Source: Candidatus Bathyarchaeota archaeon
Lineage (GTDB): Archaea; Thermoproteota; Bathyarchaeia; Bathyarchaeales; SOJC01
Assembly (NCBI GenBank): GCA_020351305.1
Contig: CP070730.1
Coordinates: forward strand, 815,333 to 872,404
Length of the DNA: 57,072 nt
Reading direction: 5' to 3'
Positions 1-57,072 of this stretch are shown piece after piece; the first letter of the stretch is position 1, and each line of letters starts with the position of its first letter. The position numbers and the translations under genes are program-made. A model generated the notes under the pieces. The model worked only from the letters and a program-made list of their open reading frames with translations. It was not told where the DNA came from and ran no database searches.

Positions 1-275
1 CGTTCCGGCATTCCATAAACTATGTAAAGGCTTTCTTGTTTGGCTATTTATGAAATTTTCTCCGTAGATGGTGCTGGTATATCCTCAGCAAGCTCGTATA
101 TCATATCTCGGATGCTGTAACCTGTTAGACACATTTCCGGGAAGATGATGATGTCAGCTTTCTTTTGAGCTTTGCACGCATGAGTAGCGAACTTCGCCAT
201 CTTATTGATGTTGTGCTGCTTGTCTCCGATTTCGCATGAGAATTGAGCGAGAGCTATTTTAATTTCTTCTTTCAA
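1..275 (-). pseudogene. Nitrilase-superfamily amidohydrolase, 5' part, broken by in-frame TAA
   Basis: The reading frame starts at ATG 275 and overlaps the nadE stop by 4 nt (ATGA), so the two are translationally coupled. The N-terminal half matches the carbon-nitrogen hydrolase fold: IKIALAQFSCEIGD at the start, then the catalytic Glu in IIFPEMCLTGY. A TAA at 48-50 interrupts it, but the same frame continues to the window edge with IAKQESLYIVYGMPE, which is the expected next nitrilase segment (VYGMPE). The stop therefore sits inside a conserved domain, probably replacing a Glu codon (GAA). The likely role is a glutaminase or amidase partner for the neighbouring NAD synthase (inference). It is either a pseudogene, a read-through product or a sequence error. 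The gene also runs off the left edge. Confidence 0.75.
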
Positions 276-1126
276 TGTAAATCCCCCTTGATTGTACGCG
301 CGAGTCTAAAGTCAGCGTTAATGGTTCGGTATTTGAGCTTTGTTGTTAAAGGCATTCGTCTTTTATGCTCTGCTCGTAGCCACTTTTCTTTAATATCTAC
401 AATTGTTTCAGTTGGAAGATTAAGTTGTTCTGCTATTTTTTGGGGGAGCATAAAATGCTCGAGGCCATATAGAATAAGGTCAAGTGTTTCATATTTCATG
501 CCAAGTTCTTTTTCGGCCATTTGGTTTGGCCAGAGGGCAGGTGTTGAGGGTTTCTTAATTATTTCCAGCGGTATGCCTATATGATTGGCGAGTTGGCGAA
601 CTTGGGTTTTATATAGATCCATAACAGGTGCGATGTCTGCAGCTGCATCTCCCCATTTGGTACAATAACCTAACATTGTTTCGCTCTTGTCGCTACTTCC
701 AACTACTATGCGGTTCTTACTGTTGGCATAATAATACCAGATGAGCATGCGGGTTCGAGCTTTTAGGTTACCTCGACTGAGTTTATCTTTTAAGTTGAAA
801 TCTGGAATAGTTCCATATAGCGTGCTTAGGATTTGTGTGAGATCAACAGTCAAAAGTTGAAATTTAAATTCTTTAGAGAGGAGCTTTATGTGTTGGTCAT
901 CAGTTTCAATGTGAGTTTCTTCTTCTGGCATGAATAGAGCTAAAACTCTATCTGCTCCTATGGCAATAGTGGAAAGCGCAGCTGCGGTAGCGCTGTCTAC
1001 TCCGCCGGAGATGCCCAAAACTATCCCTTTTGTCTTGGTTTTTCTTACGTAATCTTTTATAAAACGCGTGATTTTTTGCTGTATAGTCTCTGAATCAATC
1101 TGGAGTATTCCTTCTGTTAATTTCAT
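272..1126 (-). CDS. nadE: NAD+ synthase (NadE), ammonia-type length
   Basis: This 284-aa protein converts deamido-NAD plus ATP and ammonia to NAD+, the last step of NAD synthesis. The N-terminal ATP-pyrophosphatase loop is clear: GISGGVDSATAAALS at residues 38-52. Further family signatures are RTRMLIWYYYANSKNRIVVGSSDKSE (in two parts: the RTRM helix and the GSSDKSE loop) and the KPSTPALWPNQ segment. It lacks a fused glutaminase domain, so the length matches the ammonia-dependent form. The following gene is nitrilase-like and overlaps it by 4 nt, which suggests a split amidase-synthase pair like the fused NadE of other organisms. That partner is interrupted here, so free ammonia may be the nitrogen source. 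Confidence 0.95.
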   Translation of the reverse strand: MKLTEGILQIDSETIQQKITRFIKDYVRKTKTKGIVLGISGGVDSATAAALSTIAIGADRVLALFMPEEETHIETDDQHIKLLSKEFKFQLLTVDLTQILSTLYGTIPDFNLKDKLSRGNLKARTRMLIWYYYANSKNRIVVGSSDKSETMLGYCTKWGDAAADIAPVMDLYKTQVRQLANHIGIPLEIIKKPSTPALWPNQMAEKELGMKYETLDLILYGLEHFMLPQKIAEQLNLPTETIVDIKEKWLRAEHKRRMPLTTKLKYRTINADFRLARTIKGDLH

Positions 1127-1245
1127 TATGAAGTTCCTCCATTGTCTGTTAGTTTCGGTAGCTTTTATCTTTAAGTGATCGCTAGAATGCCTATGCTATG
1201 CCTAGCAGTCTATGTTGTGTAGGTTAATTTGATAGGAAGGCAAAA

Positions 1246-1256
1246 CGCTATAAGAC
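1246..1256 (+). promoter_or_regulatory. TATA-like box of the tRNA-Ser gene
   Basis: The sequence CGCTATAAGAC lies about 30 nt upstream of the first base of the tRNA, which fits an archaeal TATA element with transcription starting close to the tRNA 5' end. Assigned by spacing and base composition only. Confidence 0.4.
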
Positions 1257-1281
1257 ACATTTTCCTTTGGCTCTGATCAAT

Positions 1282-1390
1282 GCCGGGGTGGCAGAGTGGT
1301 AATGCGCCGGCCTCGAGATCCAGCATTAGTAAGTGGGCCAGTAAGCCGGTGGGTCTTTGGCCCTCAGGGGTTCAAATCCTCTCCCCGGCG
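1282..1390 (+). tRNA. tRNA-Ser (anticodon CGA) with a 26-nt intron
   Basis: The acceptor arms GCCGGGG (1282-1288) and CCCCGGC (1383-1389) pair fully, with discriminator G at 1390. The D-arm starts GCAGAGTGGT. The anticodon stem is CCGGC (1307-1311) with GCCGG (1345-1349). The anticodon CGA is at 1314-1316. A long class II variable arm (around 1350-1365) and a T-arm with GGTTCAAATCC follow, as expected for tRNA-Ser. The anticodon loop is interrupted after position 37 by an intron at 1318-1343, the canonical archaeal site. No CCA is encoded. The bulge-helix-bulge was not modelled, so the exact splice sites could shift by a base or two. Confidence 0.92.
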
Positions 1391-1594
1391 CTTAAGCATG
1401 TATAGTCTTTGAACACATTTTTGAAATCTTCCCATATTCAGATCGATTGAGAATGCATTTGACTCCAAAATTTCGTCCGGAACTCCTTTAAAGATGCCCA
1501 CTTCTAGAATCCCGTCAATACTTCGACCTTAGTAAATACAATAACGCTCTAAAGAAATCCATGTATACACGCGAATTTTACAGTGTGGACAATA
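1391..1594. other. Intergenic stretch without recognised gene
   Basis: Between the tRNA-Ser and the minisatellite I see no convincing coding region on either strand. The only structure noted is an alternating purine-pyrimidine run at 1560-1573 just before the repeat. Confidence 0.5.
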
Positions 1595-1691
1595 GACGGA
1601 ATTTGGACGGAATTTGGACGGAATTTGGACGGAATTTGGACGGAATTTGGACGGAATTTGGACGGAATTTGGACGGAATTTGGACGGATTT
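1595..1691. repeat. 11-bp tandem repeat, 8 full copies plus a decayed ninth
   Basis: The unit GACGGAATTTG repeats without a mismatch at 1595, 1606, 1617, 1628, 1639, 1650, 1661 and 1672. The copy from 1683 has lost an A and then diverges. Because 11 is not a multiple of 3, every frame gives the same 11-residue peptide period. This explains the Trp/Phe/Gly-rich open frames over it, which are not credible genes. It lies in a non-coding stretch between tRNA-Ser and a broken membrane gene. Confidence 0.95.
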
Positions 1692-1870
1692 CAGACACAT
1701 CTAATCATAATAATGTGCGTGCGGAAAAATTCAGAAAAATGGGAGCGGTCGCCCGGAAAAAATTCTAGTCCAAACCAGACGACGATAGCGCACGCATCCA
1801 CCTCATTCGGAGCATTTGCTAGCGCTATTATTCGCAAGTTTATTAATGAATACCTATGGATTAATAGACA

Positions 1871-2392
1871 ATGTTTTCTTCCAGAGACATCGCTCTTGTC
1901 GCTTCGATGTCAGCGGTTTATGCGGGATATTCCTTTCTTTAAAGTAACACAATCGGATACATCACTCACGGAGTCGATACATTCCTTATTCGATCAATTC
2001 TTTTTGTTGTTCTCTCTTTCTTAACGACAAAAGCAGGCATAGCATCACTTATGGGAATAATTTCCGGGGCAATAATCGAATTCACAACACCAACTCCTGT
2101 TCATTTCTATATCTTTCCTAGCGTGGTTGCCTACGGGATTACGTACGATGCCTTTATGTCAAAACGCCCATTGCGCTTATACCCAAAAACCAGCGCTGTC
2201 TTGATTGCAACAGCTCTAAGTAGTGCAGCTATGGCTGGTGTAGCCTTATCAGTTCTTACCTATTCCGGATTTTTCCTGCCAGAGATACTCCCAATGATTT
2301 GGTTTTTTGGGGTTCTACGAGATGTATTGTTAGGCTTAGTTGGAGCCCTCATAGGAATTAAGATTTCCAGAACCATTTTACACATTAGATAA
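1871..2392 (+). pseudogene. ECF-type S-component-like membrane protein, interrupted by in-frame TAA
   Basis: Reading from ATG 1871 gives MFSSRDIALVASMSAVYAG, then TAA at 1940-1942. The same frame continues without another stop through SNTIGYITHGVDTFLIRS and on to 2392. About six hydrophobic segments result, the size and topology of an energy-coupling-factor transporter S-component or related vitamin/precursor permease. After the TAA the next ATG is 2051, with no GTG or TTG between. A protein started at 2051 (113 aa) would lack the first segments. The family call rests on topology and general look only. The gene is either broken or the stop is an error. Confidence 0.55.
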
Positions 2393-2394
2393 TG

Positions 2395-2404
2395 CTTATA
2401 AGAA
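2395..2404 (+). promoter_or_regulatory. TATA-like box for the HtrA gene
   Basis: CTTATAAG about 45 nt upstream of the ATG at 2443 fits an archaeal TATA element with a short leader. It overlaps the very end of the preceding membrane gene region. Position-based call. Confidence 0.35.
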
Positions 2405-2442
2405 TTGTATAAATTACCATCAAACAACACCTGAGGTATCTT

Positions 2443-3597
2443 ATGAACTTGTATAATGAGAATAAAAGTCACTCAAGTCTTCTTTCGCTCATAACAGTGA
2501 CAATAATTGCCATCGTCGTTTCAGCTGGGGTTATTGGGAATATTTACACATACCAGCTATTCTCAAGCAGTGTAAGGAACCTGGAAAACAAGGTTACTAC
2601 TCTCCAAAATCAAATTACAGCCTTAACAGAAGCCCTTTCGAATTATAGCCAAACCACCATCGGTAATATTTCGCTCCCAGAACTTTATGAATCTATCAAA
2701 GACTCAGTAGTGCTGATTCGTGGTCAGACATCTCAAAGAGAGATAGCAGGGTCAGGATTTATATACAATTACTCAAGCGATGCTTTTTCAGGACCTATCA
2801 TAATCACAAACTACCATGTTGTTCAAGACACAACAAGCAGATCTGTTACATTCAGGAATGGGCTTGCATACTCTGCCCAAATTCTTGGTTCAGATGTTTA
2901 CGCAGATCTAGCAGTTCTCTCCATTGATGATGCTCCTGCTGACGAATTGAGGTTTCTTCCTATGGTTAGCTCCTCATTGCTCAAAGTGGGTGACATTGTT
3001 ATAGCTGTGGGTAATCCTTACGAGCTGATTGGCTCTATGACAACAGGCATTGTTAGCCAGCTTGGAAGAGCAATTCCTGAAAGCTTAGCTGGCGGTTATT
3101 CGATTGCAAACGTCATTCAAATCAGTGCTCCTATAAATCCAGGCAACTCCGGTGGTCCACTGCTTAATTCTAAAGGCCAAGTAGTGGGGATTACATTCGC
3201 CATAGTTGAAAATTCAACAGGGGTAGGCTTCGCCATCCCCTCCAACACAATCCTTCGAGAGATTGCTTGGCTCGTAAGAGGTGAAACCTTCCCTCACTCT
3301 TTAATTGGAGTAAGCGGAACGGATATGACCTTTGAAATAGCCCAAGAAATGGGCGCCTCTACAACCTACGGTTGGTTGATAGTAGAGGTGATGCCGGGCG
3401 GTCCAGCTGCAGAAGTAGGTTTACGAGTCGATGATATAATCCTTGCTATTGACGATCTGCAAATGATAAGTGGTAGCTACATATCCAATTATCTCGAGGA
3501 ATTCACTTCGCCAAATCAAACCATCGATATAACCGTGGAGAGAAATAACTCGAAATTAATCATCTCTTTGGTCCTTGGAATTCGGCCCCAACCTTGA
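2443..3597 (+). CDS. HtrA/DegP-like membrane-anchored serine protease with PDZ domain
   Basis: The 384-aa protein has an N-terminal membrane anchor (residues about 12-36), then a short coiled-coil-like stretch (about 45-70) and a trypsin-like domain. The catalytic triad is visible: His125 in TNYHVV, Asp155 in YADLAVL and Ser236 in GNSGGPLL. A single PDZ domain follows (about 290-384, with VMPGGPAAEVGLRVDDIILAI). This is the DegS/HtrA arrangement for quality control of exported proteins, with the protease outside the cell membrane. It fits a genome region rich in secreted proteins. No operon partner is evident; the next gene is on the other strand. Confidence 0.93.
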   Translation: MNLYNENKSHSSLLSLITVTIIAIVVSAGVIGNIYTYQLFSSSVRNLENKVTTLQNQITALTEALSNYSQTTIGNISLPELYESIKDSVVLIRGQTSQREIAGSGFIYNYSSDAFSGPIIITNYHVVQDTTSRSVTFRNGLAYSAQILGSDVYADLAVLSIDDAPADELRFLPMVSSSLLKVGDIVIAVGNPYELIGSMTTGIVSQLGRAIPESLAGGYSIANVIQISAPINPGNSGGPLLNSKGQVVGITFAIVENSTGVGFAIPSNTILREIAWLVRGETFPHSLIGVSGTDMTFEIAQEMGASTTYGWLIVEVMPGGPAAEVGLRVDDIILAIDDLQMISGSYISNYLEEFTSPNQTIDITVERNNSKLIISLVLGIRPQP

Positions 3598-3642
3598 TAA
3601 GCTAATGCATGCAAAGTCAGTCTTGCTCAATAACTGTTGACC

Positions 3643-4173
3643 CTATTTTCTTACTGGCGTTTTTCCAATAGGTTTTCGTTTCAGTGTAGTTCCACAAATG
3701 TCACATAGTTTAGAATGGAAGTCTGCTGGATACTTATAATGACATGCTGGGCAATAGAACATCCAATTGAAATGATAACGGATACCAAGAGTCATTAAAG
3801 ACGCAAATTTAATACCCATCTGATGCGCAACATTTTGCATAGAATAGTCGTCTGTGATGATTTGTGGATTTTTCCCCAGGGCTTTCAGCTCTAATGCCAA
3901 AGCCAGAACATGTATATCTGCCTTGGATAGGTGAAGCAAGTCCCCAACAACCTTGGATGATTTTTTGACTTTTTCAATATAATCTGATTTGGGGTTTTTG
4001 ACCTTCAACCTTCTATTTTCAACAGCAGCATTGAACCGAGTCCACGGTAAGGAATTGACAATGAGTTCATTTTTAACTTCAGGAACTGAATATTGTAGGT
4101 CTTGTATGGAGAGAGGCTCGAACCCTGCGATGAAAGCAGACGTGTCAAGGACGATTACCTTCTTAATTCTCAA
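3643..4173 (-). CDS. nob1: Nob1-like PIN-domain endoribonuclease (16S rRNA 3'-end processing)
   Basis: The N-terminal PIN nuclease domain begins KKVIVLDTSAFIAG with the first metal-binding Asp at residue 10. Other acidic positions are the Glu in PEVKNEL, the Asp in KADIHVLALA and the two Asp of ITDDYSMQN. A C-terminal zinc ribbon follows, with CPAC and CDIC knuckles. PIN plus zinc ribbon in about 176 aa is the archaeal Nob1 layout, the enzyme that cuts pre-16S rRNA at its mature 3' end. It fits the other ribosome genes here. Confidence 0.92.
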   Translation of the reverse strand: MRIKKVIVLDTSAFIAGFEPLSIQDLQYSVPEVKNELIVNSLPWTRFNAAVENRRLKVKNPKSDYIEKVKKSSKVVGDLLHLSKADIHVLALALELKALGKNPQIITDDYSMQNVAHQMGIKFASLMTLGIRYHFNWMFYCPACHYKYPADFHSKLCDICGTTLKRKPIGKTPVRK

Positions 4174-4329
4174 TGTTCCTTTCTTCCCGATCTAAAAACG
4201 TAATGTTTAAGCGAATGCATGTAAGCCAATCTCTCTGTGGACTTATCATATTAGTGTTCTCATGAAGCGGCTCGATTGGGTTGATTTCGATCTTTCAAGT
4301 CTCCTTCACATGTGAAAGGTTCTGGTAAA

Positions 4330-4998
4330 TCATAGCCTGTTAAAGACTTTGAGTTTGTTCCTCTTCATGTAAGCCTTTCCACCATCAGTATTCTTAAAGC
4401 AGTTCCAACATTTTCCATATTTTGACTTATGGTAACCCTGATTGCAAATTCTGCAAAGAATTAGCCCCTTTTCTTTCGCAAAGTGGCATCTTTTACACAA
4501 AACTTCTACGCCCTTAAAGTCTAGATAATTTTCATAAGCTTGTTGTTTTCGCTTAGCAAATATTTCATCGATTTCTTCCCCATGCGTTTTGAAGAATAAT
4601 CGTCGGAAATTCCTGCGTCTTGAATATTTAGTTGATATTTTCTTCTTTTTGATAGGTGAATCAGTTACAGAACCGCATTTCGAGCATTTGTATTTAGGAA
4701 CTATGGTTTTCCGGGCATAGACCCTATAACCACAATTAGGGCAAGAGTAATAATATCTAGGTTTGGAATTTCTACCTGCCTTGATGTATAGTTGTCTTTT
4801 CTCTGATTCATTCTTTCCATTTGCGAAATAACTGTGCATAAACTGAGTAACCGTCTTTCTATATTCCTTCAGGCTATCAAAATGCTTGGTATGGTGGATT
4901 GCTAGGTTTTCGTTGGAATCACATAATGCACATGTTTTTCCTTTCAAGAACTCTTTGCGTCTTTTTTTCCATTCCGTAGTTTGCCAAGGCTTTGTCAT
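4330..4998 (-). CDS. HNH-like protein with inserted and C-terminal zinc ribbons
   Basis: The 222-aa, very basic protein starts WKKRRKEFLKGKTCALCDSNENLAIHH (WKKRR helix, then CALC and the HH pair), which is the first half of an HNH nuclease fold. The second half, VLCKRCHFAKEKG, appears only about 130 residues later. Between them sits a zinc ribbon (YSCPNCGYRVY and YKCSKCGSV) and a Lys/Arg-rich region. A further CRIC and CWNC pair closes the protein. Ten Cys in five CxxC pairs suggest several zinc sites. Function is unknown; a nucleic-acid binding or cutting protein is the natural reading. No mobile element or toxin partner is seen beside it. The neighbour in the same direction is nob1, about 150 nt downstream. 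Confidence 0.6.
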   Translation of the reverse strand: MTKPWQTTEWKKRRKEFLKGKTCALCDSNENLAIHHTKHFDSLKEYRKTVTQFMHSYFANGKNESEKRQLYIKAGRNSKPRYYYSCPNCGYRVYARKTIVPKYKCSKCGSVTDSPIKKKKISTKYSRRRNFRRLFFKTHGEEIDEIFAKRKQQAYENYLDFKGVEVLCKRCHFAKEKGLILCRICNQGYHKSKYGKCWNCFKNTDGGKAYMKRNKLKVFNRL

Positions 4999-5149
4999 CT
5001 AAATATTACAAACCGTGTTGCTTATCTACACTGTGCGTAGATTGGGTTTAGTCTCGATGTTTAAGAATAAAAATTTTAAGTGTGCTGTGTAGATAAATCT
5101 ATTTATTTCAGTTGTAGACATTGCTGTATTAAATTGGATGTTGATGTTG

Positions 5150-5545
5150 ATGAGCAAACCTGTTGATGTCGGGACTTTACGTGTGGGTGGTTATGTCATT
5201 GTTAACAATGAGCCTTGTCGCGTCTCTAGCCTTACAAAATCCAAGCCTGGCAAACATGGCTCAGCTAAAGCAAGAGTTGTCGCTATAGGCATTTTTGATG
5301 GTTCTAAAAGAACATTTGTTAAACCTGTTGATGCTCAAACAGAAGTGCCGATAATTGAGAAGAAGAGTGGCCAAGTTCTTGCTCTTTTGCAAAATGCTGT
5401 TCAAATAATGGATCTCGAGACTTACGAAGTTTTTGAGGCAGCTTTTCCTGACGAAGAAGAGCTTAAGAGGAAATTAACATCTGGCACTGAGGTTGAATAT
5501 TGGCGTATCTTAGGTAGAACTAAAATAATGCGTACTAAAGGGTAG
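5150..5545 (+). CDS. eif5a: Translation factor aIF5A
   Basis: This is the archaeal eIF5A/EF-P family factor that helps ribosomes at stalling sequences. The N-terminal SH3-like domain carries the modification loop SKPGKHGSAKAR, with the Lys that becomes (deoxy)hypusine between Gly and His. The C-terminal OB-fold follows (KRTFVKPVDAQTEVPIIEKKSG in two parts). The open frame begins at GTG-like MLML codons, but MSKPVDVGTLRVGGYV is the usual family start, so I chose ATG 5150, which also has a GGATG purine stretch upstream. The next gene is the enzyme that modifies it. Confidence 0.95.
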   Translation: MSKPVDVGTLRVGGYVIVNNEPCRVSSLTKSKPGKHGSAKARVVAIGIFDGSKRTFVKPVDAQTEVPIIEKKSGQVLALLQNAVQIMDLETYEVFEAAFPDEEELKRKLTSGTEVEYWRILGRTKIMRTKG

Positions 5546-5580
5546 TATTTTTTTCTATAGATTTATCGATTCCGAAGAAG

Positions 5581-6513
5581 TTGAAATTATTGAGAAATGT
5601 AAGACAGATTCAACTAAGACGTGGGATAACTGTTGCCCAACTGATTAAGGAAATGGATGCTTGTGGTGTTTTAGGGGCTGGAAAGATAGGGAAAGCGACC
5701 AAGCTTGTGGCTGAAATGTTTAAGAATCCTGACTATACAGTCTTTCTGACCTTAGCTGGTGCCCTTGTTCCTGGGGGCTTAAGAAGTATAATTGCCCAGC
5801 TTATTGAGAACGAATATGTGAATGTGACTATAACCACTGGAGCCAACATCGTCCACGACATGGTTGAAGCCTTAGGCTATAAACATAAGGTTGGCCTTTT
5901 TGAGGCTGATGATGAATACTTGAAAAGGAAGAAGCTGGGAAGAATAGGCGACATCTATATAGAGCATAGAGCCTTCAAAGATTTAGAGAACTGGATGAAT
6001 CTACTTCTTGAGGAAATCCCTAGTGAAAGGCGTCAACGATTTTCGCCATCGGACCTGCTTTTGGAGGTTGGGAGGAGGATTGATGACGAAAACTCCATTC
6101 TGGCAACTGCTGCAAGAAAAAATATGCCAATTATCTGTCCTGGTTTGGTAGATTCGATAATAGGATTCCAGCTTTGGACCTTTAGTCAAGAGAAAAAATT
6201 CGTTCTCGACCCATTTGGTGATTTATCTGTTCTCATCGACAAAGTGTTTGAGGCAAAAAAATCTGGAGTCATAATCCTAGGTGGTGGGTTGCCAAAACAT
6301 TTTGCGCTATTTGCTAACACTTTCCGTGAGGGAGTAGATGCGGCAGTTCAAGTCACAATGGATAGACCTGAACCAGGCGGCTTAAGTGGCGCGTCGTTGG
6401 AGGAAGCTATTAGCTGGAGGAAGGTTAAAAATGAAGAGAAAACCGTTACAGCAATTTGCGATGCAACTATTGCATTTCCTCTAATAGTTGCCGCTGCTTT
6501 AGAAGAGATCTAG
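5581..6513 (+). CDS. dys: Deoxyhypusine synthase
   Basis: The enzyme moves the aminobutyl group of spermidine to a specific Lys of aIF5A, using NAD+. Family marks: VGVLGAGKIGKATKL-type N-terminus (VLGAGKIGKA), ITTGANIVHD in the nucleotide-binding part, and the active-site segment IILGGGLPKHF with the catalytic Lys, followed by PGGLSGASLEEAISWRKV (in two parts). Length 310 aa is normal. It starts at TTG 5581, 35 nt after the aIF5A stop, so substrate and enzyme are almost certainly co-transcribed. Confidence 0.93.
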   Translation: MKLLRNVRQIQLRRGITVAQLIKEMDACGVLGAGKIGKATKLVAEMFKNPDYTVFLTLAGALVPGGLRSIIAQLIENEYVNVTITTGANIVHDMVEALGYKHKVGLFEADDEYLKRKKLGRIGDIYIEHRAFKDLENWMNLLLEEIPSERRQRFSPSDLLLEVGRRIDDENSILATAARKNMPIICPGLVDSIIGFQLWTFSQEKKFVLDPFGDLSVLIDKVFEAKKSGVIILGGGLPKHFALFANTFREGVDAAVQVTMDRPEPGGLSGASLEEAISWRKVKNEEKTVTAICDATIAFPLIVAAALEEI

Positions 6514-6725
6514 CTTCCCCACCAGTTCCAACCTGCCTTATCGAAGGCTAGATATAGTATGGCGAGTGTTATACCCCATAGGAAAGCAATCACGGCGAAA
6601 CTGAGCGGAGGATGAACATTAGTTAGAACAACCCAAGTTGTTATTCCGAAAACTCCCACAAGAATGAAAACAAAGACAAAAAAGTAAATGGCTCCTTTTA
6701 CTGTCAACTGACCAATCTCCAGCAT
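6510..6725 (-). CDS. Small two-helix membrane protein, unknown function
   Basis: The 71-aa protein has two long hydrophobic segments (residues about 10-33 and 41-60) and a Trp-rich end (KAGWNWWGS). I do not recognise a family. It converges on the deoxyhypusine synthase gene, overlapping its last codon by 4 nt. A 19-bp palindrome lies about 75 nt upstream of its start. Confidence 0.6.
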   Translation of the reverse strand: MLEIGQLTVKGAIYFFVFVFILVGVFGITTWVVLTNVHPPLSFAVIAFLWGITLAILYLAFDKAGWNWWGS

Positions 6726-6797
6726 CCTATCTTTAGCGCCTTATTGTTAAAATTTTCCATTTATTAGAGATTTTTATCATGTTAAGCGCTTCTTTAA

Positions 6798-6816
6798 AGG
6801 GAAGCTGAGCTTCCCT
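6798..6816. promoter_or_regulatory. 19-bp palindrome, possible operator
   Basis: AGGGAAGCT-G-AGCTTCCCT is a perfect inverted repeat with 9-bp arms and a one-base centre. The tiny centre argues for a dimeric protein site rather than an RNA hairpin. It lies between the end of the hsp20 gene (6862) and the start of the small membrane gene (6725), both on the minus strand. Confidence 0.35.
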
Positions 6817-6861
6817 CCATAGCGATCTTCTGAAACCAGTAAAAAAGAGCCTTTTTTACAG

Positions 6862-7302
6862 TTATTCAACCTTTATTTCGTAACCTTTCTTTCTTGGTAA
6901 TCTGACCTCTAGTATTCCTTTCTTGAATTTTGATTTACGTTTCTTCATTTCGACAGGAACTGGAATTCGTGTTTGACAATTGAAAGCAGAAAATTCGCCT
7001 TCTTGGTGCGTAATTCCTAAATCCTCGCAACATATTCTGCGCTCAATTTTTGCACTTATCTCAAGAGTCATCGAATCAACTGGCTCAACTTTTACCGAAT
7101 TTGGATCTGTAAAGGGCAAGTCCGCTGTGACGATTACTTCGTTAGGAGTGACTGACACGTTACACAATGGTTCTATTGTTAATGACTCAATGTCCCAGCT
7201 TGGTCTTTCGCTTGGCAAAAGCTCTTCAGTTAACTCTTTTATCTCCTCCAGGTACTCATGAATTAAGTCAAAAATTGAGTTATTTTTTTTACTTCTTGAC
7301 AT
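6862..7302 (-). CDS. Hsp20/alpha-crystallin-like small heat-shock protein
   Basis: The 146-aa protein has an N-terminal charged helical arm, then a beta-sandwich domain from about residue 48 (CNVSVTPNEVIVTADLPF). Near the end is the Hsp20 signature KFKKGILEVRLPRKKG. It lacks the usual C-terminal IxI/V tail, ending in GYEIKVE instead. It should hold unfolding proteins in a soluble state. The PAC2 gene begins upstream on the same strand with a gap of only about 16 nt, so the pair may be one transcript. Confidence 0.82.
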   Translation of the reverse strand: MSRSKKNNSIFDLIHEYLEEIKELTEELLPSERPSWDIESLTIEPLCNVSVTPNEVIVTADLPFTDPNSVKVEPVDSMTLEISAKIERRICCEDLGITHQEGEFSAFNCQTRIPVPVEMKKRKSKFKKGILEVRLPRKKGYEIKVE

Positions 7303-7318
7303 TGTCTTCCCCCTTCAT

Positions 7319-8089
7319 TTAAATGTAAAGCGGCAAGTCGTACTCCTGCCCCTTGTTCATCTTGGTCAACTCTCGCTGAGTACGCTTCATTACATCTTTT
7401 GCTCTAAGTCTAATTTCCTCTCCCTTTTCAAATAATTTTGAAACGTTTATACTAATACCAGTAACATTAGAAAGCTGCTTCAGAGCAGCAGCAGAGGCTT
7501 CGGGATCAGGATAGTTGTAGAATGATTGAGCCAGTAATGCGATTGCATGAACATTTTGTTCGGCACAGTAGCGCATTATTAGAGCCTGGGGTCCAACCAT
7601 ATACCCATCCTTTAATACGTTGACATTTTTCTGCTCCAACAACTTAATCATGTCCAGATTTGATGCAGTTCCAAAAACTTTGGGTTCCTCAATGTCTTGA
7701 CGGTTCTGGACAGGTATCCCGCCTATAGGAATAATCATCTTTACATTCTTAGATTTCCCCCATTCCACGAACTTTCGCATGAGACGTTGAACTCCAATTG
7801 CTGGAATTGCTGTTTCAGAGATTATAACAAGCAAGTTGCTGTTTCCAAATATGCGTATAGGTGCATGTGGTAGACCTTTATGAAGTACGACAATTGGGGG
7901 CAACAGGTCAGAGTCAACATATGCCATTTCAACTAGGTTTAGCTCAGATATGACATGGGATGATGCAAGGACACCGACAAGCCCTACATCTGGAAATCCG
8001 CAAACCATCCTAGTACCCGAAGGAATAGACCTCTTCTCAATGAAATTAATTGGAATTGCCAAAAGAACTCCCTCTCTGCAAATATGCAT
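7319..8089 (-). CDS. PAC2-family protein (proteasome assembly chaperone-like)
   Basis: The 256-aa sequence shows the PAC2 family pattern: GTRMVCGFPDVGLVG near residues 24-38, LLVIISETAIP in the middle, and an ASAAALKQLSNVTGI helix in the last third, with a charged C-terminal helix. Archaeal members (PbaA/PbaB type) act in assembly of the proteasome or related complexes. The HbYX-type motif is not obvious; the last residues are DLPLYI. It is transcribed divergently from srp54 and followed by hsp20, a protein-quality pair. Confidence 0.85.
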   Translation of the reverse strand: MHICREGVLLAIPINFIEKRSIPSGTRMVCGFPDVGLVGVLASSHVISELNLVEMAYVDSDLLPPIVVLHKGLPHAPIRIFGNSNLLVIISETAIPAIGVQRLMRKFVEWGKSKNVKMIIPIGGIPVQNRQDIEEPKVFGTASNLDMIKLLEQKNVNVLKDGYMVGPQALIMRYCAEQNVHAIALLAQSFYNYPDPEASAAALKQLSNVTGISINVSKLFEKGEEIRLRAKDVMKRTQRELTKMNKGQEYDLPLYI

Positions 8090-8136
8090 TTAATCATTAA
8101 AAAGCTGAATAGAAAAATGTTATGGTAACCCAAATC

Positions 8137-8147
8137 CTATTTAAGCA
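8137..8147 (+). promoter_or_regulatory. TATA-like box for the srp54 cluster
   Basis: CCTATTTAAGC about 35 nt upstream of the srp54 ATG (8176) in the divergent gap with the PAC2 gene. Spacing suits transcription of the long srp54-to-hemK2 gene series. Confidence 0.4.
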
Positions 8148-8175
8148 CGCTTGAACTTTAGGGAAGTGAGAAACG

Positions 8176-9510
8176 ATGGTGCTGGAAGGTCTTGGCTCAT
8201 CCATTTATGGTGCTCTAAAAAAAGTTTTCAGAGCTGCAGTCGTAGATGAAGCAATAGTAAAGGAACTTGTCCGCGACATTCAACGAGCACTCTTGCAAGC
8301 TGATGTAAATGTTCAGTTAGTTCTTAACATTTCAAAGCGAATAGAGAATAGAGCCCTAAAAGAGGAGCTTCCTCCTGGCATCTCCCGAAAAGAACATGTA
8401 GTGAAAGTAGTTTATGAAGAAATAACGCGCTTTCTTGGAGAAAAACCAGTTACTCTAAAAATTGAGCCAGGTAAACGTCGTGTTTTGATGCTTGTAGGTA
8501 TCCAAGGTTCAGGGAAAACCACTGCTTCTGCTAAACTTGCCCGATATTTGCAGAAAAGGGGGCTAAAACCAGCACTCATTTGTGCAGACACTTATCGACC
8601 TGGGGCGTACGATCAACTAATGCAATTGGCTAATCGCATTAATGTTCCTGTATATGGTGATCCAAAATCAAGAAACGTGGTTGCCATTGTACGAAATGGA
8701 CTGAAAGAATTTAACAACCGAGACGTGGCAATAATTGACACTTCAGGACGGCATAAAGAAGAAAAAAGCCTTATTGAAGAGATGAAGCATCTAGAGAAAG
8801 CTATAAAACCTGATGAAGTCATGCTTGTCATAGACGGCACTATAGGACAACAAGCTGCAACTCAAGCTAAAGCTTTTCATGAAGCCACCCCGATAGGCTC
8901 GATCCTAGTAGCCAAACTAGATGGCTCCGCTAGGGGAGGAGGCGCTTTGTCGGCAGTAGCAGCAATAGGATCACCAATCAAGTTTATAAGCGCTGGGGAG
9001 AAAATTGGGGACATCGAGGCCTTTGTGCCATCCCGTTTCGTAGGTCGTCTTCTTGGGATGGGAGACCTCGAGAGTCTTATAGAACGAGTTCGTGAGGCTG
9101 AAATCAAGGTTCCAGAAAAGAAAGCCAAGAAAATACTCAGCGGTAAATTCACATTAACTGATATGTATGAGCAATTCGAAGCCATGAAGGGCATGGGCCC
9201 GTTTAAACGCATTCTGAAAATGTTGCCTGGCATGTCCTACGATATCCCCAACGATATGATTGATATGGCACAAGACCGTCTAGAAAAATGGCGTGTCATA
9301 ATCCAATCGATGACTCCAAAAGAGAGAGAAAACCCAAAATCCTTCTCTTCCTCTCGCATCCGAATAGTCGCAAGAGTATCTGGTACTTCAGATATGGAGG
9401 TCAAGGAGCTTCTCCAACAATACAATATGATGCGACGAATGATGAAACAACTACGACGTAAACGACTCCCTTTTTTGACTGGGAAAAAACTTCCAAGAGG
9501 CTTCAGGTAG
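8176..9510 (+). CDS. srp54: Signal recognition particle GTPase SRP54
   Basis: SRP54 binds signal sequences with 7S RNA and delivers ribosomes to the membrane. The N-terminal helical domain is followed by the GTPase with P-loop GIQGSGKTT (residues 108-116), the DTYRPGAYDQL loop, DTSGR, and TKLD-type AKLDGSARGGGA. The methionine-rich M domain spans about residues 300-444 (MYEQFEAMKGMGPF and MMRRMMKQLRR). Length 444 aa is normal. It heads a tightly packed series of translation and RNA genes. Confidence 0.97.
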   Translation: MVLEGLGSSIYGALKKVFRAAVVDEAIVKELVRDIQRALLQADVNVQLVLNISKRIENRALKEELPPGISRKEHVVKVVYEEITRFLGEKPVTLKIEPGKRRVLMLVGIQGSGKTTASAKLARYLQKRGLKPALICADTYRPGAYDQLMQLANRINVPVYGDPKSRNVVAIVRNGLKEFNNRDVAIIDTSGRHKEEKSLIEEMKHLEKAIKPDEVMLVIDGTIGQQAATQAKAFHEATPIGSILVAKLDGSARGGGALSAVAAIGSPIKFISAGEKIGDIEAFVPSRFVGRLLGMGDLESLIERVREAEIKVPEKKAKKILSGKFTLTDMYEQFEAMKGMGPFKRILKMLPGMSYDIPNDMIDMAQDRLEKWRVIIQSMTPKERENPKSFSSSRIRIVARVSGTSDMEVKELLQQYNMMRRMMKQLRRKRLPFLTGKKLPRGFR

Positions 9511-9522
9511 GCAGAGAAATCA

Positions 9523-10857
9523 ATGGAAATTTTATTGCGTTCGGCATTGATGTTAACAGAGCACCCTCTCTGTAACCCGTGCCTTGGCAGACAGTTCGCC
9601 CTTCTTGGGTATGGCACAGAAAATGAGAATCGCGGCGATGCAATAAAGTTGTTACTTACCATGAAAGGGCATCAAACCATGATTTCTGAAGACAATGATG
9701 GCGTAGCCTTGCTAAAAATAGTTGCTTCCAACGGTTCTTATGACCTAGCTATAGGTCTTTTAACGCGTTTAGGTGAAAACGCAGACCCTGAAAATAGTTG
9801 TTTTCTGTGTGAAGGGAAATTCAAAGAAATTGATAAGGTAACAGAGAAAATTTTGAGAAAATTAAAGAATTATGAATTTAAAACATTTCTAATTGGGGTA
9901 GAATTGCCCTTAAAAATAGCAGAGCAAGAGGACGAGTTTAAGGCTCGCTTTAGCGTTACACACGGCGAAAGTATGAAAAGCCAATTCAGTCGTGATATCG
10001 GAAAACGAGTCAGCCAGTTGATTGACAAGAAAGTTGACTATAAAAATCCTGACTTGGTTATACTAATAAACCCCTTTACAAATAAAACAAGACTTCAGAT
10101 AAACCCTCTCTATATTGCAGGGAGATACAGAAAACTAGTTCGTGGGATTCCCCAGTCCCGATGGTTATGTGGAGACTGCATCGGAGAAGGCTGTGAAAAA
10201 TGCAATTGGACTGGTAAAAAATATCAAGAGTCAATCGAAGGGCTTATCGGCAATCCAATGCTTGAAGTTGCAGAGGGCAAGGAAATTACTCTCCATGGCT
10301 CTGGTAGAGAAGATGTCGATGCTCGTATGCTAGGCTCTGGACGTCCCTTTGTCTTAGAAATCAAAGAGCCCAGAAGGCGCATATTGGATTTACAGAAACT
10401 TGAACAGACAATTAATAAACGTGCAAAAGGAAAAATCGAGATTCATAAGCTTTGCTTTACCAATAAAAATATGGTAAGACGATTGAAAAAGATGGAGTCA
10501 GCCGAGAAAGTTTATCGTACAGTAATAGAGTTTGGTTGTGAAATTTCTGATGGTGAACTAGAACGAGTAGAGAAGGCATTATCAAATTCAACCATTTACC
10601 AGCAAACTCCCAACCGAGTTCTACATAGGCGTGCTGATTTGACACGAGAAAAGCACATATATAAGGCAAAGATAAAGAGGTTGGCACCCAACCGAGCGGA
10701 AATGCAAATCCATTGCCAAGGAGGCCTTTACATAAAAGAACTGGTCACTGGGGACGAGGGTCGTACAAAGCCCAGCGTAAAAGATATCTTAGATATTGAA
10801 GCTATGCCTCTTCATCTAGACGTGTTAAGTGTGGTTATAGGAAAAGAAGAAAAATGA
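9523..10857 (+). CDS. pus10: tRNA pseudouridine synthase Pus10 (U54/U55)
   Basis: Archaeal Pus10 makes pseudouridine at positions 54 and 55 of tRNA. The N-terminal zinc module is seen as CNPC (residues 17-20) and CFLC (93-96), followed by a THUMP-like region. The catalytic domain contains GREDVDARMLGSGRPF near residue 261 with the catalytic Asp. An additional Cys group, CGDCIGEGCEKC (216-227), sits just before it. Length 444 aa is typical. It follows srp54 by 12 nt and overlaps rpl21e by 4 nt. Confidence 0.96.
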   Translation: MEILLRSALMLTEHPLCNPCLGRQFALLGYGTENENRGDAIKLLLTMKGHQTMISEDNDGVALLKIVASNGSYDLAIGLLTRLGENADPENSCFLCEGKFKEIDKVTEKILRKLKNYEFKTFLIGVELPLKIAEQEDEFKARFSVTHGESMKSQFSRDIGKRVSQLIDKKVDYKNPDLVILINPFTNKTRLQINPLYIAGRYRKLVRGIPQSRWLCGDCIGEGCEKCNWTGKKYQESIEGLIGNPMLEVAEGKEITLHGSGREDVDARMLGSGRPFVLEIKEPRRRILDLQKLEQTINKRAKGKIEIHKLCFTNKNMVRRLKKMESAEKVYRTVIEFGCEISDGELERVEKALSNSTIYQQTPNRVLHRRADLTREKHIYKAKIKRLAPNRAEMQIHCQGGLYIKELVTGDEGRTKPSVKDILDIEAMPLHLDVLSVVIGKEEK

Positions 10858-11156
10858 AATCAAAAGGTTACCGTCATAAAACCCGTTCACTTCTACGGAA
10901 AAAAGCAAGAGAAAAGGGGAAAACAGGCCTAAGCAAACTACTTAGAGAGTATGCGCTTGGTGACCGGGTAGTCATAAAATTAGATCCAGGTACACATAAA
11001 GGAATGCCTCACCGACGTTTTCATGGAAAAATCGGCATTGTTGAAAACAGAAGAGGGCAAGCCTACGTTATCAATGTTGCGCAAGGGAAAGCTGTTAAAG
11101 AAATAATTGTGAGACCTGAACACCTTGAACCTTTTTCGCCTAGCAAGGAGGAGTAA
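10854..11156 (+). CDS. rpl21e: Ribosomal protein L21e
   Basis: The 100-aa basic protein begins KSKGYRHKTRSLLRKKAREKG, split here as GYRHKTRSLLRK and REKG, the L21e start. The SH3-like core contains GDRVVIKLDPGTHKGMPHRR and a GKIGIVENRRGQAYVI strand pair (in two parts). It is a large-subunit protein found only in archaea and eukaryotes. The start overlaps the pus10 stop (ATGA), and the gene is followed at once by rpo4 with a strong ribosome-binding site in its last codons. Confidence 0.96.
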   Translation: MKSKGYRHKTRSLLRKKAREKGKTGLSKLLREYALGDRVVIKLDPGTHKGMPHRRFHGKIGIVENRRGQAYVINVAQGKAVKEIIVRPEHLEPFSPSKEE

Positions 11157-11162
11157 AGCATA
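11146..11162 (+). promoter_or_regulatory. Strong Shine-Dalgarno followed by an ATA start (rpo4)
   Basis: AGGAGG at 11146-11151 is followed by 8 nt and then ATA at 11160. No ATG, GTG or TTG exists in this frame between the rpl21e stop (11154-11156) and ATG 11187. The site therefore decides the start of rpo4 in favour of ATA. Confidence 0.6.
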
Positions 11163-11498
11163 TCTAGAAAAGCATTAAGAGAGAAAATGTTGACTGTGCC
11201 AGAAGCTCGAAAGTTGCTCGAAGCAATTGGTGAAGATAACTTAGATCAATTTCAACGCCGAGCTTTTGACTATACTGCTAAATTCGCTAAGATAGATGCA
11301 AAACTAGCAAAAAACCTCGTTAAAGATCTAGTTGGTAAGCTTGAACTTGAAGAAGAGGAGGCAGTGCAGATCGTGAATTGCATGCCTGAAAGCATAGAGG
11401 AGCTTCGCGTCTTCTTGGCAGGTGGTCGGAAAATTGTGGAGACACAAAAACTGGAAGCTATCTTAGCATTTTTGAACCAACATCGAAAAAAGGAATAA
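11160..11498 (+). CDS. rpo4: RNA polymerase subunit Rpo4 (RpoF), probable ATA start
   Basis: Rpo4 pairs with Rpo7 to form the polymerase stalk. Residues after ATG 11187 read LTVPEARKLLEAIG, and the C-terminal helical domain (VQIVNCMPESIEELRVFLAG) is typical. Known archaeal Rpo4 proteins carry about nine to ten residues before the TVPEA helix (pattern M-x-x-K-x-L-x-E-x). Exactly that stretch, SRKALREKM, is encoded in frame upstream from ATA 11160, with AGGAGG at ideal spacing. I therefore place the start at ATA. A shorter protein from ATG 11187 (103 aa) is the alternative, and an ATG-to-ATA base error is possible. Confidence 0.88.
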   Translation: MSRKALREKMLTVPEARKLLEAIGEDNLDQFQRRAFDYTAKFAKIDAKLAKNLVKDLVGKLELEEEEAVQIVNCMPESIEELRVFLAGGRKIVETQKLEAILAFLNQHRKKE

Positions 11499-11556
11499 TA
11501 GCTTTTACAGTATAATAACCTGTTATTTCGGTTTGAAAGGGGCGAGAGAAGAGGGT

Positions 11557-12111
11557 ATGGAAAGAAGGTTCGAGGAACACGCCTATGTATTGGATTTCCT
11601 ACCTCACGGTCGGGCAGGTTCAAGACCTGGCTATCGAGCAGGGGCACTTGTCCAAATAGTAGGTGAAGGCTTCTTCACTCTTCTAGAAGCAATTGTGAAA
11701 GAAGGGTTAGTTCTTAAACCTCATGACAGAGTGTATGTAGGTAAAGAGCAGAGAAAGGAGATCACATATATACTTGGCAGGGTAGGTTTTGACGAGCTAA
11801 CTGCAAATGCAAAAATGGAACTGCCAAACGTCATTGAAAAAATTGTCCTAAGACGTGAACGGTGGTTTGCTAATTTTTTCAATACTGCTCAAGCCATAAC
11901 TCCCCGAATGCATGCGCTGGAACTAATTCCAGGTATTGGCAAGAAGTATATGTGGCAAATCATTAACACACGTGAACGGAAGCCCTTTGAAAACTTCGAG
12001 GAACTACAACAACGTACTAACATACCAGACCCAGCAAAGCTAATAACCAAGCGAGTTGTCGAAGAGTTGGCTGAAGAAAGCAAATATCGCCTATTTACAC
12101 GAGCACCTTAG
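11557..12111 (+). CDS. DUF655 family RNA/DNA-binding protein with HhH motif
   Basis: The protein starts with EEHAYVLDFLPHGRAG, the family opening, then an OB-like part (PHDRVYVGKEQRKEITYILG). A C-terminal helix-hairpin-helix stretch follows (LELIPGIGKKYMWQII, then FENFEELQQRTNIPDP). DUF655 proteins sit beside ksgA in many archaea and probably bind nucleic acid; the exact role is unknown. The open frame can also begin at TTG 11533. I chose ATG 11557 because the family starts near ERRFEEHAYVLDF. Confidence 0.85.
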   Translation: MERRFEEHAYVLDFLPHGRAGSRPGYRAGALVQIVGEGFFTLLEAIVKEGLVLKPHDRVYVGKEQRKEITYILGRVGFDELTANAKMELPNVIEKIVLRRERWFANFFNTAQAITPRMHALELIPGIGKKYMWQIINTRERKPFENFEELQQRTNIPDPAKLITKRVVEELAEESKYRLFTRAP

Positions 12112-12121
12112 TGGAGCTTTC

Positions 12122-12934
12122 ATGAATCTCTACCGAAAAGCTAAGCATCTTATGCGAGTCCATAAAATTTTTCCGAAGAAACATTTAGGCCAAAATTTTA
12201 TGGTTGACGAAAATTTTTTGCAGCTTATGGTCTATTACGCTGGTACAAAGCCAAACATCGTCTTGGAACCTGGCGCTGGGTTTGGTTTCCTTACACGCCT
12301 TCTTGCACAGAAATCAAAGAAAGTTCTTGCTGTGGAAAAGGACACTCGGCTAGTGAAGATTCTGCGAGAAGAGCTTAGTAATTTTAGTAATGTGGAGCTA
12401 ATAGAAGGCGACATCCTAAAGATTTTTTTGCCAGCTTTCGATGAAGTGGTTTCAAACCCGCCTTTCTCAATCTCTTCTCCATTGCTTTTTTTGCTTCTTA
12501 AGAGGAACTTTAACCATGCAGTTTTAACCTTCCAAACAGACTTCGCAAAACGACTAAATGCAGAACCTGGGAGCAAAAATTATAGTCGACTAACAGTGTC
12601 CACATATTATCACGCTGAAGTAGAGCTGTATGAGGGCATTCCCAAGGAGGCATTCTATCCCCAACCCGATGTGAGCGCTGTCATTGTTCGATTAAAACCT
12701 AAAAAAAAGCCTTTCCACGTAAAAGATGAGAAAATTTTCGAGGAAGTCTTGCGTATTCTATTCACTCAACGTAACAGGAAGGTCCGCAATGCCATACAAC
12801 CTTTCCTTAGCAGATACAAATCTGAGGATAACACCGCTTTAAAAGAAGCTAATCATCTGCCCTTTCACAACAAACGGGTTCGTGACTTGGCTCCGGAAGA
12901 CTTTGGGGTTTTGGCAAATGAGTTCACAAGCTAG
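12122..12934 (+). CDS. ksgA: 16S rRNA dimethyladenosine transferase KsgA/Dim1
   Basis: The enzyme dimethylates two adjacent adenosines in the 3' end loop of 16S rRNA. The family start KKHLGQNFMVDENFL is near residue 20, the SAM site is LEPGAGFGFLTRLLA, and the catalytic motif is VSNPPFSIS. The C-terminal helical domain carries FTQRNRKVRNAI. The frame is open back to 12056 inside DUF655, but ATG 12122, ten bases after the DUF655 stop, places KKHLGQNF at the normal distance. It overlaps the next methyltransferase by 17 nt. Confidence 0.95.
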   Translation: MNLYRKAKHLMRVHKIFPKKHLGQNFMVDENFLQLMVYYAGTKPNIVLEPGAGFGFLTRLLAQKSKKVLAVEKDTRLVKILREELSNFSNVELIEGDILKIFLPAFDEVVSNPPFSISSPLLFLLLKRNFNHAVLTFQTDFAKRLNAEPGSKNYSRLTVSTYYHAEVELYEGIPKEAFYPQPDVSAVIVRLKPKKKPFHVKDEKIFEEVLRILFTQRNRKVRNAIQPFLSRYKSEDNTALKEANHLPFHNKRVRDLAPEDFGVLANEFTS

Positions 12935-13532
12935 AAAAATCTTTTATGGGGAATATAGTTTCGCTGTTTCTAGAGAAGTATATGAACCTGCCGAAGACAC
13001 GTTTCTCCTAGTCAACAATTTGTCAGTGAATGAGAATGAAGAAGTCTTAGACATGGGGACAGGTTGTGGAATTCTAGCAGTGCTGGCTTCTGAAAAGGCT
13101 AGAAAGGTAGTTGCAGTAGACATCAACCCACATGCAGTGACTTGTGCCAAACGAAATGCACAACTCAATGGTTTCGCAACAAAAATTGAAGTGCGCCTTG
13201 GCAATCTTTTCGATGCTATTGCAACTGACGAAAAATTTGACTTAATCCTCTTTAATGCGCCCTATTTGCCAACTGAAAACGAAAAAGGAGATTTGATAGA
13301 AATGGCTTGGAATGGTGGGAGAACAGGGCGAAGGATTATTGACCAATTCATAGACAATGTTTCAGAATATTTAGTAAATAAAGGACGAATTCTATTGGTG
13401 CAGTCAAATCTTTCGAATTTAGGGAAAACACTGGAACGGTTTTCACGCCAAAATCTACAAGCAGGTACAATCGCTGAGAGAAAAGTGGCTTTTGAGAAAA
13501 TTTTGCTCATTGAGGCTCGGTGTAATCGCTGA
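12918..13532 (+). CDS. HemK2/Mtq2-like class I methyltransferase
   Basis: The 204-aa protein has EVYEPAEDTFLLV, the archaeal/eukaryal HemK2 opening, and a SAM motif LDMGTGCGILAVLA. The substrate motif reads FNAPYLP where the family normally has NPPY. Relatives methylate the Gln of the GGQ motif in the release factor aRF1 together with Trm112. I start it at ATG 12918, because EPAED is near residue 20 in the family. It overlaps ksgA by 17 nt. The NAPY change might alter substrate choice, as noted in the findings. Confidence 0.88.
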   Translation: MSSQARKIFYGEYSFAVSREVYEPAEDTFLLVNNLSVNENEEVLDMGTGCGILAVLASEKARKVVAVDINPHAVTCAKRNAQLNGFATKIEVRLGNLFDAIATDEKFDLILFNAPYLPTENEKGDLIEMAWNGGRTGRRIIDQFIDNVSEYLVNKGRILLVQSNLSNLGKTLERFSRQNLQAGTIAERKVAFEKILLIEARCNR

Positions 13533-13593
13533 ATGAACACACCTTAGGTGGCATAGAATTGAAACACGCACGCATCAAAACCAAGAGTTAAGC

Positions 13594-13737
13594 CTACTCG
13601 CCAACATACTGTTCAGCGCAGTTTTTGCAACAAAAGACATGTTCTTCGCCATCGACAATCTTGGTGTAAATGGCAAGCTCGCACTTTCCTTCCGTGATCT
13701 CCAAATTACATTGCTTACATTTTATAAATTTAGTCAC
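13594..13737 (-). CDS. 47-aa Cys-rich (TRASH/zinc-ribbon-like) protein
   Basis: A GTG start at 13737 overlaps the iscU stop codon (GTGA), which indicates translational coupling. The product reads MTKFIKCKQCNLEITEGKC near the start and EEHVFCCKNCAEQYVGE at the end, giving CxxC, Cys and CCxxC groups. This is a TRASH-like treble-clef or zinc-ribbon pattern used for metal binding. It is too short for routine calling. As last gene of tusA-nifS-iscU it may bind iron, zinc or another metal in Fe-S assembly. The role is inferred from position. Confidence 0.75.
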   Translation of the reverse strand: MTKFIKCKQCNLEITEGKCELAIYTKIVDGEEHVFCCKNCAEQYVGE

Positions 13738-14114
13738 TTTTTGTTTCCTCTCATTTTCTTTTCAAAGTCTTTTATCGCTTCGTGCAAGGCATCTGCAGCT
13801 AAGTTTGAGCAGTGCATCTTAATCGGTGGTAGTCCTCCTAAGCTGTCTGCCACATCGTTGCGCGTAATTTTCATCGCTTCATCTAATGGTTTCTCTTTAG
13901 CCAACTCAGTTATCATGCTGCTTGTGGCAACAGCTGCACCACAGCCAAACGTTTTGAACTTAATATCGACAATCCGATTCTCCTTGACTTTGATAAATAT
14001 CGTCATCATGTCACCGCAGACAGGGTTCCCGACTGTGCCTACGCCATCAGCATCTGGAATTTCCCCCACATTCCTAGGGTTTCTAAAATGATCCATTACC
14101 TTTTCAGTGTACAC
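13734..14114 (-). CDS. iscU: IscU/NifU-type Fe-S cluster scaffold
   Basis: The 126-aa protein matches IscU: MYTEKVMDHFRNPRNVGEI at the start, then the three ligand Cys in GNPVCGDMM, TFGCGAAVATSSM and KMHCSNLAADAL. The conserved Asp after the first Cys is present. IscU builds [2Fe-2S]/[4Fe-4S] clusters on itself with sulfur from its desulfurase partner. Its start overlaps nifS by 11 nt and its stop overlaps the 47-aa Cys protein, so the gene set is one translation unit. Confidence 0.95.
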   Translation of the reverse strand: MYTEKVMDHFRNPRNVGEIPDADGVGTVGNPVCGDMMTIFIKVKENRIVDIKFKTFGCGAAVATSSMITELAKEKPLDEAMKITRNDVADSLGGLPPIKMHCSNLAADALHEAIKDFEKKMRGNKK

Positions 14115-15303
14115 TGCCTTTCAACTCTTTTGGCGTTAAGGGTGACATCGCACGGAGTCTTTTAACTATATCGGGCATTAAACCAAGTACATAATCTACA
14201 TCATTTTCACTGTTTTGCTTACCCAACGTGAATAGCAACGAACCGTGAGCCTCTTCATGCTTCAGACCAATAGCGCGAAGCACATGAGAGGGCTCTAACG
14301 TTTTGGCGGTGCATGCTGATCCAGAAGATGCTGAAACACCTGCCATTTCTAGATTGAGGAGCATAGACTCACCCTCAATGAAACTGAATCTTACAGCTAC
14401 ATTGTTAGGTAACCTCTTTGATGGGTGACCATTTAGAAAAGAGTATGGAATAGTCTCCAATAGAACTTTAATAAATTTGTCTCGCAGTCTAATCAGTTTA
14501 TTCTTCTCCTCTTCTAATTCATTCTTCATTAATTCTGCTGCCTTTCCCATACCTGCGATGCCGGGCAAATTTTCTGTACCGGATCTGAAACCACGTTCTT
14601 GTCCTCCTCCAAAAATTAAAGGCTCCAACGGTGTTCCCTTCTTTATATAAAGTGCTCCTATGCCCTTCGGTCCATACATATCATTTGAGGACACAGTTAA
14701 CAGGTCAATGCCTTTTTTTTGTACGTCTAATTTAACCATCCCAATTGCTGCTGTAGCATCTACATGTAAACACGCATTTCGGGTATGCACAATTTCGCTT
14801 ATTTCTTTAATGGGTTCTATGGTACCAATTTCTCCGTTCGCATACATTATGGAAACAAGAATAGTATCATTAGTCAACTCTTGTTTCAAGGCTTCGAGGT
14901 CAACTACTCCATATTTGTCTACAGGTAGAAAAGATACTTTGAACCCTTTTTTGATCATATGTTTGCAGACGTTGATTACTGACATGTGTTCTATGCTAGT
15001 TGTTATGATATGTTTTCCTTTGTCTTTGGCTCTAGCAGCTAATCCTCTGATAGCCCAATTGTTGCTTTCAGTGGCACCTGATGTGAAGAAAATCTCCTCT
15101 CTTTTCTCAGCACCAATCAACTCAGCAATCTTTTCTCGAGCGTTGTCCAGCCCTTTTCTAGCCTCTTGGGCAAAGGAATGCAATGAAGAGGGATTTCCAT
15201 ATGTTGTATTAAAGTAAGGTTTCATGGCATCGATAACACGAGAATCTACGGGCATGCCCGCGGTGTGATCCATGTAAATTTTTTTCATTGAGGTAGCGCT
15301 CAC
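14104..15303 (-). CDS. nifS: NifS/IscS-family protein lacking the PLP lysine
   Basis: The overall sequence is a full-length (399 aa) class V aminotransferase fold of the IscS group: SGATESNNWAIRG, IEHMSVI, HVDATAAIG, GGGQERGFRSGTENLPG, and the active-site Cys loop SGSACTAKTLEPSHVL. At residues 205-208 the usual S-x-H-K that holds PLP reads SSND, with Asp208 in the Lys place, followed by the normal MYGPKGIGALY. Cysteine desulfurase chemistry should need that Lys. The same Lys-to-Asp change is known from the Archaeoglobus fulgidus IscS structure. It may be a sulfur-carrying partner or scaffold for IscU. It overlaps tusA (4 nt) and iscU (11 nt). Confidence 0.93.
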   Translation of the reverse strand: MSATSMKKIYMDHTAGMPVDSRVIDAMKPYFNTTYGNPSSLHSFAQEARKGLDNAREKIAELIGAEKREEIFFTSGATESNNWAIRGLAARAKDKGKHIITTSIEHMSVINVCKHMIKKGFKVSFLPVDKYGVVDLEALKQELTNDTILVSIMYANGEIGTIEPIKEISEIVHTRNACLHVDATAAIGMVKLDVQKKGIDLLTVSSNDMYGPKGIGALYIKKGTPLEPLIFGGGQERGFRSGTENLPGIAGMGKAAELMKNELEEEKNKLIRLRDKFIKVLLETIPYSFLNGHPSKRLPNNVAVRFSFIEGESMLLNLEMAGVSASSGSACTAKTLEPSHVLRAIGLKHEEAHGSLLFTLGKQNSENDVDYVLGLMPDIVKRLRAMSPLTPKELKGSVH

Positions 15304-15542
15304 TTCACTTTTCTGATTTTAAAGTAGATTTTGTTTTCTTCTTTCTTCATTTCCAAGATCTCATGACCAAGGCGTTTAGTCAAGCTTTGGATGTCTCTCT
15401 CAGCGCCAGGGTCATCTGCCCAGATTTCCAATGTTTCACCAGTTTTCAGATTGTCTAATTCTAGCCGTGTTCTGTAAACCGGTTCTGGACAGAAGAGTCC
15501 TAAGCAATCAAGTGTTTTATCAGCTCTCGAGTTTTTGGTCAA
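15300..15542 (-). CDS. tusA: TusA-like sulfur carrier protein
   Basis: The 80-aa protein has the TusA/SirA signature LDCLGLFCPEPVYRTRLEL, with the persulfide-bearing Cys in CPEP. The rest has the usual two-layer alpha/beta size. TusA proteins pass sulfur from one protein to another. It is the first gene of tusA-nifS-iscU and overlaps nifS by 4 nt. Since the NifS here lacks its PLP Lys, TusA is an attractive alternative sulfur donor to IscU; this is inference. Confidence 0.9.
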   Translation of the reverse strand: MTKNSRADKTLDCLGLFCPEPVYRTRLELDNLKTGETLEIWADDPGAERDIQSLTKRLGHEILEMKKEENKIYFKIRKVK

Positions 15543-15645
15543 GATTAGTCCTCATGAACTGTCTGCAAAAGGAAAGAGAAAAGGTTTCCTATAACCTGAC
15601 AAAGAGCCTTTGGAAAGATTTCGGAGCAGAATTTATAGCAATGGG

Positions 15646-16197
15646 CTATGAAGTTTCTATTTCCATAACGATGCCTTGTTTTACCAAGGTTTCCGCATTT
15701 TCATTTGGTAGTGTCGCCACATCCTCAACGGAGAAGGGGCCATATATCTCCAAGTCAGCGCCCACAATGGATGGGACATCCTGTAAAAATCGAACAAGTT
15801 TTTTTCCTGATTGCTGGCTTTCTTCTTCGCTTGTCGAAATACGTCCCCGTAAGATGCTCTTCAGAAAGGATTCAAGGTTTTCAAAAGAAGGTTTGAGCCC
15901 AAGAAATATTCTCTTTTCCTCTGATGCCAATATTTCCTTGTTCAAACGTTTTGCAGATTTTGTGAGGTTGACGATTTTATTAAACCGTAGCCTGACAAGT
16001 TTCTCTGCTAACTGATGGGCATTTGAAAATTCTTGTGATGTTAACTTTGCTTTAATAGACTTTCTGTCCAGCATCCGTCCTCCTTGCCGAATGCGACCTA
16101 AGTAGTCTGCTAGTTCGGTGTAGAAGTTTTTAGGAAGGGTCTGCAACTCTGGGTTTTCGTTTTCTTTTTTCCAAATGTTATAGAGCGTATCGTACAT
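15646..16197 (-). CDS. gins51: GINS complex subunit Gins51
   Basis: The 183-aa protein has the helical GINS A-domain first (MYDTLYNIWKKE, then LPKNFYTELADYLGRIR). It ends with the small B-domain (GADLEIYGPFSVEDVATLP, then ENAETLVKQGIVMEIE). A then B is the Gins51 (Sld5/Psf1-like) order. GINS joins MCM helicase and the Cdc45/GAN-type protein at replication forks. It lies 2 nt after the primase small-subunit gene, a common archaeal pairing. Confidence 0.88.
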   Translation of the reverse strand: MYDTLYNIWKKENENPELQTLPKNFYTELADYLGRIRQGGRMLDRKSIKAKLTSQEFSNAHQLAEKLVRLRFNKIVNLTKSAKRLNKEILASEEKRIFLGLKPSFENLESFLKSILRGRISTSEEESQQSGKKLVRFLQDVPSIVGADLEIYGPFSVEDVATLPNENAETLVKQGIVMEIETS

Positions 16198-16199
16198 GG

Positions 16200-17357
16200 C
16201 TATTCACTCACCTGTGCTGCACCTTTGCAGAGTAAGAACAGGGCTGCTGCAGTTGGTAGCTCCTTGTGCTGAACATGTTTAAATGGACCATAGGATGTGT
16301 CTCCTATTCTAAACTGGGGTGTTTCACTAATGTTTATCGTTATTTCTCCCTCTTTAAAGACTACTGCTTCCTTTAAAGGATCAAAGTCGCTTAGGTTGCC
16401 AAGAAGAACTTCTGCTTTCATTAAACCTGTTTTCCCATGTAGGCTTCCCCCCAATCGAATAAGGCGATGTGTATCTGTTGTGACAACTGTATCAATTTTT
16501 GCTGATTGCTGGTCCACAATCCACTGGATGGCTTTTTTCCAGTTTCTAACTCCCATGACTTTAATACTCATCCATTTTCTGTTTCTCAAGCTTTCTAAAA
16601 GCGAATCTTTGTTCTTGGCAAAAGACTCGATGGTGCGTTTGTCTAAACCCACTGTCTCGATTTTATTAGGTGGGGCTTTCATTAGAAATTTATATAGTCC
16701 ATTTGTGACGCGGGAACCATGCAACTCTACCTTCAATCCCAAGCCAATGATGAAATCAACTATTTCTTTTCGTGTCATGGAATCAAGCGAATGAATATTT
16801 TTTTTCTCGACATGAACGTGATAGCCGCGATGTCCACTGAAATATGCTTTCACTTCGTCATTTTCAAATCCAAAATCATACACCAACATGTTCACGAGTT
16901 TAATCATCTCATTTTTAGCGGATTCTAAGCAATCTTCGCACATCCAACTTTTAATTTCATATTTCGCTTCCCCACAATTCGGACATTGACTTGGAGACGG
17001 ACCTTTCCCACGAAAATCGCATTTGTAGCATACCCAGGTATCATGGAGCTTGTTGCATGGTGTAGGAATATGGTCAGCATCGATGTCAAACACCAAGTCT
17101 GCTCCTAGCCAGCCTTTTTTCTCCATGGGATCCTCTGGGTGCTCATAGTAGGCTGATGAGTAATAAACGTCAGATGGCACTTTTGATGCAAGGAAATCAC
17201 TTAGAGCACCTGAGTTTGTGAAGCTTCTGTGGCGAATCATGATGTTCTCTTTCAATGTAATGAGCCCAAATTCTCTTTTTTCCAGGGAAGGTGGAGTAAC
17301 AAGATGTTTTTTTTCTTTGTAGTATTTAGCGAATAACTTGTAAACAAGTTCGTTCAG
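16200..17357 (-). CDS. priS: DNA primase small subunit PriS, with 5' end in doubt
   Basis: The archaeal/eukaryal primase catalytic subunit is clear: LVFDIDADHIP holds the catalytic aspartates, CYKCDFRGKG and CPNC with CEDC form the zinc knuckle, and FSGHRGYHVHVE is the active-site motif. From TTG 17255 the protein would be 351 aa, but the same frame carries a family-like N-terminus upstream (LVYKLFAKYYKEKKHLVTPP, then LEKREFG). A TGA blocks it just before. The only codon available as start is CTG 17357, with GAGGG six bases ahead. Alternatively GTG 17370 was the start and one extra A near 17349 shifted the frame (MRDSTER then LVYKLF). I give CTG 17357. Confidence 0.9.
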   Translation of the reverse strand: MNELVYKLFAKYYKEKKHLVTPPSLEKREFGLITLKENIMIRHRSFTNSGALSDFLASKVPSDVYYSSAYYEHPEDPMEKKGWLGADLVFDIDADHIPTPCNKLHDTWVCYKCDFRGKGPSPSQCPNCGEAKYEIKSWMCEDCLESAKNEMIKLVNMLVYDFGFENDEVKAYFSGHRGYHVHVEKKNIHSLDSMTRKEIVDFIIGLGLKVELHGSRVTNGLYKFLMKAPPNKIETVGLDKRTIESFAKNKDSLLESLRNRKWMSIKVMGVRNWKKAIQWIVDQQSAKIDTVVTTDTHRLIRLGGSLHGKTGLMKAEVLLGNLSDFDPLKEAVVFKEGEITINISETPQFRIGDTSYGPFKHVQHKELPTAAALFLLCKGAAQVSE

Positions 17358-17542
17358 TTGAGTCCCTCACGCGCCCTTACATTAAGCATCTTAATTATGG
17401 CGATGAGTGTTTCTTAAGCATTCTCGAGACAATATATGCCTGCAAATTACTAAGAGAAGAAATCACGCATTCTTTTGAAATAGTTAAATTGGAAGGGACC
17501 TTTACATGTCTCAGTATTTACCAAGTTTCATGGTGGAATGTT

Positions 17543-20500
17543 GTGGGGAAACCAAGAAAGAGAAATCTCCTAGTTAAAATCCCTGTGATTATACTGTTTT
17601 TGATCTCTTTTGATTTTTTGAGCATGATACAATCGACCAAAGCTCAGCAGCATTCAACCACCGTTGAATGCACGCTTAGCAACAACATGGTTACATTAGA
17701 AAATGGGCATGTTTACTTGGAGATGAACCAAATAGGAGTGTGCATTAGTGTTTTGAAATTTGATCCAATCGGCTCCGGCAATTATGGGCAAAACGTCTTA
17801 GTCACTCCACAATCAAGGGATGCAACTGCAGGAGCCTTATCTACTCTGTATCATGCAGAAAATTCAACCAACGCTTTTGATCGGTTCTCTGCAATTTATG
17901 ACACTAACGGAACAAAGACTATATTCGTCGAGAACGAGGCCAACAAAGTTGTTGTTCATGTAAGTGAAATCGACATAGCCAATAAAGGTGGTGTAGTTAT
18001 TGGAGAAGAAGAATGGACTCTGACTCTTGAGAAGAACAAAAATTTCTTCCAAATTGATCGAAACTTCTTTTTGTTTAGACCTGTGAATGTGACAAACGTG
18101 GCAGTATTTCAAGGGTTCTTTAAAGAATCTTATGACGCAGCGATAATGAAAGGATCGGATGATGGGCTTCCGATGTATTACACAAATGCAGCCACACCAC
18201 CTTACATTTTCGAATACTCCATACTCAATGGAACTTCAAATGATCATGGTACAGGAAAAATTGCACGTACTACAGGATTGAATATTACAAAACTAGACCA
18301 TTCGGAGACTCTATTTAACAACACGTACTGGAATGGAACAGTATTTCTAGACTTTGAAAACCACCTTCCACCAGTTTTTGTGCGTGTGAAGGAATGGAAG
18401 CTATATGACGCATATTTCCAGTTCATGACGACAACTAGTGCCAATAGCGCGCCAACTTTCAAGGTTGGGTGGACACTATCATCCGCAAGGAAGGTGCTTA
18501 AGGCGGAAACATACTCTGGTGGAAGGCTTGAAATAGGCTTCTTTAAAGATGGGCTCTTAGGAGAAGTTTTGCCATTTGGGTTCCAGAAAGCTCCGGAATG
18601 GCTCATTACCTTGCAATGGAAGCTCTACTTCTCAATACTGATTTCAATGAATGGCAAAGGGAAAATTCTCCCTGATGCTAGAGATTACAAAGAAATGTTC
18701 ACAAGAGATACAGTGGGGGCGCTTATGGGATACCTGTATATGTCAGGGGCACAAGGAAAACAATTTGTACTAGACGCGCTCAATGAAATCAAGACCCGTC
18801 AGACCGTTGAAGGTATAATTCCAACAGCATTCACAGATTATGTTGATTGGAAGCAGGTTAGGTATACATCCAATATGGACGTTCAAGCTTGGTACGTTAT
18901 AATGGCGTGGCAATTTTACGTCCACACGAAAGATCAGCAATTTCTCCATGATTTTGCAGAAAGTCTCCGTAAGGCAGTCAACATCTTGCTGAGAGCTGAC
19001 GAAGATGGGAACTATTTGATAAATGCCCCCTCAGGCTATGCGAGCGACTGGGCAGACACAATAAAGAGAACTGGTGAACCTCTTTTTCTGAATAGTATGG
19101 CATGTTGGGCATTGAAGTGTATGGCAATGTTCGAATTAGCTTCCAAAAACTTCACTGGCTACAACTTCTACAGCGATTGGTTGGACAACCTAAGGTTTGA
19201 ATTGAATAAAGACATCGCTGACGGTGGCCTTTGGAACTCCAGCGGAGGCTTTTATTCAGCTTGGAGGTTTAACAATGGAACCGTGCGAACATACTTTGAG
19301 GTCGACAGTAACCTGTTGGCAGTAGTCAGTAGAGTTGCTTCTAAAAATCGAGCAGAGAATGTACTCCGCTTTATAGATGAACATCAAGAACTTGAAGCGA
19401 AAGCTCCTTGTAGAGTTCTTTTAGGTTTGTATAATCAAAAAGACATTTTGGTACCTGAATGGAATCCCTCCAATACATACCATAACGGTGGATATTGGCT
19501 TTGGATAGGTGGATATGACATTCTCGGGCGAGCAACAGCAAATCAAACATTAAGGAGTTTGGATATTTTGAAAAGGATTAGAGAAGCAGTGTTCAGAAAC
19601 TCTTCCGTCTACGAGTGGTATGATTCGCAAGGCTTTGGACGATGGGGTCAATCCAAATGTGAATGGTTTTCTTGGTCAGCTGGTTCAATTCTGTATAGCA
19701 TTTTTCATGGTTTGTTAGGGATTGAAGTAGGATATAATGGGATCCGAATTCGAGGTGAACTTCCATCAGGTTTAGGTGATGTTACGGTTAGGTTATTTTT
19801 TCGACAGACTAATTTCACAATAAACATTCATAGACATGGATATTACGTTTCGAGAATATTGATTGATGATGAGCTAGCAAACTCCTTAGTTATTCCGCTA
19901 AACAGCTACGATGAAGCTTCCCATACAATCGATGTTTATCTTTCCGAAAAACCATCAACTGATTATGTCTATTTGAGCAGCACCTTTCTGCCAGTTGCTT
20001 CAACTGATTTCTCGATGGATAATCGTTTAAACGTTACTTTTTCGATGGTTAATTTTACTGATGAGATCAAGTTCTCTGTTCCATGGAAGGATTCTAACAC
20101 AGCAGTGAGGTTTGATAATGGAACAATAAGGAATTTAAATAAAACCGGGCAGATTGTTGAATTAGTTTTGAACCCAGTAGAGATTCGAAGCGTAGAACTT
20201 ATGCATGGTCGTCGGCTATCAAAGGATGTAACTTTCTGGATGCCGGTCAATACGAAACCGCTTGAGATAGTCTTTGACGAATCAGGGTTTCTGAAGATAC
20301 GCTTTGACAATCAGGAGGAAGGACCTGTATTTTTTGCGCTTTATGTTGCTGAATATGGGATGCCTGCGAGGATTAGTATTGGTTGGGATATCTTTATGAG
20401 ATTGTGTGAAGATCTTAGGCTGTTGAAATCAGTAAACTATGATTGTTGGAATTTTAATAAACCAAACAATCTCGTGACTATCAAGACATTCTCTGAGGGA

Positions 20501-20623
20501 TCAGCGTTGCTAACTGACAAATGGGGCTTTGCCTATCCAGAGATCATTCCAGTAGTATTTTTAATTGTTTTTCTCTCGTTTGTAGTTGTGTTAAAATTCT
20601 TGGTATCCATAATATCAAAATAA
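17543..20623 (+). CDS. Secreted six-hairpin glycosidase-like protein with C-terminal anchor
   Basis: The protein has a basic N-terminus and signal segment (LLVKIPVIILFLISFDFLS), a beta-rich N-terminal part with many NxT/S sites, then a helical toroid with FTRDTVGALMGYLYMSGAQG (around codon 404 of the open frame), YASDWADTIKRTGEP (about 518) and KCEWFSWSAGSILY (about 723). This is the look of an (alpha/alpha)6 glycosidase (GH15/63/78-like), followed by a beta-sandwich and a final transmembrane segment (EIIPVVFLIVFLSFVVVL). The exact family and substrate are not known. The frame opens at TTG 17489, but GTG 17543 gives the better signal peptide. It leads into the surface-glycan region. Confidence 0.72.
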   Translation: MGKPRKRNLLVKIPVIILFLISFDFLSMIQSTKAQQHSTTVECTLSNNMVTLENGHVYLEMNQIGVCISVLKFDPIGSGNYGQNVLVTPQSRDATAGALSTLYHAENSTNAFDRFSAIYDTNGTKTIFVENEANKVVVHVSEIDIANKGGVVIGEEEWTLTLEKNKNFFQIDRNFFLFRPVNVTNVAVFQGFFKESYDAAIMKGSDDGLPMYYTNAATPPYIFEYSILNGTSNDHGTGKIARTTGLNITKLDHSETLFNNTYWNGTVFLDFENHLPPVFVRVKEWKLYDAYFQFMTTTSANSAPTFKVGWTLSSARKVLKAETYSGGRLEIGFFKDGLLGEVLPFGFQKAPEWLITLQWKLYFSILISMNGKGKILPDARDYKEMFTRDTVGALMGYLYMSGAQGKQFVLDALNEIKTRQTVEGIIPTAFTDYVDWKQVRYTSNMDVQAWYVIMAWQFYVHTKDQQFLHDFAESLRKAVNILLRADEDGNYLINAPSGYASDWADTIKRTGEPLFLNSMACWALKCMAMFELASKNFTGYNFYSDWLDNLRFELNKDIADGGLWNSSGGFYSAWRFNNGTVRTYFEVDSNLLAVVSRVASKNRAENVLRFIDEHQELEAKAPCRVLLGLYNQKDILVPEWNPSNTYHNGGYWLWIGGYDILGRATANQTLRSLDILKRIREAVFRNSSVYEWYDSQGFGRWGQSKCEWFSWSAGSILYSIFHGLLGIEVGYNGIRIRGELPSGLGDVTVRLFFRQTNFTINIHRHGYYVSRILIDDELANSLVIPLNSYDEASHTIDVYLSEKPSTDYVYLSSTFLPVASTDFSMDNRLNVTFSMVNFTDEIKFSVPWKDSNTAVRFDNGTIRNLNKTGQIVELVLNPVEIRSVELMHGRRLSKDVTFWMPVNTKPLEIVFDESGFLKIRFDNQEEGPVFFALYVAEYGMPARISIGWDIFMRLCEDLRLLKSVNYDCWNFNKPNNLVTIKTFSEGSALLTDKWGFAYPEIIPVVFLIVFLSFVVVLKFLVSIISK

Positions 20624-20688
20624 CATATTCTAGAAAATGTTAATCCTTGAACGGTTGCTATAACCATAGGGAGAAAGTTGGTGGGGCG

Positions 20689-23151
20689 ATGATAGTTATA
20701 TATTTACTGGGGTTGCTTTTCTTTCTTGCAGTTTTTGGGGAACTGCTTAGGTCTCTTGTAAATAAATTCACGCATTTATTCTCTGATTTAGATATAGTGC
20801 AAGCATTTCTTCTCGATGTATACTTAGGTGGTGCAATGCTTTACTCTTTAGCTCTTTTTCCTTTTCGATTGTTTGGTTGGTTTTTTGTTCAAACATTCTT
20901 CGTAATTTCGTTAACAGTGTTAATCCTCTTTAATTCTCGCAAATTTCTCTCAGGTAAGAGAGTGGTTGTGAGGAATAACATAACTGTTCATGCGATTGTT
21001 GTGATCCTGCTTTTTATGTTCATGTTCTGGGTGGTAACGCTGCCAATCGATAAGTTCGTTTTAGGAAGCATTCATGACACCTCACTTCACTCTCTCTTTA
21101 CTCAAGTGATAATCGAGAATGAGATGATTCCTCAAACTCTTCAACCGTATTTGCCAGAAGGGCTTGTTTTTCCACAAGGAGCCTCTGTGATTTTTGCATT
21201 AGCCACTTTTCTTTTTGGGTGGACTCCGGCAAAATCGGTTTTTTATTGCACTCCATTATTCATATCGATTTCTATTTTAGGAGCTTATTATTTAGGCCAG
21301 AAAATCTCGAAGAAGGCAAGCTTTGGGTTAATTTTTTCTATTGCGATTGGCTTTGTTGGCACTCATCCAAGGATCCTCACATGGGGTGGAAATAACTTTG
21401 CTGTAGCATTCCCCTTTTTCTTACTTTGCCTTGCTCTATTGATAGATATATTTTCATCTGCCTGTGAATTGCGAAAGAGAGAGGTGATAATTATCGGATT
21501 GCTGTTCGGCTACCTGGCCTCAATATATTTCACTGCCTTCATGGTTATCGTGATTTCACTTACATTATGGCTTGTTTATGCAATGATGCTTAGGCAAGGA
21601 GATGGGGTCAAAAGGGTAAAAATTTTCTTAATAATTCTCATATTCAGTCTTTTGCCAATTATTCCAAATATATTTAAATTCGTGATATGGTATCCCTACC
21701 CAGGTCACAATATTGGTTTGCCAAGTGATGTTACGGCACGTTCGATTTGGGCATTTCCTTCTCCCCTCTGGCCATTTGAGATAATCAGAGATTACAGCTA
21801 TCCCCAGCTTTTCAAGGCGATGATATTCATTCTTTTAGTTTGTGGCATCCTTAGCTTAATTTTTAGTAAGCCCTTAAAATCTAGACTCTCAAAAAACATC
21901 CTCATATTGATTGGATGCACTTTTGCGATTCCAGAAGCCTTGATAATTCTTTCATGGCATTTTAGTTTCTTAAGGATGATTACGGGAGCAACAACATGTG
22001 TTATCCTATTTGTTTCATTAGATTTGCTTGTTGCTTTTTTTGCCTACGACATCTTTAGTTCATTTGGTCGTAGGATTAGGGCATTTCCTGCTGGGAGACA
22101 TAAAATCCGTGCGTCGTTGAGATTTTCTTTTCTTCTTTATGTGATGTTAATGCCTTTCTTTTTCAACGCGCTCTACGTAGACTCTGAATTACTTGTTTCA
22201 CATTACAGTGCCTATGCTGTGACTACCCAAGACGACTATGAACTAATGCTTTGGATGAGAGACAATCTTGATGATGATGCACAAATATTGATTAACTCAT
22301 TTGACGCAGGTAATTTTGTATCTTCCATTGCTCAAAAAGCCTCAACCTATCCCTTCACTTGGAGCCAATCGTCACAAGCATACGGAAAACTAGTTGAGAA
22401 TATTCATCTTGGGAGATTTACTAGCTCTGAATACATAACTATGGAAAGGCTGGGCATAACTCACGTCTTTCTTGGCTCGCAGTCCAGTTTTTGGTGGATC
22501 GGAGATAAAAATTGGTATCCAAGATTCTTCACTTCAAATCCAAATTTTAAGTTGTCTAAAAGTGTCGGTGGGGCTTATCTTTACGAATTTCAGCTAGTGA
22601 ATCCAAATTGGATATTTTTCGATAGTTTTGAGTATTCATTTCTCACTGGCAGTGGGTGGAGAGTATACAGCCCAATGGAGATTGCAGAGAATGGCGAAGG
22701 ATACATAGGAGTTGGCTCAGCTTATTCTTATGATGGAACAAACAGTCTTACGACCTTTACCCGAAAGGTCACTGGCGACATTTTTTGGATTTCTGTAATC
22801 AAGGAGGTGTATTTGGGTGATTACGAAGGAGCCAGTGATAACATTGAGCTGTGTTTTTTTCTGAATGCATGTTTAGGTTTTGGTGTCAATGACGCCCTAA
22901 TGTTTGTAATAAGCTCAGGAGATTGGCGAGATCAGCTTTTTTTTAGCACTTCTAAGCAAATTGCGGTGAGAGAAGAGCTGATTATTCTTGCAAATGGTAG
23001 TGGAGTCAACAAGTTTGATCTGAGTAGGATGTGGAGTGAAAACTATGGAGCTTCACTTCCGAATGCATTTTTCATTCAAATTATAAATCACGATGCAGAT
23101 GAGGTTCCGAATCTTGGCTATGTAGATTTTATTCTTCTATCGCGAGATTAA
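20689..23151 (+). CDS. Multi-spanning GT-C-like membrane protein A with extracellular C-domain
   Basis: The 820-aa protein has about a dozen hydrophobic helices up to codon 510, then a soluble part. An extracytoplasmic loop near codon 141 of the open frame carries GSIHDTSLHSLFTQ, resembling the acidic catalytic loop of GT-C sugar transferases (STT3/PMT/DUF6541-like). After YAVTTQDDYELMLWMRDNL, the STT3-like end domain, comes a beta-rich jelly-roll-like region (DSFEYSFLTGSGWRVYS). It is paralogous to the protein at 24436-26925 over its whole length. It likely uses lipid-linked sugar outside the cell; donor and acceptor are unknown. ATG 20689 matches the paralogue start better than TTG 20647. 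Confidence 0.7.
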   Translation: MIVIYLLGLLFFLAVFGELLRSLVNKFTHLFSDLDIVQAFLLDVYLGGAMLYSLALFPFRLFGWFFVQTFFVISLTVLILFNSRKFLSGKRVVVRNNITVHAIVVILLFMFMFWVVTLPIDKFVLGSIHDTSLHSLFTQVIIENEMIPQTLQPYLPEGLVFPQGASVIFALATFLFGWTPAKSVFYCTPLFISISILGAYYLGQKISKKASFGLIFSIAIGFVGTHPRILTWGGNNFAVAFPFFLLCLALLIDIFSSACELRKREVIIIGLLFGYLASIYFTAFMVIVISLTLWLVYAMMLRQGDGVKRVKIFLIILIFSLLPIIPNIFKFVIWYPYPGHNIGLPSDVTARSIWAFPSPLWPFEIIRDYSYPQLFKAMIFILLVCGILSLIFSKPLKSRLSKNILILIGCTFAIPEALIILSWHFSFLRMITGATTCVILFVSLDLLVAFFAYDIFSSFGRRIRAFPAGRHKIRASLRFSFLLYVMLMPFFFNALYVDSELLVSHYSAYAVTTQDDYELMLWMRDNLDDDAQILINSFDAGNFVSSIAQKASTYPFTWSQSSQAYGKLVENIHLGRFTSSEYITMERLGITHVFLGSQSSFWWIGDKNWYPRFFTSNPNFKLSKSVGGAYLYEFQLVNPNWIFFDSFEYSFLTGSGWRVYSPMEIAENGEGYIGVGSAYSYDGTNSLTTFTRKVTGDIFWISVIKEVYLGDYEGASDNIELCFFLNACLGFGVNDALMFVISSGDWRDQLFFSTSKQIAVREELIILANGSGVNKFDLSRMWSENYGASLPNAFFIQIINHDADEVPNLGYVDFILLSRD

Positions 23152-23173
23152 AAAAAGAGAGGTAGAGGATCTG

Positions 23174-24175
23174 TTATGGGGGCTTTGGCTTTTTCCATCC
23201 ATATACGATTGCAGCGAATCCCATGAATACAAAGCCTAGACCGAATAGTATCCACGCGAAGGACTGTAAATAGGTAGCTTCTGACTGTCTCATGACAGCA
23301 TTAGCTTCTACCATTGCTGCGTCTGCTTCTGTCTGAGCCGCTTGACCTAAAGCGTTATAGTAGTTCGATTGGGAATTGAGCGAGTTAAGGTCAGCATCTT
23401 CGATAGCTACACCTCTAGTAGACTCAGCGTCAAAAGCGAGGTCAATTAGATCGCTTGCATTCTGATAATGAGACTTAGCTGTAGTAAAATCTCCAAGCAT
23501 GTAGCGGGTTGCACCTGAAAAGAATTCAATCCATGCCTTTCTCAAATGAAGTTGTGCTTCTGTACTCCTGAAATCTGCAGGGTCAATCATAGGTGGAACA
23601 TAAGGAGGATTTCCCACAAGTAGGTACTGCAACTCCTGAAATTGAAGTTGTGCATCTGCTTGATCTTCTGAGTATACGGCGAAGTAATAGCCAGAATAGG
23701 TCCAGATTATATCCTCTTTCCCAGAGGCATTGACGTTGAATACTGCTATCTCATATCTGTGAAGTATAAGGTTTGATACAGTGTCTGGAATTGAAAAATC
23801 AATCATGAAGTATTCGTAATCATAATATTCTAGTGTGAATGGATTAGTCTTGGTCATGCCGTAATCTGTTGAATTAACATATTCATCCGTGTCCATCCAA
23901 TCAAAGTTTATGCCTACTGCGGATATGTTGGCTGTTTCATATAAATAATACCAGCCGGTAGGAAACATGAAGCCATAGTTGTAGACTCCTAGTCTCACTG
24001 TTCCATTGCCGCCTTGCTCATAAGCAGTTACATATGTGCCATAGTATTGATCCATCCCTCTATAGCAATATCCTAGAAAATATACGTCAGAAATAGACGC
24101 TTGGGTTTGAGTAACTTCTAATGCCGAAGCCAGGATGACTATTGAAAGAATGCATACCATCAGTATTTTTCGCAT
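23174..24175 (-). CDS. Secreted membrane-anchored protein, unknown, between twin GT-C genes
   Basis: From ATG 24175 the 333-aa protein begins with a signal peptide (MRKILMVCILSIVILASALE). A Tyr-rich beta-like ectodomain follows (YYGTYVTAYEQGG, GWYYLYETANISAVG), then an Ala-rich helical part (AQTEADAAMVEANAVMRQSE) and a C-terminal transmembrane helix with a short KKPKPP cytoplasmic tail. I do not recognise the family. The frame is open to 24274, but the signal peptide decides the start. It lies between two paralogous GT-C-like genes and may be a substrate or partner of that system (inference). Confidence 0.6.
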   Translation of the reverse strand: MRKILMVCILSIVILASALEVTQTQASISDVYFLGYCYRGMDQYYGTYVTAYEQGGNGTVRLGVYNYGFMFPTGWYYLYETANISAVGINFDWMDTDEYVNSTDYGMTKTNPFTLEYYDYEYFMIDFSIPDTVSNLILHRYEIAVFNVNASGKEDIIWTYSGYYFAVYSEDQADAQLQFQELQYLLVGNPPYVPPMIDPADFRSTEAQLHLRKAWIEFFSGATRYMLGDFTTAKSHYQNASDLIDLAFDAESTRGVAIEDADLNSLNSQSNYYNALGQAAQTEADAAMVEANAVMRQSEATYLQSFAWILFGLGFVFMGFAAIVYGWKKPKPP

Positions 24176-24435
24176 ATTTGATCCTGAAGCAGCGTATATG
24201 CCTATGTTTTTGATATATGCTTTTCGATACGATTTCCCAACATCAACAAGCTCATGCACGTATGGATTCAGCAAAACGTTTTTTGTTGTGTCGGATTTCG
24301 TATCCGTTACGCAGGTGACTCAACTCTTTGCTTCTAGCGTTTTCGGAGCGCGCGTGTTTATCGTATGTGTTAGAACTTCAGGTTTGCCAAAGGATTTTAA
24401 GCGCTTCTTTTAGCTTGCACGCACGTACATCGTCT

Positions 24436-26925
24436 CTATTGCGAAATCATTAGTGAGTCCAGAAAAGCAAGATTTGGTACTCCATCAACATCTAAATTCC
24501 TTATTTGTAAAAGCAACTTGTTGGGCAAATCAGAGCCGTATACTTGAAACCAAGATTCACTCAGATTAAAAATAAAATTTCCTTCACGGTTCTCTAATCT
24601 AAACATTCTAGTTTGATTCAGATTCCAGTTTTGGAAAAGACTGTTGGGAGTTGCAAAGCAAATAGACATGTTGGCCCAAATGTTGGAAACGACAATTGCA
24701 ATGGCATCCAATTGGCCAAAACCTGAACTCATATTAAGATAAAAGGACAATGTGACATTAGAAATGTCATCCAGGTATACTTCTCTTCCAGCTTGTAGTT
24801 CATAAAAGTACAGACTTTCTAAGTCACCATTTGCTTTGTTTGTGGCGTTGAGAAACAAGCAACTATCTCCATTCATGGATGTAATTTTTACCTCACCAGC
24901 TCCTAAACCTCTTTCACCCAGCGCCCATCCTACATCCATTAAATTCTCATAATCAAACTCGTCTAAAAGAGCGATCTTCGGATCAAATAAAGAGGTCTCA
25001 AAAAGATAAGATTCACCGAATTTCTTCAGAAGCTTGAAGTTCGGGTTGCCTAGAAAAATCAGCGGGTTCCATTTATAGTCTCCTGACCACCAGTAAGTGG
25101 CATAAGCCCCAACGAAAATGTGTGTAATGTTATAGCTTTTCATTAACTCAAATGTTGTCAGGTTAACTATGTCCTGCGAAAGTAGATTTGCGAGTCGTTG
25201 ATAATCAAACGCGCGCTGACTTGCTACGTAAGGGAAAATCGCTACACGATGTGATGTTGAAGGAACGAAAAGTCCAGCTTCAAAAGGATTGATTAAAATT
25301 GTTGAGTTCTGTGGCAGATTATTTTTCATCCAACGCATCAATTTGTAATCGTCTTCTGTTGTTATTGCAAATAGGCTATAGGCGCCAGCAAGGCTTGGGG
25401 CGTCTGTGGCGAACCTGCTGTATATAAATGGGATGTTTATAGCTGCAAAACTTGTAACCGTTATCAGAAAAACTGCGTGGGAACGTTTAGAAAATACTTT
25501 TAGCAGCAGATTAAGGTCACGATTTTGGAGGAATAGGGCTAGTTTATTATGAAAAACAACGATAGAAGCAGATAAAGGAACTGTGAGAATTATGCTCTGG
25601 TGTGGCCATGAGATTACACTAAGATCTGCTGGTAGAAAATAAGAAATGAAAGATAACAAAGTACTTGAAAAGAAAATAGCTGCCATAAAACCCAGAACTT
25701 TCTTAGTGCTTGTGCCCTTTCTAACCTTCCAAAGCAAAAAACCAAGACCAACAAGGAGACCTATCAACTCTACTCTGAGAACTGGATTTGGATTTAAATT
25801 TCCCAAAGCCCACTCCAACGCTTGAGTCAACTTTGGTTGGAATTTTTCATAGCCCATAAAGCCAGAAGCTATTCCAATGTTGCGACCTGGGTATTGGAAA
25901 AACATGATAAATCTACTTAAGAATGAACTCAAAGGGAGTACACTAGCGAAAAGAATAAGCAGGAAGCTCTTTAACATACTTCGAAGAGATTTGGTCTTTC
26001 GTATATACCCATAAATCAACCAAAAAAAACCAATAATTGTCAAAGCTTCCAGGTAGGAGATAATAATGACTGCTGAATAGCCAAATAATATTCCAGTGGC
26101 AATAAGCTCTTTAGGACCATTCTTTGCTTTAGAGTGTATAATAGAAAAGAACAACCCTAAACAAACAAGAAACAATGGAAACCCTGTGATAAATGGATTT
26201 GCTCCCCAAGTAATGTACAAAGGCCAACTGGAGACGAAGGCAAAAACAAAGCTAAACCCCAAATAGTGACCTCTGTTACTCCACATCTTTTTCCCTAGAA
26301 AATAGGCTCCAAGCACAGACAAAGCATTGAAAAGTGGTGTAACATAGAAGACTGCTTTAGGGGCTTCATAGCCTATGGTGTGGGAAGCGTAAGCAAAAAT
26401 AACATGAGATGCTTGAGGATAAATGATTCCCTCGGGCAGATAAGGCTGTAAAGTCATAGGCACTAAGCGATTTTCTAATATAACCTCAACCATGAGCGAA
26501 TGCAATGATGTATCATGAATACTCCCAAAGACAAAATTAACTAAGGGGATGAGTTGAATCCAAAGAAGAAAAGAAAACATGGCAAGGACAAGGACATAAT
26601 CAAATATCTCCATTTTGTGTTCCATTAAGTAGACCCGAAACTGGTTAATCGAGTCTTTATGGAGACGCCTTAGATGAATAGAAAGGGAGATAAAGAATCC
26701 AATAATAGTCAATCCAATAACGATCGACCTCTCAAAGAGCTGCAAAGGCAGCATGGCAATAACAAACAAAACTAATCCCCCGAGGTAAACATCTAGTAGG
26801 CTTTTTTGCAAAAGATCTAAATCTGCGAAAAATTTGAGACGCCGAAGGAAGAGAACTCTGAGGGGTTCTCCGATAACTATCAAGAAAATCATCAAAGCCA
26901 ACAGCTGCAGCAAAAGAAACAGCAT
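24436..26925 (-). CDS. Multi-spanning GT-C-like membrane protein B with extracellular C-domain
   Basis: This is the paralogue of the gene at 20689-23151: the same order of membrane helices, the same loop GSIHDTSLHSLMVEVILEN near residue 135, the same LQPYLPEGIIYPQ stretch and the same FAITTEDDYKLMRWMKNNLP region after the last membrane helix. The C-terminal beta-rich domain (DEFDYENLMDVGWALGERG) is also shared. The pair face each other across a 333-aa secreted protein. Glycan transfer or lipid-linked sugar polymerisation outside the membrane is the likely role. It may be co-transcribed with the upstream GT4 gene (gap 45 nt). Confidence 0.7.
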   Translation of the reverse strand: MLFLLLQLLALMIFLIVIGEPLRVLFLRRLKFFADLDLLQKSLLDVYLGGLVLFVIAMLPLQLFERSIVIGLTIIGFFISLSIHLRRLHKDSINQFRVYLMEHKMEIFDYVLVLAMFSFLLWIQLIPLVNFVFGSIHDTSLHSLMVEVILENRLVPMTLQPYLPEGIIYPQASHVIFAYASHTIGYEAPKAVFYVTPLFNALSVLGAYFLGKKMWSNRGHYLGFSFVFAFVSSWPLYITWGANPFITGFPLFLVCLGLFFSIIHSKAKNGPKELIATGILFGYSAVIIISYLEALTIIGFFWLIYGYIRKTKSLRSMLKSFLLILFASVLPLSSFLSRFIMFFQYPGRNIGIASGFMGYEKFQPKLTQALEWALGNLNPNPVLRVELIGLLVGLGFLLWKVRKGTSTKKVLGFMAAIFFSSTLLSFISYFLPADLSVISWPHQSIILTVPLSASIVVFHNKLALFLQNRDLNLLLKVFSKRSHAVFLITVTSFAAINIPFIYSRFATDAPSLAGAYSLFAITTEDDYKLMRWMKNNLPQNSTILINPFEAGLFVPSTSHRVAIFPYVASQRAFDYQRLANLLSQDIVNLTTFELMKSYNITHIFVGAYATYWWSGDYKWNPLIFLGNPNFKLLKKFGESYLFETSLFDPKIALLDEFDYENLMDVGWALGERGLGAGEVKITSMNGDSCLFLNATNKANGDLESLYFYELQAGREVYLDDISNVTLSFYLNMSSGFGQLDAIAIVVSNIWANMSICFATPNSLFQNWNLNQTRMFRLENREGNFIFNLSESWFQVYGSDLPNKLLLQIRNLDVDGVPNLAFLDSLMISQ

Positions 26926-26970
26926 CGGTCCTTCCTCAAAGTTTTATCATCGGATGCTTTGCTTAAAAAA

Positions 26971-28065
26971 TTAGTGTTTGTTTATAATCTTGCGGTAAAT
27001 CTCCAGAATTTTGTCTGAATATTCTTCCCAGCTGAGAGAAATACTCTGATTCTTACCAACTTGTGGAGGGGATCTCTTTGTAGCCCTTAAAATGGCACCA
27101 GCAATTGCTCTTGGATTAAGTGAGTCTACTCCCTCAGCTAATCGCTTTTCTACAATATTTGCAGTGGCCCCGGAATTTCGCACAACTGTTGGAATTCCTA
27201 TTAAGATTGCCTCATGTATTACTCTGCTGAAGCTTTCCAAGTTTGAAAGCGAAACGAAAACTCCTGCCTCAGAATATTCTTTTAACAATTTTTGTCGTGA
27301 CAGATTGCGTTTCCAGTCCACGTAATCCTGTATGCCTATTTTAGCCGCGCGCGATTCTAGTTGCTTACGTTCTGGCCCGTCCCCCACAATTACCAATTTA
27401 AGTAATTTTCTTCTCGTTTTCACGAGATATGCAAAAGCTTCTAAGAGTTTTCCAACATTTTTGTATTTGCGTAAGGTTCCAACATAAAGGATTCTAGTAG
27501 GTTGCTTGGGGGTCCATTTCATAGATTGAAGTTCTGTGAGAGACAATGCTTCTCGGAGTAGAATAACATTCCTGCAATTAGGGAAGTCTTCATGAATTAT
27601 TTTTTCTTCGTATGGCGAGTTAGCAATAACAAAATCTGTGCGCGTAAAGACCAAGTCGTTGAGTGAATGCTTATAGAGACTTAGTAAAAAATTTCGGATT
27701 CGAGTTTGCCCGAATTTATGGTAATGTGGTTGCAGTATCAGTTTTTGCCTTTTCTTTGATAATGCTACGAAAGTTGGTAAAAGAGTGTGTGCATTATGGA
27801 TATGAATTATGTCAGCCCTGTCTCTTTTTATTGCTTTAATAAAGCTTGGTGGGGGAAGATAGAGAGGATCTCCGACTAGAGGCTTGAATCTTCTGACGTG
27901 AACTCCATTTACACTTTGTTCTTTTGCTACCCTCATATCGAGATCCAATGAATAAACAGTTACAGGGCATCCTTTCTCAACAAGTAATTCGCTTAATCTC
28001 GCTACAAAAGTTTCTACACCTCCCAGGTTAGGGAGGTAGCGCGGTGTGACCTGCAGAACTTGCAT
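26971..28065 (-). CDS. GT4-family glycosyltransferase
   Basis: The 364-aa protein is a GT-B fold transferase: N-terminal YLPNLGGVETFVARLSELL, a DIIHIHNAHTLLP strand, then TRILYVGTLRKYKNVGKLLE and the nucleotide-sugar site of the GT4 group (SNLESFSRVIHEAILIGIP with the E-x7-E acidic pair). It should transfer a sugar from a nucleotide donor on the cytoplasmic side. Donor and acceptor cannot be read from the sequence. It lies 10 nt after a GT2 gene and before GT-C protein B. Confidence 0.9.
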   Translation of the reverse strand: MQVLQVTPRYLPNLGGVETFVARLSELLVEKGCPVTVYSLDLDMRVAKEQSVNGVHVRRFKPLVGDPLYLPPPSFIKAIKRDRADIIHIHNAHTLLPTFVALSKKRQKLILQPHYHKFGQTRIRNFLLSLYKHSLNDLVFTRTDFVIANSPYEEKIIHEDFPNCRNVILLREALSLTELQSMKWTPKQPTRILYVGTLRKYKNVGKLLEAFAYLVKTRRKLLKLVIVGDGPERKQLESRAAKIGIQDYVDWKRNLSRQKLLKEYSEAGVFVSLSNLESFSRVIHEAILIGIPTVVRNSGATANIVEKRLAEGVDSLNPRAIAGAILRATKRSPPQVGKNQSISLSWEEYSDKILEIYRKIINKH

Positions 28066-28075
28066 TGTTCCCTAC

Positions 28076-28984
28076 CTAGAAGCTTGTAATTGCAGTTTTT
28101 GTGCTTTTTACTGGTTCCCAAGCGTAAGGTATTTTTCCATTCATAAGGTTTAACTTAGCCATTAGATAAGCCAGCCCTTCTATAATCGCGCCTAGAAAAC
28201 CGTAGGGAATTTCGTCAAGTTTTAACATTGAAACAATCCAAGCAATATTCCTAAAATCAGACGTTGATACTACAAAATCAGTCATTTTCCGAACTTGCAA
28301 ATGCCCAGTCCAAATTCTTTTCCGTTGTTTAAACAAGTCAATCAAACTTGTTGGGCACCGTATGAATACTACGGCATCTGGGGCATAGGATATTGCATAT
28401 CCCTGTTTACGAATAGACAATTCAATATAAGGTTCATCAGTTGCTATGTGCTCTGGAATTTCCCTTAGGCATTCTGTGCGTATTGCACAAAGCTCCGCAG
28501 ACAGCTTTGGTGCTTTGTAAAGAGAAACGTAGTGATGTAATTTCCAAACAATATGAACAATTCTGTTGGCAACCCCAATAATTTTATTTAGTGGAACTGG
28601 TCGTGCAAATGCTGCACCGACCTTCTCATTCTGAAGATTTAGGATTAGCTTTTCGATACTTCCATGCTTGGGCAAAGCATCTCCATTAACAAGGATGAGA
28701 AAGTCAACTGACGCCGCTAGTCTGAAAATTTTGTTAAGAGCGTTAGCCTTTCCTTTACGAAATTTTTCAACAACAAGTTCTATTCGTGCATCACTCTTAC
28801 ACAACTCTTTGACTATTTGTGGAGTTTTATCCGTGCAACCAGAACACACAACTAGTATCTTACTGTTACTTGGCAAATTTTGTTTTTTAAGCAAGGTGGA
28901 AAGAAGTTTTCCAATGTTATTCTCCTCATTGTAGGCACATATCCCTACCAGGATTTTCTGATGAAATCCGTTAGAGAACAACAT
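28076..28984 (-). CDS. GT2-family glycosyltransferase
   Basis: This 302-aa protein opens with ILVGICAYNEENNIGKLLS, the GT2 nucleotide-binding start, and has a ILVNGDALPKHGSIEKLI stretch that takes the place of the DxD loop (NGD). Later PEHIATDEPYIELSIRKQG and KQRKRIWTGHLQ (a R-x-x-R-W-like motif) fit processive or chain-extending GT2 enzymes. A weakly hydrophobic end may bind membrane. It forms a run with the GT4 gene. Confidence 0.88.
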   Translation of the reverse strand: MLFSNGFHQKILVGICAYNEENNIGKLLSTLLKKQNLPSNSKILVVCSGCTDKTPQIVKELCKSDARIELVVEKFRKGKANALNKIFRLAASVDFLILVNGDALPKHGSIEKLILNLQNEKVGAAFARPVPLNKIIGVANRIVHIVWKLHHYVSLYKAPKLSAELCAIRTECLREIPEHIATDEPYIELSIRKQGYAISYAPDAVVFIRCPTSLIDLFKQRKRIWTGHLQVRKMTDFVVSTSDFRNIAWIVSMLKLDEIPYGFLGAIIEGLAYLMAKLNLMNGKIPYAWEPVKSTKTAITSF

Positions 28985-29121
28985 ACATTCAAACTTCCGC
29001 TAGTATCAAAGTTTTAGTGTAAAATAATACACGCAGGCTTAAAACAATTAAGTTATTCTGAATGAACGGGCTTGTTAATATGAAATAATGCGTAAGCGTG
29101 TGTGCAGTTTGCAGAATTTTT

Positions 29122-30024
29122 TTACTTAAGGATTCTCCTATTTGCCAGCAGTTTGGTTTTCATGATGTATGAAAGAAATCCTTGAAATTCAGCTTTGGTT
29201 AGTTTTGATTTTCCTTTCTTTCTGTTTTCAAATGTTATAGGTATTTCTTTAACCTTGAATCCTCTAGTCCAAGCCTGTTTAACTGTTTCTATCTGTATCT
29301 CGTATGTTTGACTGTGAAGATATCCAATGACGTTCTTTACGTAATTCTTCGAATAACATCTAAAACCACTTGTACAGTCGCGGATTCTCATTCCAACCAT
29401 CGTAGACGCAATGAAGTTTGCTACTCGACTAATTAGCCACCGCATAATGTGCCACCCAACAATTCTGCTGCCTTTACGGTATCTACTTCCAATTACCAAA
29501 TCATAGCCCTTTTTTCCAGTCGCAAGTAGCTTTGGGATGGTCTGTGGATTATGGGAGTAATCTGCATCCATGGTAATAATGTACTCAGGGCAATTCTTTA
29601 GCGATAAAATTGCTTTGAACCCATCTGTTATAGCAGTTCCTAACCCAAGTTTGGCAGGTCTTTGAAAGATTAGAATATTGCCATATTCTTTTTGGAGTTT
29701 CTCTACAATACTCGCGGTTCCATCATAGCTGGAGTCGTCGATTACCATGATTAAAGAACTTGGCTTTAAGCTCTTAATCTCTCTTATAAGGTTCTCAACA
29801 TTGCCTGCTTCACAGTATGTTGGGAGCAAGATTGCAACCGAAGGGTTTTCTAATAATCCCGCAGGTTTACTTGAAAAGGACAAAATACGTGAACCATACT
29901 CCATAATGCCGCGGGAAAGCACTTCTTGGTTCAAACCTTTCACCAAATTCCGTGAAGCAATCTTCAGATAAAGCTCTATAACGCTTAGTTTTGTTATATA
30001 AGTTTGTTTATAATAATTGTGCAA
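29122..30024 (-). CDS. Dolichol-phosphate mannose synthase-like GT2 (DPM1 type)
   Basis: The catalytic domain begins VAILLPTYCEAGNVENLIREI, followed by MVIDDSSYDGTASIVE and the metal site TMDADYSHNP. The acceptor part has DLVIGSRYRKGSRIVGW and CTSGFRCYSK, all marks of DPM1-like enzymes that load a sugar onto polyprenyl phosphate. There is no long membrane domain at the end. About 60 residues precede the fold; ATG 29904 (MEYGSRIL) is an alternative start. Its product would be a donor usable by the GT-C-like proteins nearby. Confidence 0.92.
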   Translation of the reverse strand: MHNYYKQTYITKLSVIELYLKIASRNLVKGLNQEVLSRGIMEYGSRILSFSSKPAGLLENPSVAILLPTYCEAGNVENLIREIKSLKPSSLIMVIDDSSYDGTASIVEKLQKEYGNILIFQRPAKLGLGTAITDGFKAILSLKNCPEYIITMDADYSHNPQTIPKLLATGKKGYDLVIGSRYRKGSRIVGWHIMRWLISRVANFIASTMVGMRIRDCTSGFRCYSKNYVKNVIGYLHSQTYEIQIETVKQAWTRGFKVKEIPITFENRKKGKSKLTKAEFQGFLSYIMKTKLLANRRILK

Positions 30025-30235
30025 GACACAAACAAAATGGCATGTATTTCATTTCTTCAGCAAAATTTTTTAGCCTAGCTCTGTATCCTTAGACTGCTTC
30101 ATTTTCTAGATAATTCCCTATGTTTGATCTTGGCGCTTAAGCTGAGACATGGGGCATCGTTAGGTTAATGATTTTTAATTTCTATTTGGGGGAAAGGTAT
30201 ACGACTGAACCTCTTTTGATGAAAGCAGGGTTAAC

Positions 30236-30991
30236 TCATTCTACTTCTATGCGTGGAGCTAGATAGAATGTAAGTTTTCCTTCTTTTGGCTGGTGGAAGT
30301 CGATTTGTATGGGCATGTCGTTGGCGAATTGGAGTGTTGCTATTTCGCTAGTGGCTGAGGCGGCTTTTATTATTTCAGCGAGGTAGCTGAGACTGAATGT
30401 TGCTTTTGATGGCTCTTGAGTTTGGAGGTCTAAAAGAGCGTCAGAATTTTTTTTAAGGGTTATTGTAGCTCCCATGAGGTCTCCGGTTGCGTTGAGGGTT
30501 AGTTTTTCGGTGTCCACCTCAATACGTACATGGTCGCTGACAAGTTGGGCGTCTTCGATGGCTTGGCGTAAGCCTTCAGTTGTCGTTTTGGCTGTGGCTT
30601 TGAAAGTGATTTTGGGGGTAGGTGTTTCTTCTTCTTGGGGCTCAAGGGTTGGCATGTTAAATGTGCGGGTATAGTGACCAGTTATGCTAATTTGCAGACG
30701 GGCAGTTTCAGGATTTAGTGTTAATTCAATGATTTCATCTTTGGCTGTTCTGCGAAGGAGTTTGAGGAATTCAGTTATGTTTACGCACATCTTTTGGGGT
30801 TGGTCGCATTCGTATTCGTCGAAGATGGTTTTGGGCCACAGAAAATCTATCATGGCAACTCTGCTGGGGTCCATTGCTCGGAGTTGGATGTTGTCTGGCG
30901 TGAGTTTGAAGGTGGCTTCATCTATAAGTATGGCAATAGCTTGAAACATGTCTCGAAGGAGCTTGGCATCTGTCATCTTAACCTTAAACAA
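30236..30991 (-). CDS. pcn: DNA polymerase sliding clamp PCNA
   Basis: The 251-aa protein forms the ring that holds DNA polymerase. Marks are TDAKLLRDMFQAIAILIDEA at the start, IQLRAMDPSRVAMIDF, and the C-terminal EIATLQFANDMPIQIDFH and LTFYLAPRIE. I place the start at TTG 30991 (MFKVKMTDAKLL), which matches the usual MFKA opening and has AAGGTG about 9 nt ahead; the frame also allows GTG 31003. Confidence 0.96.
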   Translation of the reverse strand: MFKVKMTDAKLLRDMFQAIAILIDEATFKLTPDNIQLRAMDPSRVAMIDFLWPKTIFDEYECDQPQKMCVNITEFLKLLRRTAKDEIIELTLNPETARLQISITGHYTRTFNMPTLEPQEEETPTPKITFKATAKTTTEGLRQAIEDAQLVSDHVRIEVDTEKLTLNATGDLMGATITLKKNSDALLDLQTQEPSKATFSLSYLAEIIKAASATSEIATLQFANDMPIQIDFHQPKEGKLTFYLAPRIEVE

Positions 30992-31030
30992 TGTAAATGT
31001 CACACCTTGGTTGGTTAGGTAGTGTAAACC

Positions 31031-31042
31031 CCTTAAATAAAA
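31031..31042 (-). promoter_or_regulatory. TATA-like box for the PCNA gene
   Basis: On the minus strand TTTATTTAAGG lies about 45 nt before the TTG start at 30991. It fits an archaeal TATA box with a short leader. Confidence 0.35.
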
Positions 31043-31115
31043 GCATAACGCTCTGGATTTTATTAAGATCTTGCATGTATTTCATTATTCATTTATGTGA
31101 ATAGAGATTAAATTT

Positions 31116-31973
31116 TCATAGCTGAACATCAATGGCTATTTGATACCAGTTAGGTCCTGTTTGTCGTACTATGCGCCCAAAGGGTATGGTGAAGTTAATT
31201 GATTGTTTGTGCAATTTTTTCGTAATCTTCGCTTTTACCTTTTCAACTGGGTTTTCTTTTTTCCTTGCATACTCAAAATCGTAGTAGTGAATCCAACTTC
31301 CTTGAGGTTTAGCCGTTAATATAGCAGAATTAAGAAAGCTGTGTGCTTTTTCAGGTAATGGCATGATGACTCTGTCTGCTGTTTCTGATAGCATTCCTTC
31401 GACAATTGCCTTTGCCTCACCTTCTATCGGGAAGACCCTGTTAACTGCTTTGTTTAGAAGAATATTTTCTCGTAAATATCTTACAGCTATTGGATTTATG
31501 TCGATTGAATAGATTTTGCTAGCCCGTGAATGCTTGGCAATTGTTATCGAATAACTTCCTACGCCTGCAAACATGTTTACGACAACTTCATCTTCCTTAA
31601 CCTGTTTAGCGATTCGCATTCTTTCGAACCCAAGTCGTGGAGAAAAATAGCAGTCTTTAATATCAACTTTAAACACACATCCATATTCTTTATAAATAGT
31701 CTTAGTTTTTCTTTCTCCAGCAACCCATTCAAGTTTTCTTAATCTGAATTCGCCATGAACAGGGCCTGATTGACGCCAAACAGCTTTGACATGCTTATGT
31801 TGAGTCATCAGGACCTCAGCAATCTTTTTACTATGGGGCAAAAGTTGTTCTGGAACCCGAATAACGACAATGTCACCAATGATATCGAAAGACTTGCAAA
31901 CCAGTGCTATTTCTTTAGACGATAATATTCCTTTAAGGGCAGTTTTCAAGTCTTTTTTCATATTCTCAACCAT
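31116..31973 (-). CDS. trm5: tRNA (guanine37-N1)-methyltransferase Trm5
   Basis: The 285-aa protein shows YFSPRLGFERMRIAKQV and the SAM motif VVNMFAGVGSYSITIAKH, followed by YSIDINPIAVRYLRENI and the Trm5 motif PLPEKAHSFLNSA where other enzymes have NPPY. It methylates G37 of tRNA, the first step towards wyosine. The absence of the D1 domain fits the shorter Trm5b/Taw22 form. Taw1, which acts next, is 4 kb away. Confidence 0.93.
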   Translation of the reverse strand: MVENMKKDLKTALKGILSSKEIALVCKSFDIIGDIVVIRVPEQLLPHSKKIAEVLMTQHKHVKAVWRQSGPVHGEFRLRKLEWVAGERKTKTIYKEYGCVFKVDIKDCYFSPRLGFERMRIAKQVKEDEVVVNMFAGVGSYSITIAKHSRASKIYSIDINPIAVRYLRENILLNKAVNRVFPIEGEAKAIVEGMLSETADRVIMPLPEKAHSFLNSAILTAKPQGSWIHYYDFEYARKKENPVEKVKAKITKKLHKQSINFTIPFGRIVRQTGPNWYQIAIDVQL

Positions 31974-32143
31974 TTATGTACAAAACTCTTGCTAAAGGTT
32001 GTCTTAAGAGTTTCTCGGATAAGCGATTAATGACTCAGAGTTCTATGTCTGTGCATAGTTTGATGACCGCTTAAAGCTTAATTTTTCCAGTCAATATGTT
32101 TAAATCAGAGGTAAGCTACCACTTCGTGAAGAAGGTGAAATAG

Positions 32144-32314
32144 ATGTCCAATGAATCTGGTGAAGGTCTTGTTTATGAATGTGTGAGGTGTGGTGCAAAA
32201 GTGGCAACTAAAGAACTTGAGCTTCGTGGCGGAGGAATCAAATGCACCTTTTGTGGGTATCGCATCTTAAAGAAAATTAGACCACCTGTTATCAAGCGTG
32301 TTTCAACTGAATAG
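32144..32314 (+). CDS. rpo12: RNA polymerase subunit Rpo12 (RpoP), 56 aa
   Basis: The frame from ATG 32144 codes a 56-aa protein with YECVRCGAKV, then IKCTFCGYRILKKIRPPVIK. The two CxxC pairs and the GYRIL-K-RPP-IKRV end are the Rpo12/RPB12 zinc subunit. A TATA-like TGTTTAAAT at about 32097 and a GAAGGTGA stretch about 12 nt before the ATG support it. It is too short for ordinary open-frame calling. It lies between divergent trm5 and converging cofD. Confidence 0.95.
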   Translation: MSNESGEGLVYECVRCGAKVATKELELRGGGIKCTFCGYRILKKIRPPVIKRVSTE

Positions 32315-32322
32315 TGCGCTGC

Positions 32323-33252
32323 TTATTCAAGAGCTTTTAATGTTGATTTAGCTAGTTCAACCTTGTCATATTGCGACTGCATAATCGTATTAGTCGCTAT
32401 GACCTTCATTCCAAGTTTTTTAATCTCCTCTTTCTCTGCTCTGTCAACTTCATCTATTATGAACACGTCAATAAAATCGCTGTAGAGAGAAGCGACAGAA
32501 TAGGCTGAAACCTTCATTCCAAGCCCTCGAATTAGTTTGTCCGCAGGACCTTTTATTGCGGCACCTCCGATAATGGGGCTTATGGCAACTATTCTTGCCT
32601 TTGCTTCTCTCAAAGCATCCCTTATTTGTTGCACTGCTTGAATTGGTCCTATGCTTACTATTGGATTGCTTGGGCATACTATAATGCCATCTGCACTTTT
32701 TATAGATTCAATAACTCCTGGGGCTGGGTTTGCCAAATCCGTGCCTTCTAAAACTACATCTAACACCTTGTCTCTTGCACCTCTTTTTACAAGGTATTCT
32801 TCAAAGTGCATTTTTCCTACATCAGTGACTATTTGAGATGCAATTCTTTTGTTGGTCACAGGCAGGATCTTGACTTTTAGTCCAAGCGCTTGGCAAAGTT
32901 TGTGAGTAGCCTTATCAAGGGAAAAGCCGCCTTTTAAGAGATGTGTTCTGTAAATGTGAGTGGCAAGATCTTTGTCGCCAAGTTTGAACCATGTTTCTAA
33001 GCCATATTTTTGGAACATGCCTAGGGAGTTGAAGGTGTCACCCCGTATTCCCCACCCTTTTTCATCCACCAAATCAGCTAGAGTATACATAACTATGTCT
33101 GGATCTGGAGAAATGTGTAAACCGTGTAGTTCTATGTCATCACCAGTGTTGACAACTACAGTGATATCCTCCGGGGGCATTACATTGATGAGGCCTTGGA
33201 GGAATTTTGCAGCGCCAACTCCTCCTGCGAGACAAGTTATTTTTTGGATCAA
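32323..33252 (-). CDS. cofD: 2-phospho-L-lactate transferase CofD
   Basis: CofD joins a 2-phospholactyl (or related) group to Fo, making F420-0. Marks are ITCLAGGVGAAKFLQGL at the start, VVVNTGDDIELHGLHISPD, TLADLVDEKGWGIRGDTF, and IVCPSNPIVSIGPIQAV. Length 309 aa is normal. No other F420 gene is in the window. The organism therefore probably makes coenzyme F420. Confidence 0.96.
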   Translation of the reverse strand: MIQKITCLAGGVGAAKFLQGLINVMPPEDITVVVNTGDDIELHGLHISPDPDIVMYTLADLVDEKGWGIRGDTFNSLGMFQKYGLETWFKLGDKDLATHIYRTHLLKGGFSLDKATHKLCQALGLKVKILPVTNKRIASQIVTDVGKMHFEEYLVKRGARDKVLDVVLEGTDLANPAPGVIESIKSADGIIVCPSNPIVSIGPIQAVQQIRDALREAKARIVAISPIIGGAAIKGPADKLIRGLGMKVSAYSVASLYSDFIDVFIIDEVDRAEKEEIKKLGMKVIATNTIMQSQYDKVELAKSTLKALE

Positions 33253-33319
33253 AAGAGTTACCTAGGATATCATTCGGCAGGTTAGAGTTTAATGTTAACG
33301 GTTCTAAGTTTTTGAGGTC

Positions 33320-33616
33320 TTAGAAGATTTCCTTTTCGCCCACTCTTCTTAGTGCTTTTCCCCGAAGTCTTATGGGGGGGCCAACAGCCTCTTCCATCCG
33401 TTTTTCAGTGGTTTTCCGCTTTATGGTTTCTCCACATACGCCTTTTGGCAAAAGTCTTCGCTTTATACAAGTTGCATAATTACAGTTCGCAACGGTACAC
33501 CTCTCATCAGTCCATCTGCACCAGATATCTCCGCTCTTATACAATGTAGCGTTTTTTCCACATTTGAACAAATTGCATCCTGGGTAGCAATATTTTACTT
33601 CACCCAACGTAGACAC
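33320..33616 (-). CDS. Cys-rich 98-aa protein, unknown
   Basis: The first two thirds hold nine Cys: CYPGCNLFKCGKN, WCRWTDERCTVANCNYATC, and KGVC. The tail is basic (RLRGKALRRVGEKEIF). The spacing suggests a metal or disulfide fold; I know no family. It lies 67 nt upstream of cofD on the same strand and might share its transcript. Confidence 0.65.
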   Translation of the reverse strand: MSTLGEVKYCYPGCNLFKCGKNATLYKSGDIWCRWTDERCTVANCNYATCIKRRLLPKGVCGETIKRKTTEKRMEEAVGPPIRLRGKALRRVGEKEIF

Positions 33617-33706
33617 AACCTTTGTGTTAGTTCGTACAAAATTGTTGGCAGTTCACTTGTCAACAAAATGGCTTTGGTGTTTAGGCGTTATAAACTTTTC
33701 CAATAG

Positions 33707-35830
33707 TTATTCTTTCTCTTGGCTTGATCTGAGCCTGTGATGAATGAAAACAAATAAACCGACAATTGCTAGTGATAGTATTAGGGCTGCAGTCACGAAG
33801 TGGCTTGTTTCTGTTATGAAGCCACCAATGGACACGATTTCTGCTATTTTCAATGTGACGAGATTATGTGTTTCAACTGTTCTTGGTTCTTGGAAGTTGA
33901 GAGTAGTCGTTCTGTAGGGTCTTTGGTCTATATAGACAAAAATCCTATAATTGCCCCCAATTAGCCCCACGAATCTTGCAATGCCGTCTTCTCTGGTGTT
34001 TGAAGATGAAAGTGTTATACCCTCCCGTTCTAAAGTAATGTTCGCGTTAGGTATTCCCTGGCCAAAATAATCTAATACATTAATGTCGAGAGTGAGATTA
34101 TAGAGTTTGCAGTAGACTATGAAGTTTGTCGGGTGGGTCGAATTTATGAGTAGGGTGCTTGTTTTGTTCAGGAGCACCTCATCTTTGGAAACGTGCACTA
34201 TGTACTTTCCGAAAGTCAAATTGAAGGCAACTTCTCCACTTGGACCAGTGCTTTCTGTTCCTACTAAGCCACTTAATCCGATACCCCAATCATAAACATT
34301 CACCTGTGCGTTTTGTAATAGTGCCTTGTTTCTATCCAGGGCTTTTACGATGAGTTCAAGAGTTGGAGCTGTTGCGTTAAACCAGGTTGTAGAGGTTAGG
34401 TTTATGGTTGTTGTTTTGAATGGTTGGTTATAGCGGCCTGCTCTTATAGTGTAGTTGGTGTTAATGAAAAGATTTCGAAGTGTAGCTATGCCCGTTAAGT
34501 TGGTTTCAGTGGAGGTTAACTGTTTGATCGTTGTGTTTGTTCGGGTAGTGTAGGTGAAGTTTGCACTGACACTAGCAAAGGGGAGCATATTACCATCTGC
34601 GTCTTCCAACGCTACGTTGATGTTAGCAAGAGAGCAAGTGATGTTGATTGCTGAATTTCCAGTAAAGTTGCTAGCTAATCTTATTTCTGAAATTGTGCTT
34701 ACTTGTGAATTATTTAGGAATGCAGTGAAGGTGTAGTTTGTCGCTTCCAGGTAGAAGAATGTCAGTCCATCTTTGTTTGTGGTGTTTATGCTTACAATAG
34801 ATGTAAAGGTATCGTTAGCTTCCACAGTTATTCCTTTCACAGGTTCGTTGTCCAAATTAATCGCCTTAACCTCGCAGGTGAAGGATTTTGGGGTTATTAC
34901 AAAAGTTTGGTTTTCGGGCACAGGTTTTTCGGTTCCTAAGGGAGTAATTCGGGTTACATTCACTAGGTATACTCCCATACTGGCATTTGCGGGAATCATC
35001 CAGTTTGCATTGATTACCCCTCCAGATTCTGATGCGTTGATAGTCGAGGAAGTAAAAACGGCTTTTCCATTGTAGGCGATTGTTACTTGCATTATATCAG
35101 TTGGCAAAGTATAGTTCACTGCTTTAGTATTTACGACTTGAAACCGATGATATTCCAAAGCATCAGTAAGACCCACGGTGAAGGTTCCAAGGGTTTTATT
35201 TCCTGTTATGTTGAGAGTTATGTTGTAGGTGCCAACAAAGAATGTGTGTGGATCTGAATTAAAATCCTTAGGATATGTTTTGTTTATTTCGCCATAGCCA
35301 TCTGATCTTGTAGTTATATTGAATGTTGGGCAAGAATGATCCTTCTTAGCGGGGTTTACCACTGTGATGTTAGCAGATGAGACAGAGATTGGCTTTCCAC
35401 CTGTGATTATGGCTAGAATTGTGGCATTTTCACCTTCTTGATAATAAGGTTTGGCGGCTTTTACAATATACTCTGTCCTGACGATGAAGTTTAAGGCAGT
35501 GCTGGTAATGTTTGCTTCTATATCTCTCAAAGAAACTGTATGATCTCCCTCTGTGCTGTTGGGAACTAGAAATGAATCTTCAACAGTTGTTAATGTTGCG
35601 TTCCCCTCTTGAACAGGAAGCCCATCGAACAAAATTTCATACGCGCCATCCGTTGTATTAATTTGTCCAGTTAGCCTAACAAGGTCTCCGACACCTCCTG
35701 CGTATTCAGAAAGTAGGCTTATTGATACTTCAGCAGAAACATGCGGGATAGTCCAAGTTGTAAAGAATGTCAAGGTGAGTAGAATAATTAACAAAGCTCC
35801 AATCTGATTTACCCACTGTTTTTTATACAA
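33707..35830 (-). CDS. Large surface protein with repeated beta-sandwich domains
   Basis: The 707-aa protein has a signal peptide (IGALLIILLTLTFFTTW), many NxT/S sites and no enzymatic motif. Several Ig-like or carboxypeptidase-regulatory-like domains repeat: GKYIVHVSKDEVLLN, GIARFVGLIGGNYRIFVYID and similar 'A-F-L-NYT-I' segments. It ends in a transmembrane helix (HFVTAALILSLAIVGLFVF) and a short basic tail. It is exported and stays anchored, perhaps an S-layer-associated or adhesion protein. N-glycosylation sequons suit the nearby glycan genes. Confidence 0.75.
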   Translation of the reverse strand: MYKKQWVNQIGALLIILLTLTFFTTWTIPHVSAEVSISLLSEYAGGVGDLVRLTGQINTTDGAYEILFDGLPVQEGNATLTTVEDSFLVPNSTEGDHTVSLRDIEANITSTALNFIVRTEYIVKAAKPYYQEGENATILAIITGGKPISVSSANITVVNPAKKDHSCPTFNITTRSDGYGEINKTYPKDFNSDPHTFFVGTYNITLNITGNKTLGTFTVGLTDALEYHRFQVVNTKAVNYTLPTDIMQVTIAYNGKAVFTSSTINASESGGVINANWMIPANASMGVYLVNVTRITPLGTEKPVPENQTFVITPKSFTCEVKAINLDNEPVKGITVEANDTFTSIVSINTTNKDGLTFFYLEATNYTFTAFLNNSQVSTISEIRLASNFTGNSAINITCSLANINVALEDADGNMLPFASVSANFTYTTRTNTTIKQLTSTETNLTGIATLRNLFINTNYTIRAGRYNQPFKTTTINLTSTTWFNATAPTLELIVKALDRNKALLQNAQVNVYDWGIGLSGLVGTESTGPSGEVAFNLTFGKYIVHVSKDEVLLNKTSTLLINSTHPTNFIVYCKLYNLTLDINVLDYFGQGIPNANITLEREGITLSSSNTREDGIARFVGLIGGNYRIFVYIDQRPYRTTTLNFQEPRTVETHNLVTLKIAEIVSIGGFITETSHFVTAALILSLAIVGLFVFIHHRLRSSQEKE

Positions 35831-36124
35831 TTCATACCCTCATATTCTAATCATGCAGGGAAGTTTCACATTTCTTAGTAAAGGGACATTTTAAGCTTTA
35901 TCTCTTGTCACCATCCGATAATATTATAGTTTTCCTTTTTTACAAAATTTAAGTATATTAAGGGCTGGGGAAAGATTTTTCCTGAGTATCTTCCGTAGGC
36001 AGCAAATATCTGAAGTGCGAGAGCTTGCTATATTTGGATGATGCTGAATTAGGGTATCACCAACTATAAGACACACACTTATTAATGAGAGAAAACTTGA
36101 TTTTCCTGAAATTGAGGATCAGCT

Positions 36125-37090
36125 TTGCACACAATGGTTCCAGATGAACTCTTACAGCTTCTAAAAACGCAGAAATATCATATAGTTGGTCAACACTCAG
36201 CTGTCAAGCGTTGCCGATGGCTCTACAATACGTTGATCCACGACCGAACCTGCTACAAACAAAAATTCTATGGAATAAAAACTCATCAATGTATACAAAT
36301 GACACCAACACTCTTCAGTTGCACGATGCGCTGTCTATTTTGTTGGAGAGCTCAAACTGGTGACAAAGGACTGAAATGGGAAGAGACAGCTCAACCAGAT
36401 CATGACGAACCCGGAAGCATCGTGGAGAAATGCATAAACGCGCAAATGAGGCTTTTAAGCGGGTACAAAACAAATACAAAAGTCAACAGAGAAAAGTATA
36501 AAGAAGCACTGAACCCGAGACACGCAGCTATAAGCCTAACAGGAGAACCAACACTATATCCGCATCTCGGGGAATTGATCAAATCTTTCCACAAAAGAGG
36601 CTTCACAACATTCCTCGTGACCAATGGCACTATACCCAACGCACTATCTGAACTAGGCGAGGAACCCACTCAACTGTACATCTCAGCATGTGCTCCAGAT
36701 AAAGAAACATTTCACAAAACCTGCCGACCTCAAATCCCCAACGCTTGGGAAAAGTTAAAAGAGACTCTAGCTTTAATTCCAAGTTTTACTTGCCCAACCG
36801 TGATGCGCATAACAATCGTGCGGCACCTCAATCTTAAACACCCAAACCTATACGCTAGGTTAATAGCAGGAGCTAATCCTACTTATGTAGAGCCCAAAGC
36901 CTACATGCATGTGGGATTTTCAAGGCTGAGACTTGGATACATGAACATGCCATTGCATGAAGAAGTTCAACGCTTTGCCGATTCGTTGGCTGAGGAGACT
37001 GGTTACAAGAAGCTTCTTGAATCGAGAGAGAGCCGTGTAGTCTTATTAAGTAGACTGGAGAAACCAGCCAAACTAGAGAAGGCAATATAA
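36125..37090 (+). CDS. taw1: Wyosine synthase Taw1 (radical SAM)
   Basis: Taw1 condenses m1G37 with pyruvate-derived carbons to 4-demethylwyosine. The radical SAM cluster is CTMRCLFC (Cys66, 70, 73). The second cluster ligands are Cys30, 43 and 56, each 13 residues apart as in characterised Taw1. SLTGEPTLYPHLGELI and LFLVTNGT-like FLVTNGTIPNAL are also present. The open frame begins at TTG 36125; ATG 36134 is an alternative. A TATA-like CTATAAG at about 36064 lies upstream. Confidence 0.95.
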   Translation: MHTMVPDELLQLLKTQKYHIVGQHSAVKRCRWLYNTLIHDRTCYKQKFYGIKTHQCIQMTPTLFSCTMRCLFCWRAQTGDKGLKWEETAQPDHDEPGSIVEKCINAQMRLLSGYKTNTKVNREKYKEALNPRHAAISLTGEPTLYPHLGELIKSFHKRGFTTFLVTNGTIPNALSELGEEPTQLYISACAPDKETFHKTCRPQIPNAWEKLKETLALIPSFTCPTVMRITIVRHLNLKHPNLYARLIAGANPTYVEPKAYMHVGFSRLRLGYMNMPLHEEVQRFADSLAEETGYKKLLESRESRVVLLSRLEKPAKLEKAI

Positions 37091-37202
37091 AAACTTTTGA
37101 ATAAAGAAGGTAGACTAAAAATTTCTGTTTTAAGAAAGTAAGAAAAGCCTTTTAATACAACTTTTACGAATCACTTTGCAAGCGATTGTGGGGTATGCGC
37201 AC

Positions 37203-37841
37203 ATGTCGCTGAAAAAGATTCTAAGTAAAATTGAGAGGGAATTAAAAGAAAGAAAAGAAATCAAGGATGAACTCTATGACTCCATGCGGAAAGCAACGCG
37301 TCTTTCAAAACAAGCAATCTTCTCAATACATAAGGGACAGTTTGATGAAGCAAAAAAGTTACTGAAAAAGGCTAAAAGCCTTTTCGCTAAGCGTAATAAG
37401 ATCCTCCCAGTTCACAGAAAACTTGCCTATGCAGGCATTGTAGGCTCTGCATTTCAAGAGTATACGGAGGCAAGCATACTTCTTAAGTTGATAGAGGAAA
37501 ACAAAGTTGTTAGCCCTGAAGAAATCGACGTACCGTTAACTTCATATCTTCTTGGATTAGCAGACATTTTTGGAGAGCTCAGACGCAGAGCTTTAGACTC
37601 TCTGAAAACGGGAGATGTGAAGACCGCTGAAGAAAGTCTCGAAACAATGGAACTTGTTTTTCACGAGCTAATGGCTATGGATGAAGCTCTTCACTCTATT
37701 TCCGAACTAAGACGCAAATCTGACATTGCAAGGAGAATCATAGAAGCTACGCGTGGAGACGTTGCTATTGAAGTGCGCAGAAATTCACTGGAGCGCTCGA
37801 TTGAAAAACTTGAAAGGGCGATGAAGATGGAAAAAGAATAA
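37203..37841 (+). CDS. Translin-family protein
   Basis: The 212-aa all-helical protein matches the archaeal translin/Trax group: RKATRLSKQAIFSIHKGQF, EYTEASILLKLIEENK, then VPLTSYLLGLADIFGELRR and MELVFHELMAMDEAL. Eukaryotic relatives form an RNA/DNA-binding octamer (C3PO) that cuts RNA; archaeal versions do similar things on a single protein. ATG 37203 is chosen over TTG 37176. The next gene is endonuclease V, with an 11-nt gap. Confidence 0.85.
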   Translation: MSLKKILSKIERELKERKEIKDELYDSMRKATRLSKQAIFSIHKGQFDEAKKLLKKAKSLFAKRNKILPVHRKLAYAGIVGSAFQEYTEASILLKLIEENKVVSPEEIDVPLTSYLLGLADIFGELRRRALDSLKTGDVKTAEESLETMELVFHELMAMDEALHSISELRRKSDIARRIIEATRGDVAIEVRRNSLERSIEKLERAMKMEKE

Positions 37842-37851
37842 GGTCTCTGAT

Positions 37852-38541
37852 TTGTCTTTGCGAAGGCCCAAACGTAAGAAGATTCCACTATGGTTTTCTG
37901 TTAAAAAAGCTCACACTGCACAAATGAAAGCATCCAAACACATAATTCAACAAGATTTGCTTCCGGAAAATATTAGTTACGTAGCAGGAGTAGATGTATC
38001 TTATAAAAACAAGCTATCAATTGGAGTTGCTGCCGTATTAAATTATGACACGCTTTCTCTTGTAGAATCAAAGATAGCTCACGTTAAAATAAAACTTCCA
38101 TATATCCCCACGTTACTCTCTTTTCGGGAGATTCCGCCAGTGGTTGCAGCAATAAAGAAGCTGCATTTACAGCCAGACGCTTTTCTTGTTGATGGTCATG
38201 GAATAATGCATCCTTATAGACTTGGATTCGCTAGCCACTTAGGGCTGGTCCTTCGGAAACCGACTATCGGAGTTGCGAAAAGACCGTTGATAGGGAATGT
38301 CGGTTACTTTAACAAAGAGAGCTGGGCACCGATAACAGACAAAGGAGAAGTTATCGGATTAGCGTTAATAATTAAAAAAAGGGCAAACCCTCTCTACATC
38401 AGTATCGGACACCAAATTTCGCTGAAAAGAGCCATGGAAATTGTTAGGCACTGCACTCCCACCCATCGGATTCCTAAACCTATTCGCTTAGCCCATCATC
38501 TGGGCGCGCAGGAAAGACGGAAAGTTCAAAATAGTAATTAA
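37852..38541 (+). CDS. nfi: Endonuclease V
   Basis: Endonuclease V cuts near inosine in DNA and, in some organisms, RNA. The catalytic Asp is in YVAGVDVSYKN (residue about 48). FLVDGHGIMHPYRLGFASHLG (two parts) and TIGVAKRPLIGN are family marks, with the second metal Asp in LVDGHG. The start is TTG 37852 with AAGG about 8 nt ahead; a later ATG 37924 is too close to the first motif. It is co-oriented with translin and an HD hydrolase, suggesting a nucleic-acid processing operon. Confidence 0.92.
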   Translation: MSLRRPKRKKIPLWFSVKKAHTAQMKASKHIIQQDLLPENISYVAGVDVSYKNKLSIGVAAVLNYDTLSLVESKIAHVKIKLPYIPTLLSFREIPPVVAAIKKLHLQPDAFLVDGHGIMHPYRLGFASHLGLVLRKPTIGVAKRPLIGNVGYFNKESWAPITDKGEVIGLALIIKKRANPLYISIGHQISLKRAMEIVRHCTPTHRIPKPIRLAHHLGAQERRKVQNSN

Positions 38542-38568
38542 ACAAAGAGAGACAATGCGTGATTCATT

Positions 38569-39270
38569 TTGGACCCTCGCTTAAAACGAATCATAGATAA
38601 AATAAAGAACAAGAACATTCGAGAAGAGGTTGCTGAAATCGTTGAAAATCCCCAAATCGAAATTAGTGGGTTGATTTACAGTGGTTTACCTCTTGAAACG
38701 TCTCCTGCAAGCCTCACTCGGCACCACAGTTACCCAGGTGGCTTCATCGAGCACATTGTTTCCACTTCTGAGATCGCGTTAACGCTCTGTGATGTTGTGA
38801 AGAAGGTTTATAGTGGTGAAGTAAATCGAGACATTGTACTTGCTGGCGTCATGTTACATGATATTTTCAAACCACTAACCTACGAGGTGGAGAACGAGAG
38901 CTATTCAACTTCCCGTCTCGGGGAATATATAGACCACTTAACCCTCATAACTACCGAACTGATTCGAAGAGGTTTTCACTTAGATCTAGTTCACATAGTC
39001 TGTGCTCATCATGGCAGTCAAGTAGGTTTGATGTGGCCCAAAACTGTTGAAGCATTAATCTGCCACCTAGCAGACCAAACGGATTCTCAGCTGAACAACA
39101 AAGTGTTTCGTGCTGCAAAATATCTTTCACGAAGGGTTACAGGCGAGGAGTTGATCATTTCGAAGTCGAAGGAAGCCTTCGAAATCGTCCATTCGAAAGC
39201 AGTCGAAGGATGGAGAGGAGTAAGTAAGGCTTTAGAGGAAATCAAACGAAGAAGGCAGAGTGGCTTATAG
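38569..39270 (+). CDS. HD-domain phosphohydrolase/nuclease-like protein
   Basis: The 233-aa protein has the HD metal ligands in order: HHSYPGGFIEH, VMLHDIF (the HD pair), VCAHHGSQ, and ALICHLADQTDSQ. This resembles the archaeal relatives of 3'-exoribonuclease YhaM rather than a (p)ppGpp hydrolase, although I cannot decide the substrate. It begins at TTG 38569, 27 nt after endonuclease V. It may trim nucleic-acid ends made by its neighbours (inference). Confidence 0.78.
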   Translation: MDPRLKRIIDKIKNKNIREEVAEIVENPQIEISGLIYSGLPLETSPASLTRHHSYPGGFIEHIVSTSEIALTLCDVVKKVYSGEVNRDIVLAGVMLHDIFKPLTYEVENESYSTSRLGEYIDHLTLITTELIRRGFHLDLVHIVCAHHGSQVGLMWPKTVEALICHLADQTDSQLNNKVFRAAKYLSRRVTGEELIISKSKEAFEIVHSKAVEGWRGVSKALEEIKRRRQSGL

Positions 39271-39381
39271 TGAAATGCGCGCGCAAGTTTTCATGTCCAA
39301 TACGTGTGCGGATTTTTATCCATTTTTATTATCTTATTGAAAATTCCGCTTGCCTATTTTAATTCTTAAAAGAATATTCTA

Positions 39382-39936
39382 TTAACTGTTGTCGATCTTC
39401 AAGAGCTGCTTGCCATAATCATAACCTTTTCTGAATGCCGCAGCATTCAGTTCCTCAGTTCCTTTTGGGATGTTCTGTAAAATTGCCTCTTTCATAGCCT
39501 TTCGTGAGACTATGTTTGTTAAAGCAGCTAGCGCGCCTAGCATAATCACGTTGGCTACTATTGTTTTACCTAATTTTTGTGCAATTTTAGTTGCTGGGAT
39601 ATCATAGGTTTTTGCGTTTGTCGGATCAGATCTATCTCTAACCATGTCAGGATCGACGAGGATTGTTGTCCCATTTTTAACGGCACCCGCATATTTATGG
39701 TACGCTGCCTGAGACATTATTATCAATATATCTGGATCGTCTACTTTAGGAAAGTCAATCTGTGTGTCTGCTATGACTACTTCAGATTTGCAACTGCCCC
39801 CTCTTGACTCCGGTCCATAGGATTGAGTTTGAACGGCATTTTTATCACTGTAAATACAGGCTGCCATGGAGGTTATCAAGCCTGAACGAATTATACCTTG
39901 ACCTCCAAACCCTGCAAACCGAATTTCTGTCCTCAT
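39382..39936 (-). CDS. korC: 2-oxoacid:ferredoxin oxidoreductase gamma subunit (KorC)
   Basis: The 184-aa gamma subunit opens with IRFAGFGGQGIIRSGLITS, followed by TQSYGPESRGGSCKSEVVI and ILIIMSQAAYHKYAG. It helps CoA binding in the enzyme that oxidises 2-oxoacids with CoA to acyl-CoA, CO2 and reduced ferredoxin. Its start overlaps the korB stop by 4 nt. It is the last gene of the six-gene redox operon. Confidence 0.94.
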   Translation of the reverse strand: MRTEIRFAGFGGQGIIRSGLITSMAACIYSDKNAVQTQSYGPESRGGSCKSEVVIADTQIDFPKVDDPDILIIMSQAAYHKYAGAVKNGTTILVDPDMVRDRSDPTNAKTYDIPATKIAQKLGKTIVANVIMLGALAALTNIVSRKAMKEAILQNIPKGTEELNAAAFRKGYDYGKQLLKIDNS

Positions 39937-40790
39937 TTAGCCTTTTTCTCCTGAAAGCTCTCTTTCACTCTGGTTGTCATTTCTCTGAGCAACCTTCCAT
40001 AACTTGGCTTTTTAATATCAACGAACTCACCGATTATAATTTGACGTTTTGAAATTTCCGCATTTTCGGGAGTGCACCCATGTTGAGTTTGTGAAATCAA
40101 CTTGAACCATTTCATTACTTCTACAGCTGTTCCAAGTTTATTGTAGCGGTCGTAGATCTCTGGGCATGGAGATATAACTTCGACAAAAGAAAAGCCCTCT
40201 TTTCCTAGCGCCTTCTTTATTGAATCTGTTAATTTTCTCACTTGAAGCGTTGTCCATCGGGCAACATACACAGCACCAGACGCTGCAGCTAGGTGAACTA
40301 AATTGAATGGGTGCTCAATGCTGCCATAAGGAGTTGTTGTAGTCCATGATCCTAAAGGTGTAGTTGGACCATACTGGCCACCTGTCATTCCATAGTTAAA
40401 ATTATTAGCGCAAATGACCTTGATGTCCACGTTCCTGCGAGCTGCGTGGATAAAGTGGTTTCCGCCAATAGCAAAGAGATCGCCATCACCACTTATTACC
40501 ACAACCTCAAGTTCTGGATTTGCTAGCTTTACTCCTGTAGCAAAAGGTATAGCTCTGCCATGAGTTGTGTGGAAGGAGTCAACGTTAACATAGCCAGCTG
40601 CGCGACCGATGCAGCCGATTCCTGAAACTACAACAACTTTGTCCAAGTCCAGCTTAAGCTTGTCAAGAGCTTCAAAGAAGCTGTTTAGGAGAACACCATT
40701 ACCACACCCTTCGCACCAAATGTGTGGCATTCTTTCTTGTCTCAAGTACGCTGCTAAAGGGTGTCGCAACATCAAATCTGACTCTTTCAT
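39933..40790 (-). CDS. korB: 2-oxoacid:ferredoxin oxidoreductase beta subunit (KorB)
   Basis: The 285-aa thiamine-pyrophosphate subunit has IWCEGCGNGVLL and SGIGCIGRAAGYVNVDSFHT, the TPP motif SGDGDLFAIGGNHFIHAARR and NNFNYGMTGGQYGPTTPLG. These fit the 2-oxoglutarate/2-oxoacid group of the OFOR family. Substrate range is not decided by the sequence. Its start overlaps the korA stop by 4 nt. Confidence 0.95.
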   Translation of the reverse strand: MKESDLMLRHPLAAYLRQERMPHIWCEGCGNGVLLNSFFEALDKLKLDLDKVVVVSGIGCIGRAAGYVNVDSFHTTHGRAIPFATGVKLANPELEVVVISGDGDLFAIGGNHFIHAARRNVDIKVICANNFNYGMTGGQYGPTTPLGSWTTTTPYGSIEHPFNLVHLAAASGAVYVARWTTLQVRKLTDSIKKALGKEGFSFVEVISPCPEIYDRYNKLGTAVEVMKWFKLISQTQHGCTPENAEISKRQIIIGEFVDIKKPSYGRLLREMTTRVKESFQEKKAK

Positions 40791-41944
40791 TTTAAAACCT
40801 CTTCAATGGCACTCACAATTTCTGCAGGTCGATGAGGCTCTTCGCCAAGTTTTGAAAGGAGAAAAACTGGAGTTGTCTTCGCTGCTCTCTCAACTTCCCG
40901 AACTAGCTGCCCATAATTCATTTCAGGAACAATAATAGCTTTAACTTTACCTGCGATTTCAGCAACTAATTTTCCTGGAAAAGGCCAAATAGTAATTAGT
41001 CTAAGTAGCCCTGCTTTTATTTTCTTCTTTCGGGCTTTACGCACTGCACTCAAAGCAGCACGGGAAGTAATACCATAAGCAATGACTGCTACCTCCGCAT
41101 CTTCTAACGTTACTTCTTCAACTTTGATTATGTCTTCAGCATTCTTTCGAATTTTATCGCACAATCTTTTGACAAGCTTGTTCTGTTCCTCAACGCTTAC
41201 CGTTTGAGGTTTACCGTCTTCATCATGCGTTAGACCAGTAGCATGAAAGCGGTAACCTTCTCCAAAACAAGCCATAGGAGGAACGAGATTTTTAGCTGGC
41301 TTGAAAGGTTTATACTCTTTCGGTTGTGCTTTCGGCTTCTTCCGGTTAATTATGGTGATCTCTTCACGGGGTGGAATTTCGACTTTTTCCCACATGTGAC
41401 CAATTATTTCATCAGCTAGTAGCAAAACTGGAACGCGATAGGTTTCCGCTAAGTTAAAGCACTCTATTGTTAAATCAAACATTTCTTGGACAGATGAGGG
41501 AGCTATGGCAATTATTTCGTAGTCACCATGGGAACCCCATCTTGCTTGCATTACGTCTTGCTGCCCAGGCATAGTAGGTTGACCAGTACTTGGCCCGCCA
41601 CGCATTATATTTACAATAACTAGGGGGGCCTCTGTCATAACAGCTAAGCCGATATTTTCCTGCATCAGACTGAAACCTGGACCAGACGTTGCAGTCATAG
41701 CTTTTTTACCAGTGTAAGAGGCACCTATAACAGCAGCTATGGAACCGATTTCATCTTCCATTTGAATATAGACACCATCAACCTCAGGCAGTCGCCTTGC
41801 CATTCGCTCAGCGATTTCAGTGGCGGGTGTGATGGGATAACCACCAAAAAAACGGCATCCAGCTGCGATTGCCCCTTCAGCACAAGCTAGGTCACCACTC
41901 AAAAAGTGTTTTCCTGAAAGAGTTGTTTTATTCCTTTTCTCCAT
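40787..41944 (-). CDS. korA: 2-oxoacid:ferredoxin oxidoreductase alpha subunit (KorA)
   Basis: The alpha subunit has GDLACAEGAIAAGCRFFGGY followed by PITPATEIAERMARRLPEV, the pyruvate/oxoacid binding part, and QMEDEIGSIAAVIGASYTG. SGPGFSLMQENIGLAVMTEA and IMRGGPSTGQPTMPGQQDVM complete the family signature. The frame is open to 42040, but ATG 41944 (MEKRNKTTLSGKHFLSG) is the normal start, with AAGGAGG about 7 nt ahead. It overlaps korD by 17 nt. Confidence 0.95.
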   Translation of the reverse strand: MEKRNKTTLSGKHFLSGDLACAEGAIAAGCRFFGGYPITPATEIAERMARRLPEVDGVYIQMEDEIGSIAAVIGASYTGKKAMTATSGPGFSLMQENIGLAVMTEAPLVIVNIMRGGPSTGQPTMPGQQDVMQARWGSHGDYEIIAIAPSSVQEMFDLTIECFNLAETYRVPVLLLADEIIGHMWEKVEIPPREEITIINRKKPKAQPKEYKPFKPAKNLVPPMACFGEGYRFHATGLTHDEDGKPQTVSVEEQNKLVKRLCDKIRKNAEDIIKVEEVTLEDAEVAVIAYGITSRAALSAVRKARKKKIKAGLLRLITIWPFPGKLVAEIAGKVKAIIVPEMNYGQLVREVERAAKTTPVFLLSKLGEEPHRPAEIVSAIEEVLK

Positions 41945-42224
41945 CTTGATTATCCTCCTTATCTTTCTTTTCAATGGTAAAAATGGCAAACTCAGGGCAG
42001 ATAGCTGTACAGAAACTGCAGAGAGCGCATTCACTTTCATCTACTACTTCTGGTGGGAATGCTCCTCTTTTGTTAAGTTTATCCGATTTTTCTAATACTC
42101 TTTTTGGGCAGAATTCAATGCAGAAACCGCAACCTTTGCACAGGTCGCTTATTATGTGAATTTCTGGCTTAGGAAGCTTTATTTTTTCAGCGTCTAAAGG
42201 CTTTCTCCACAATTTTTGAGGCAC
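41928..42224 (-). CDS. korD: 2-oxoacid:ferredoxin oxidoreductase delta subunit (ferredoxin-like, KorD)
   Basis: The 98-aa protein has two [4Fe-4S] motifs: CKGCGFCIEFCPKRVLE and CALCSFCTAICPEFAIF. It passes electrons from the TPP site to external ferredoxin or to another protein. It lies 14 nt after the hdrA-mvhD gene and before korA. The placement between the Hdr part and the Kor part makes it a possible direct link. Confidence 0.94.
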   Translation of the reverse strand: MPQKLWRKPLDAEKIKLPKPEIHIISDLCKGCGFCIEFCPKRVLEKSDKLNKRGAFPPEVVDESECALCSFCTAICPEFAIFTIEKKDKEDNQDGEKE

Positions 42225-42238
42225 GATTAATTTCCCTC

Positions 42239-44647
42239 CTAGCTCCTTGAAAATGCAGCCTTCGATTTTTCCACTTCATCGAGTGTTAATTTTTTCAGAT
42301 TTGTTTGCATTTCACGTACCTTCGACGCAACTCTCTCGCCTTCGGCAGCAGAAGCCCATAAAAGTTGAAGTCTTTCCTTATTCACCCCTATCCTTTCCAT
42401 TTTCTTCCACAATCTCTCCACTCGCTTTTGTGTTTGATGGTTAGCATTGATGTAGTGACAGTCACCCGGGTGACATCCAGCAACTAGCACTGCTCCTACA
42501 CCTTTGGCAAAGGCGTGTTCAATAAACTTCTGGGATACTCTTCCTGAGCACATCGTTCGAATAATGCGCACGTTTGGTGGATACTGCATTCTGCTGACCC
42601 CCGCAAAATCTGCTCCTGCATAAGCGCACCAGTTACAGCAAAAGGCAATTATTTTCTTGTCAGCATTCATTTCAGTCAACGCATCAATCTGAGCATGGAT
42701 TTGAGCATTGGTGAAATGACGCATATGCAAGGCTTCAAATGGGCATTCAGCACCGCAAGTACCACAACCAGCACAGGCAGCCTCGATTATTTCGACTATC
42801 TTTTTCTCTTTATCCACTACTATTGCGTTGTAAGGACAAACTTGGGCGCATAGCCCGCAAAACTGGCAATTTTCAGGTATAGTCTTGGGTGTGATGGCTT
42901 CAACTGTTACTTTTCCCTGCCCCATCAATATCCCAGCTCGCGCTGCCGAAGCGCTCGCTTGGGTCACACTATCCTTTATGTCTTTTGGGGATTCGGCACA
43001 GCCTGCTAGAAACACTCCACCAGTTGGAGTGTCAACAGGTTTAAGTTTGGGATGTGCCTCCATGAAGAATCCATCGGAAGTTTTTGATAGAGTGAAAAGG
43101 CGTTGGATGATGTCGCTGTCAATACAAGGTTCAATGCCGACTGAAAGAATCACCATGTCTACATTGACTTTGTAAATTTCTTTTTGAAGCGTGTTTTCCC
43201 CAATCAACCACAAGTTATGAGTTTTCGAGTCTTCAATAATTTCTGCTGGTAATCCTCGAACAAAAATTACGCCTTCTTCTTTGGCTCTCCTATATAAGTC
43301 TTCAAAACCTTTTCCAAAAGCCCTTATATCTAAATAAAAAACGTAAATCTTAACGTCAGGCCAGTGTTCTTTGATAAGGAGGCTGTCTTTTATCGTGTTC
43401 ATGCAACACACGTTGCTACAGTAGAGGTTTCCTTTTTCAGATCTGGATCCTACGCATTGGATAAATGCAACCGATTTGGGAACTTCCAAGTCATTTGGGC
43501 GGATCAGGCTTCCTCCTGAAGGTCCACCTGCATTGATTAATCTTTCAAATTCGAGCGAAGTAATTACGTTGGGATAGCGAGTGTATCCATAATTTAAATA
43601 TGCAGAAGCGTCGTAAATGTCTGCACCTGTAGCTACAATTATTGTGCCAACTTCTAATTCGACAGTTTCGGCTTTCATATCAAAGTTTATGGCCTGTCGT
43701 TCACAGGCTTGTATGCATTTGTCACATGCCATGACGTTTTCTTTATTAAGGCATAGATCATGGTCAATGATATAAGTGGATGGGACCGCTTGAGCAAAGG
43801 GCGTATAGATCGCTTTTCTAGTTGCTAGCCCTGCGTCAAATTCGTTTGGCGCTGTTACGGGGCAATCTTCCGAGCACTCATTACAAGCACTGCAATCGTC
43901 CGTTACATATCTCGGTTTTCTCAAAACTTTGATTTTGAAGTTTCCAATGTAGCCTTTAACCTCTTGAACTTCGCTGTTTGTCAGTAACTCGATATTAGGA
44001 TGATGACCCGCGTCAGACATTTTTGGTGCAAGAATGCAGATTGAGCAGTCCATTGTGGGGAAAGTTTTGTCTATCTGCGCCATTCTCCCACCGATGCTTG
44101 GCTGCTTCTCCACCAAATAAACTTTGTAGCCAGTATCAGCTAAATCCAAAGCTGCTTGTATCCCAGCTACGCCACCTCCAATCACCAATGCCTTTCTTAG
44201 TATAGGGACTTCAGTTTCGATTGCTGGCTCTAGAAGAGCAACCTTTGCCACAGCGGCTTTAACTAGATCTTTAGCCTTTTCTGTCGCTGTTTCCTTCTCA
44301 TGAAGATGCACCCAGCTACAGTGTTCTCTGATATTTGCCATCTCAAAGAGATATTTGTTTAATCCAGCATCTTCGCATGTTTTTCTGAAGGTGGGTTCGT
44401 GAAGGCGTGGTGAACAAGAAGCTACAACCACGCGGTTAAGATTGTTTTCTTTGATGTCATTCTTGATAACTTCTTGGCCTTGATCGGAGCAGGTATAACG
44501 GTTATCCTTTGCGACAACAACATGAGGAAGAGTAGCTGCGAACTTTGTGACTTCTTCGCAGTCTATTGTCCCTGCAATGTTTAAGCCGCAATGGCACACA
44601 TAAACGCCTATTCGGGGCTCTTCTTTAGCTTTCTCTTCAATCACCAC
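42239..44647 (-). CDS. hdrA: HdrA-MvhD fusion: FAD/Fe-S electron-transfer protein
   Basis: The 802-aa protein opens with the HdrA N-domain (IGVYVCHCGLNIAGTIDC) and has the Rossmann FAD motif ALVIGGGVAGIQAALDLA (residues 153-170). Several clusters follow: the HdrA Cys group after GGRMAQIDKTFPTMDCSICI, DDCSACNECSEDCP, and CQFCGLCAQVCP with CAGCGTCGAECP. The last ~135 residues are MvhD, the [2Fe-2S] link to hydrogenase or dehydrogenase (FCCNWCAYAGAD, TMCSGRV, GCHPGDC). In methanogens HdrA bifurcates electrons between ferredoxin, heterodisulfide and a donor via MvhD. HdrB is missing here. Confidence 0.94.
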   Translation of the reverse strand: MVIEEKAKEEPRIGVYVCHCGLNIAGTIDCEEVTKFAATLPHVVVAKDNRYTCSDQGQEVIKNDIKENNLNRVVVASCSPRLHEPTFRKTCEDAGLNKYLFEMANIREHCSWVHLHEKETATEKAKDLVKAAVAKVALLEPAIETEVPILRKALVIGGGVAGIQAALDLADTGYKVYLVEKQPSIGGRMAQIDKTFPTMDCSICILAPKMSDAGHHPNIELLTNSEVQEVKGYIGNFKIKVLRKPRYVTDDCSACNECSEDCPVTAPNEFDAGLATRKAIYTPFAQAVPSTYIIDHDLCLNKENVMACDKCIQACERQAINFDMKAETVELEVGTIIVATGADIYDASAYLNYGYTRYPNVITSLEFERLINAGGPSGGSLIRPNDLEVPKSVAFIQCVGSRSEKGNLYCSNVCCMNTIKDSLLIKEHWPDVKIYVFYLDIRAFGKGFEDLYRRAKEEGVIFVRGLPAEIIEDSKTHNLWLIGENTLQKEIYKVNVDMVILSVGIEPCIDSDIIQRLFTLSKTSDGFFMEAHPKLKPVDTPTGGVFLAGCAESPKDIKDSVTQASASAARAGILMGQGKVTVEAITPKTIPENCQFCGLCAQVCPYNAIVVDKEKKIVEIIEAACAGCGTCGAECPFEALHMRHFTNAQIHAQIDALTEMNADKKIIAFCCNWCAYAGADFAGVSRMQYPPNVRIIRTMCSGRVSQKFIEHAFAKGVGAVLVAGCHPGDCHYINANHQTQKRVERLWKKMERIGVNKERLQLLWASAAEGERVASKVREMQTNLKKLTLDEVEKSKAAFSRS

Positions 44648-46070
44648 AGTGGTTCTCCTCCTTCTTTCTGATTCTAGTTAAATATTGATTAATGGAGTAA
44701 GCAGCTTTTTTTCCAGCAAGAATAGCCTCTATTACAGTGGCTGGCCCCGTAACCATGTCTCCACCTGCAAAAACACCTGCAATATTAGTTTCCATGGTAA
44801 ATGGGTTAACCTGAACCCAGCCACCTTTATCGACCTCTAAATTTTCGGGTAAGAAAGTGGTTTCAGTTGTTTCTCCAATAGCAACTATTACTGTGTCTAA
44901 TTTTAGTGAGAATTCAGAACCCTCGATCGGCATAGGTTTCTTTCTTCCAGTTTCATCCAACACTCCTAGCTTCATTCTAACACATTTCAATCCTTGTACT
45001 CTACCCTCTTTCTCTGAAATTCTTACAGGCGTCACCAAGAATTTGATTTTCACGCCTTCTTTTTCTGCTTCTGCAACCTCCCAAGGATTAGCTAGCATCT
45101 CTTCTCTAGACCTTCTGTAAAGTATGATAACTTCCTTGGCTCCTTGGAGAAGCGCTGTTCTTGCAGCGTCAATGGCAACATTTCCACCTCCAATTATTCC
45201 AACCTTTTTTCCTAGGTTCACCTGTTGCTGCGTGTTTACTTTCCAGAGGAAATCTAAGGCATCAACAACTCTCTCAAGCTCTTCACCCTCGATTCCTAGT
45301 TTGCGACTTTTATGAGCACCAACAGCCACAAAAATTGCTTTATACCCATCCTGCTTAATTTCATCAAAGCTAATGTCTTTGCTGACCTTTGTGCCAGTCC
45401 TTAATTTTACTCCGAGATCTCTCAAACGCTGAATTTCGCTTTCCAAAACTTTTCTAGGTAATCTGTACTTAGGCATGCTTTTTCTTAACATACCTCCAGC
45501 TTCAGGAAGTGCTTCAAAAATGGTAACTGGATATCCTATCTCAGCAAGAATGCTAGCAGCTGTGAGTCCTGCTGGACCAGAGCCGATTATTGCCACTTTA
45601 TCCTTGTGATTGGAGTCTTCTTCTATCCCTTTTGCCAGCTTAGGTTGCTTGGCTAATTTCTTCAAGACTTCAGTTATCTTTTTATCCCCAATTTCTGCTC
45701 GCTCTGGGTGAAAGCATGCATACCAGCAAATAAGTGGAAAAGGCACCTTTTCTTTCATTATCGAGGTTGCTCTCTTGAAACCATTGAAAAGTCCAAGCTT
45801 CATAGCCCTATTTTTAAGAAGTTGAAATATTTCTGGTGGCTTTAGTCCTTGAGGGCATCGTTTGTAGCATTTGTAGCACCACGCACATAGCCAAAGCTTG
45901 TCATCGTCTAAAGTTTTTTCTGGCTCGTTCAGTGCTTTCTGCAAAAGACTTCGTGGATTGTAATGTGTTGACAATAATTCGACCATAGGGCAGCTAGCAG
46001 TGCAAATACCACATTCAAAGCAATATTTTGTTTTTTCCCTGATTACCTTCGGGATGATTGGTGACTCCAT
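44637..46070 (-). CDS. HdrC-like/GltD-like fusion: NAD(P)H-binding flavoprotein with Fe-S head
   Basis: The first ~75 residues carry eight Cys in the HdrC pattern: CFECGICTASCP (17-28) and LCAWCYKCYKRCP (62-73). The rest is the GltD/NfnB-like oxidoreductase with FAD site IIGSGPAGLTAASILAEIG (161-179), NAD(P)H site VGIIGGGNVAIDAART and GVFAGGDMVTGPATVIEAI. Such subunits take electrons from NAD(P)H or pass them to it. No glutamate-synthase large subunit is present. It is the first gene of the operon and overlaps hdrA-mvhD by 11 nt. Confidence 0.92.
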   Translation of the reverse strand: MESPIIPKVIREKTKYCFECGICTASCPMVELLSTHYNPRSLLQKALNEPEKTLDDDKLWLCAWCYKCYKRCPQGLKPPEIFQLLKNRAMKLGLFNGFKRATSIMKEKVPFPLICWYACFHPERAEIGDKKITEVLKKLAKQPKLAKGIEEDSNHKDKVAIIGSGPAGLTAASILAEIGYPVTIFEALPEAGGMLRKSMPKYRLPRKVLESEIQRLRDLGVKLRTGTKVSKDISFDEIKQDGYKAIFVAVGAHKSRKLGIEGEELERVVDALDFLWKVNTQQQVNLGKKVGIIGGGNVAIDAARTALLQGAKEVIILYRRSREEMLANPWEVAEAEKEGVKIKFLVTPVRISEKEGRVQGLKCVRMKLGVLDETGRKKPMPIEGSEFSLKLDTVIVAIGETTETTFLPENLEVDKGGWVQVNPFTMETNIAGVFAGGDMVTGPATVIEAILAGKKAAYSINQYLTRIRKKEENHCGD

Positions 46071-46140
46071 TTGTCTTTTGCCTCATTTAAAGCTCTATGA
46101 ATGCCCCATTTGTCCTGTTGGGATAGAGGCGCTGTCTCCG

Positions 46141-46163
46141 ATATAAAACTTTACAAATGTAAA
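46141..46163. promoter_or_regulatory. TATA-like box followed by TTTACA-AA-TGTAAA palindrome
   Basis: In the divergent gap between the redox operon (starts 46070, minus) and the DAPDH-like gene (plus), ATATAAAA (46141-46148) is followed by TTTACA (46150-46155), AA, TGTAAA (46158-46163). The 14-bp palindrome beside a TATA box is a plausible repressor or activator site for one or both gene sets. Confidence 0.35.
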
Positions 46164-46245
46164 CCTTTGTGAAAAAATCTTGAAGCCCACGCTACGAAAC
46201 ACCTATATTCAATCACAAAACTACAAAAATAAAAAGGTTGAGAAA

Positions 46246-47274
46246 TTGGGGAGAATAAGAATAGTTTTGTACGGTGTAGGAGCAGTTGGTGGTCTCATTG
46301 CCAAATATCTTCTCACAAAAGATGGAGCAGAAATTGTTGGTGCAATCGATGTAGCAGAGGAGAAAGTAGGTGAAGATTTAGGAAGGGTTTTAAACATAGG
46401 TAAATCCGTCGGAGTAATTATCTCAAATGACGTTGATGATGTTCTTTCAAAGACAAGACCAAACATCGTAGTGCACGCAACTGCGTCCTATCTCGTAGAT
46501 GTTTTTCCACAACTCGCACAAATCCTTAAACATAAGGTCAATGTTGTTTCAACCTGCGAGGAACTATCATATCCTTATTTTTCAAAACCACAACTGGCAG
46601 AAAAACTTGATATATTAGATAAGATGCACAAATCTACAATTATTGGAACAGGAATAAACCCTGGATTTCTGATGGACACCCTAGTCATTACACTTACAGC
46701 TGTATGTCAAAAAATTAGGAAAATCAAGGCAGTTAGAATCATGAACGCCGCCACTAGGCGGACACCATTTCAAAAGAAAATCGGAGCAGGGCTTAGTTTA
46801 GAGAAATTTCAAAAGGCCATTGAAAATGGATTCATAACAGGACATGTAGGCCTTGAGCAGTCTGTCTCAATGATTGCAGCAGCATTGGCATGGAAGCTGG
46901 AAAGTGTCAGGACTTCCCCAGTTCAACCTTTAATCGCTGATAAGCCTGTTAGAAGCGAGGCTATTGATGTTAAGCAAGGTCATGTAGCTGGCTTGAAACA
47001 AGAAGCCAAAGGATATAGAAATGGAAAAGAAGCGATTGCACTGGAATTTCAAGCCTACATCGGGGCGAGTGAAGAATACGACTCCATAACAATAAAAGGA
47101 GTTCCAAACGTAAATCAAAAAATTATGCCCTGTGTACACGGAGACATAAGCACTGTTGCTGTGGTGGTGAACACAATTCCAAAGATCATTAATGCACCAC
47201 CAGGTTTGGTAACCATGAAAGACCTTCCTGTGCCTTCTGCAACGACAGTCAACATGGTTAACTTTCTACTCTAA
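46246..47274 (+). CDS. 2,4-diaminopentanoate dehydrogenase-like oxidoreductase
   Basis: The protein has a DapB-like NAD(P) site near its start (RIRIVLYGVGAVGGLIAKYL) and STCEELSYPYF, GTGINPGFLMDTL and VRIMNAATRRTPFQKKIGAG, which match 2,4-diaminopentanoate dehydrogenase and its relatives. DAPDH works in ornithine fermentation; related enzymes act on other amino acids, so the substrate is uncertain. The open frame begins at TTG 46180; TTG 46246 gives a Rossmann start near residue 6 and the normal length of about 340 aa. It leads a run of pxpABC. Confidence 0.85.
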   Translation: MGRIRIVLYGVGAVGGLIAKYLLTKDGAEIVGAIDVAEEKVGEDLGRVLNIGKSVGVIISNDVDDVLSKTRPNIVVHATASYLVDVFPQLAQILKHKVNVVSTCEELSYPYFSKPQLAEKLDILDKMHKSTIIGTGINPGFLMDTLVITLTAVCQKIRKIKAVRIMNAATRRTPFQKKIGAGLSLEKFQKAIENGFITGHVGLEQSVSMIAAALAWKLESVRTSPVQPLIADKPVRSEAIDVKQGHVAGLKQEAKGYRNGKEAIALEFQAYIGASEEYDSITIKGVPNVNQKIMPCVHGDISTVAVVVNTIPKIINAPPGLVTMKDLPVPSATTVNMVNFLL

Positions 47275-47289
47275 CTCTGAGGCTCATGC

Positions 47290-48063
47290 ATGAAACTCAG
47301 AATTGATATTAACTGCGACCTTGGGGAGACTCCTGACCGCTTTAAAGCTGGACATGACGCAGAAATCATGCCTTTCATAACTTCAGCAAACGTCGCTTGT
47401 GCCTTCCATGCAGGAGATCCAACTGTCATGGCTCAGACAGTTGGTCTGGCGAAAGAGAATGAAGTTGCGATAGGTGCACACCCTGGGTTTCCGGACTTTG
47501 CTGGATTTGGTCGTCGCGATATGGGTCTTTCAAAGGAAGAAGTTGAGAATATAATTATTTATCAAGTAGGTGCTCTAGAAGCCTTCGCAAGAGCTGCTAA
47601 TGTAGATTTGCAACATATAAAACCCCATGGTGCTCTTTACAATGCTGCAGTTAAGAATGAAGTCTACGCAGATGCATTAATCAAGGCTGTACATGCAATA
47701 AATTCTAAACTCGTGCTTTTTGCTATGGCAGACTCTAAGCTTGCAAAGCAAGCAGCTGCGACTGGTTTAACTGTTGCCCACGAAATCTTTGCTGATAGAG
47801 AGTACAATCCAGATGGTAGCTTAGTTTCCCGAAACATATCAGGAGCAGTAATTAACGATGCGAAACTTGCAGCTATGAGAGCAGTAAAGATGATAAAAGA
47901 TAAAAAAGTTACCGCAATTGATGGCCGGATTGTGAAATTTAACGAGGTACATACGATTTGTATCCATGGAGATAACTTGAATGCTGCAGAGCTTGCTAAA
48001 TCCCTTAGGAATGAACTTTTGGCTGAAAATGTCGAAGTGGTTTCTGTAAGTTCTCTTATCTAG
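47290..48063 (+). CDS. pxpA: 5-oxoprolinase subunit A (PxpA, LamB/YcsF)
   Basis: The 257-aa protein starts RIDINCDLGETPDRFKAGHD and continues ANVACAFHAGDPTVMAQTV, IGAHPGFPDFAGFGRRDM and HIKPHGALYNAAVKNE. It carries these LamB/YcsF signatures. PxpA, B and C together open 5-oxoproline (pyroglutamate) to glutamate with ATP. The gene is 15 nt after the DAPDH-like gene and abuts pxpB. Confidence 0.95.
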   Translation: MKLRIDINCDLGETPDRFKAGHDAEIMPFITSANVACAFHAGDPTVMAQTVGLAKENEVAIGAHPGFPDFAGFGRRDMGLSKEEVENIIIYQVGALEAFARAANVDLQHIKPHGALYNAAVKNEVYADALIKAVHAINSKLVLFAMADSKLAKQAAATGLTVAHEIFADREYNPDGSLVSRNISGAVINDAKLAAMRAVKMIKDKKVTAIDGRIVKFNEVHTICIHGDNLNAAELAKSLRNELLAENVEVVSVSSLI

Positions 48064-48777
48064 GTGCAGATATTGTATCAAACCACGCGATATATGCCAG
48101 TAGGTGATAAAGCATTATTAGTCGAATTTGGCAACATCATAAGCTTAGATATTAACAGAAAGGTTCATGCCCTAAACCTCGCGATTTTGCAACTCGGGCT
48201 AAAAGGTGTGGTTGAGTGTGTGCCGACCTACCGTTCTCTCCTCGTTTATTATGATCCAGTAGAGGTCGGCTATGAGCAATTAGTTCTTAGATTAAGGGAG
48301 CTTGAAAATAGACTCAAAGGGTTTAGGGTTCCAATTCAGAAACGAATGATTGAAGTGCCCACGATTTACGGTGGTGAATATGGATCTGACCTTGGTCATA
48401 TAGCTAAACACCACAATCTTGATCCCGAGGAGGTTATTCAGCTACATAGTGACCGAGAGTATATAGTTTATATGATTGGTTTTGTCGCTGGCTTTCCATA
48501 CCTCGGCGAGGTTGCTGATGAAATCGCAACGCCAAGGCGAAAAACACCACGATTACAAGTCCCAGCGGGATCTGTAGGGATCGCTGAAAAACAAACTGGC
48601 ATATACCCTATTGAATCCCCAGGAGGATGGCAGATAATTGGCCAAACACACTTAAGATTTTTCAATACTCAAAGAAATCCTCCTACCTTGGTCCAACCAG
48701 GAGACATTGTGAAATTCAAACCCATTGAAGTAGAGGAGTTTGAGAACATGAAGGTCAAAGAAGATGAATCTATGTGA
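48064..48777 (+). CDS. pxpB: 5-oxoprolinase subunit B (PxpB, KipI type)
   Basis: The 237-aa protein has PVGDKALLVEFGN at the start and VYMIGFVAGFPYLGEVADEI with TPRRKTPRLQVPAGSVGIAE and TGIYPIESPGGWQIIGQT, the AHS1/PxpB pattern. It begins at GTG 48064, immediately after the pxpA stop, and overlaps pxpC by 14 nt. It forms the ATP-dependent activating part with PxpC. Confidence 0.95.
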   Translation: MQILYQTTRYMPVGDKALLVEFGNIISLDINRKVHALNLAILQLGLKGVVECVPTYRSLLVYYDPVEVGYEQLVLRLRELENRLKGFRVPIQKRMIEVPTIYGGEYGSDLGHIAKHHNLDPEEVIQLHSDREYIVYMIGFVAGFPYLGEVADEIATPRRKTPRLQVPAGSVGIAEKQTGIYPIESPGGWQIIGQTHLRFFNTQRNPPTLVQPGDIVKFKPIEVEEFENMKVKEDESM

Positions 48778-49720
48778 AGTTATCAAGCCAGGGCTTTTTA
48801 CGACAGTTCAAGATTTGGGACGTTATGGCTATCAAAGTTATGGGGTGCCTGTTTCTGGAGCAATGGATAACTATGCCTTCATAGTTGCAAATCTTCTTGT
48901 AGGCAACAAGCCCAATGATGCTTGCTTGGAAGCAACATTGCTAGGTCCAGAGCTTGAGTTTCTCAATGAAGCTCAGCTTGCAATCACTGGTGCGGTTCTC
49001 ACGCCGACCATTAACAAGATAAAGGCTAAATGCTGGATGACTTTTCAGGTCCGCAAAGGTGACGTGCTTTCTTTTGGTAATTTCAAGAGTGGGCTCAGGG
49101 CGTATTTGGCTGTAAGAGGAGGAATAGAAGCACCCGTTGTATTGGGAAGTAGGTCTACTTATGCTCGTGGTGGATTCGGTGGCTTTCAAGGGAGGCCGTT
49201 AAGAGCAGGGGATGTTATTAAAGCCTATAAACCTGAGACATTCCTTAGGTCAGGCCTTTCGATGCCTCATCATCTTATTCCCATTTATGGCATTAAGTCA
49301 ACGATTGAAGTTGTGCTTGGACCGCAATCCGACTATTTCACAGAAACGGGCTTAGGGACCTTTTTCTCTAGCATGTATTCCGTGACCTCTGAGTCGGACA
49401 GGATGGGTTATAGGTTGGATGGTCCTATGGTGGAGCAGAAACGCTCATTTGATATGGTCTCAGATGCTGTACCTGTAGGGGCTGTTCAGGTTCCTGCAAA
49501 CGGTAAGCCTATTGTGGTGATGCAGGATGGTCAGACAACTGGAGGTTATCCAAAAGTCGGTATTGTCATCACTCCCGATGTTTCTCGCCTTGGACAAGTC
49601 AGACCAAATCATAAAATAAAATTTTCAGAAATCTCGGCTAGCGAGGCTCGAGTGAAGTTATTAAAACATATACAGGGCATTAGTCAGATAAAGGATAAAC
49701 TAGAGGAATCGAAGCTGTGA
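48764..49720 (+). CDS. pxpC: 5-oxoprolinase subunit C (PxpC, KipA type)
   Basis: The 318-aa protein shows the AHS2/PxpC set: VIKPGLFTTVQDLGRYGYQS, GVPVSGAMDNYAF, ANLLVGN, RAYLAVRGGIEAPVVLGSRS and GPQSDYFTE with SDRMGYRLDGP and VVMQDGQTTGGYPKVG. It works with PxpA and PxpB. The four-gene run ends here; CGCATATGCG, a 10-bp palindrome, lies about 27 nt downstream. Confidence 0.95.
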   Translation: MNLCEVIKPGLFTTVQDLGRYGYQSYGVPVSGAMDNYAFIVANLLVGNKPNDACLEATLLGPELEFLNEAQLAITGAVLTPTINKIKAKCWMTFQVRKGDVLSFGNFKSGLRAYLAVRGGIEAPVVLGSRSTYARGGFGGFQGRPLRAGDVIKAYKPETFLRSGLSMPHHLIPIYGIKSTIEVVLGPQSDYFTETGLGTFFSSMYSVTSESDRMGYRLDGPMVEQKRSFDMVSDAVPVGAVQVPANGKPIVVMQDGQTTGGYPKVGIVITPDVSRLGQVRPNHKIKFSEISASEARVKLLKHIQGISQIKDKLEESKL

Positions 49721-49861
49721 ATCTTCTAGTGATTAGTCCTTTTTGTCGCATATGCGCTTCACCTTGCCACTTCTCTGGAACAGGTTTTGCTTCAAGTATT
49801 TCCTATAAGGAATAATTCATTAAAAATGAACTGACCTATATTTGAAATCAATAAAGAAGGG

Positions 49862-50155
49862 TTAACCGCCTCCTACAGGCGGAACAACAGCGACTTGATC
49901 TCCTTCCTTGAGTTGCGTTTCTAACTCTTCTAATAGATCCACATTCTTTCCATTTACTAGAAGCTGCAAATGTGTCTTGACACTTCCTGTTTCACTGTAA
50001 AGATAGTTTTTCACCGTTTTTCCATGCCGCTTCACCAACTCTTCCAACACATCTTCAACAGTAACACTTGCGGGAGTGAAATCCAAGTCCTCCTTGCTCT
50101 TTCCAATTAACTCCCGCAAAGTTGTGAACAACCTTACAGAAACTCTCACGTTCAC
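49862..50155 (-). CDS. MoaD/ThiS-like ubiquitin-fold protein
   Basis: The protein ends PPVGGG, the di-Gly tail of MoaD/SAMP/ThiS sulfur carriers or modifiers. Before it are RLFTTLRELIGKSKEDLDF, LQLLVNGKNVDLL and LKEGDQVAVVPPV, the beta-grasp pattern. The N-terminal ~20 residues of the longer open frame (to 50212) look untypical, so I use GTG 50155, with GAGGA ahead. It may act in molybdopterin synthesis or protein tagging. No moa genes are in the window. Confidence 0.8.
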   Translation of the reverse strand: MNVRVSVRLFTTLRELIGKSKEDLDFTPASVTVEDVLEELVKRHGKTVKNYLYSETGSVKTHLQLLVNGKNVDLLEELETQLKEGDQVAVVPPVGGG

Positions 50156-50244
50156 GCTTCCTCTTGTGTAAACAAGAATGGAATCCAAAATAAACTTTTG
50201 CAGAAAAGTCAAAGCTTGATTATTGATACTAAAACCATAACTTC

Positions 50245-51771
50245 CTAAACATTTCTTTTTACATACGCATTCCAGCTCAGCAGCATGGTCCTAGGATGCG
50301 ATGCTTTTACTTCATCGAGCCGTGCCACTGAAGTATTTTGAGGAGCATTCAAAATCAACTCAGGGTTGGCTTTGGCTTCTTCAGCGATAATTCGCAAAGC
50401 CTGAACGAAGCGATCAAGCTCCTCTTTCTCGAAAGACTCAGTTGGCTCAATCATCAGAGCCTCTTCTACAATCGAGGGAAAATAAGTAGTAGGAGCATGA
50501 ATGCCGTAGTCAAGGAGACGTTTCGAGATATTTAGGGCTCTCACTCCAGTCTCCTTCGAAAGAGACTTTACGCTGAAGACACACTCATGTTTTCTCGGCC
50601 TTTTCGCATCATAAGGCAGTTCGTATGCGCCAAGATCTCTTATTTTCTTGACCAAGTAATTAGCGTTTAACACAGAGATTTCTGCTGCTTCCTTTAGCCC
50701 TTCTGCGCCTAGGCTAAGTATATAGGCATATGCTCTAAGGAGAACTGACACATTTCCATGGAAGCTTCTGATTTTTCCTACGCTATGAGGTCTTTCATAA
50801 TCTAGTCGGTAACTCTTACCATCATTAACTATGCGTGGGACAGGGAGGAATTTTTCCAACTGTTCAGACACACCTATTGGTCCAGCTCCAGGTCCTCCTC
50901 CACCATGAGGTGTGCCAAAAGTTTTATGGATGTTTATGTGGACTATGTCAAAGCCCATGTCTCCTGGTCGAACCTTGCCAAGAATAGCGTTGAGGTTTGC
51001 GCCATCGTAATGGAGAAGTCCACCCGCATCATGGACTATGCCGGCTATTTCTTGAATGTTTTCTTCAAAAATACCTAACGTGTTTGGGTTGGTAAGCATC
51101 AAACCTGCCGTTCGGTTAGAGACTGCTGCTTGCAGGGCATCAATATCTATACATCCTGTTTTATCTGATGGAACCACTAGTGTGTTGAAGCCTGCCATGG
51201 TGGCACTTGCAGGATTGGTTCCATGTGAAGAATCAGGTATAATGAGTTCTGTCCGCTTATCAAGGTCGTCGTTAAGCTCGTGAAACGCCCGCATTATGAG
51301 AGCGCCTAGAAATTCACCGTGTGCCCCTGCTGCAGGTTGAAGTGAAACTTCCTTGGTGCCTGTGATCTCAGCAAGCCACTTGCTGAGAGTGTGGAGAAGC
51401 TCGAGGATCCCTTGAACAGTCTCCTCGTCTTGATATGGATGAAGTTGCGTAGAAGAGGGTAAGCTTGCTAGAAAGTCGCTAATTCTTGGATTATACTTCA
51501 TTGTGCAACTTCCAAGTGGATAAAGACCTAAATCTACGCTATAGTTCATCTGTGAAAGCCTTGTGAAATGACGAACGACCTCAACTTCAGACAATTCAGG
51601 CAGCTTCGGAAGGGACTTGCGACGCATTTTCTCAGGCAACAAAGTGTATACATCGCCTACTTCCTGTTTGATCGGCTTTTCTACCTCAGGAACAATATAT
51701 CCTCTTCGACCCTTATGGCCAAGCTCAAATAAAATTGGTTCGTTCCATTGCGCCTGTCTGAAATCTGACAA
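50245..51771 (-). CDS. gcvPB: Glycine decarboxylase subunit 2 (GcvPB)
   Basis: The 508-aa protein is the C-terminal half of the P-protein. It carries the PLP Lys in VHINIHKTFGTPHGGGGPG, the LMLTNPNTLGIFE strand and ELIIPDSSHGTNPASATMAG, plus LYPLGSCTMKYNP near the start. With GcvPA it decarboxylates glycine and loads the aminomethyl group on lipoyl-GcvH. It lies 6 nt after gcvPA. GcvH and GcvT are not in the window. Confidence 0.96.
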   Translation of the reverse strand: MSDFRQAQWNEPILFELGHKGRRGYIVPEVEKPIKQEVGDVYTLLPEKMRRKSLPKLPELSEVEVVRHFTRLSQMNYSVDLGLYPLGSCTMKYNPRISDFLASLPSSTQLHPYQDEETVQGILELLHTLSKWLAEITGTKEVSLQPAAGAHGEFLGALIMRAFHELNDDLDKRTELIIPDSSHGTNPASATMAGFNTLVVPSDKTGCIDIDALQAAVSNRTAGLMLTNPNTLGIFEENIQEIAGIVHDAGGLLHYDGANLNAILGKVRPGDMGFDIVHINIHKTFGTPHGGGGPGAGPIGVSEQLEKFLPVPRIVNDGKSYRLDYERPHSVGKIRSFHGNVSVLLRAYAYILSLGAEGLKEAAEISVLNANYLVKKIRDLGAYELPYDAKRPRKHECVFSVKSLSKETGVRALNISKRLLDYGIHAPTTYFPSIVEEALMIEPTESFEKEELDRFVQALRIIAEEAKANPELILNAPQNTSVARLDEVKASHPRTMLLSWNAYVKRNV

Positions 51772-51777
51772 TGTCTA

Positions 51778-53172
51778 TTACCTCCTATGCAACGATTTTT
51801 CCAAACTATCTGCTAGGAAGTCGATTTCTGTTTTTGAGTGTATTTCTGTGACACAGTAAAGGGCTGTTTCCCCAAGCTCATGAAACTCTTCTGAAATATT
51901 CTTTCCACCATGAACATTGTTATTTAACAGCTCTTCATGCACATCCCTGACACGTTTATTGACAAAGTTTACAGTAAATTCTTGGAAGTGGGGGGTTTGA
52001 AAAACAGGTGTTCTGAGACCTTCAATCTCTGATAAGCGTTTCATTGCATAATACGATTTAAGCATAATAGCTTCGCATAACTCTCTCAAACCCTTAGGTC
52101 CAAGGAGTGCAAGATAAGCCGCAGAAGCAGCTGCGCATAGGGATTCGTTAGTGCATATGTTAGATGTTGCTGTTTGTCGTCGAATATGTTGTTCACGAGT
52201 CTGAAGCACCATGCAGAATCCTCTTCTATTTTCGCTTTTTGTTGTTGTCATTCCAATGATTCGCCCGGGCATTTGTCGAATCATTGGCATTTCCCCTCGA
52301 CAAGCAAAGACTCCGAGCAAGGGACCACCAAAATTCATGTGATTTCCCAACGGCTGCCCCTCCCCAATAACGATATCTGCACCATAATCTCTAGGCGGTT
52401 TCAGTACCCCTAGCGAAATTGGGTTTACACCAACAATAAACAAAGCTCCGTTGTTGTGAGCGATTTTCGCTACTTCTTTACCTCCCGTCTCAACAAAGCC
52501 TAGGTAAGAAGGGTTTTCAATGTAAATGGCTGCTGTTTTGCTAGACGCTTTTTCCTCCAGGTCCTCTAAGCTCAACTGCCCTGTTGCCTTCATATAGTTT
52601 ACTTTTCGAGCATGCATATTTGCCGGTCCAATATATGTCTCTAGAGTGGCATATCGTTCAGGATGAATGATTTTGGGAACCAGAATTTCTTGACGGCCAG
52701 TTAGACGCATAGCCATTCGTGCAGCTTCTCCTAATGCTGAAGCCCAGCCATATAGAGAGCTGTTGGCCACGTCCATTCCTGTCAATTCGCAGACCATGCT
52801 TTGGTATTCGAAGAGCAATTGAAGCATGCCTTGTGAGATTTCTGGCTGATAGGGCGTGTAAGATGTAAGAAGCTCTGTTCTTTGAACAATGTTTTCAACA
52901 ACCGCAGGCACATAATGTGGCCAACACCCAGCGCCTAAAAATATTGAAATATCCCTGCAAGTCCTATTCTTGGCAAGCAGTGACTCTATGTGACGTTTGA
53001 CTTTAAATTCAGATACAGGATTTGGTAGGTTCAACCTGCGATTCAACAAGAATCGCTCCGGAACATCGTTGTATAGCTCATCTATCTTCTTGATTCCTAT
53101 TTCTCTTAGCATTATTTTCTTCATTTCTGGGTCTGAGTTTGGAATGTAAGGGTGTCTATAGGACTTAACCAA
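51778..53172 (-). CDS. gcvPA: Glycine decarboxylase subunit 1 (GcvPA)
   Basis: The 464-aa protein is the N-terminal half of the P-protein: HPYIPNSDPEMKKIMLREIG at the start, then SIFLGAGCWPHYVPAVV, LLTSYTPYQPEISQGMLQLL, and VIGEGQPLGNHMNFGGPLLG. It pairs with GcvPB. It starts at TTG 53172. A palindrome and a structured inverted-repeat region lie just upstream. Confidence 0.96.
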   Translation of the reverse strand: MVKSYRHPYIPNSDPEMKKIMLREIGIKKIDELYNDVPERFLLNRRLNLPNPVSEFKVKRHIESLLAKNRTCRDISIFLGAGCWPHYVPAVVENIVQRTELLTSYTPYQPEISQGMLQLLFEYQSMVCELTGMDVANSSLYGWASALGEAARMAMRLTGRQEILVPKIIHPERYATLETYIGPANMHARKVNYMKATGQLSLEDLEEKASSKTAAIYIENPSYLGFVETGGKEVAKIAHNNGALFIVGVNPISLGVLKPPRDYGADIVIGEGQPLGNHMNFGGPLLGVFACRGEMPMIRQMPGRIIGMTTTKSENRRGFCMVLQTREQHIRRQTATSNICTNESLCAAASAAYLALLGPKGLRELCEAIMLKSYYAMKRLSEIEGLRTPVFQTPHFQEFTVNFVNKRVRDVHEELLNNNVHGGKNISEEFHELGETALYCVTEIHSKTEIDFLADSLEKSLHRR

Positions 53173-53190
53173 ATGTCTTGCACCAACGAA

Positions 53191-53209
53191 CGAGAATTAA
53201 GAATTCTCG
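53191..53209. promoter_or_regulatory. Palindrome upstream of gcvPA
   Basis: CGAGAATT-AAG-AATTCTCG is an 8-bp inverted repeat with a 3-base centre, 20-37 nt upstream of the gcvPA start. It could be a regulator site or a hairpin in the leader RNA. Confidence 0.35.
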
Positions 53210-53227
53210 AAACTATGTCTTTAAGCT

Positions 53228-53294
53228 TTTGAAGCAGCGTCGACGACCTGCGCTAGTAAGGTCTCTATATTTCGTTTTGAGACCTTGCTTCAAA
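53228..53294. other. Nested inverted repeat (stem-loop structure) upstream of gcvPA
   Basis: The outer arms TTTGAAGCA (53228-53236) and TGCTTCAAA (53286-53294) enclose inner arms AAGGTCTC (53258-53265) and GAGACCTT (53279-53286). The inner loop is 13 nt, and a 21-nt unpaired stretch sits on the left side only. The two helices nearly stack on the right side. A leader RNA element for gcvPA or a small RNA is possible. The call rests only on base pairing read by eye. Confidence 0.4.
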
Positions 53295-53403
53295 GACTGA
53301 ATGCGCTCTAATTTCTATGAAGGACTTAGAGGTTGAATGCGACTAAGTTACATGCATGAAACTAGTGCACAGTCATCCACAGCATAATGCGTGTGCGCTT
53401 TCT

Positions 53404-53943
53404 TTAGTACTGGATTCCTTCCGTCGTGATCAATTCTTTAGGATACTTTATGTCAATAATTTCGTTGACAAAATCTGCTCTATCGAATAATTCCTTGGGT
53501 GCAAATCGTCCAGTGAGAACAACATCAACCCTCTTGGGCAAAGTATTGAGGAAAGCGATGACCTTCTTTACGTCCAAGAGCTTGCAGTAAATCGCCAAGT
53601 TAATTTCATCCAGAACAAGTAGATGAGGCTTTTTGTTCTCTACGATTTTTTTAGCAAAAGCGAGTCCTTCTTTAGCCATTTTTTCATCCTTTTCATCCAA
53701 ATTATCCAGCCCATGCCAACCTTCACGACCAAAATGATAAATCTCATAGTATGGTTTTAGCATGTCCCTTATCTTATATTCACCTGTTTTTTTCCACCAT
53801 TTCAAGAACTGGATGATAACAACACTATGATGGTGGCCTACAGAGCGCAAAGCTAAACCCAAAGCGCTAGCCGTTTTTCCAGCTCCAGTGCCTGTATAAA
53901 GGTACACATAACCCAAAAAAACACCCTCAAGCTTAGTATTCAA
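53404..53943 (-). CDS. cobO: Cob(I)yrinic acid a,c-diamide adenosyltransferase (CobO/BtuR)
   Basis: The enzyme adenosylates corrinoids. It has GYVYLYTGTGAGKTASALGL with the P-loop GTGAGKTA, VIIQFLKWWKKTGEYK, and LVLDEINLAIYCKLLD. The end carries VVLTGRFAPKELFDRADFVN. The frame begins at TTG 53943, but TTG 53916 with GAGGGTG ahead is an equally good start. The corrinoid system elsewhere is not visible here. It is divergent from the aIF2-beta gene. Confidence 0.93.
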   Translation of the reverse strand: MNTKLEGVFLGYVYLYTGTGAGKTASALGLALRSVGHHHSVVIIQFLKWWKKTGEYKIRDMLKPYYEIYHFGREGWHGLDNLDEKDEKMAKEGLAFAKKIVENKKPHLLVLDEINLAIYCKLLDVKKVIAFLNTLPKRVDVVLTGRFAPKELFDRADFVNEIIDIKYPKELITTEGIQY

Positions 53944-53957
53944 TCCGAACTGTTAAA

Positions 53958-53968
53958 AGCTTTTTAAA
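53958..53968 (+). promoter_or_regulatory. TATA-like box for aIF2-beta
   Basis: AGCTTTTTAAAC lies about 48 nt upstream of GTG 54013 and overlaps the divergent cobO upstream sequence. It matches the archaeal TTTWWA-type element. Confidence 0.4.
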
Positions 53969-54012
53969 CTTCGCTCTTATTCTCCTTAAGCAGCTTAGAA
54001 TGGAGGGTCATA

Positions 54013-54420
54013 GTGAAAGAATATGAAGAACTACTAAAACGCGCTCAATCTCAACTCCCTCAAGAAAAAGGTTCTGGGGAGCGATTTGAGATTCCACGAG
54101 TGCGTTCTTCGGTTATTGGCATGCGTACAATGATCTATAACTTCAAGGAGATTGCTGACGCGTTAAATCGTAACCCTAAGCACTTGGTTAAATTCTTAAC
54201 GAATGAGATGGCTACAGCAGGCACCTTAGAAGAGACACGCGCCACCTTTCAAGGAAAATTCCCTCATGATACGCTTGAACGCCTAGTAGGTATCTACACG
54301 GAAAACTTCGTAGTATGCCCTGTATGCAACCGCCCCGATACAAAAATTGTAAAAGAACGACGTCTTTTCTTTTTACTATGTGAAGCATGTGGAGCAAAAT
54401 CGTCGATCAAAGCTGTTTAG
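54013..54420 (+). CDS. eif2b: Translation initiation factor aIF2 beta subunit
   Basis: The 135-aa protein has the beta-subunit core: VIGMRTMIYNFKEIADALNR, HLVKFLTNEMATAGTLEE, and a C-terminal zinc ribbon with CPVCNRPDTKIV and LLCEACGAKSS. It joins alpha and gamma to bring Met-tRNAi to the ribosome. GTG 54013 has GGAGG at 7-nt spacing. It is followed 21 nt later by DUF424, a common archaeal pairing. Confidence 0.95.
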   Translation: MKEYEELLKRAQSQLPQEKGSGERFEIPRVRSSVIGMRTMIYNFKEIADALNRNPKHLVKFLTNEMATAGTLEETRATFQGKFPHDTLERLVGIYTENFVVCPVCNRPDTKIVKERRLFFLLCEACGAKSSIKAV

Positions 54421-54441
54421 CTCATAGAAGCGAAAGTGTTA

Positions 54442-54738
54442 ATGGATATTTACATAAATCTGCGGAGAACGGGCAAATTCGTTTTACTTGCAATGTGCGA
54501 CGCTGAGATTCTAGGCAAGACATTGAAGCAAGGAAATATAGTTTTCTGCGTTCGAGAGAAATTCTATAAAGGCTCCTTAGTAAGTCTAGAAGAAGCCATA
54601 GACCTGATTCATCAGTCAACTGTTGTAAACATGGTTGGTCAAAAGATTGTCAACAAGGCTATAGAAGAAGGTTTGGTGCATCCAGAAGCGGTTCTGAAGA
54701 TCGAAGGCATACCTCACGCTCAAATCATCAGGCTATGA
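54442..54738 (+). CDS. DUF424 family protein
   Basis: The ~98-aa protein reads MDIYINLRRTGKFVLLAMCD, then LGKTLKQGNIVFCVREKFY and VVNMVGQKIVNKAIEEGLV, which is the DUF424 pattern. Its role is unknown; it travels with aIF2-beta and may act in translation. ATG 54442 is preferred to GTG 54436. Confidence 0.85.
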   Translation: MDIYINLRRTGKFVLLAMCDAEILGKTLKQGNIVFCVREKFYKGSLVSLEEAIDLIHQSTVVNMVGQKIVNKAIEEGLVHPEAVLKIEGIPHAQIIRL

Positions 54739-54768
54739 CGCATTATGAAAGAGTAGATGATGGGTAAA

Positions 54769-56526
54769 TTATGGAGCTACCCATGAGTTGCCAAATTCAT
54801 CTATAACCACTACTATATCTGTGATGTCAATTTTGTTGTCGTTGTTTACATCCATGTTTGTGTACCATTCAGGTTGGTCCCAGCCTGGACTATTGTTGGT
54901 TTTTCCATAAGCTTCAATTGTCATAACGATGTCTGTGATGTCAACTCTACCATCAGCGCTTACATCGCCTAAAATTGTGAGGAATATCCACCTATCATCT
55001 AGAGTGTTGTCTTGAGTATCTGTTTCGTTTGGCACTGGAGAGGCGAAAGCTGCTATTGTGTAATTGCCTTTTATGAGATCTGTAGTGTTCCAAATGAAAC
55101 CAACCGTTGTGAAATTACTTCCCTCGAGAGAAATGTTTTCCCAGGTTTGAATAATTGTTGAATTTGCGGTGACCGTGACATTGAAAATATAGGTATATTC
55201 GCCTTGACTTTCTATTGTAGTATTTATAGCAAGAGAAACTCCTTGCTCAACTATGATTTTTTGTGGAGTAATTTGAGTTATAACTATGTTATTACTTTCG
55301 CTTATTGCTCTGTCTATTAAATATGTGAAGGCTGGAAACCATTTTCTCACGACTGACTCAATATTTCTAGGTTCAGGGTTGAAGAATTGAAAAACTCCCC
55401 TTTCCCAATAGGAATTCTGATAGGGCCCTGGGTCATATTGCCATGCACTATGATTTCCATAAATTTCACATGTTAATCCAAAGGTGCTCCGGTTGCCATA
55501 CATCCAATCGTCCCACGTCCCGCTAGCAGTATACAATTGACTTGACTGTTGATATGGTGAATCAACTAGCATTGCTATCTCACTTGCTATTTCTTGAAAC
55601 TTCTGATCGTCTGAGGATGGGTCTGAAGTATATCCCCAAGGGTAGAGGATAACTTCAACTCCTGAATGGAAGCTTAGAGCATACTTGAATTCATGCGCTA
55701 ATGCCAAATCTCTGAGAGCTTGGGTTTCAGGCTCTGAGAATGGCGAAGGGCCTTTATAATCCTCATCGTTTGGGTCGGAACTCCCCGTGTATGTAGAAGC
55801 ATTCCATTCATATCCATAATTCCTATTGAGATCCACGCCACCAATCCAGTCTTCATTCAGTAACCCATCACCATCATTATCGACACCTTCCCACCGAACA
55901 AACTCCCACAGCACTCCATTCCACCACAAAAGGTCTTCGATGAATCCATCACCATCTTCATCATCAGGCGGATCTTCATCAAGGAAACTGTCACCATCTT
56001 CATCACAAGAGTGAGTGTTCTTACGCTGCCATTCATTATTGCGAACAGCATCAAATCCATCAACATTCAATGCTACAACAATGTATATCTCACAGTAGTC
56101 TAGCAAACGCGTAAAAGTGGCATTAACACCATAGTTAGATGCTACAACAACGGAGAAATAGAGTGACAACTCTGAACTAATAAGTTCACGGGCATGATGA
56201 TAGCCAACAAATAAAACTTCTGGTTTTATAAAGGTTAAATTCTCATTTGTCAACTTAATACAGTAGATATCTTGATCCTGCCAGCTTCTGCCAATTGAAA
56301 AAACATCGACAATATCCGAATATGTGTCGTTTAAATACAATAGTGTATCTACGATTTCAGAGTAGTTGTGATAGTGCTCCCAATCACCCCAAGGTGTAAA
56401 CTCCATTTGTAATTCACCAAAAGCTGTGAACTCTGCTGATTGGATACTAAATCCTAATGCTGACGTGCTTAGTGATGTTAGCAATAGCATTCTCAAAATG
56501 ATCGAACATGCATTTCGAACAGTCAT
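54769..56526 (-). CDS. Secreted M14 zinc carboxypeptidase with Ca-binding repeats and dockerin-like end
   Basis: The 585-aa exoprotein has a signal peptide (ACSIILRMLLLTSLSTSALG). The M14 zinc site is GYHHARELISSE (His111, Glu114), the Arg/Asn substrate site is DLNRNYGYEW, the third zinc His is in ALSFHSGVEVILYPWG, and the catalytic Glu is in LTCEIYG. Between them is an insert with three DxDxDG-type calcium loops (DEDGDSFLDED, DEDGDGFIED, DNDGDGLLNED). A beta-sandwich part follows, and the end has two dockerin-type repeats (DVSADGRVDITDI, DVNNDNKIDITDI). It probably digests peptides outside the cell and may dock to a cohesin-like partner. Confidence 0.92.
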   Translation of the reverse strand: MTVRNACSIILRMLLLTSLSTSALGFSIQSAEFTAFGELQMEFTPWGDWEHYHNYSEIVDTLLYLNDTYSDIVDVFSIGRSWQDQDIYCIKLTNENLTFIKPEVLFVGYHHARELISSELSLYFSVVVASNYGVNATFTRLLDYCEIYIVVALNVDGFDAVRNNEWQRKNTHSCDEDGDSFLDEDPPDDEDGDGFIEDLLWWNGVLWEFVRWEGVDNDGDGLLNEDWIGGVDLNRNYGYEWNASTYTGSSDPNDEDYKGPSPFSEPETQALRDLALAHEFKYALSFHSGVEVILYPWGYTSDPSSDDQKFQEIASEIAMLVDSPYQQSSQLYTASGTWDDWMYGNRSTFGLTCEIYGNHSAWQYDPGPYQNSYWERGVFQFFNPEPRNIESVVRKWFPAFTYLIDRAISESNNIVITQITPQKIIVEQGVSLAINTTIESQGEYTYIFNVTVTANSTIIQTWENISLEGSNFTTVGFIWNTTDLIKGNYTIAAFASPVPNETDTQDNTLDDRWIFLTILGDVSADGRVDITDIVMTIEAYGKTNNSPGWDQPEWYTNMDVNNDNKIDITDIVVVIDEFGNSWVAP

Positions 56527-56621
56527 ATTCTTAAAACACTCTACTTCATTTATTTACATATAGTAAAACAAAAAGATTAAGAGTTCGGCAGCAAGATTTC
56601 CGGAAAACAATCGATGGTGAA

Positions 56622-56631
56622 CTATAAATAG
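56622..56631 (+). promoter_or_regulatory. TATA-like box for aIF1A
   Basis: CTATAAATAG lies about 40 nt upstream of TTG 56665. It is one of the clearest TATA elements of the window. Confidence 0.5.
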
Positions 56632-56664
56632 CAATGTGCCCTTTTATTTCGATAAGGTGGCTGT

Positions 56665-56970
56665 TTGGGGAAAAAGAAGGTCCTAAGTGAAGAAGCACTT
56701 AGCAATGTAGTTATGCCTGCTCCAGGCGATGTCTTAGGCATAGCTGTGAAACTTCTGGGCTTTGATAGAGTCTCAGTGAAATGCCAAGATGGATATGAAC
56801 GCCTCTGCCGTATAAGGGGGAAAATGAAAAGGCGAGTTTGGATAAGGCAAGGTGACGTCGTACTAGTTTCTCCTTGGGACTTTCAACGTGATAAAAGAGG
56901 CGATGTCATTTGGCGCTATACTCGCGCCCAAGCAGAAATGCTTCGTAGAAAGGGCATGTTAACGATTTAA
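56665..56970 (+). CDS. eif1a: Translation initiation factor aIF1A
   Basis: The 101-aa protein has the S1-like OB fold of eIF1A: MPAPGDVLGIAVKLLGFDRV, CQDGYERLCRIRGKMKRRVW and IRQGDVVLVSPWDFQRDKRG, with a final WRYTRAQAEMLRRKG. It aids start-codon selection on the small subunit. The start is TTG 56665 with GATAAGGTGG ahead. Confidence 0.96.
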   Translation: MGKKKVLSEEALSNVVMPAPGDVLGIAVKLLGFDRVSVKCQDGYERLCRIRGKMKRRVWIRQGDVVLVSPWDFQRDKRGDVIWRYTRAQAEMLRRKGMLTI

Positions 56971-56986
56971 GCGAGGAATTTTTGAG

Positions 56987-57072
56987 GTGACTTATCGAAA
57001 GAGAGTGGAAAAAAGACTCGAGCGAAAGGAGAGAAAGTATGAAACGGAACAGTTGTTGAAGGAGAAACGAAG
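56987..57072 (+). CDS. Start of a highly charged protein (partial at window end)
   Basis: GTG 56987, 16 nt after aIF1A and preceded by GAGG, opens a frame reading VTYRKRVEKRLERKERKYET and onwards to the window edge. Only 28 residues are visible. RIO1-type kinase genes follow aIF1A in many archaea, and this could be one, but no family motif is in view. Confidence 0.4.
   Translation, partial: MTYRKRVEKRLERKERKYETEQLLKEKR

Follow-up and report, generated by a model that had tools for sequence, protein, structure and literature searches.

Gene content of the locus

The analyzed window, a stretch of 57,072 nucleotides from a Candidatus Bathyarchaeota archaeon, contains a locus of seven ORFs, all of which are full open frames according to an ORF check of the window. 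The genes and their relevant features are as follows:

17489-20623, + strand: glycosidase-like protein with an N-terminal hydrophobic segment (signal), an (alpha/alpha)6-type glycosidase part, and a C-terminal membrane anchor
20647-23151, + strand: putative GT-C paralogue 1, DUF6541-like, on a long branch; probable start at 20689
21064-21096, + strand: GSIHDTSLHSL loop of paralogue 1
22594-23148, + strand: predicted C-terminal beta-domain of paralogue 1
23174-24274, - strand: secreted protein, C-terminally anchored
24436-26925, - strand: putative GT-C paralogue 2, DUF6541; the copy that fits the conserved cassette
26494-26526, - strand: GSIHDTSLHSL loop of paralogue 2, which contains Asp138
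24439-24990, - strand: predicted C-terminal beta-domain of paralogue 2, jelly-roll-like in the model
26971-28065, - strand: GT4 glycosyltransferase, conserved cassette member
28076-28984, - strand: GT2 glycosyltransferase, conserved cassette member that co-occurs with the GT-C gene
29122-30024, - strand: DPM1/AglJ-like GT2, probable polyprenyl-phosphate sugar synthase

The first-pass annotation of this DNA had proposed a surface-glycan locus, which our analysis supports, and two full-length paralogues sharing the GSIHDTSLHSL loop. Indeed, the two proteins align end to end with 33% identity (E 1e-140), and the loop is found in both. The pattern GS[IV][HR]DxxxH[SA]L occurs in 12 of 12 proteins (both window paralogues plus 10 relatives), as do GS..D...H and WG.N among the GT-C proteins read; the loop is a motif of the family and no mark of twinship. 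A recent tandem duplication was rejected as the origin of the pair, with a branch length of 1.82 for paralogue 1, whose placement in the tree is insecure and carries a warning of long-branch attraction. The family alignment puts the start of paralogue 1 probably at the ATG at 20689.

Both paralogues, which have many transmembrane segments, appear by their Pfam scores to belong to or border DUF6541 (PF20176). Paralogue 2 scores 50.5 bits against a cut-off of 29, and paralogue 1 scores 27.2 in the protein scan, just under the cut-off, and 29 bits, listed over the cut-off, when taken with its frame neighbours in the genome scan. DUF6541 is matched by 7 of 10 members of the family. No relatives were found in a scan of viral contigs, and the name DUF6541 occurs in no paper of the literature collection searched.

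The DUF6541 match stops near residue 642, so that the C-terminal domain lies outside it, and no Pfam family matched this domain. The beta-domain of the earlier annotation is borne out by a model of the C-terminal domain (pTM 0.66), in which the computed fold is beta-rich and jelly-roll-like. A comparison with CBM61 gave E 1.4e-3, and matches to known folds were mixed and of middling score (best Z 7.6); the modelled domain is jelly-roll-like, without a close relative. Kinship with alpha-L-fucosidases was not accepted (PDB profile matches, E 0.25), nor was kinship with ciliary proteins, xyloglucanases, or CBMs taken from fold scores that were all middling; these matches do not prove the predicted sugar binding. 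The domain had also been called unusual for GT-C enzymes, a view that finds no support: EmbB carries two CBMs (PMC7341804) and GT136 ORF12 carries one (PMC11127046).

Relationship of the paralogues to STT3/AglB

Computed profiles indicate that the two paralogues are GT-C enzymes, as had been suggested. In hhalign, 10 GT-C proteins compared with 19 Bathyarchaeal STT3/AglB proteins gave a probability of 97.5% (E 6.6e-12), whereas the controls gave 0.43 for reversed STT3, 0.45 for reversed GT-C, and 0.09 for a flippase from the neighbourhood; STT3 is the one GT-C family that was profile-compared, and nearest kinship is not implied. The transmembrane part alone scored 78.8 (E 1.6e-5) and the soluble part alone 92.8 (E 4e-7), against 0.24 and 0.39 for the reversed controls, and the distant member L044, taken singly, had no match to STT3 (0.6%). 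The likeness to STT3/AglB/PglB (GT66, PF02516) thus extends over the first external loop, the membrane region, and the start of the soluble domain. Searches of PDB chains found no sequence match to a solved structure and no GT-C enzyme, and the full-length model of paralogue 2 (three rows) reached a pLDDT of only 36, so the GT-C fold is drawn from the profiles only.

Asp138 of paralogue 2, within GSIHDTSLHSL, aligns with the loop-1 Asp of STT3 in SEFDPY; this Asp, at the place of the catalytic one known from GT-C enzymes, is present in 12 of 12 proteins. In contrast, the WWDYG motif of STT3 and its second acidic motif, which reads DDE in the STT3 proteins of these archaea, are absent from the GT-C proteins studied here: WWD is missing from 12 of 12, and none of the 12 matches the DDE-like pattern that was applied. 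The corresponding places in paralogue 2 read NPFEAG and TWGANPF, respectively. The DDE motif holds the metal in STT3 (PMC3703281, PMC6801728). With both motifs missing, glycosylation of N-sequons by these proteins is unlikely. PF02516 was matched by none of 10 members, for which, at E up to 5, DUF6541 and two weak DUFs were the sole matches, and the C-terminal beta-domain is a further difference from STT3/AglB/PglB. The earlier statement that STT3 is lacking is correct at the locus and incorrect for the genome, which holds two AglB (PF02516) genes elsewhere.

Conserved cassette and its neighbours

The neighbourhood recurs in relatives and is not scattered. The conserved unit comprises four genes, encoding the AglJ/DPM1-like GT2, the second GT2, the GT4, and the GT-C protein. 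Among 256 Bathyarchaeia genomes, the GT-C gene is present in 13 and the GT2 of the 28076-28984 type also in 13, with both in 11 (Fisher p 1e-15, relatedness ignored). Across 12 GT-C neighbourhoods, the GT2 was found in eight, the GT4 in seven, and the DPM1-like gene in four, with several of the contigs ending early. The product of 29122-30024 has its best NCBIfam matches to AglJ and dolichyl-phosphate hexose transferases (synthases), all below the cut-offs; at 75 bits against the 325-bit AglJ equivalog cut-off, it is not AglJ itself, and no transmembrane segment was found in it. Near relatives of the GT-C gene, a MOP-type flippase-like gene lies upstream of the cassette in locus L034 and rml (nucleotide-sugar) genes accompany some copies; no flippase was recognized among the scanned genes of the window locus.

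Two other genes had been counted as parts of the system, and neither follows the cassette. The glycosidase gene lies directly upstream of paralogue 1, with a 23-base gap, and is private to the source genome (1 of 256 in the class), which led us to reject it as a conserved trimming enzyme; weak partial similarity was found in 8 other genomes among 398 of a phylum sample. Its likeness to the (alpha/alpha)6 glycosidases of GH100, GH94, and GH116 is confined to partial matches that allow no assignment to a family, including one to GH100 above the Pfam cut-off and one to chitobiose phosphorylase (E 3.6e-5), in which Asp523 aligns with Asp492 of the chain. The secreted protein is present in 32 of 256 genomes, many of which lack the cassette, shows no significant association with the GT-C gene in this set, and is encoded away from the cassette in nine of nine relative loci read. 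It is probably a bystander, and its role as the acceptor was rejected for want of association with GT-C.

Proposed function and alternatives

We consider it fairly probable that the locus is an assembly cassette for an exported glycan that ends in an STT3-related GT-C transferase. For this scheme, we infer the donor, the sugar, its flipping, the acceptor, and the direction of transfer as follows. In the cytoplasm, the AglJ/DPM1-like enzyme would load a sugar onto dolichyl phosphate, and the GT2 and GT4 would work either on this lipid-linked glycan or on a partner of it; an enzyme other than those recognized here would flip the product. Outside the cell, the GT-C protein, with Asp138 of its first external loop as the catalytic residue, would move the sugar, or a short glycan, off the lipid carrier and onto an acceptor held by the jelly-roll-like domain. 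Since the proteins lack both WWDYG and the second acidic motif, this acceptor is probably a growing surface glycan or the glycan of a glycoprotein rather than an N-glycosylation sequon. The most likely function is extracellular transfer of a dolichol-linked sugar or glycan onto a surface glycan, with the beta-domain holding the acceptor. The proposed arrangement resembles EmbA/B/C, AftD, and GT136 ORF12 of three-component systems, where a GT-C core is likewise joined to an extracytoplasmic beta-sandwich domain and another enzyme provides a lipid-phosphate sugar donor; the present locus differs in being archaeal and in lacking a sequence match to PDB chains.

In a less probable alternative, the GT-C proteins would be oligosaccharyltransferases or ligases of a non-canonical kind. 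They would take a complete dolichol-linked glycan, assembled by the DPM1-like enzyme, the GT2, and the GT4, and pass it to an acceptor other than a sequon, for instance Ser/Thr residues in S-layer proteins or a lipid. In its favour, STT3 is matched in both membrane and soluble parts, and the three adjoining cytoplasmic glycosyltransferases could build a short glycan on a lipid carrier; further points are the resemblance of the DPM1-like enzyme to AglJ, the starter of such a glycan, and the flippase-like gene near L034. Against it, neither the metal-holding DDE motif nor WWDYG was found in any of the 12 proteins. A Wzy-like polymerase, which would string together repeat units delivered on a lipid to make a surface polysaccharide trimmed by the glycosidase, is improbable: the rml and flippase-like genes near relatives and the anchored glycosidase adjoining paralogue 1 are consistent with it, but Wzy-type enzymes have another fold, no repeat-unit machinery was recognized among the scanned window genes, and no other genome of the class has the glycosidase. 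That the proteins are transporters or flippases is highly improbable, since their many transmembrane segments are outweighed by the STT3 profile match with its catalytic Asp aligned and by the lack of a match to neighbourhood flippases.

To our knowledge, archaeal glycan attachment by routes other than AglB is poorly known, and we found nothing on point about glycosylation in Bathyarchaeia among the papers listed by literature searches. The patchy cassette with its STT3-related DUF6541 protein is a concrete candidate for AglB-independent attachment. The proposed transfer also provides DUF6541 with an activity that can be tested and points to Asp138 as its candidate catalytic residue. Systems of this kind are already known; the locus represents a so far unstudied branch of it. 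As a speculative evolutionary scenario, a lineage related to STT3 may have lost the N-sequon pocket and metal motif, if it ever possessed them, gained a lectin-like domain, and now act as the terminal transferase in a second route of surface glycosylation that does not depend on AglB. This route, O-linked or glycan-to-glycan, would operate in some Bathyarchaeia and be encoded by a patchy cassette beside replication genes. Under the assembly-cassette reading, paralogue 1 and the anchored glycosidase would be a two-gene unit of their own on the opposite strand, a local addition that may attach another kind of sugar and trim the resulting product.

Genomic distribution of the glycosyltransferase cassette

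The locus lies within positions 815333-872404 of a 1.87 Mb genome in one contig, which belongs, by the kinship column of the search, to the same order as a related Candidatus Bathycorpusculum MAG of the class Bathyarchaeia. It is bounded by PCNA (30236-31003) and a gene at 16200-17255 that, judged by its sequence and with no family call, presumably encodes a primase small subunit. All seven genes proposed in the first-pass annotation are open frames as placed:

17489-20623 (+), glycosidase-like protein
20647-23151 (+), GT-C paralogue 1, a large DUF6541-type membrane protein
23174-24274 (-), secreted protein
24436-26925 (-), GT-C paralogue 2
26971-28065 (-), GT4
28076-28984 (-), GT2
29122-30024 (-), DPM1-like GT2

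GT-C matches at E 1e-10 or better were found in 17 of 256 class genomes, from which four weak ones (G137, G024, G033, G039) were left out to give a strong set of 13 (E about 1e-74 or better). The GT2 of 28076-28984 was detected in 13 of the 256 at E 1e-70 or better, and both genes co-occur in 11 genomes (Fisher p 1e-15, relatedness ignored). In the phylum sample, GT-C is present in 7 of 398 genomes, every one in the same order. The twelve relative neighbourhoods fetched (11 strong, one weak, including four contigs under 8 kb) contain GT2 in eight cases, a close GT4 in seven, and a DPM1-like gene in four; the presumed primase gene lies on the far side in three (L033, L038, and L039), one of which, L038, also has PCNA. 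Several families thus repeat the order DPM1-like, GT2, GT4, GT-C at the same position on the chromosome. The cassette is patchy: its place is recurrent, yet GT-C is absent from most genomes. Archaeosortase/exosortase-family genes occur near the cassette and the presumed primase genes (L033:4105-5226, L038:12385-13452, L039:13338-14459), and the scanned genes of the window yielded no recognisable one.

Two further genes had been counted as parts of the system, and their distribution argues against both. The glycosidase is present in 1 of 256 class genomes; at a looser cut-off, eight other genomes of the 398 show weak partial similarity, one (G014) in the same order. The secreted protein is encoded in 32 of 256 genomes, just four of which belong to the strong GT-C set of 13 (p 0.06; 0.17 after dropping the window's own genome), and no cassette gene adjoins it in nine relative loci read about 1.5 kb to each side. 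Two such loci, L048 and L049, adjoin genes that neighbour this region in L033 or the window.

Relation of the GT-C proteins to STT3

As proposed, the paralogues are both full-length, with 33% identity end to end. Pfam places DUF6541, which no paper in the literature searched mentions, in both (paralogue 2 over the cut-off, paralogue 1 just under). They do share the loop GSIHDTSLHSL, but it is not special to the pair, since GS[IV][HR]DxxxH[SA]L is a family feature found in 12 of 12 proteins read.

A profile of 10 aligned GT-C relatives matched that of 19 of 21 Bathyarchaeal STT3 proteins with 97.5% probability (E 6.6e-12), versus less than 0.5% for all reversed and flippase controls. The match takes in the first external loop, where Asp138, the loop Asp of paralogue 2, falls on the Asp of STT3 SEFDPY; PMC6801728 describes the acidic residue of loop 1 as catalytic in GT-C enzymes. 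The soluble parts alone matched at 92.8%, the membrane part more weakly (78.8%, E 1.6e-5), and a single distant GT-C member gave no match (0.6%). All of this putative kinship is profile evidence, and the whole-protein structure model failed. In the soluble part, NPFEAG occupies the place of WWDYG, and the second acidic motif of STT3 is also absent, both from the profile alignment and by a motif search of 12 proteins. PMC3703281 assigns these motifs roles in metal binding and recognition of the sequon Ser/Thr; because they are missing, the GT-C proteins are unlikely to act on N-sequons.

The reported absence of STT3 holds for the locus but not for the genome (G000), which has two AglB-type genes far away:

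G000:C1:1211869-1213053, AglB/STT3 with WWDYG
G000:C1:1744988-1746055, AglB/STT3 with WWDYG

Searched relatives carry one copy in 19 of 20 cases and none in one. The genome should therefore carry out ordinary N-glycosylation, with the cassette probably forming a further pathway beside it.

The C-terminal beta-domain and a proposed mechanism

The last ~185 residues of GT-C form a beta-domain that is an independent module, with two copies in the genome, both in this locus; a relative's GT-C fragment (L043:2-1810) carries it twice in tandem. Modelled alone, it is beta-rich (pTM 0.66, mean pLDDT 62, first 59 residues below 50). Its best structural neighbours are mixed, including CBM61, CBM8, and CBM15, with middling scores, and therefore a lectin role is only plausible. 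Paralogue 2 has nine N-glycosylation sequons in its C-terminal region and none in the membrane part, in keeping with a C-terminal region outside the cell, but the same region of paralogue 1 has only one. The fusion had been called unusual for GT-C enzymes, which is not supported, as the literature already describes EmbB with two CBMs (PMC7341804) and GT136 ORF12 with one (PMC11127046). Systems that combine a lipid-linked donor, a GT-C enzyme and a CBM are already known as a kind, and the archaeal, STT3-like, WWDYG-less form with this beta-domain is a variant of that kind.

Among NCBIfam models, AglJ and dolichyl-phosphate hexose transferase come closest to the DPM1-like enzyme, with scores far short of the cut-offs. 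In the favoured reading this enzyme would produce a dolichyl-phosphate sugar; GT2 and GT4 would act on a lipid-linked glycan, and after flipping, GT-C would perform transfer outside the cell using Asp138. Absence of the STT3 metal motif would favour transfer of one sugar from a monophosphate donor; STT3 kinship favours whole-glycan transfer.

The glycosidase has hydrophobic segments at its N- and C-terminal ends, and its Asp523 aligns to the catalytic Asp492 of chitobiose phosphorylase. Its gene and that of the divergent GT-C paralogue 1 are 23 bases apart, on the strand opposite to the cassette. With a second GT-C paired in this way with a private anchored glycosidase, local elaboration and trimming of the product are possible in this genome. 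A sequon-rich surface protein (33707-35830 of the window; 4.7 sequons per 100 aa) with a carboxypeptidase-regulatory-like domain is a possible glycan acceptor. Another sequon-rich product, encoded at 54769-56526, combines an M14 zinc carboxypeptidase and a dockerin type I domain.
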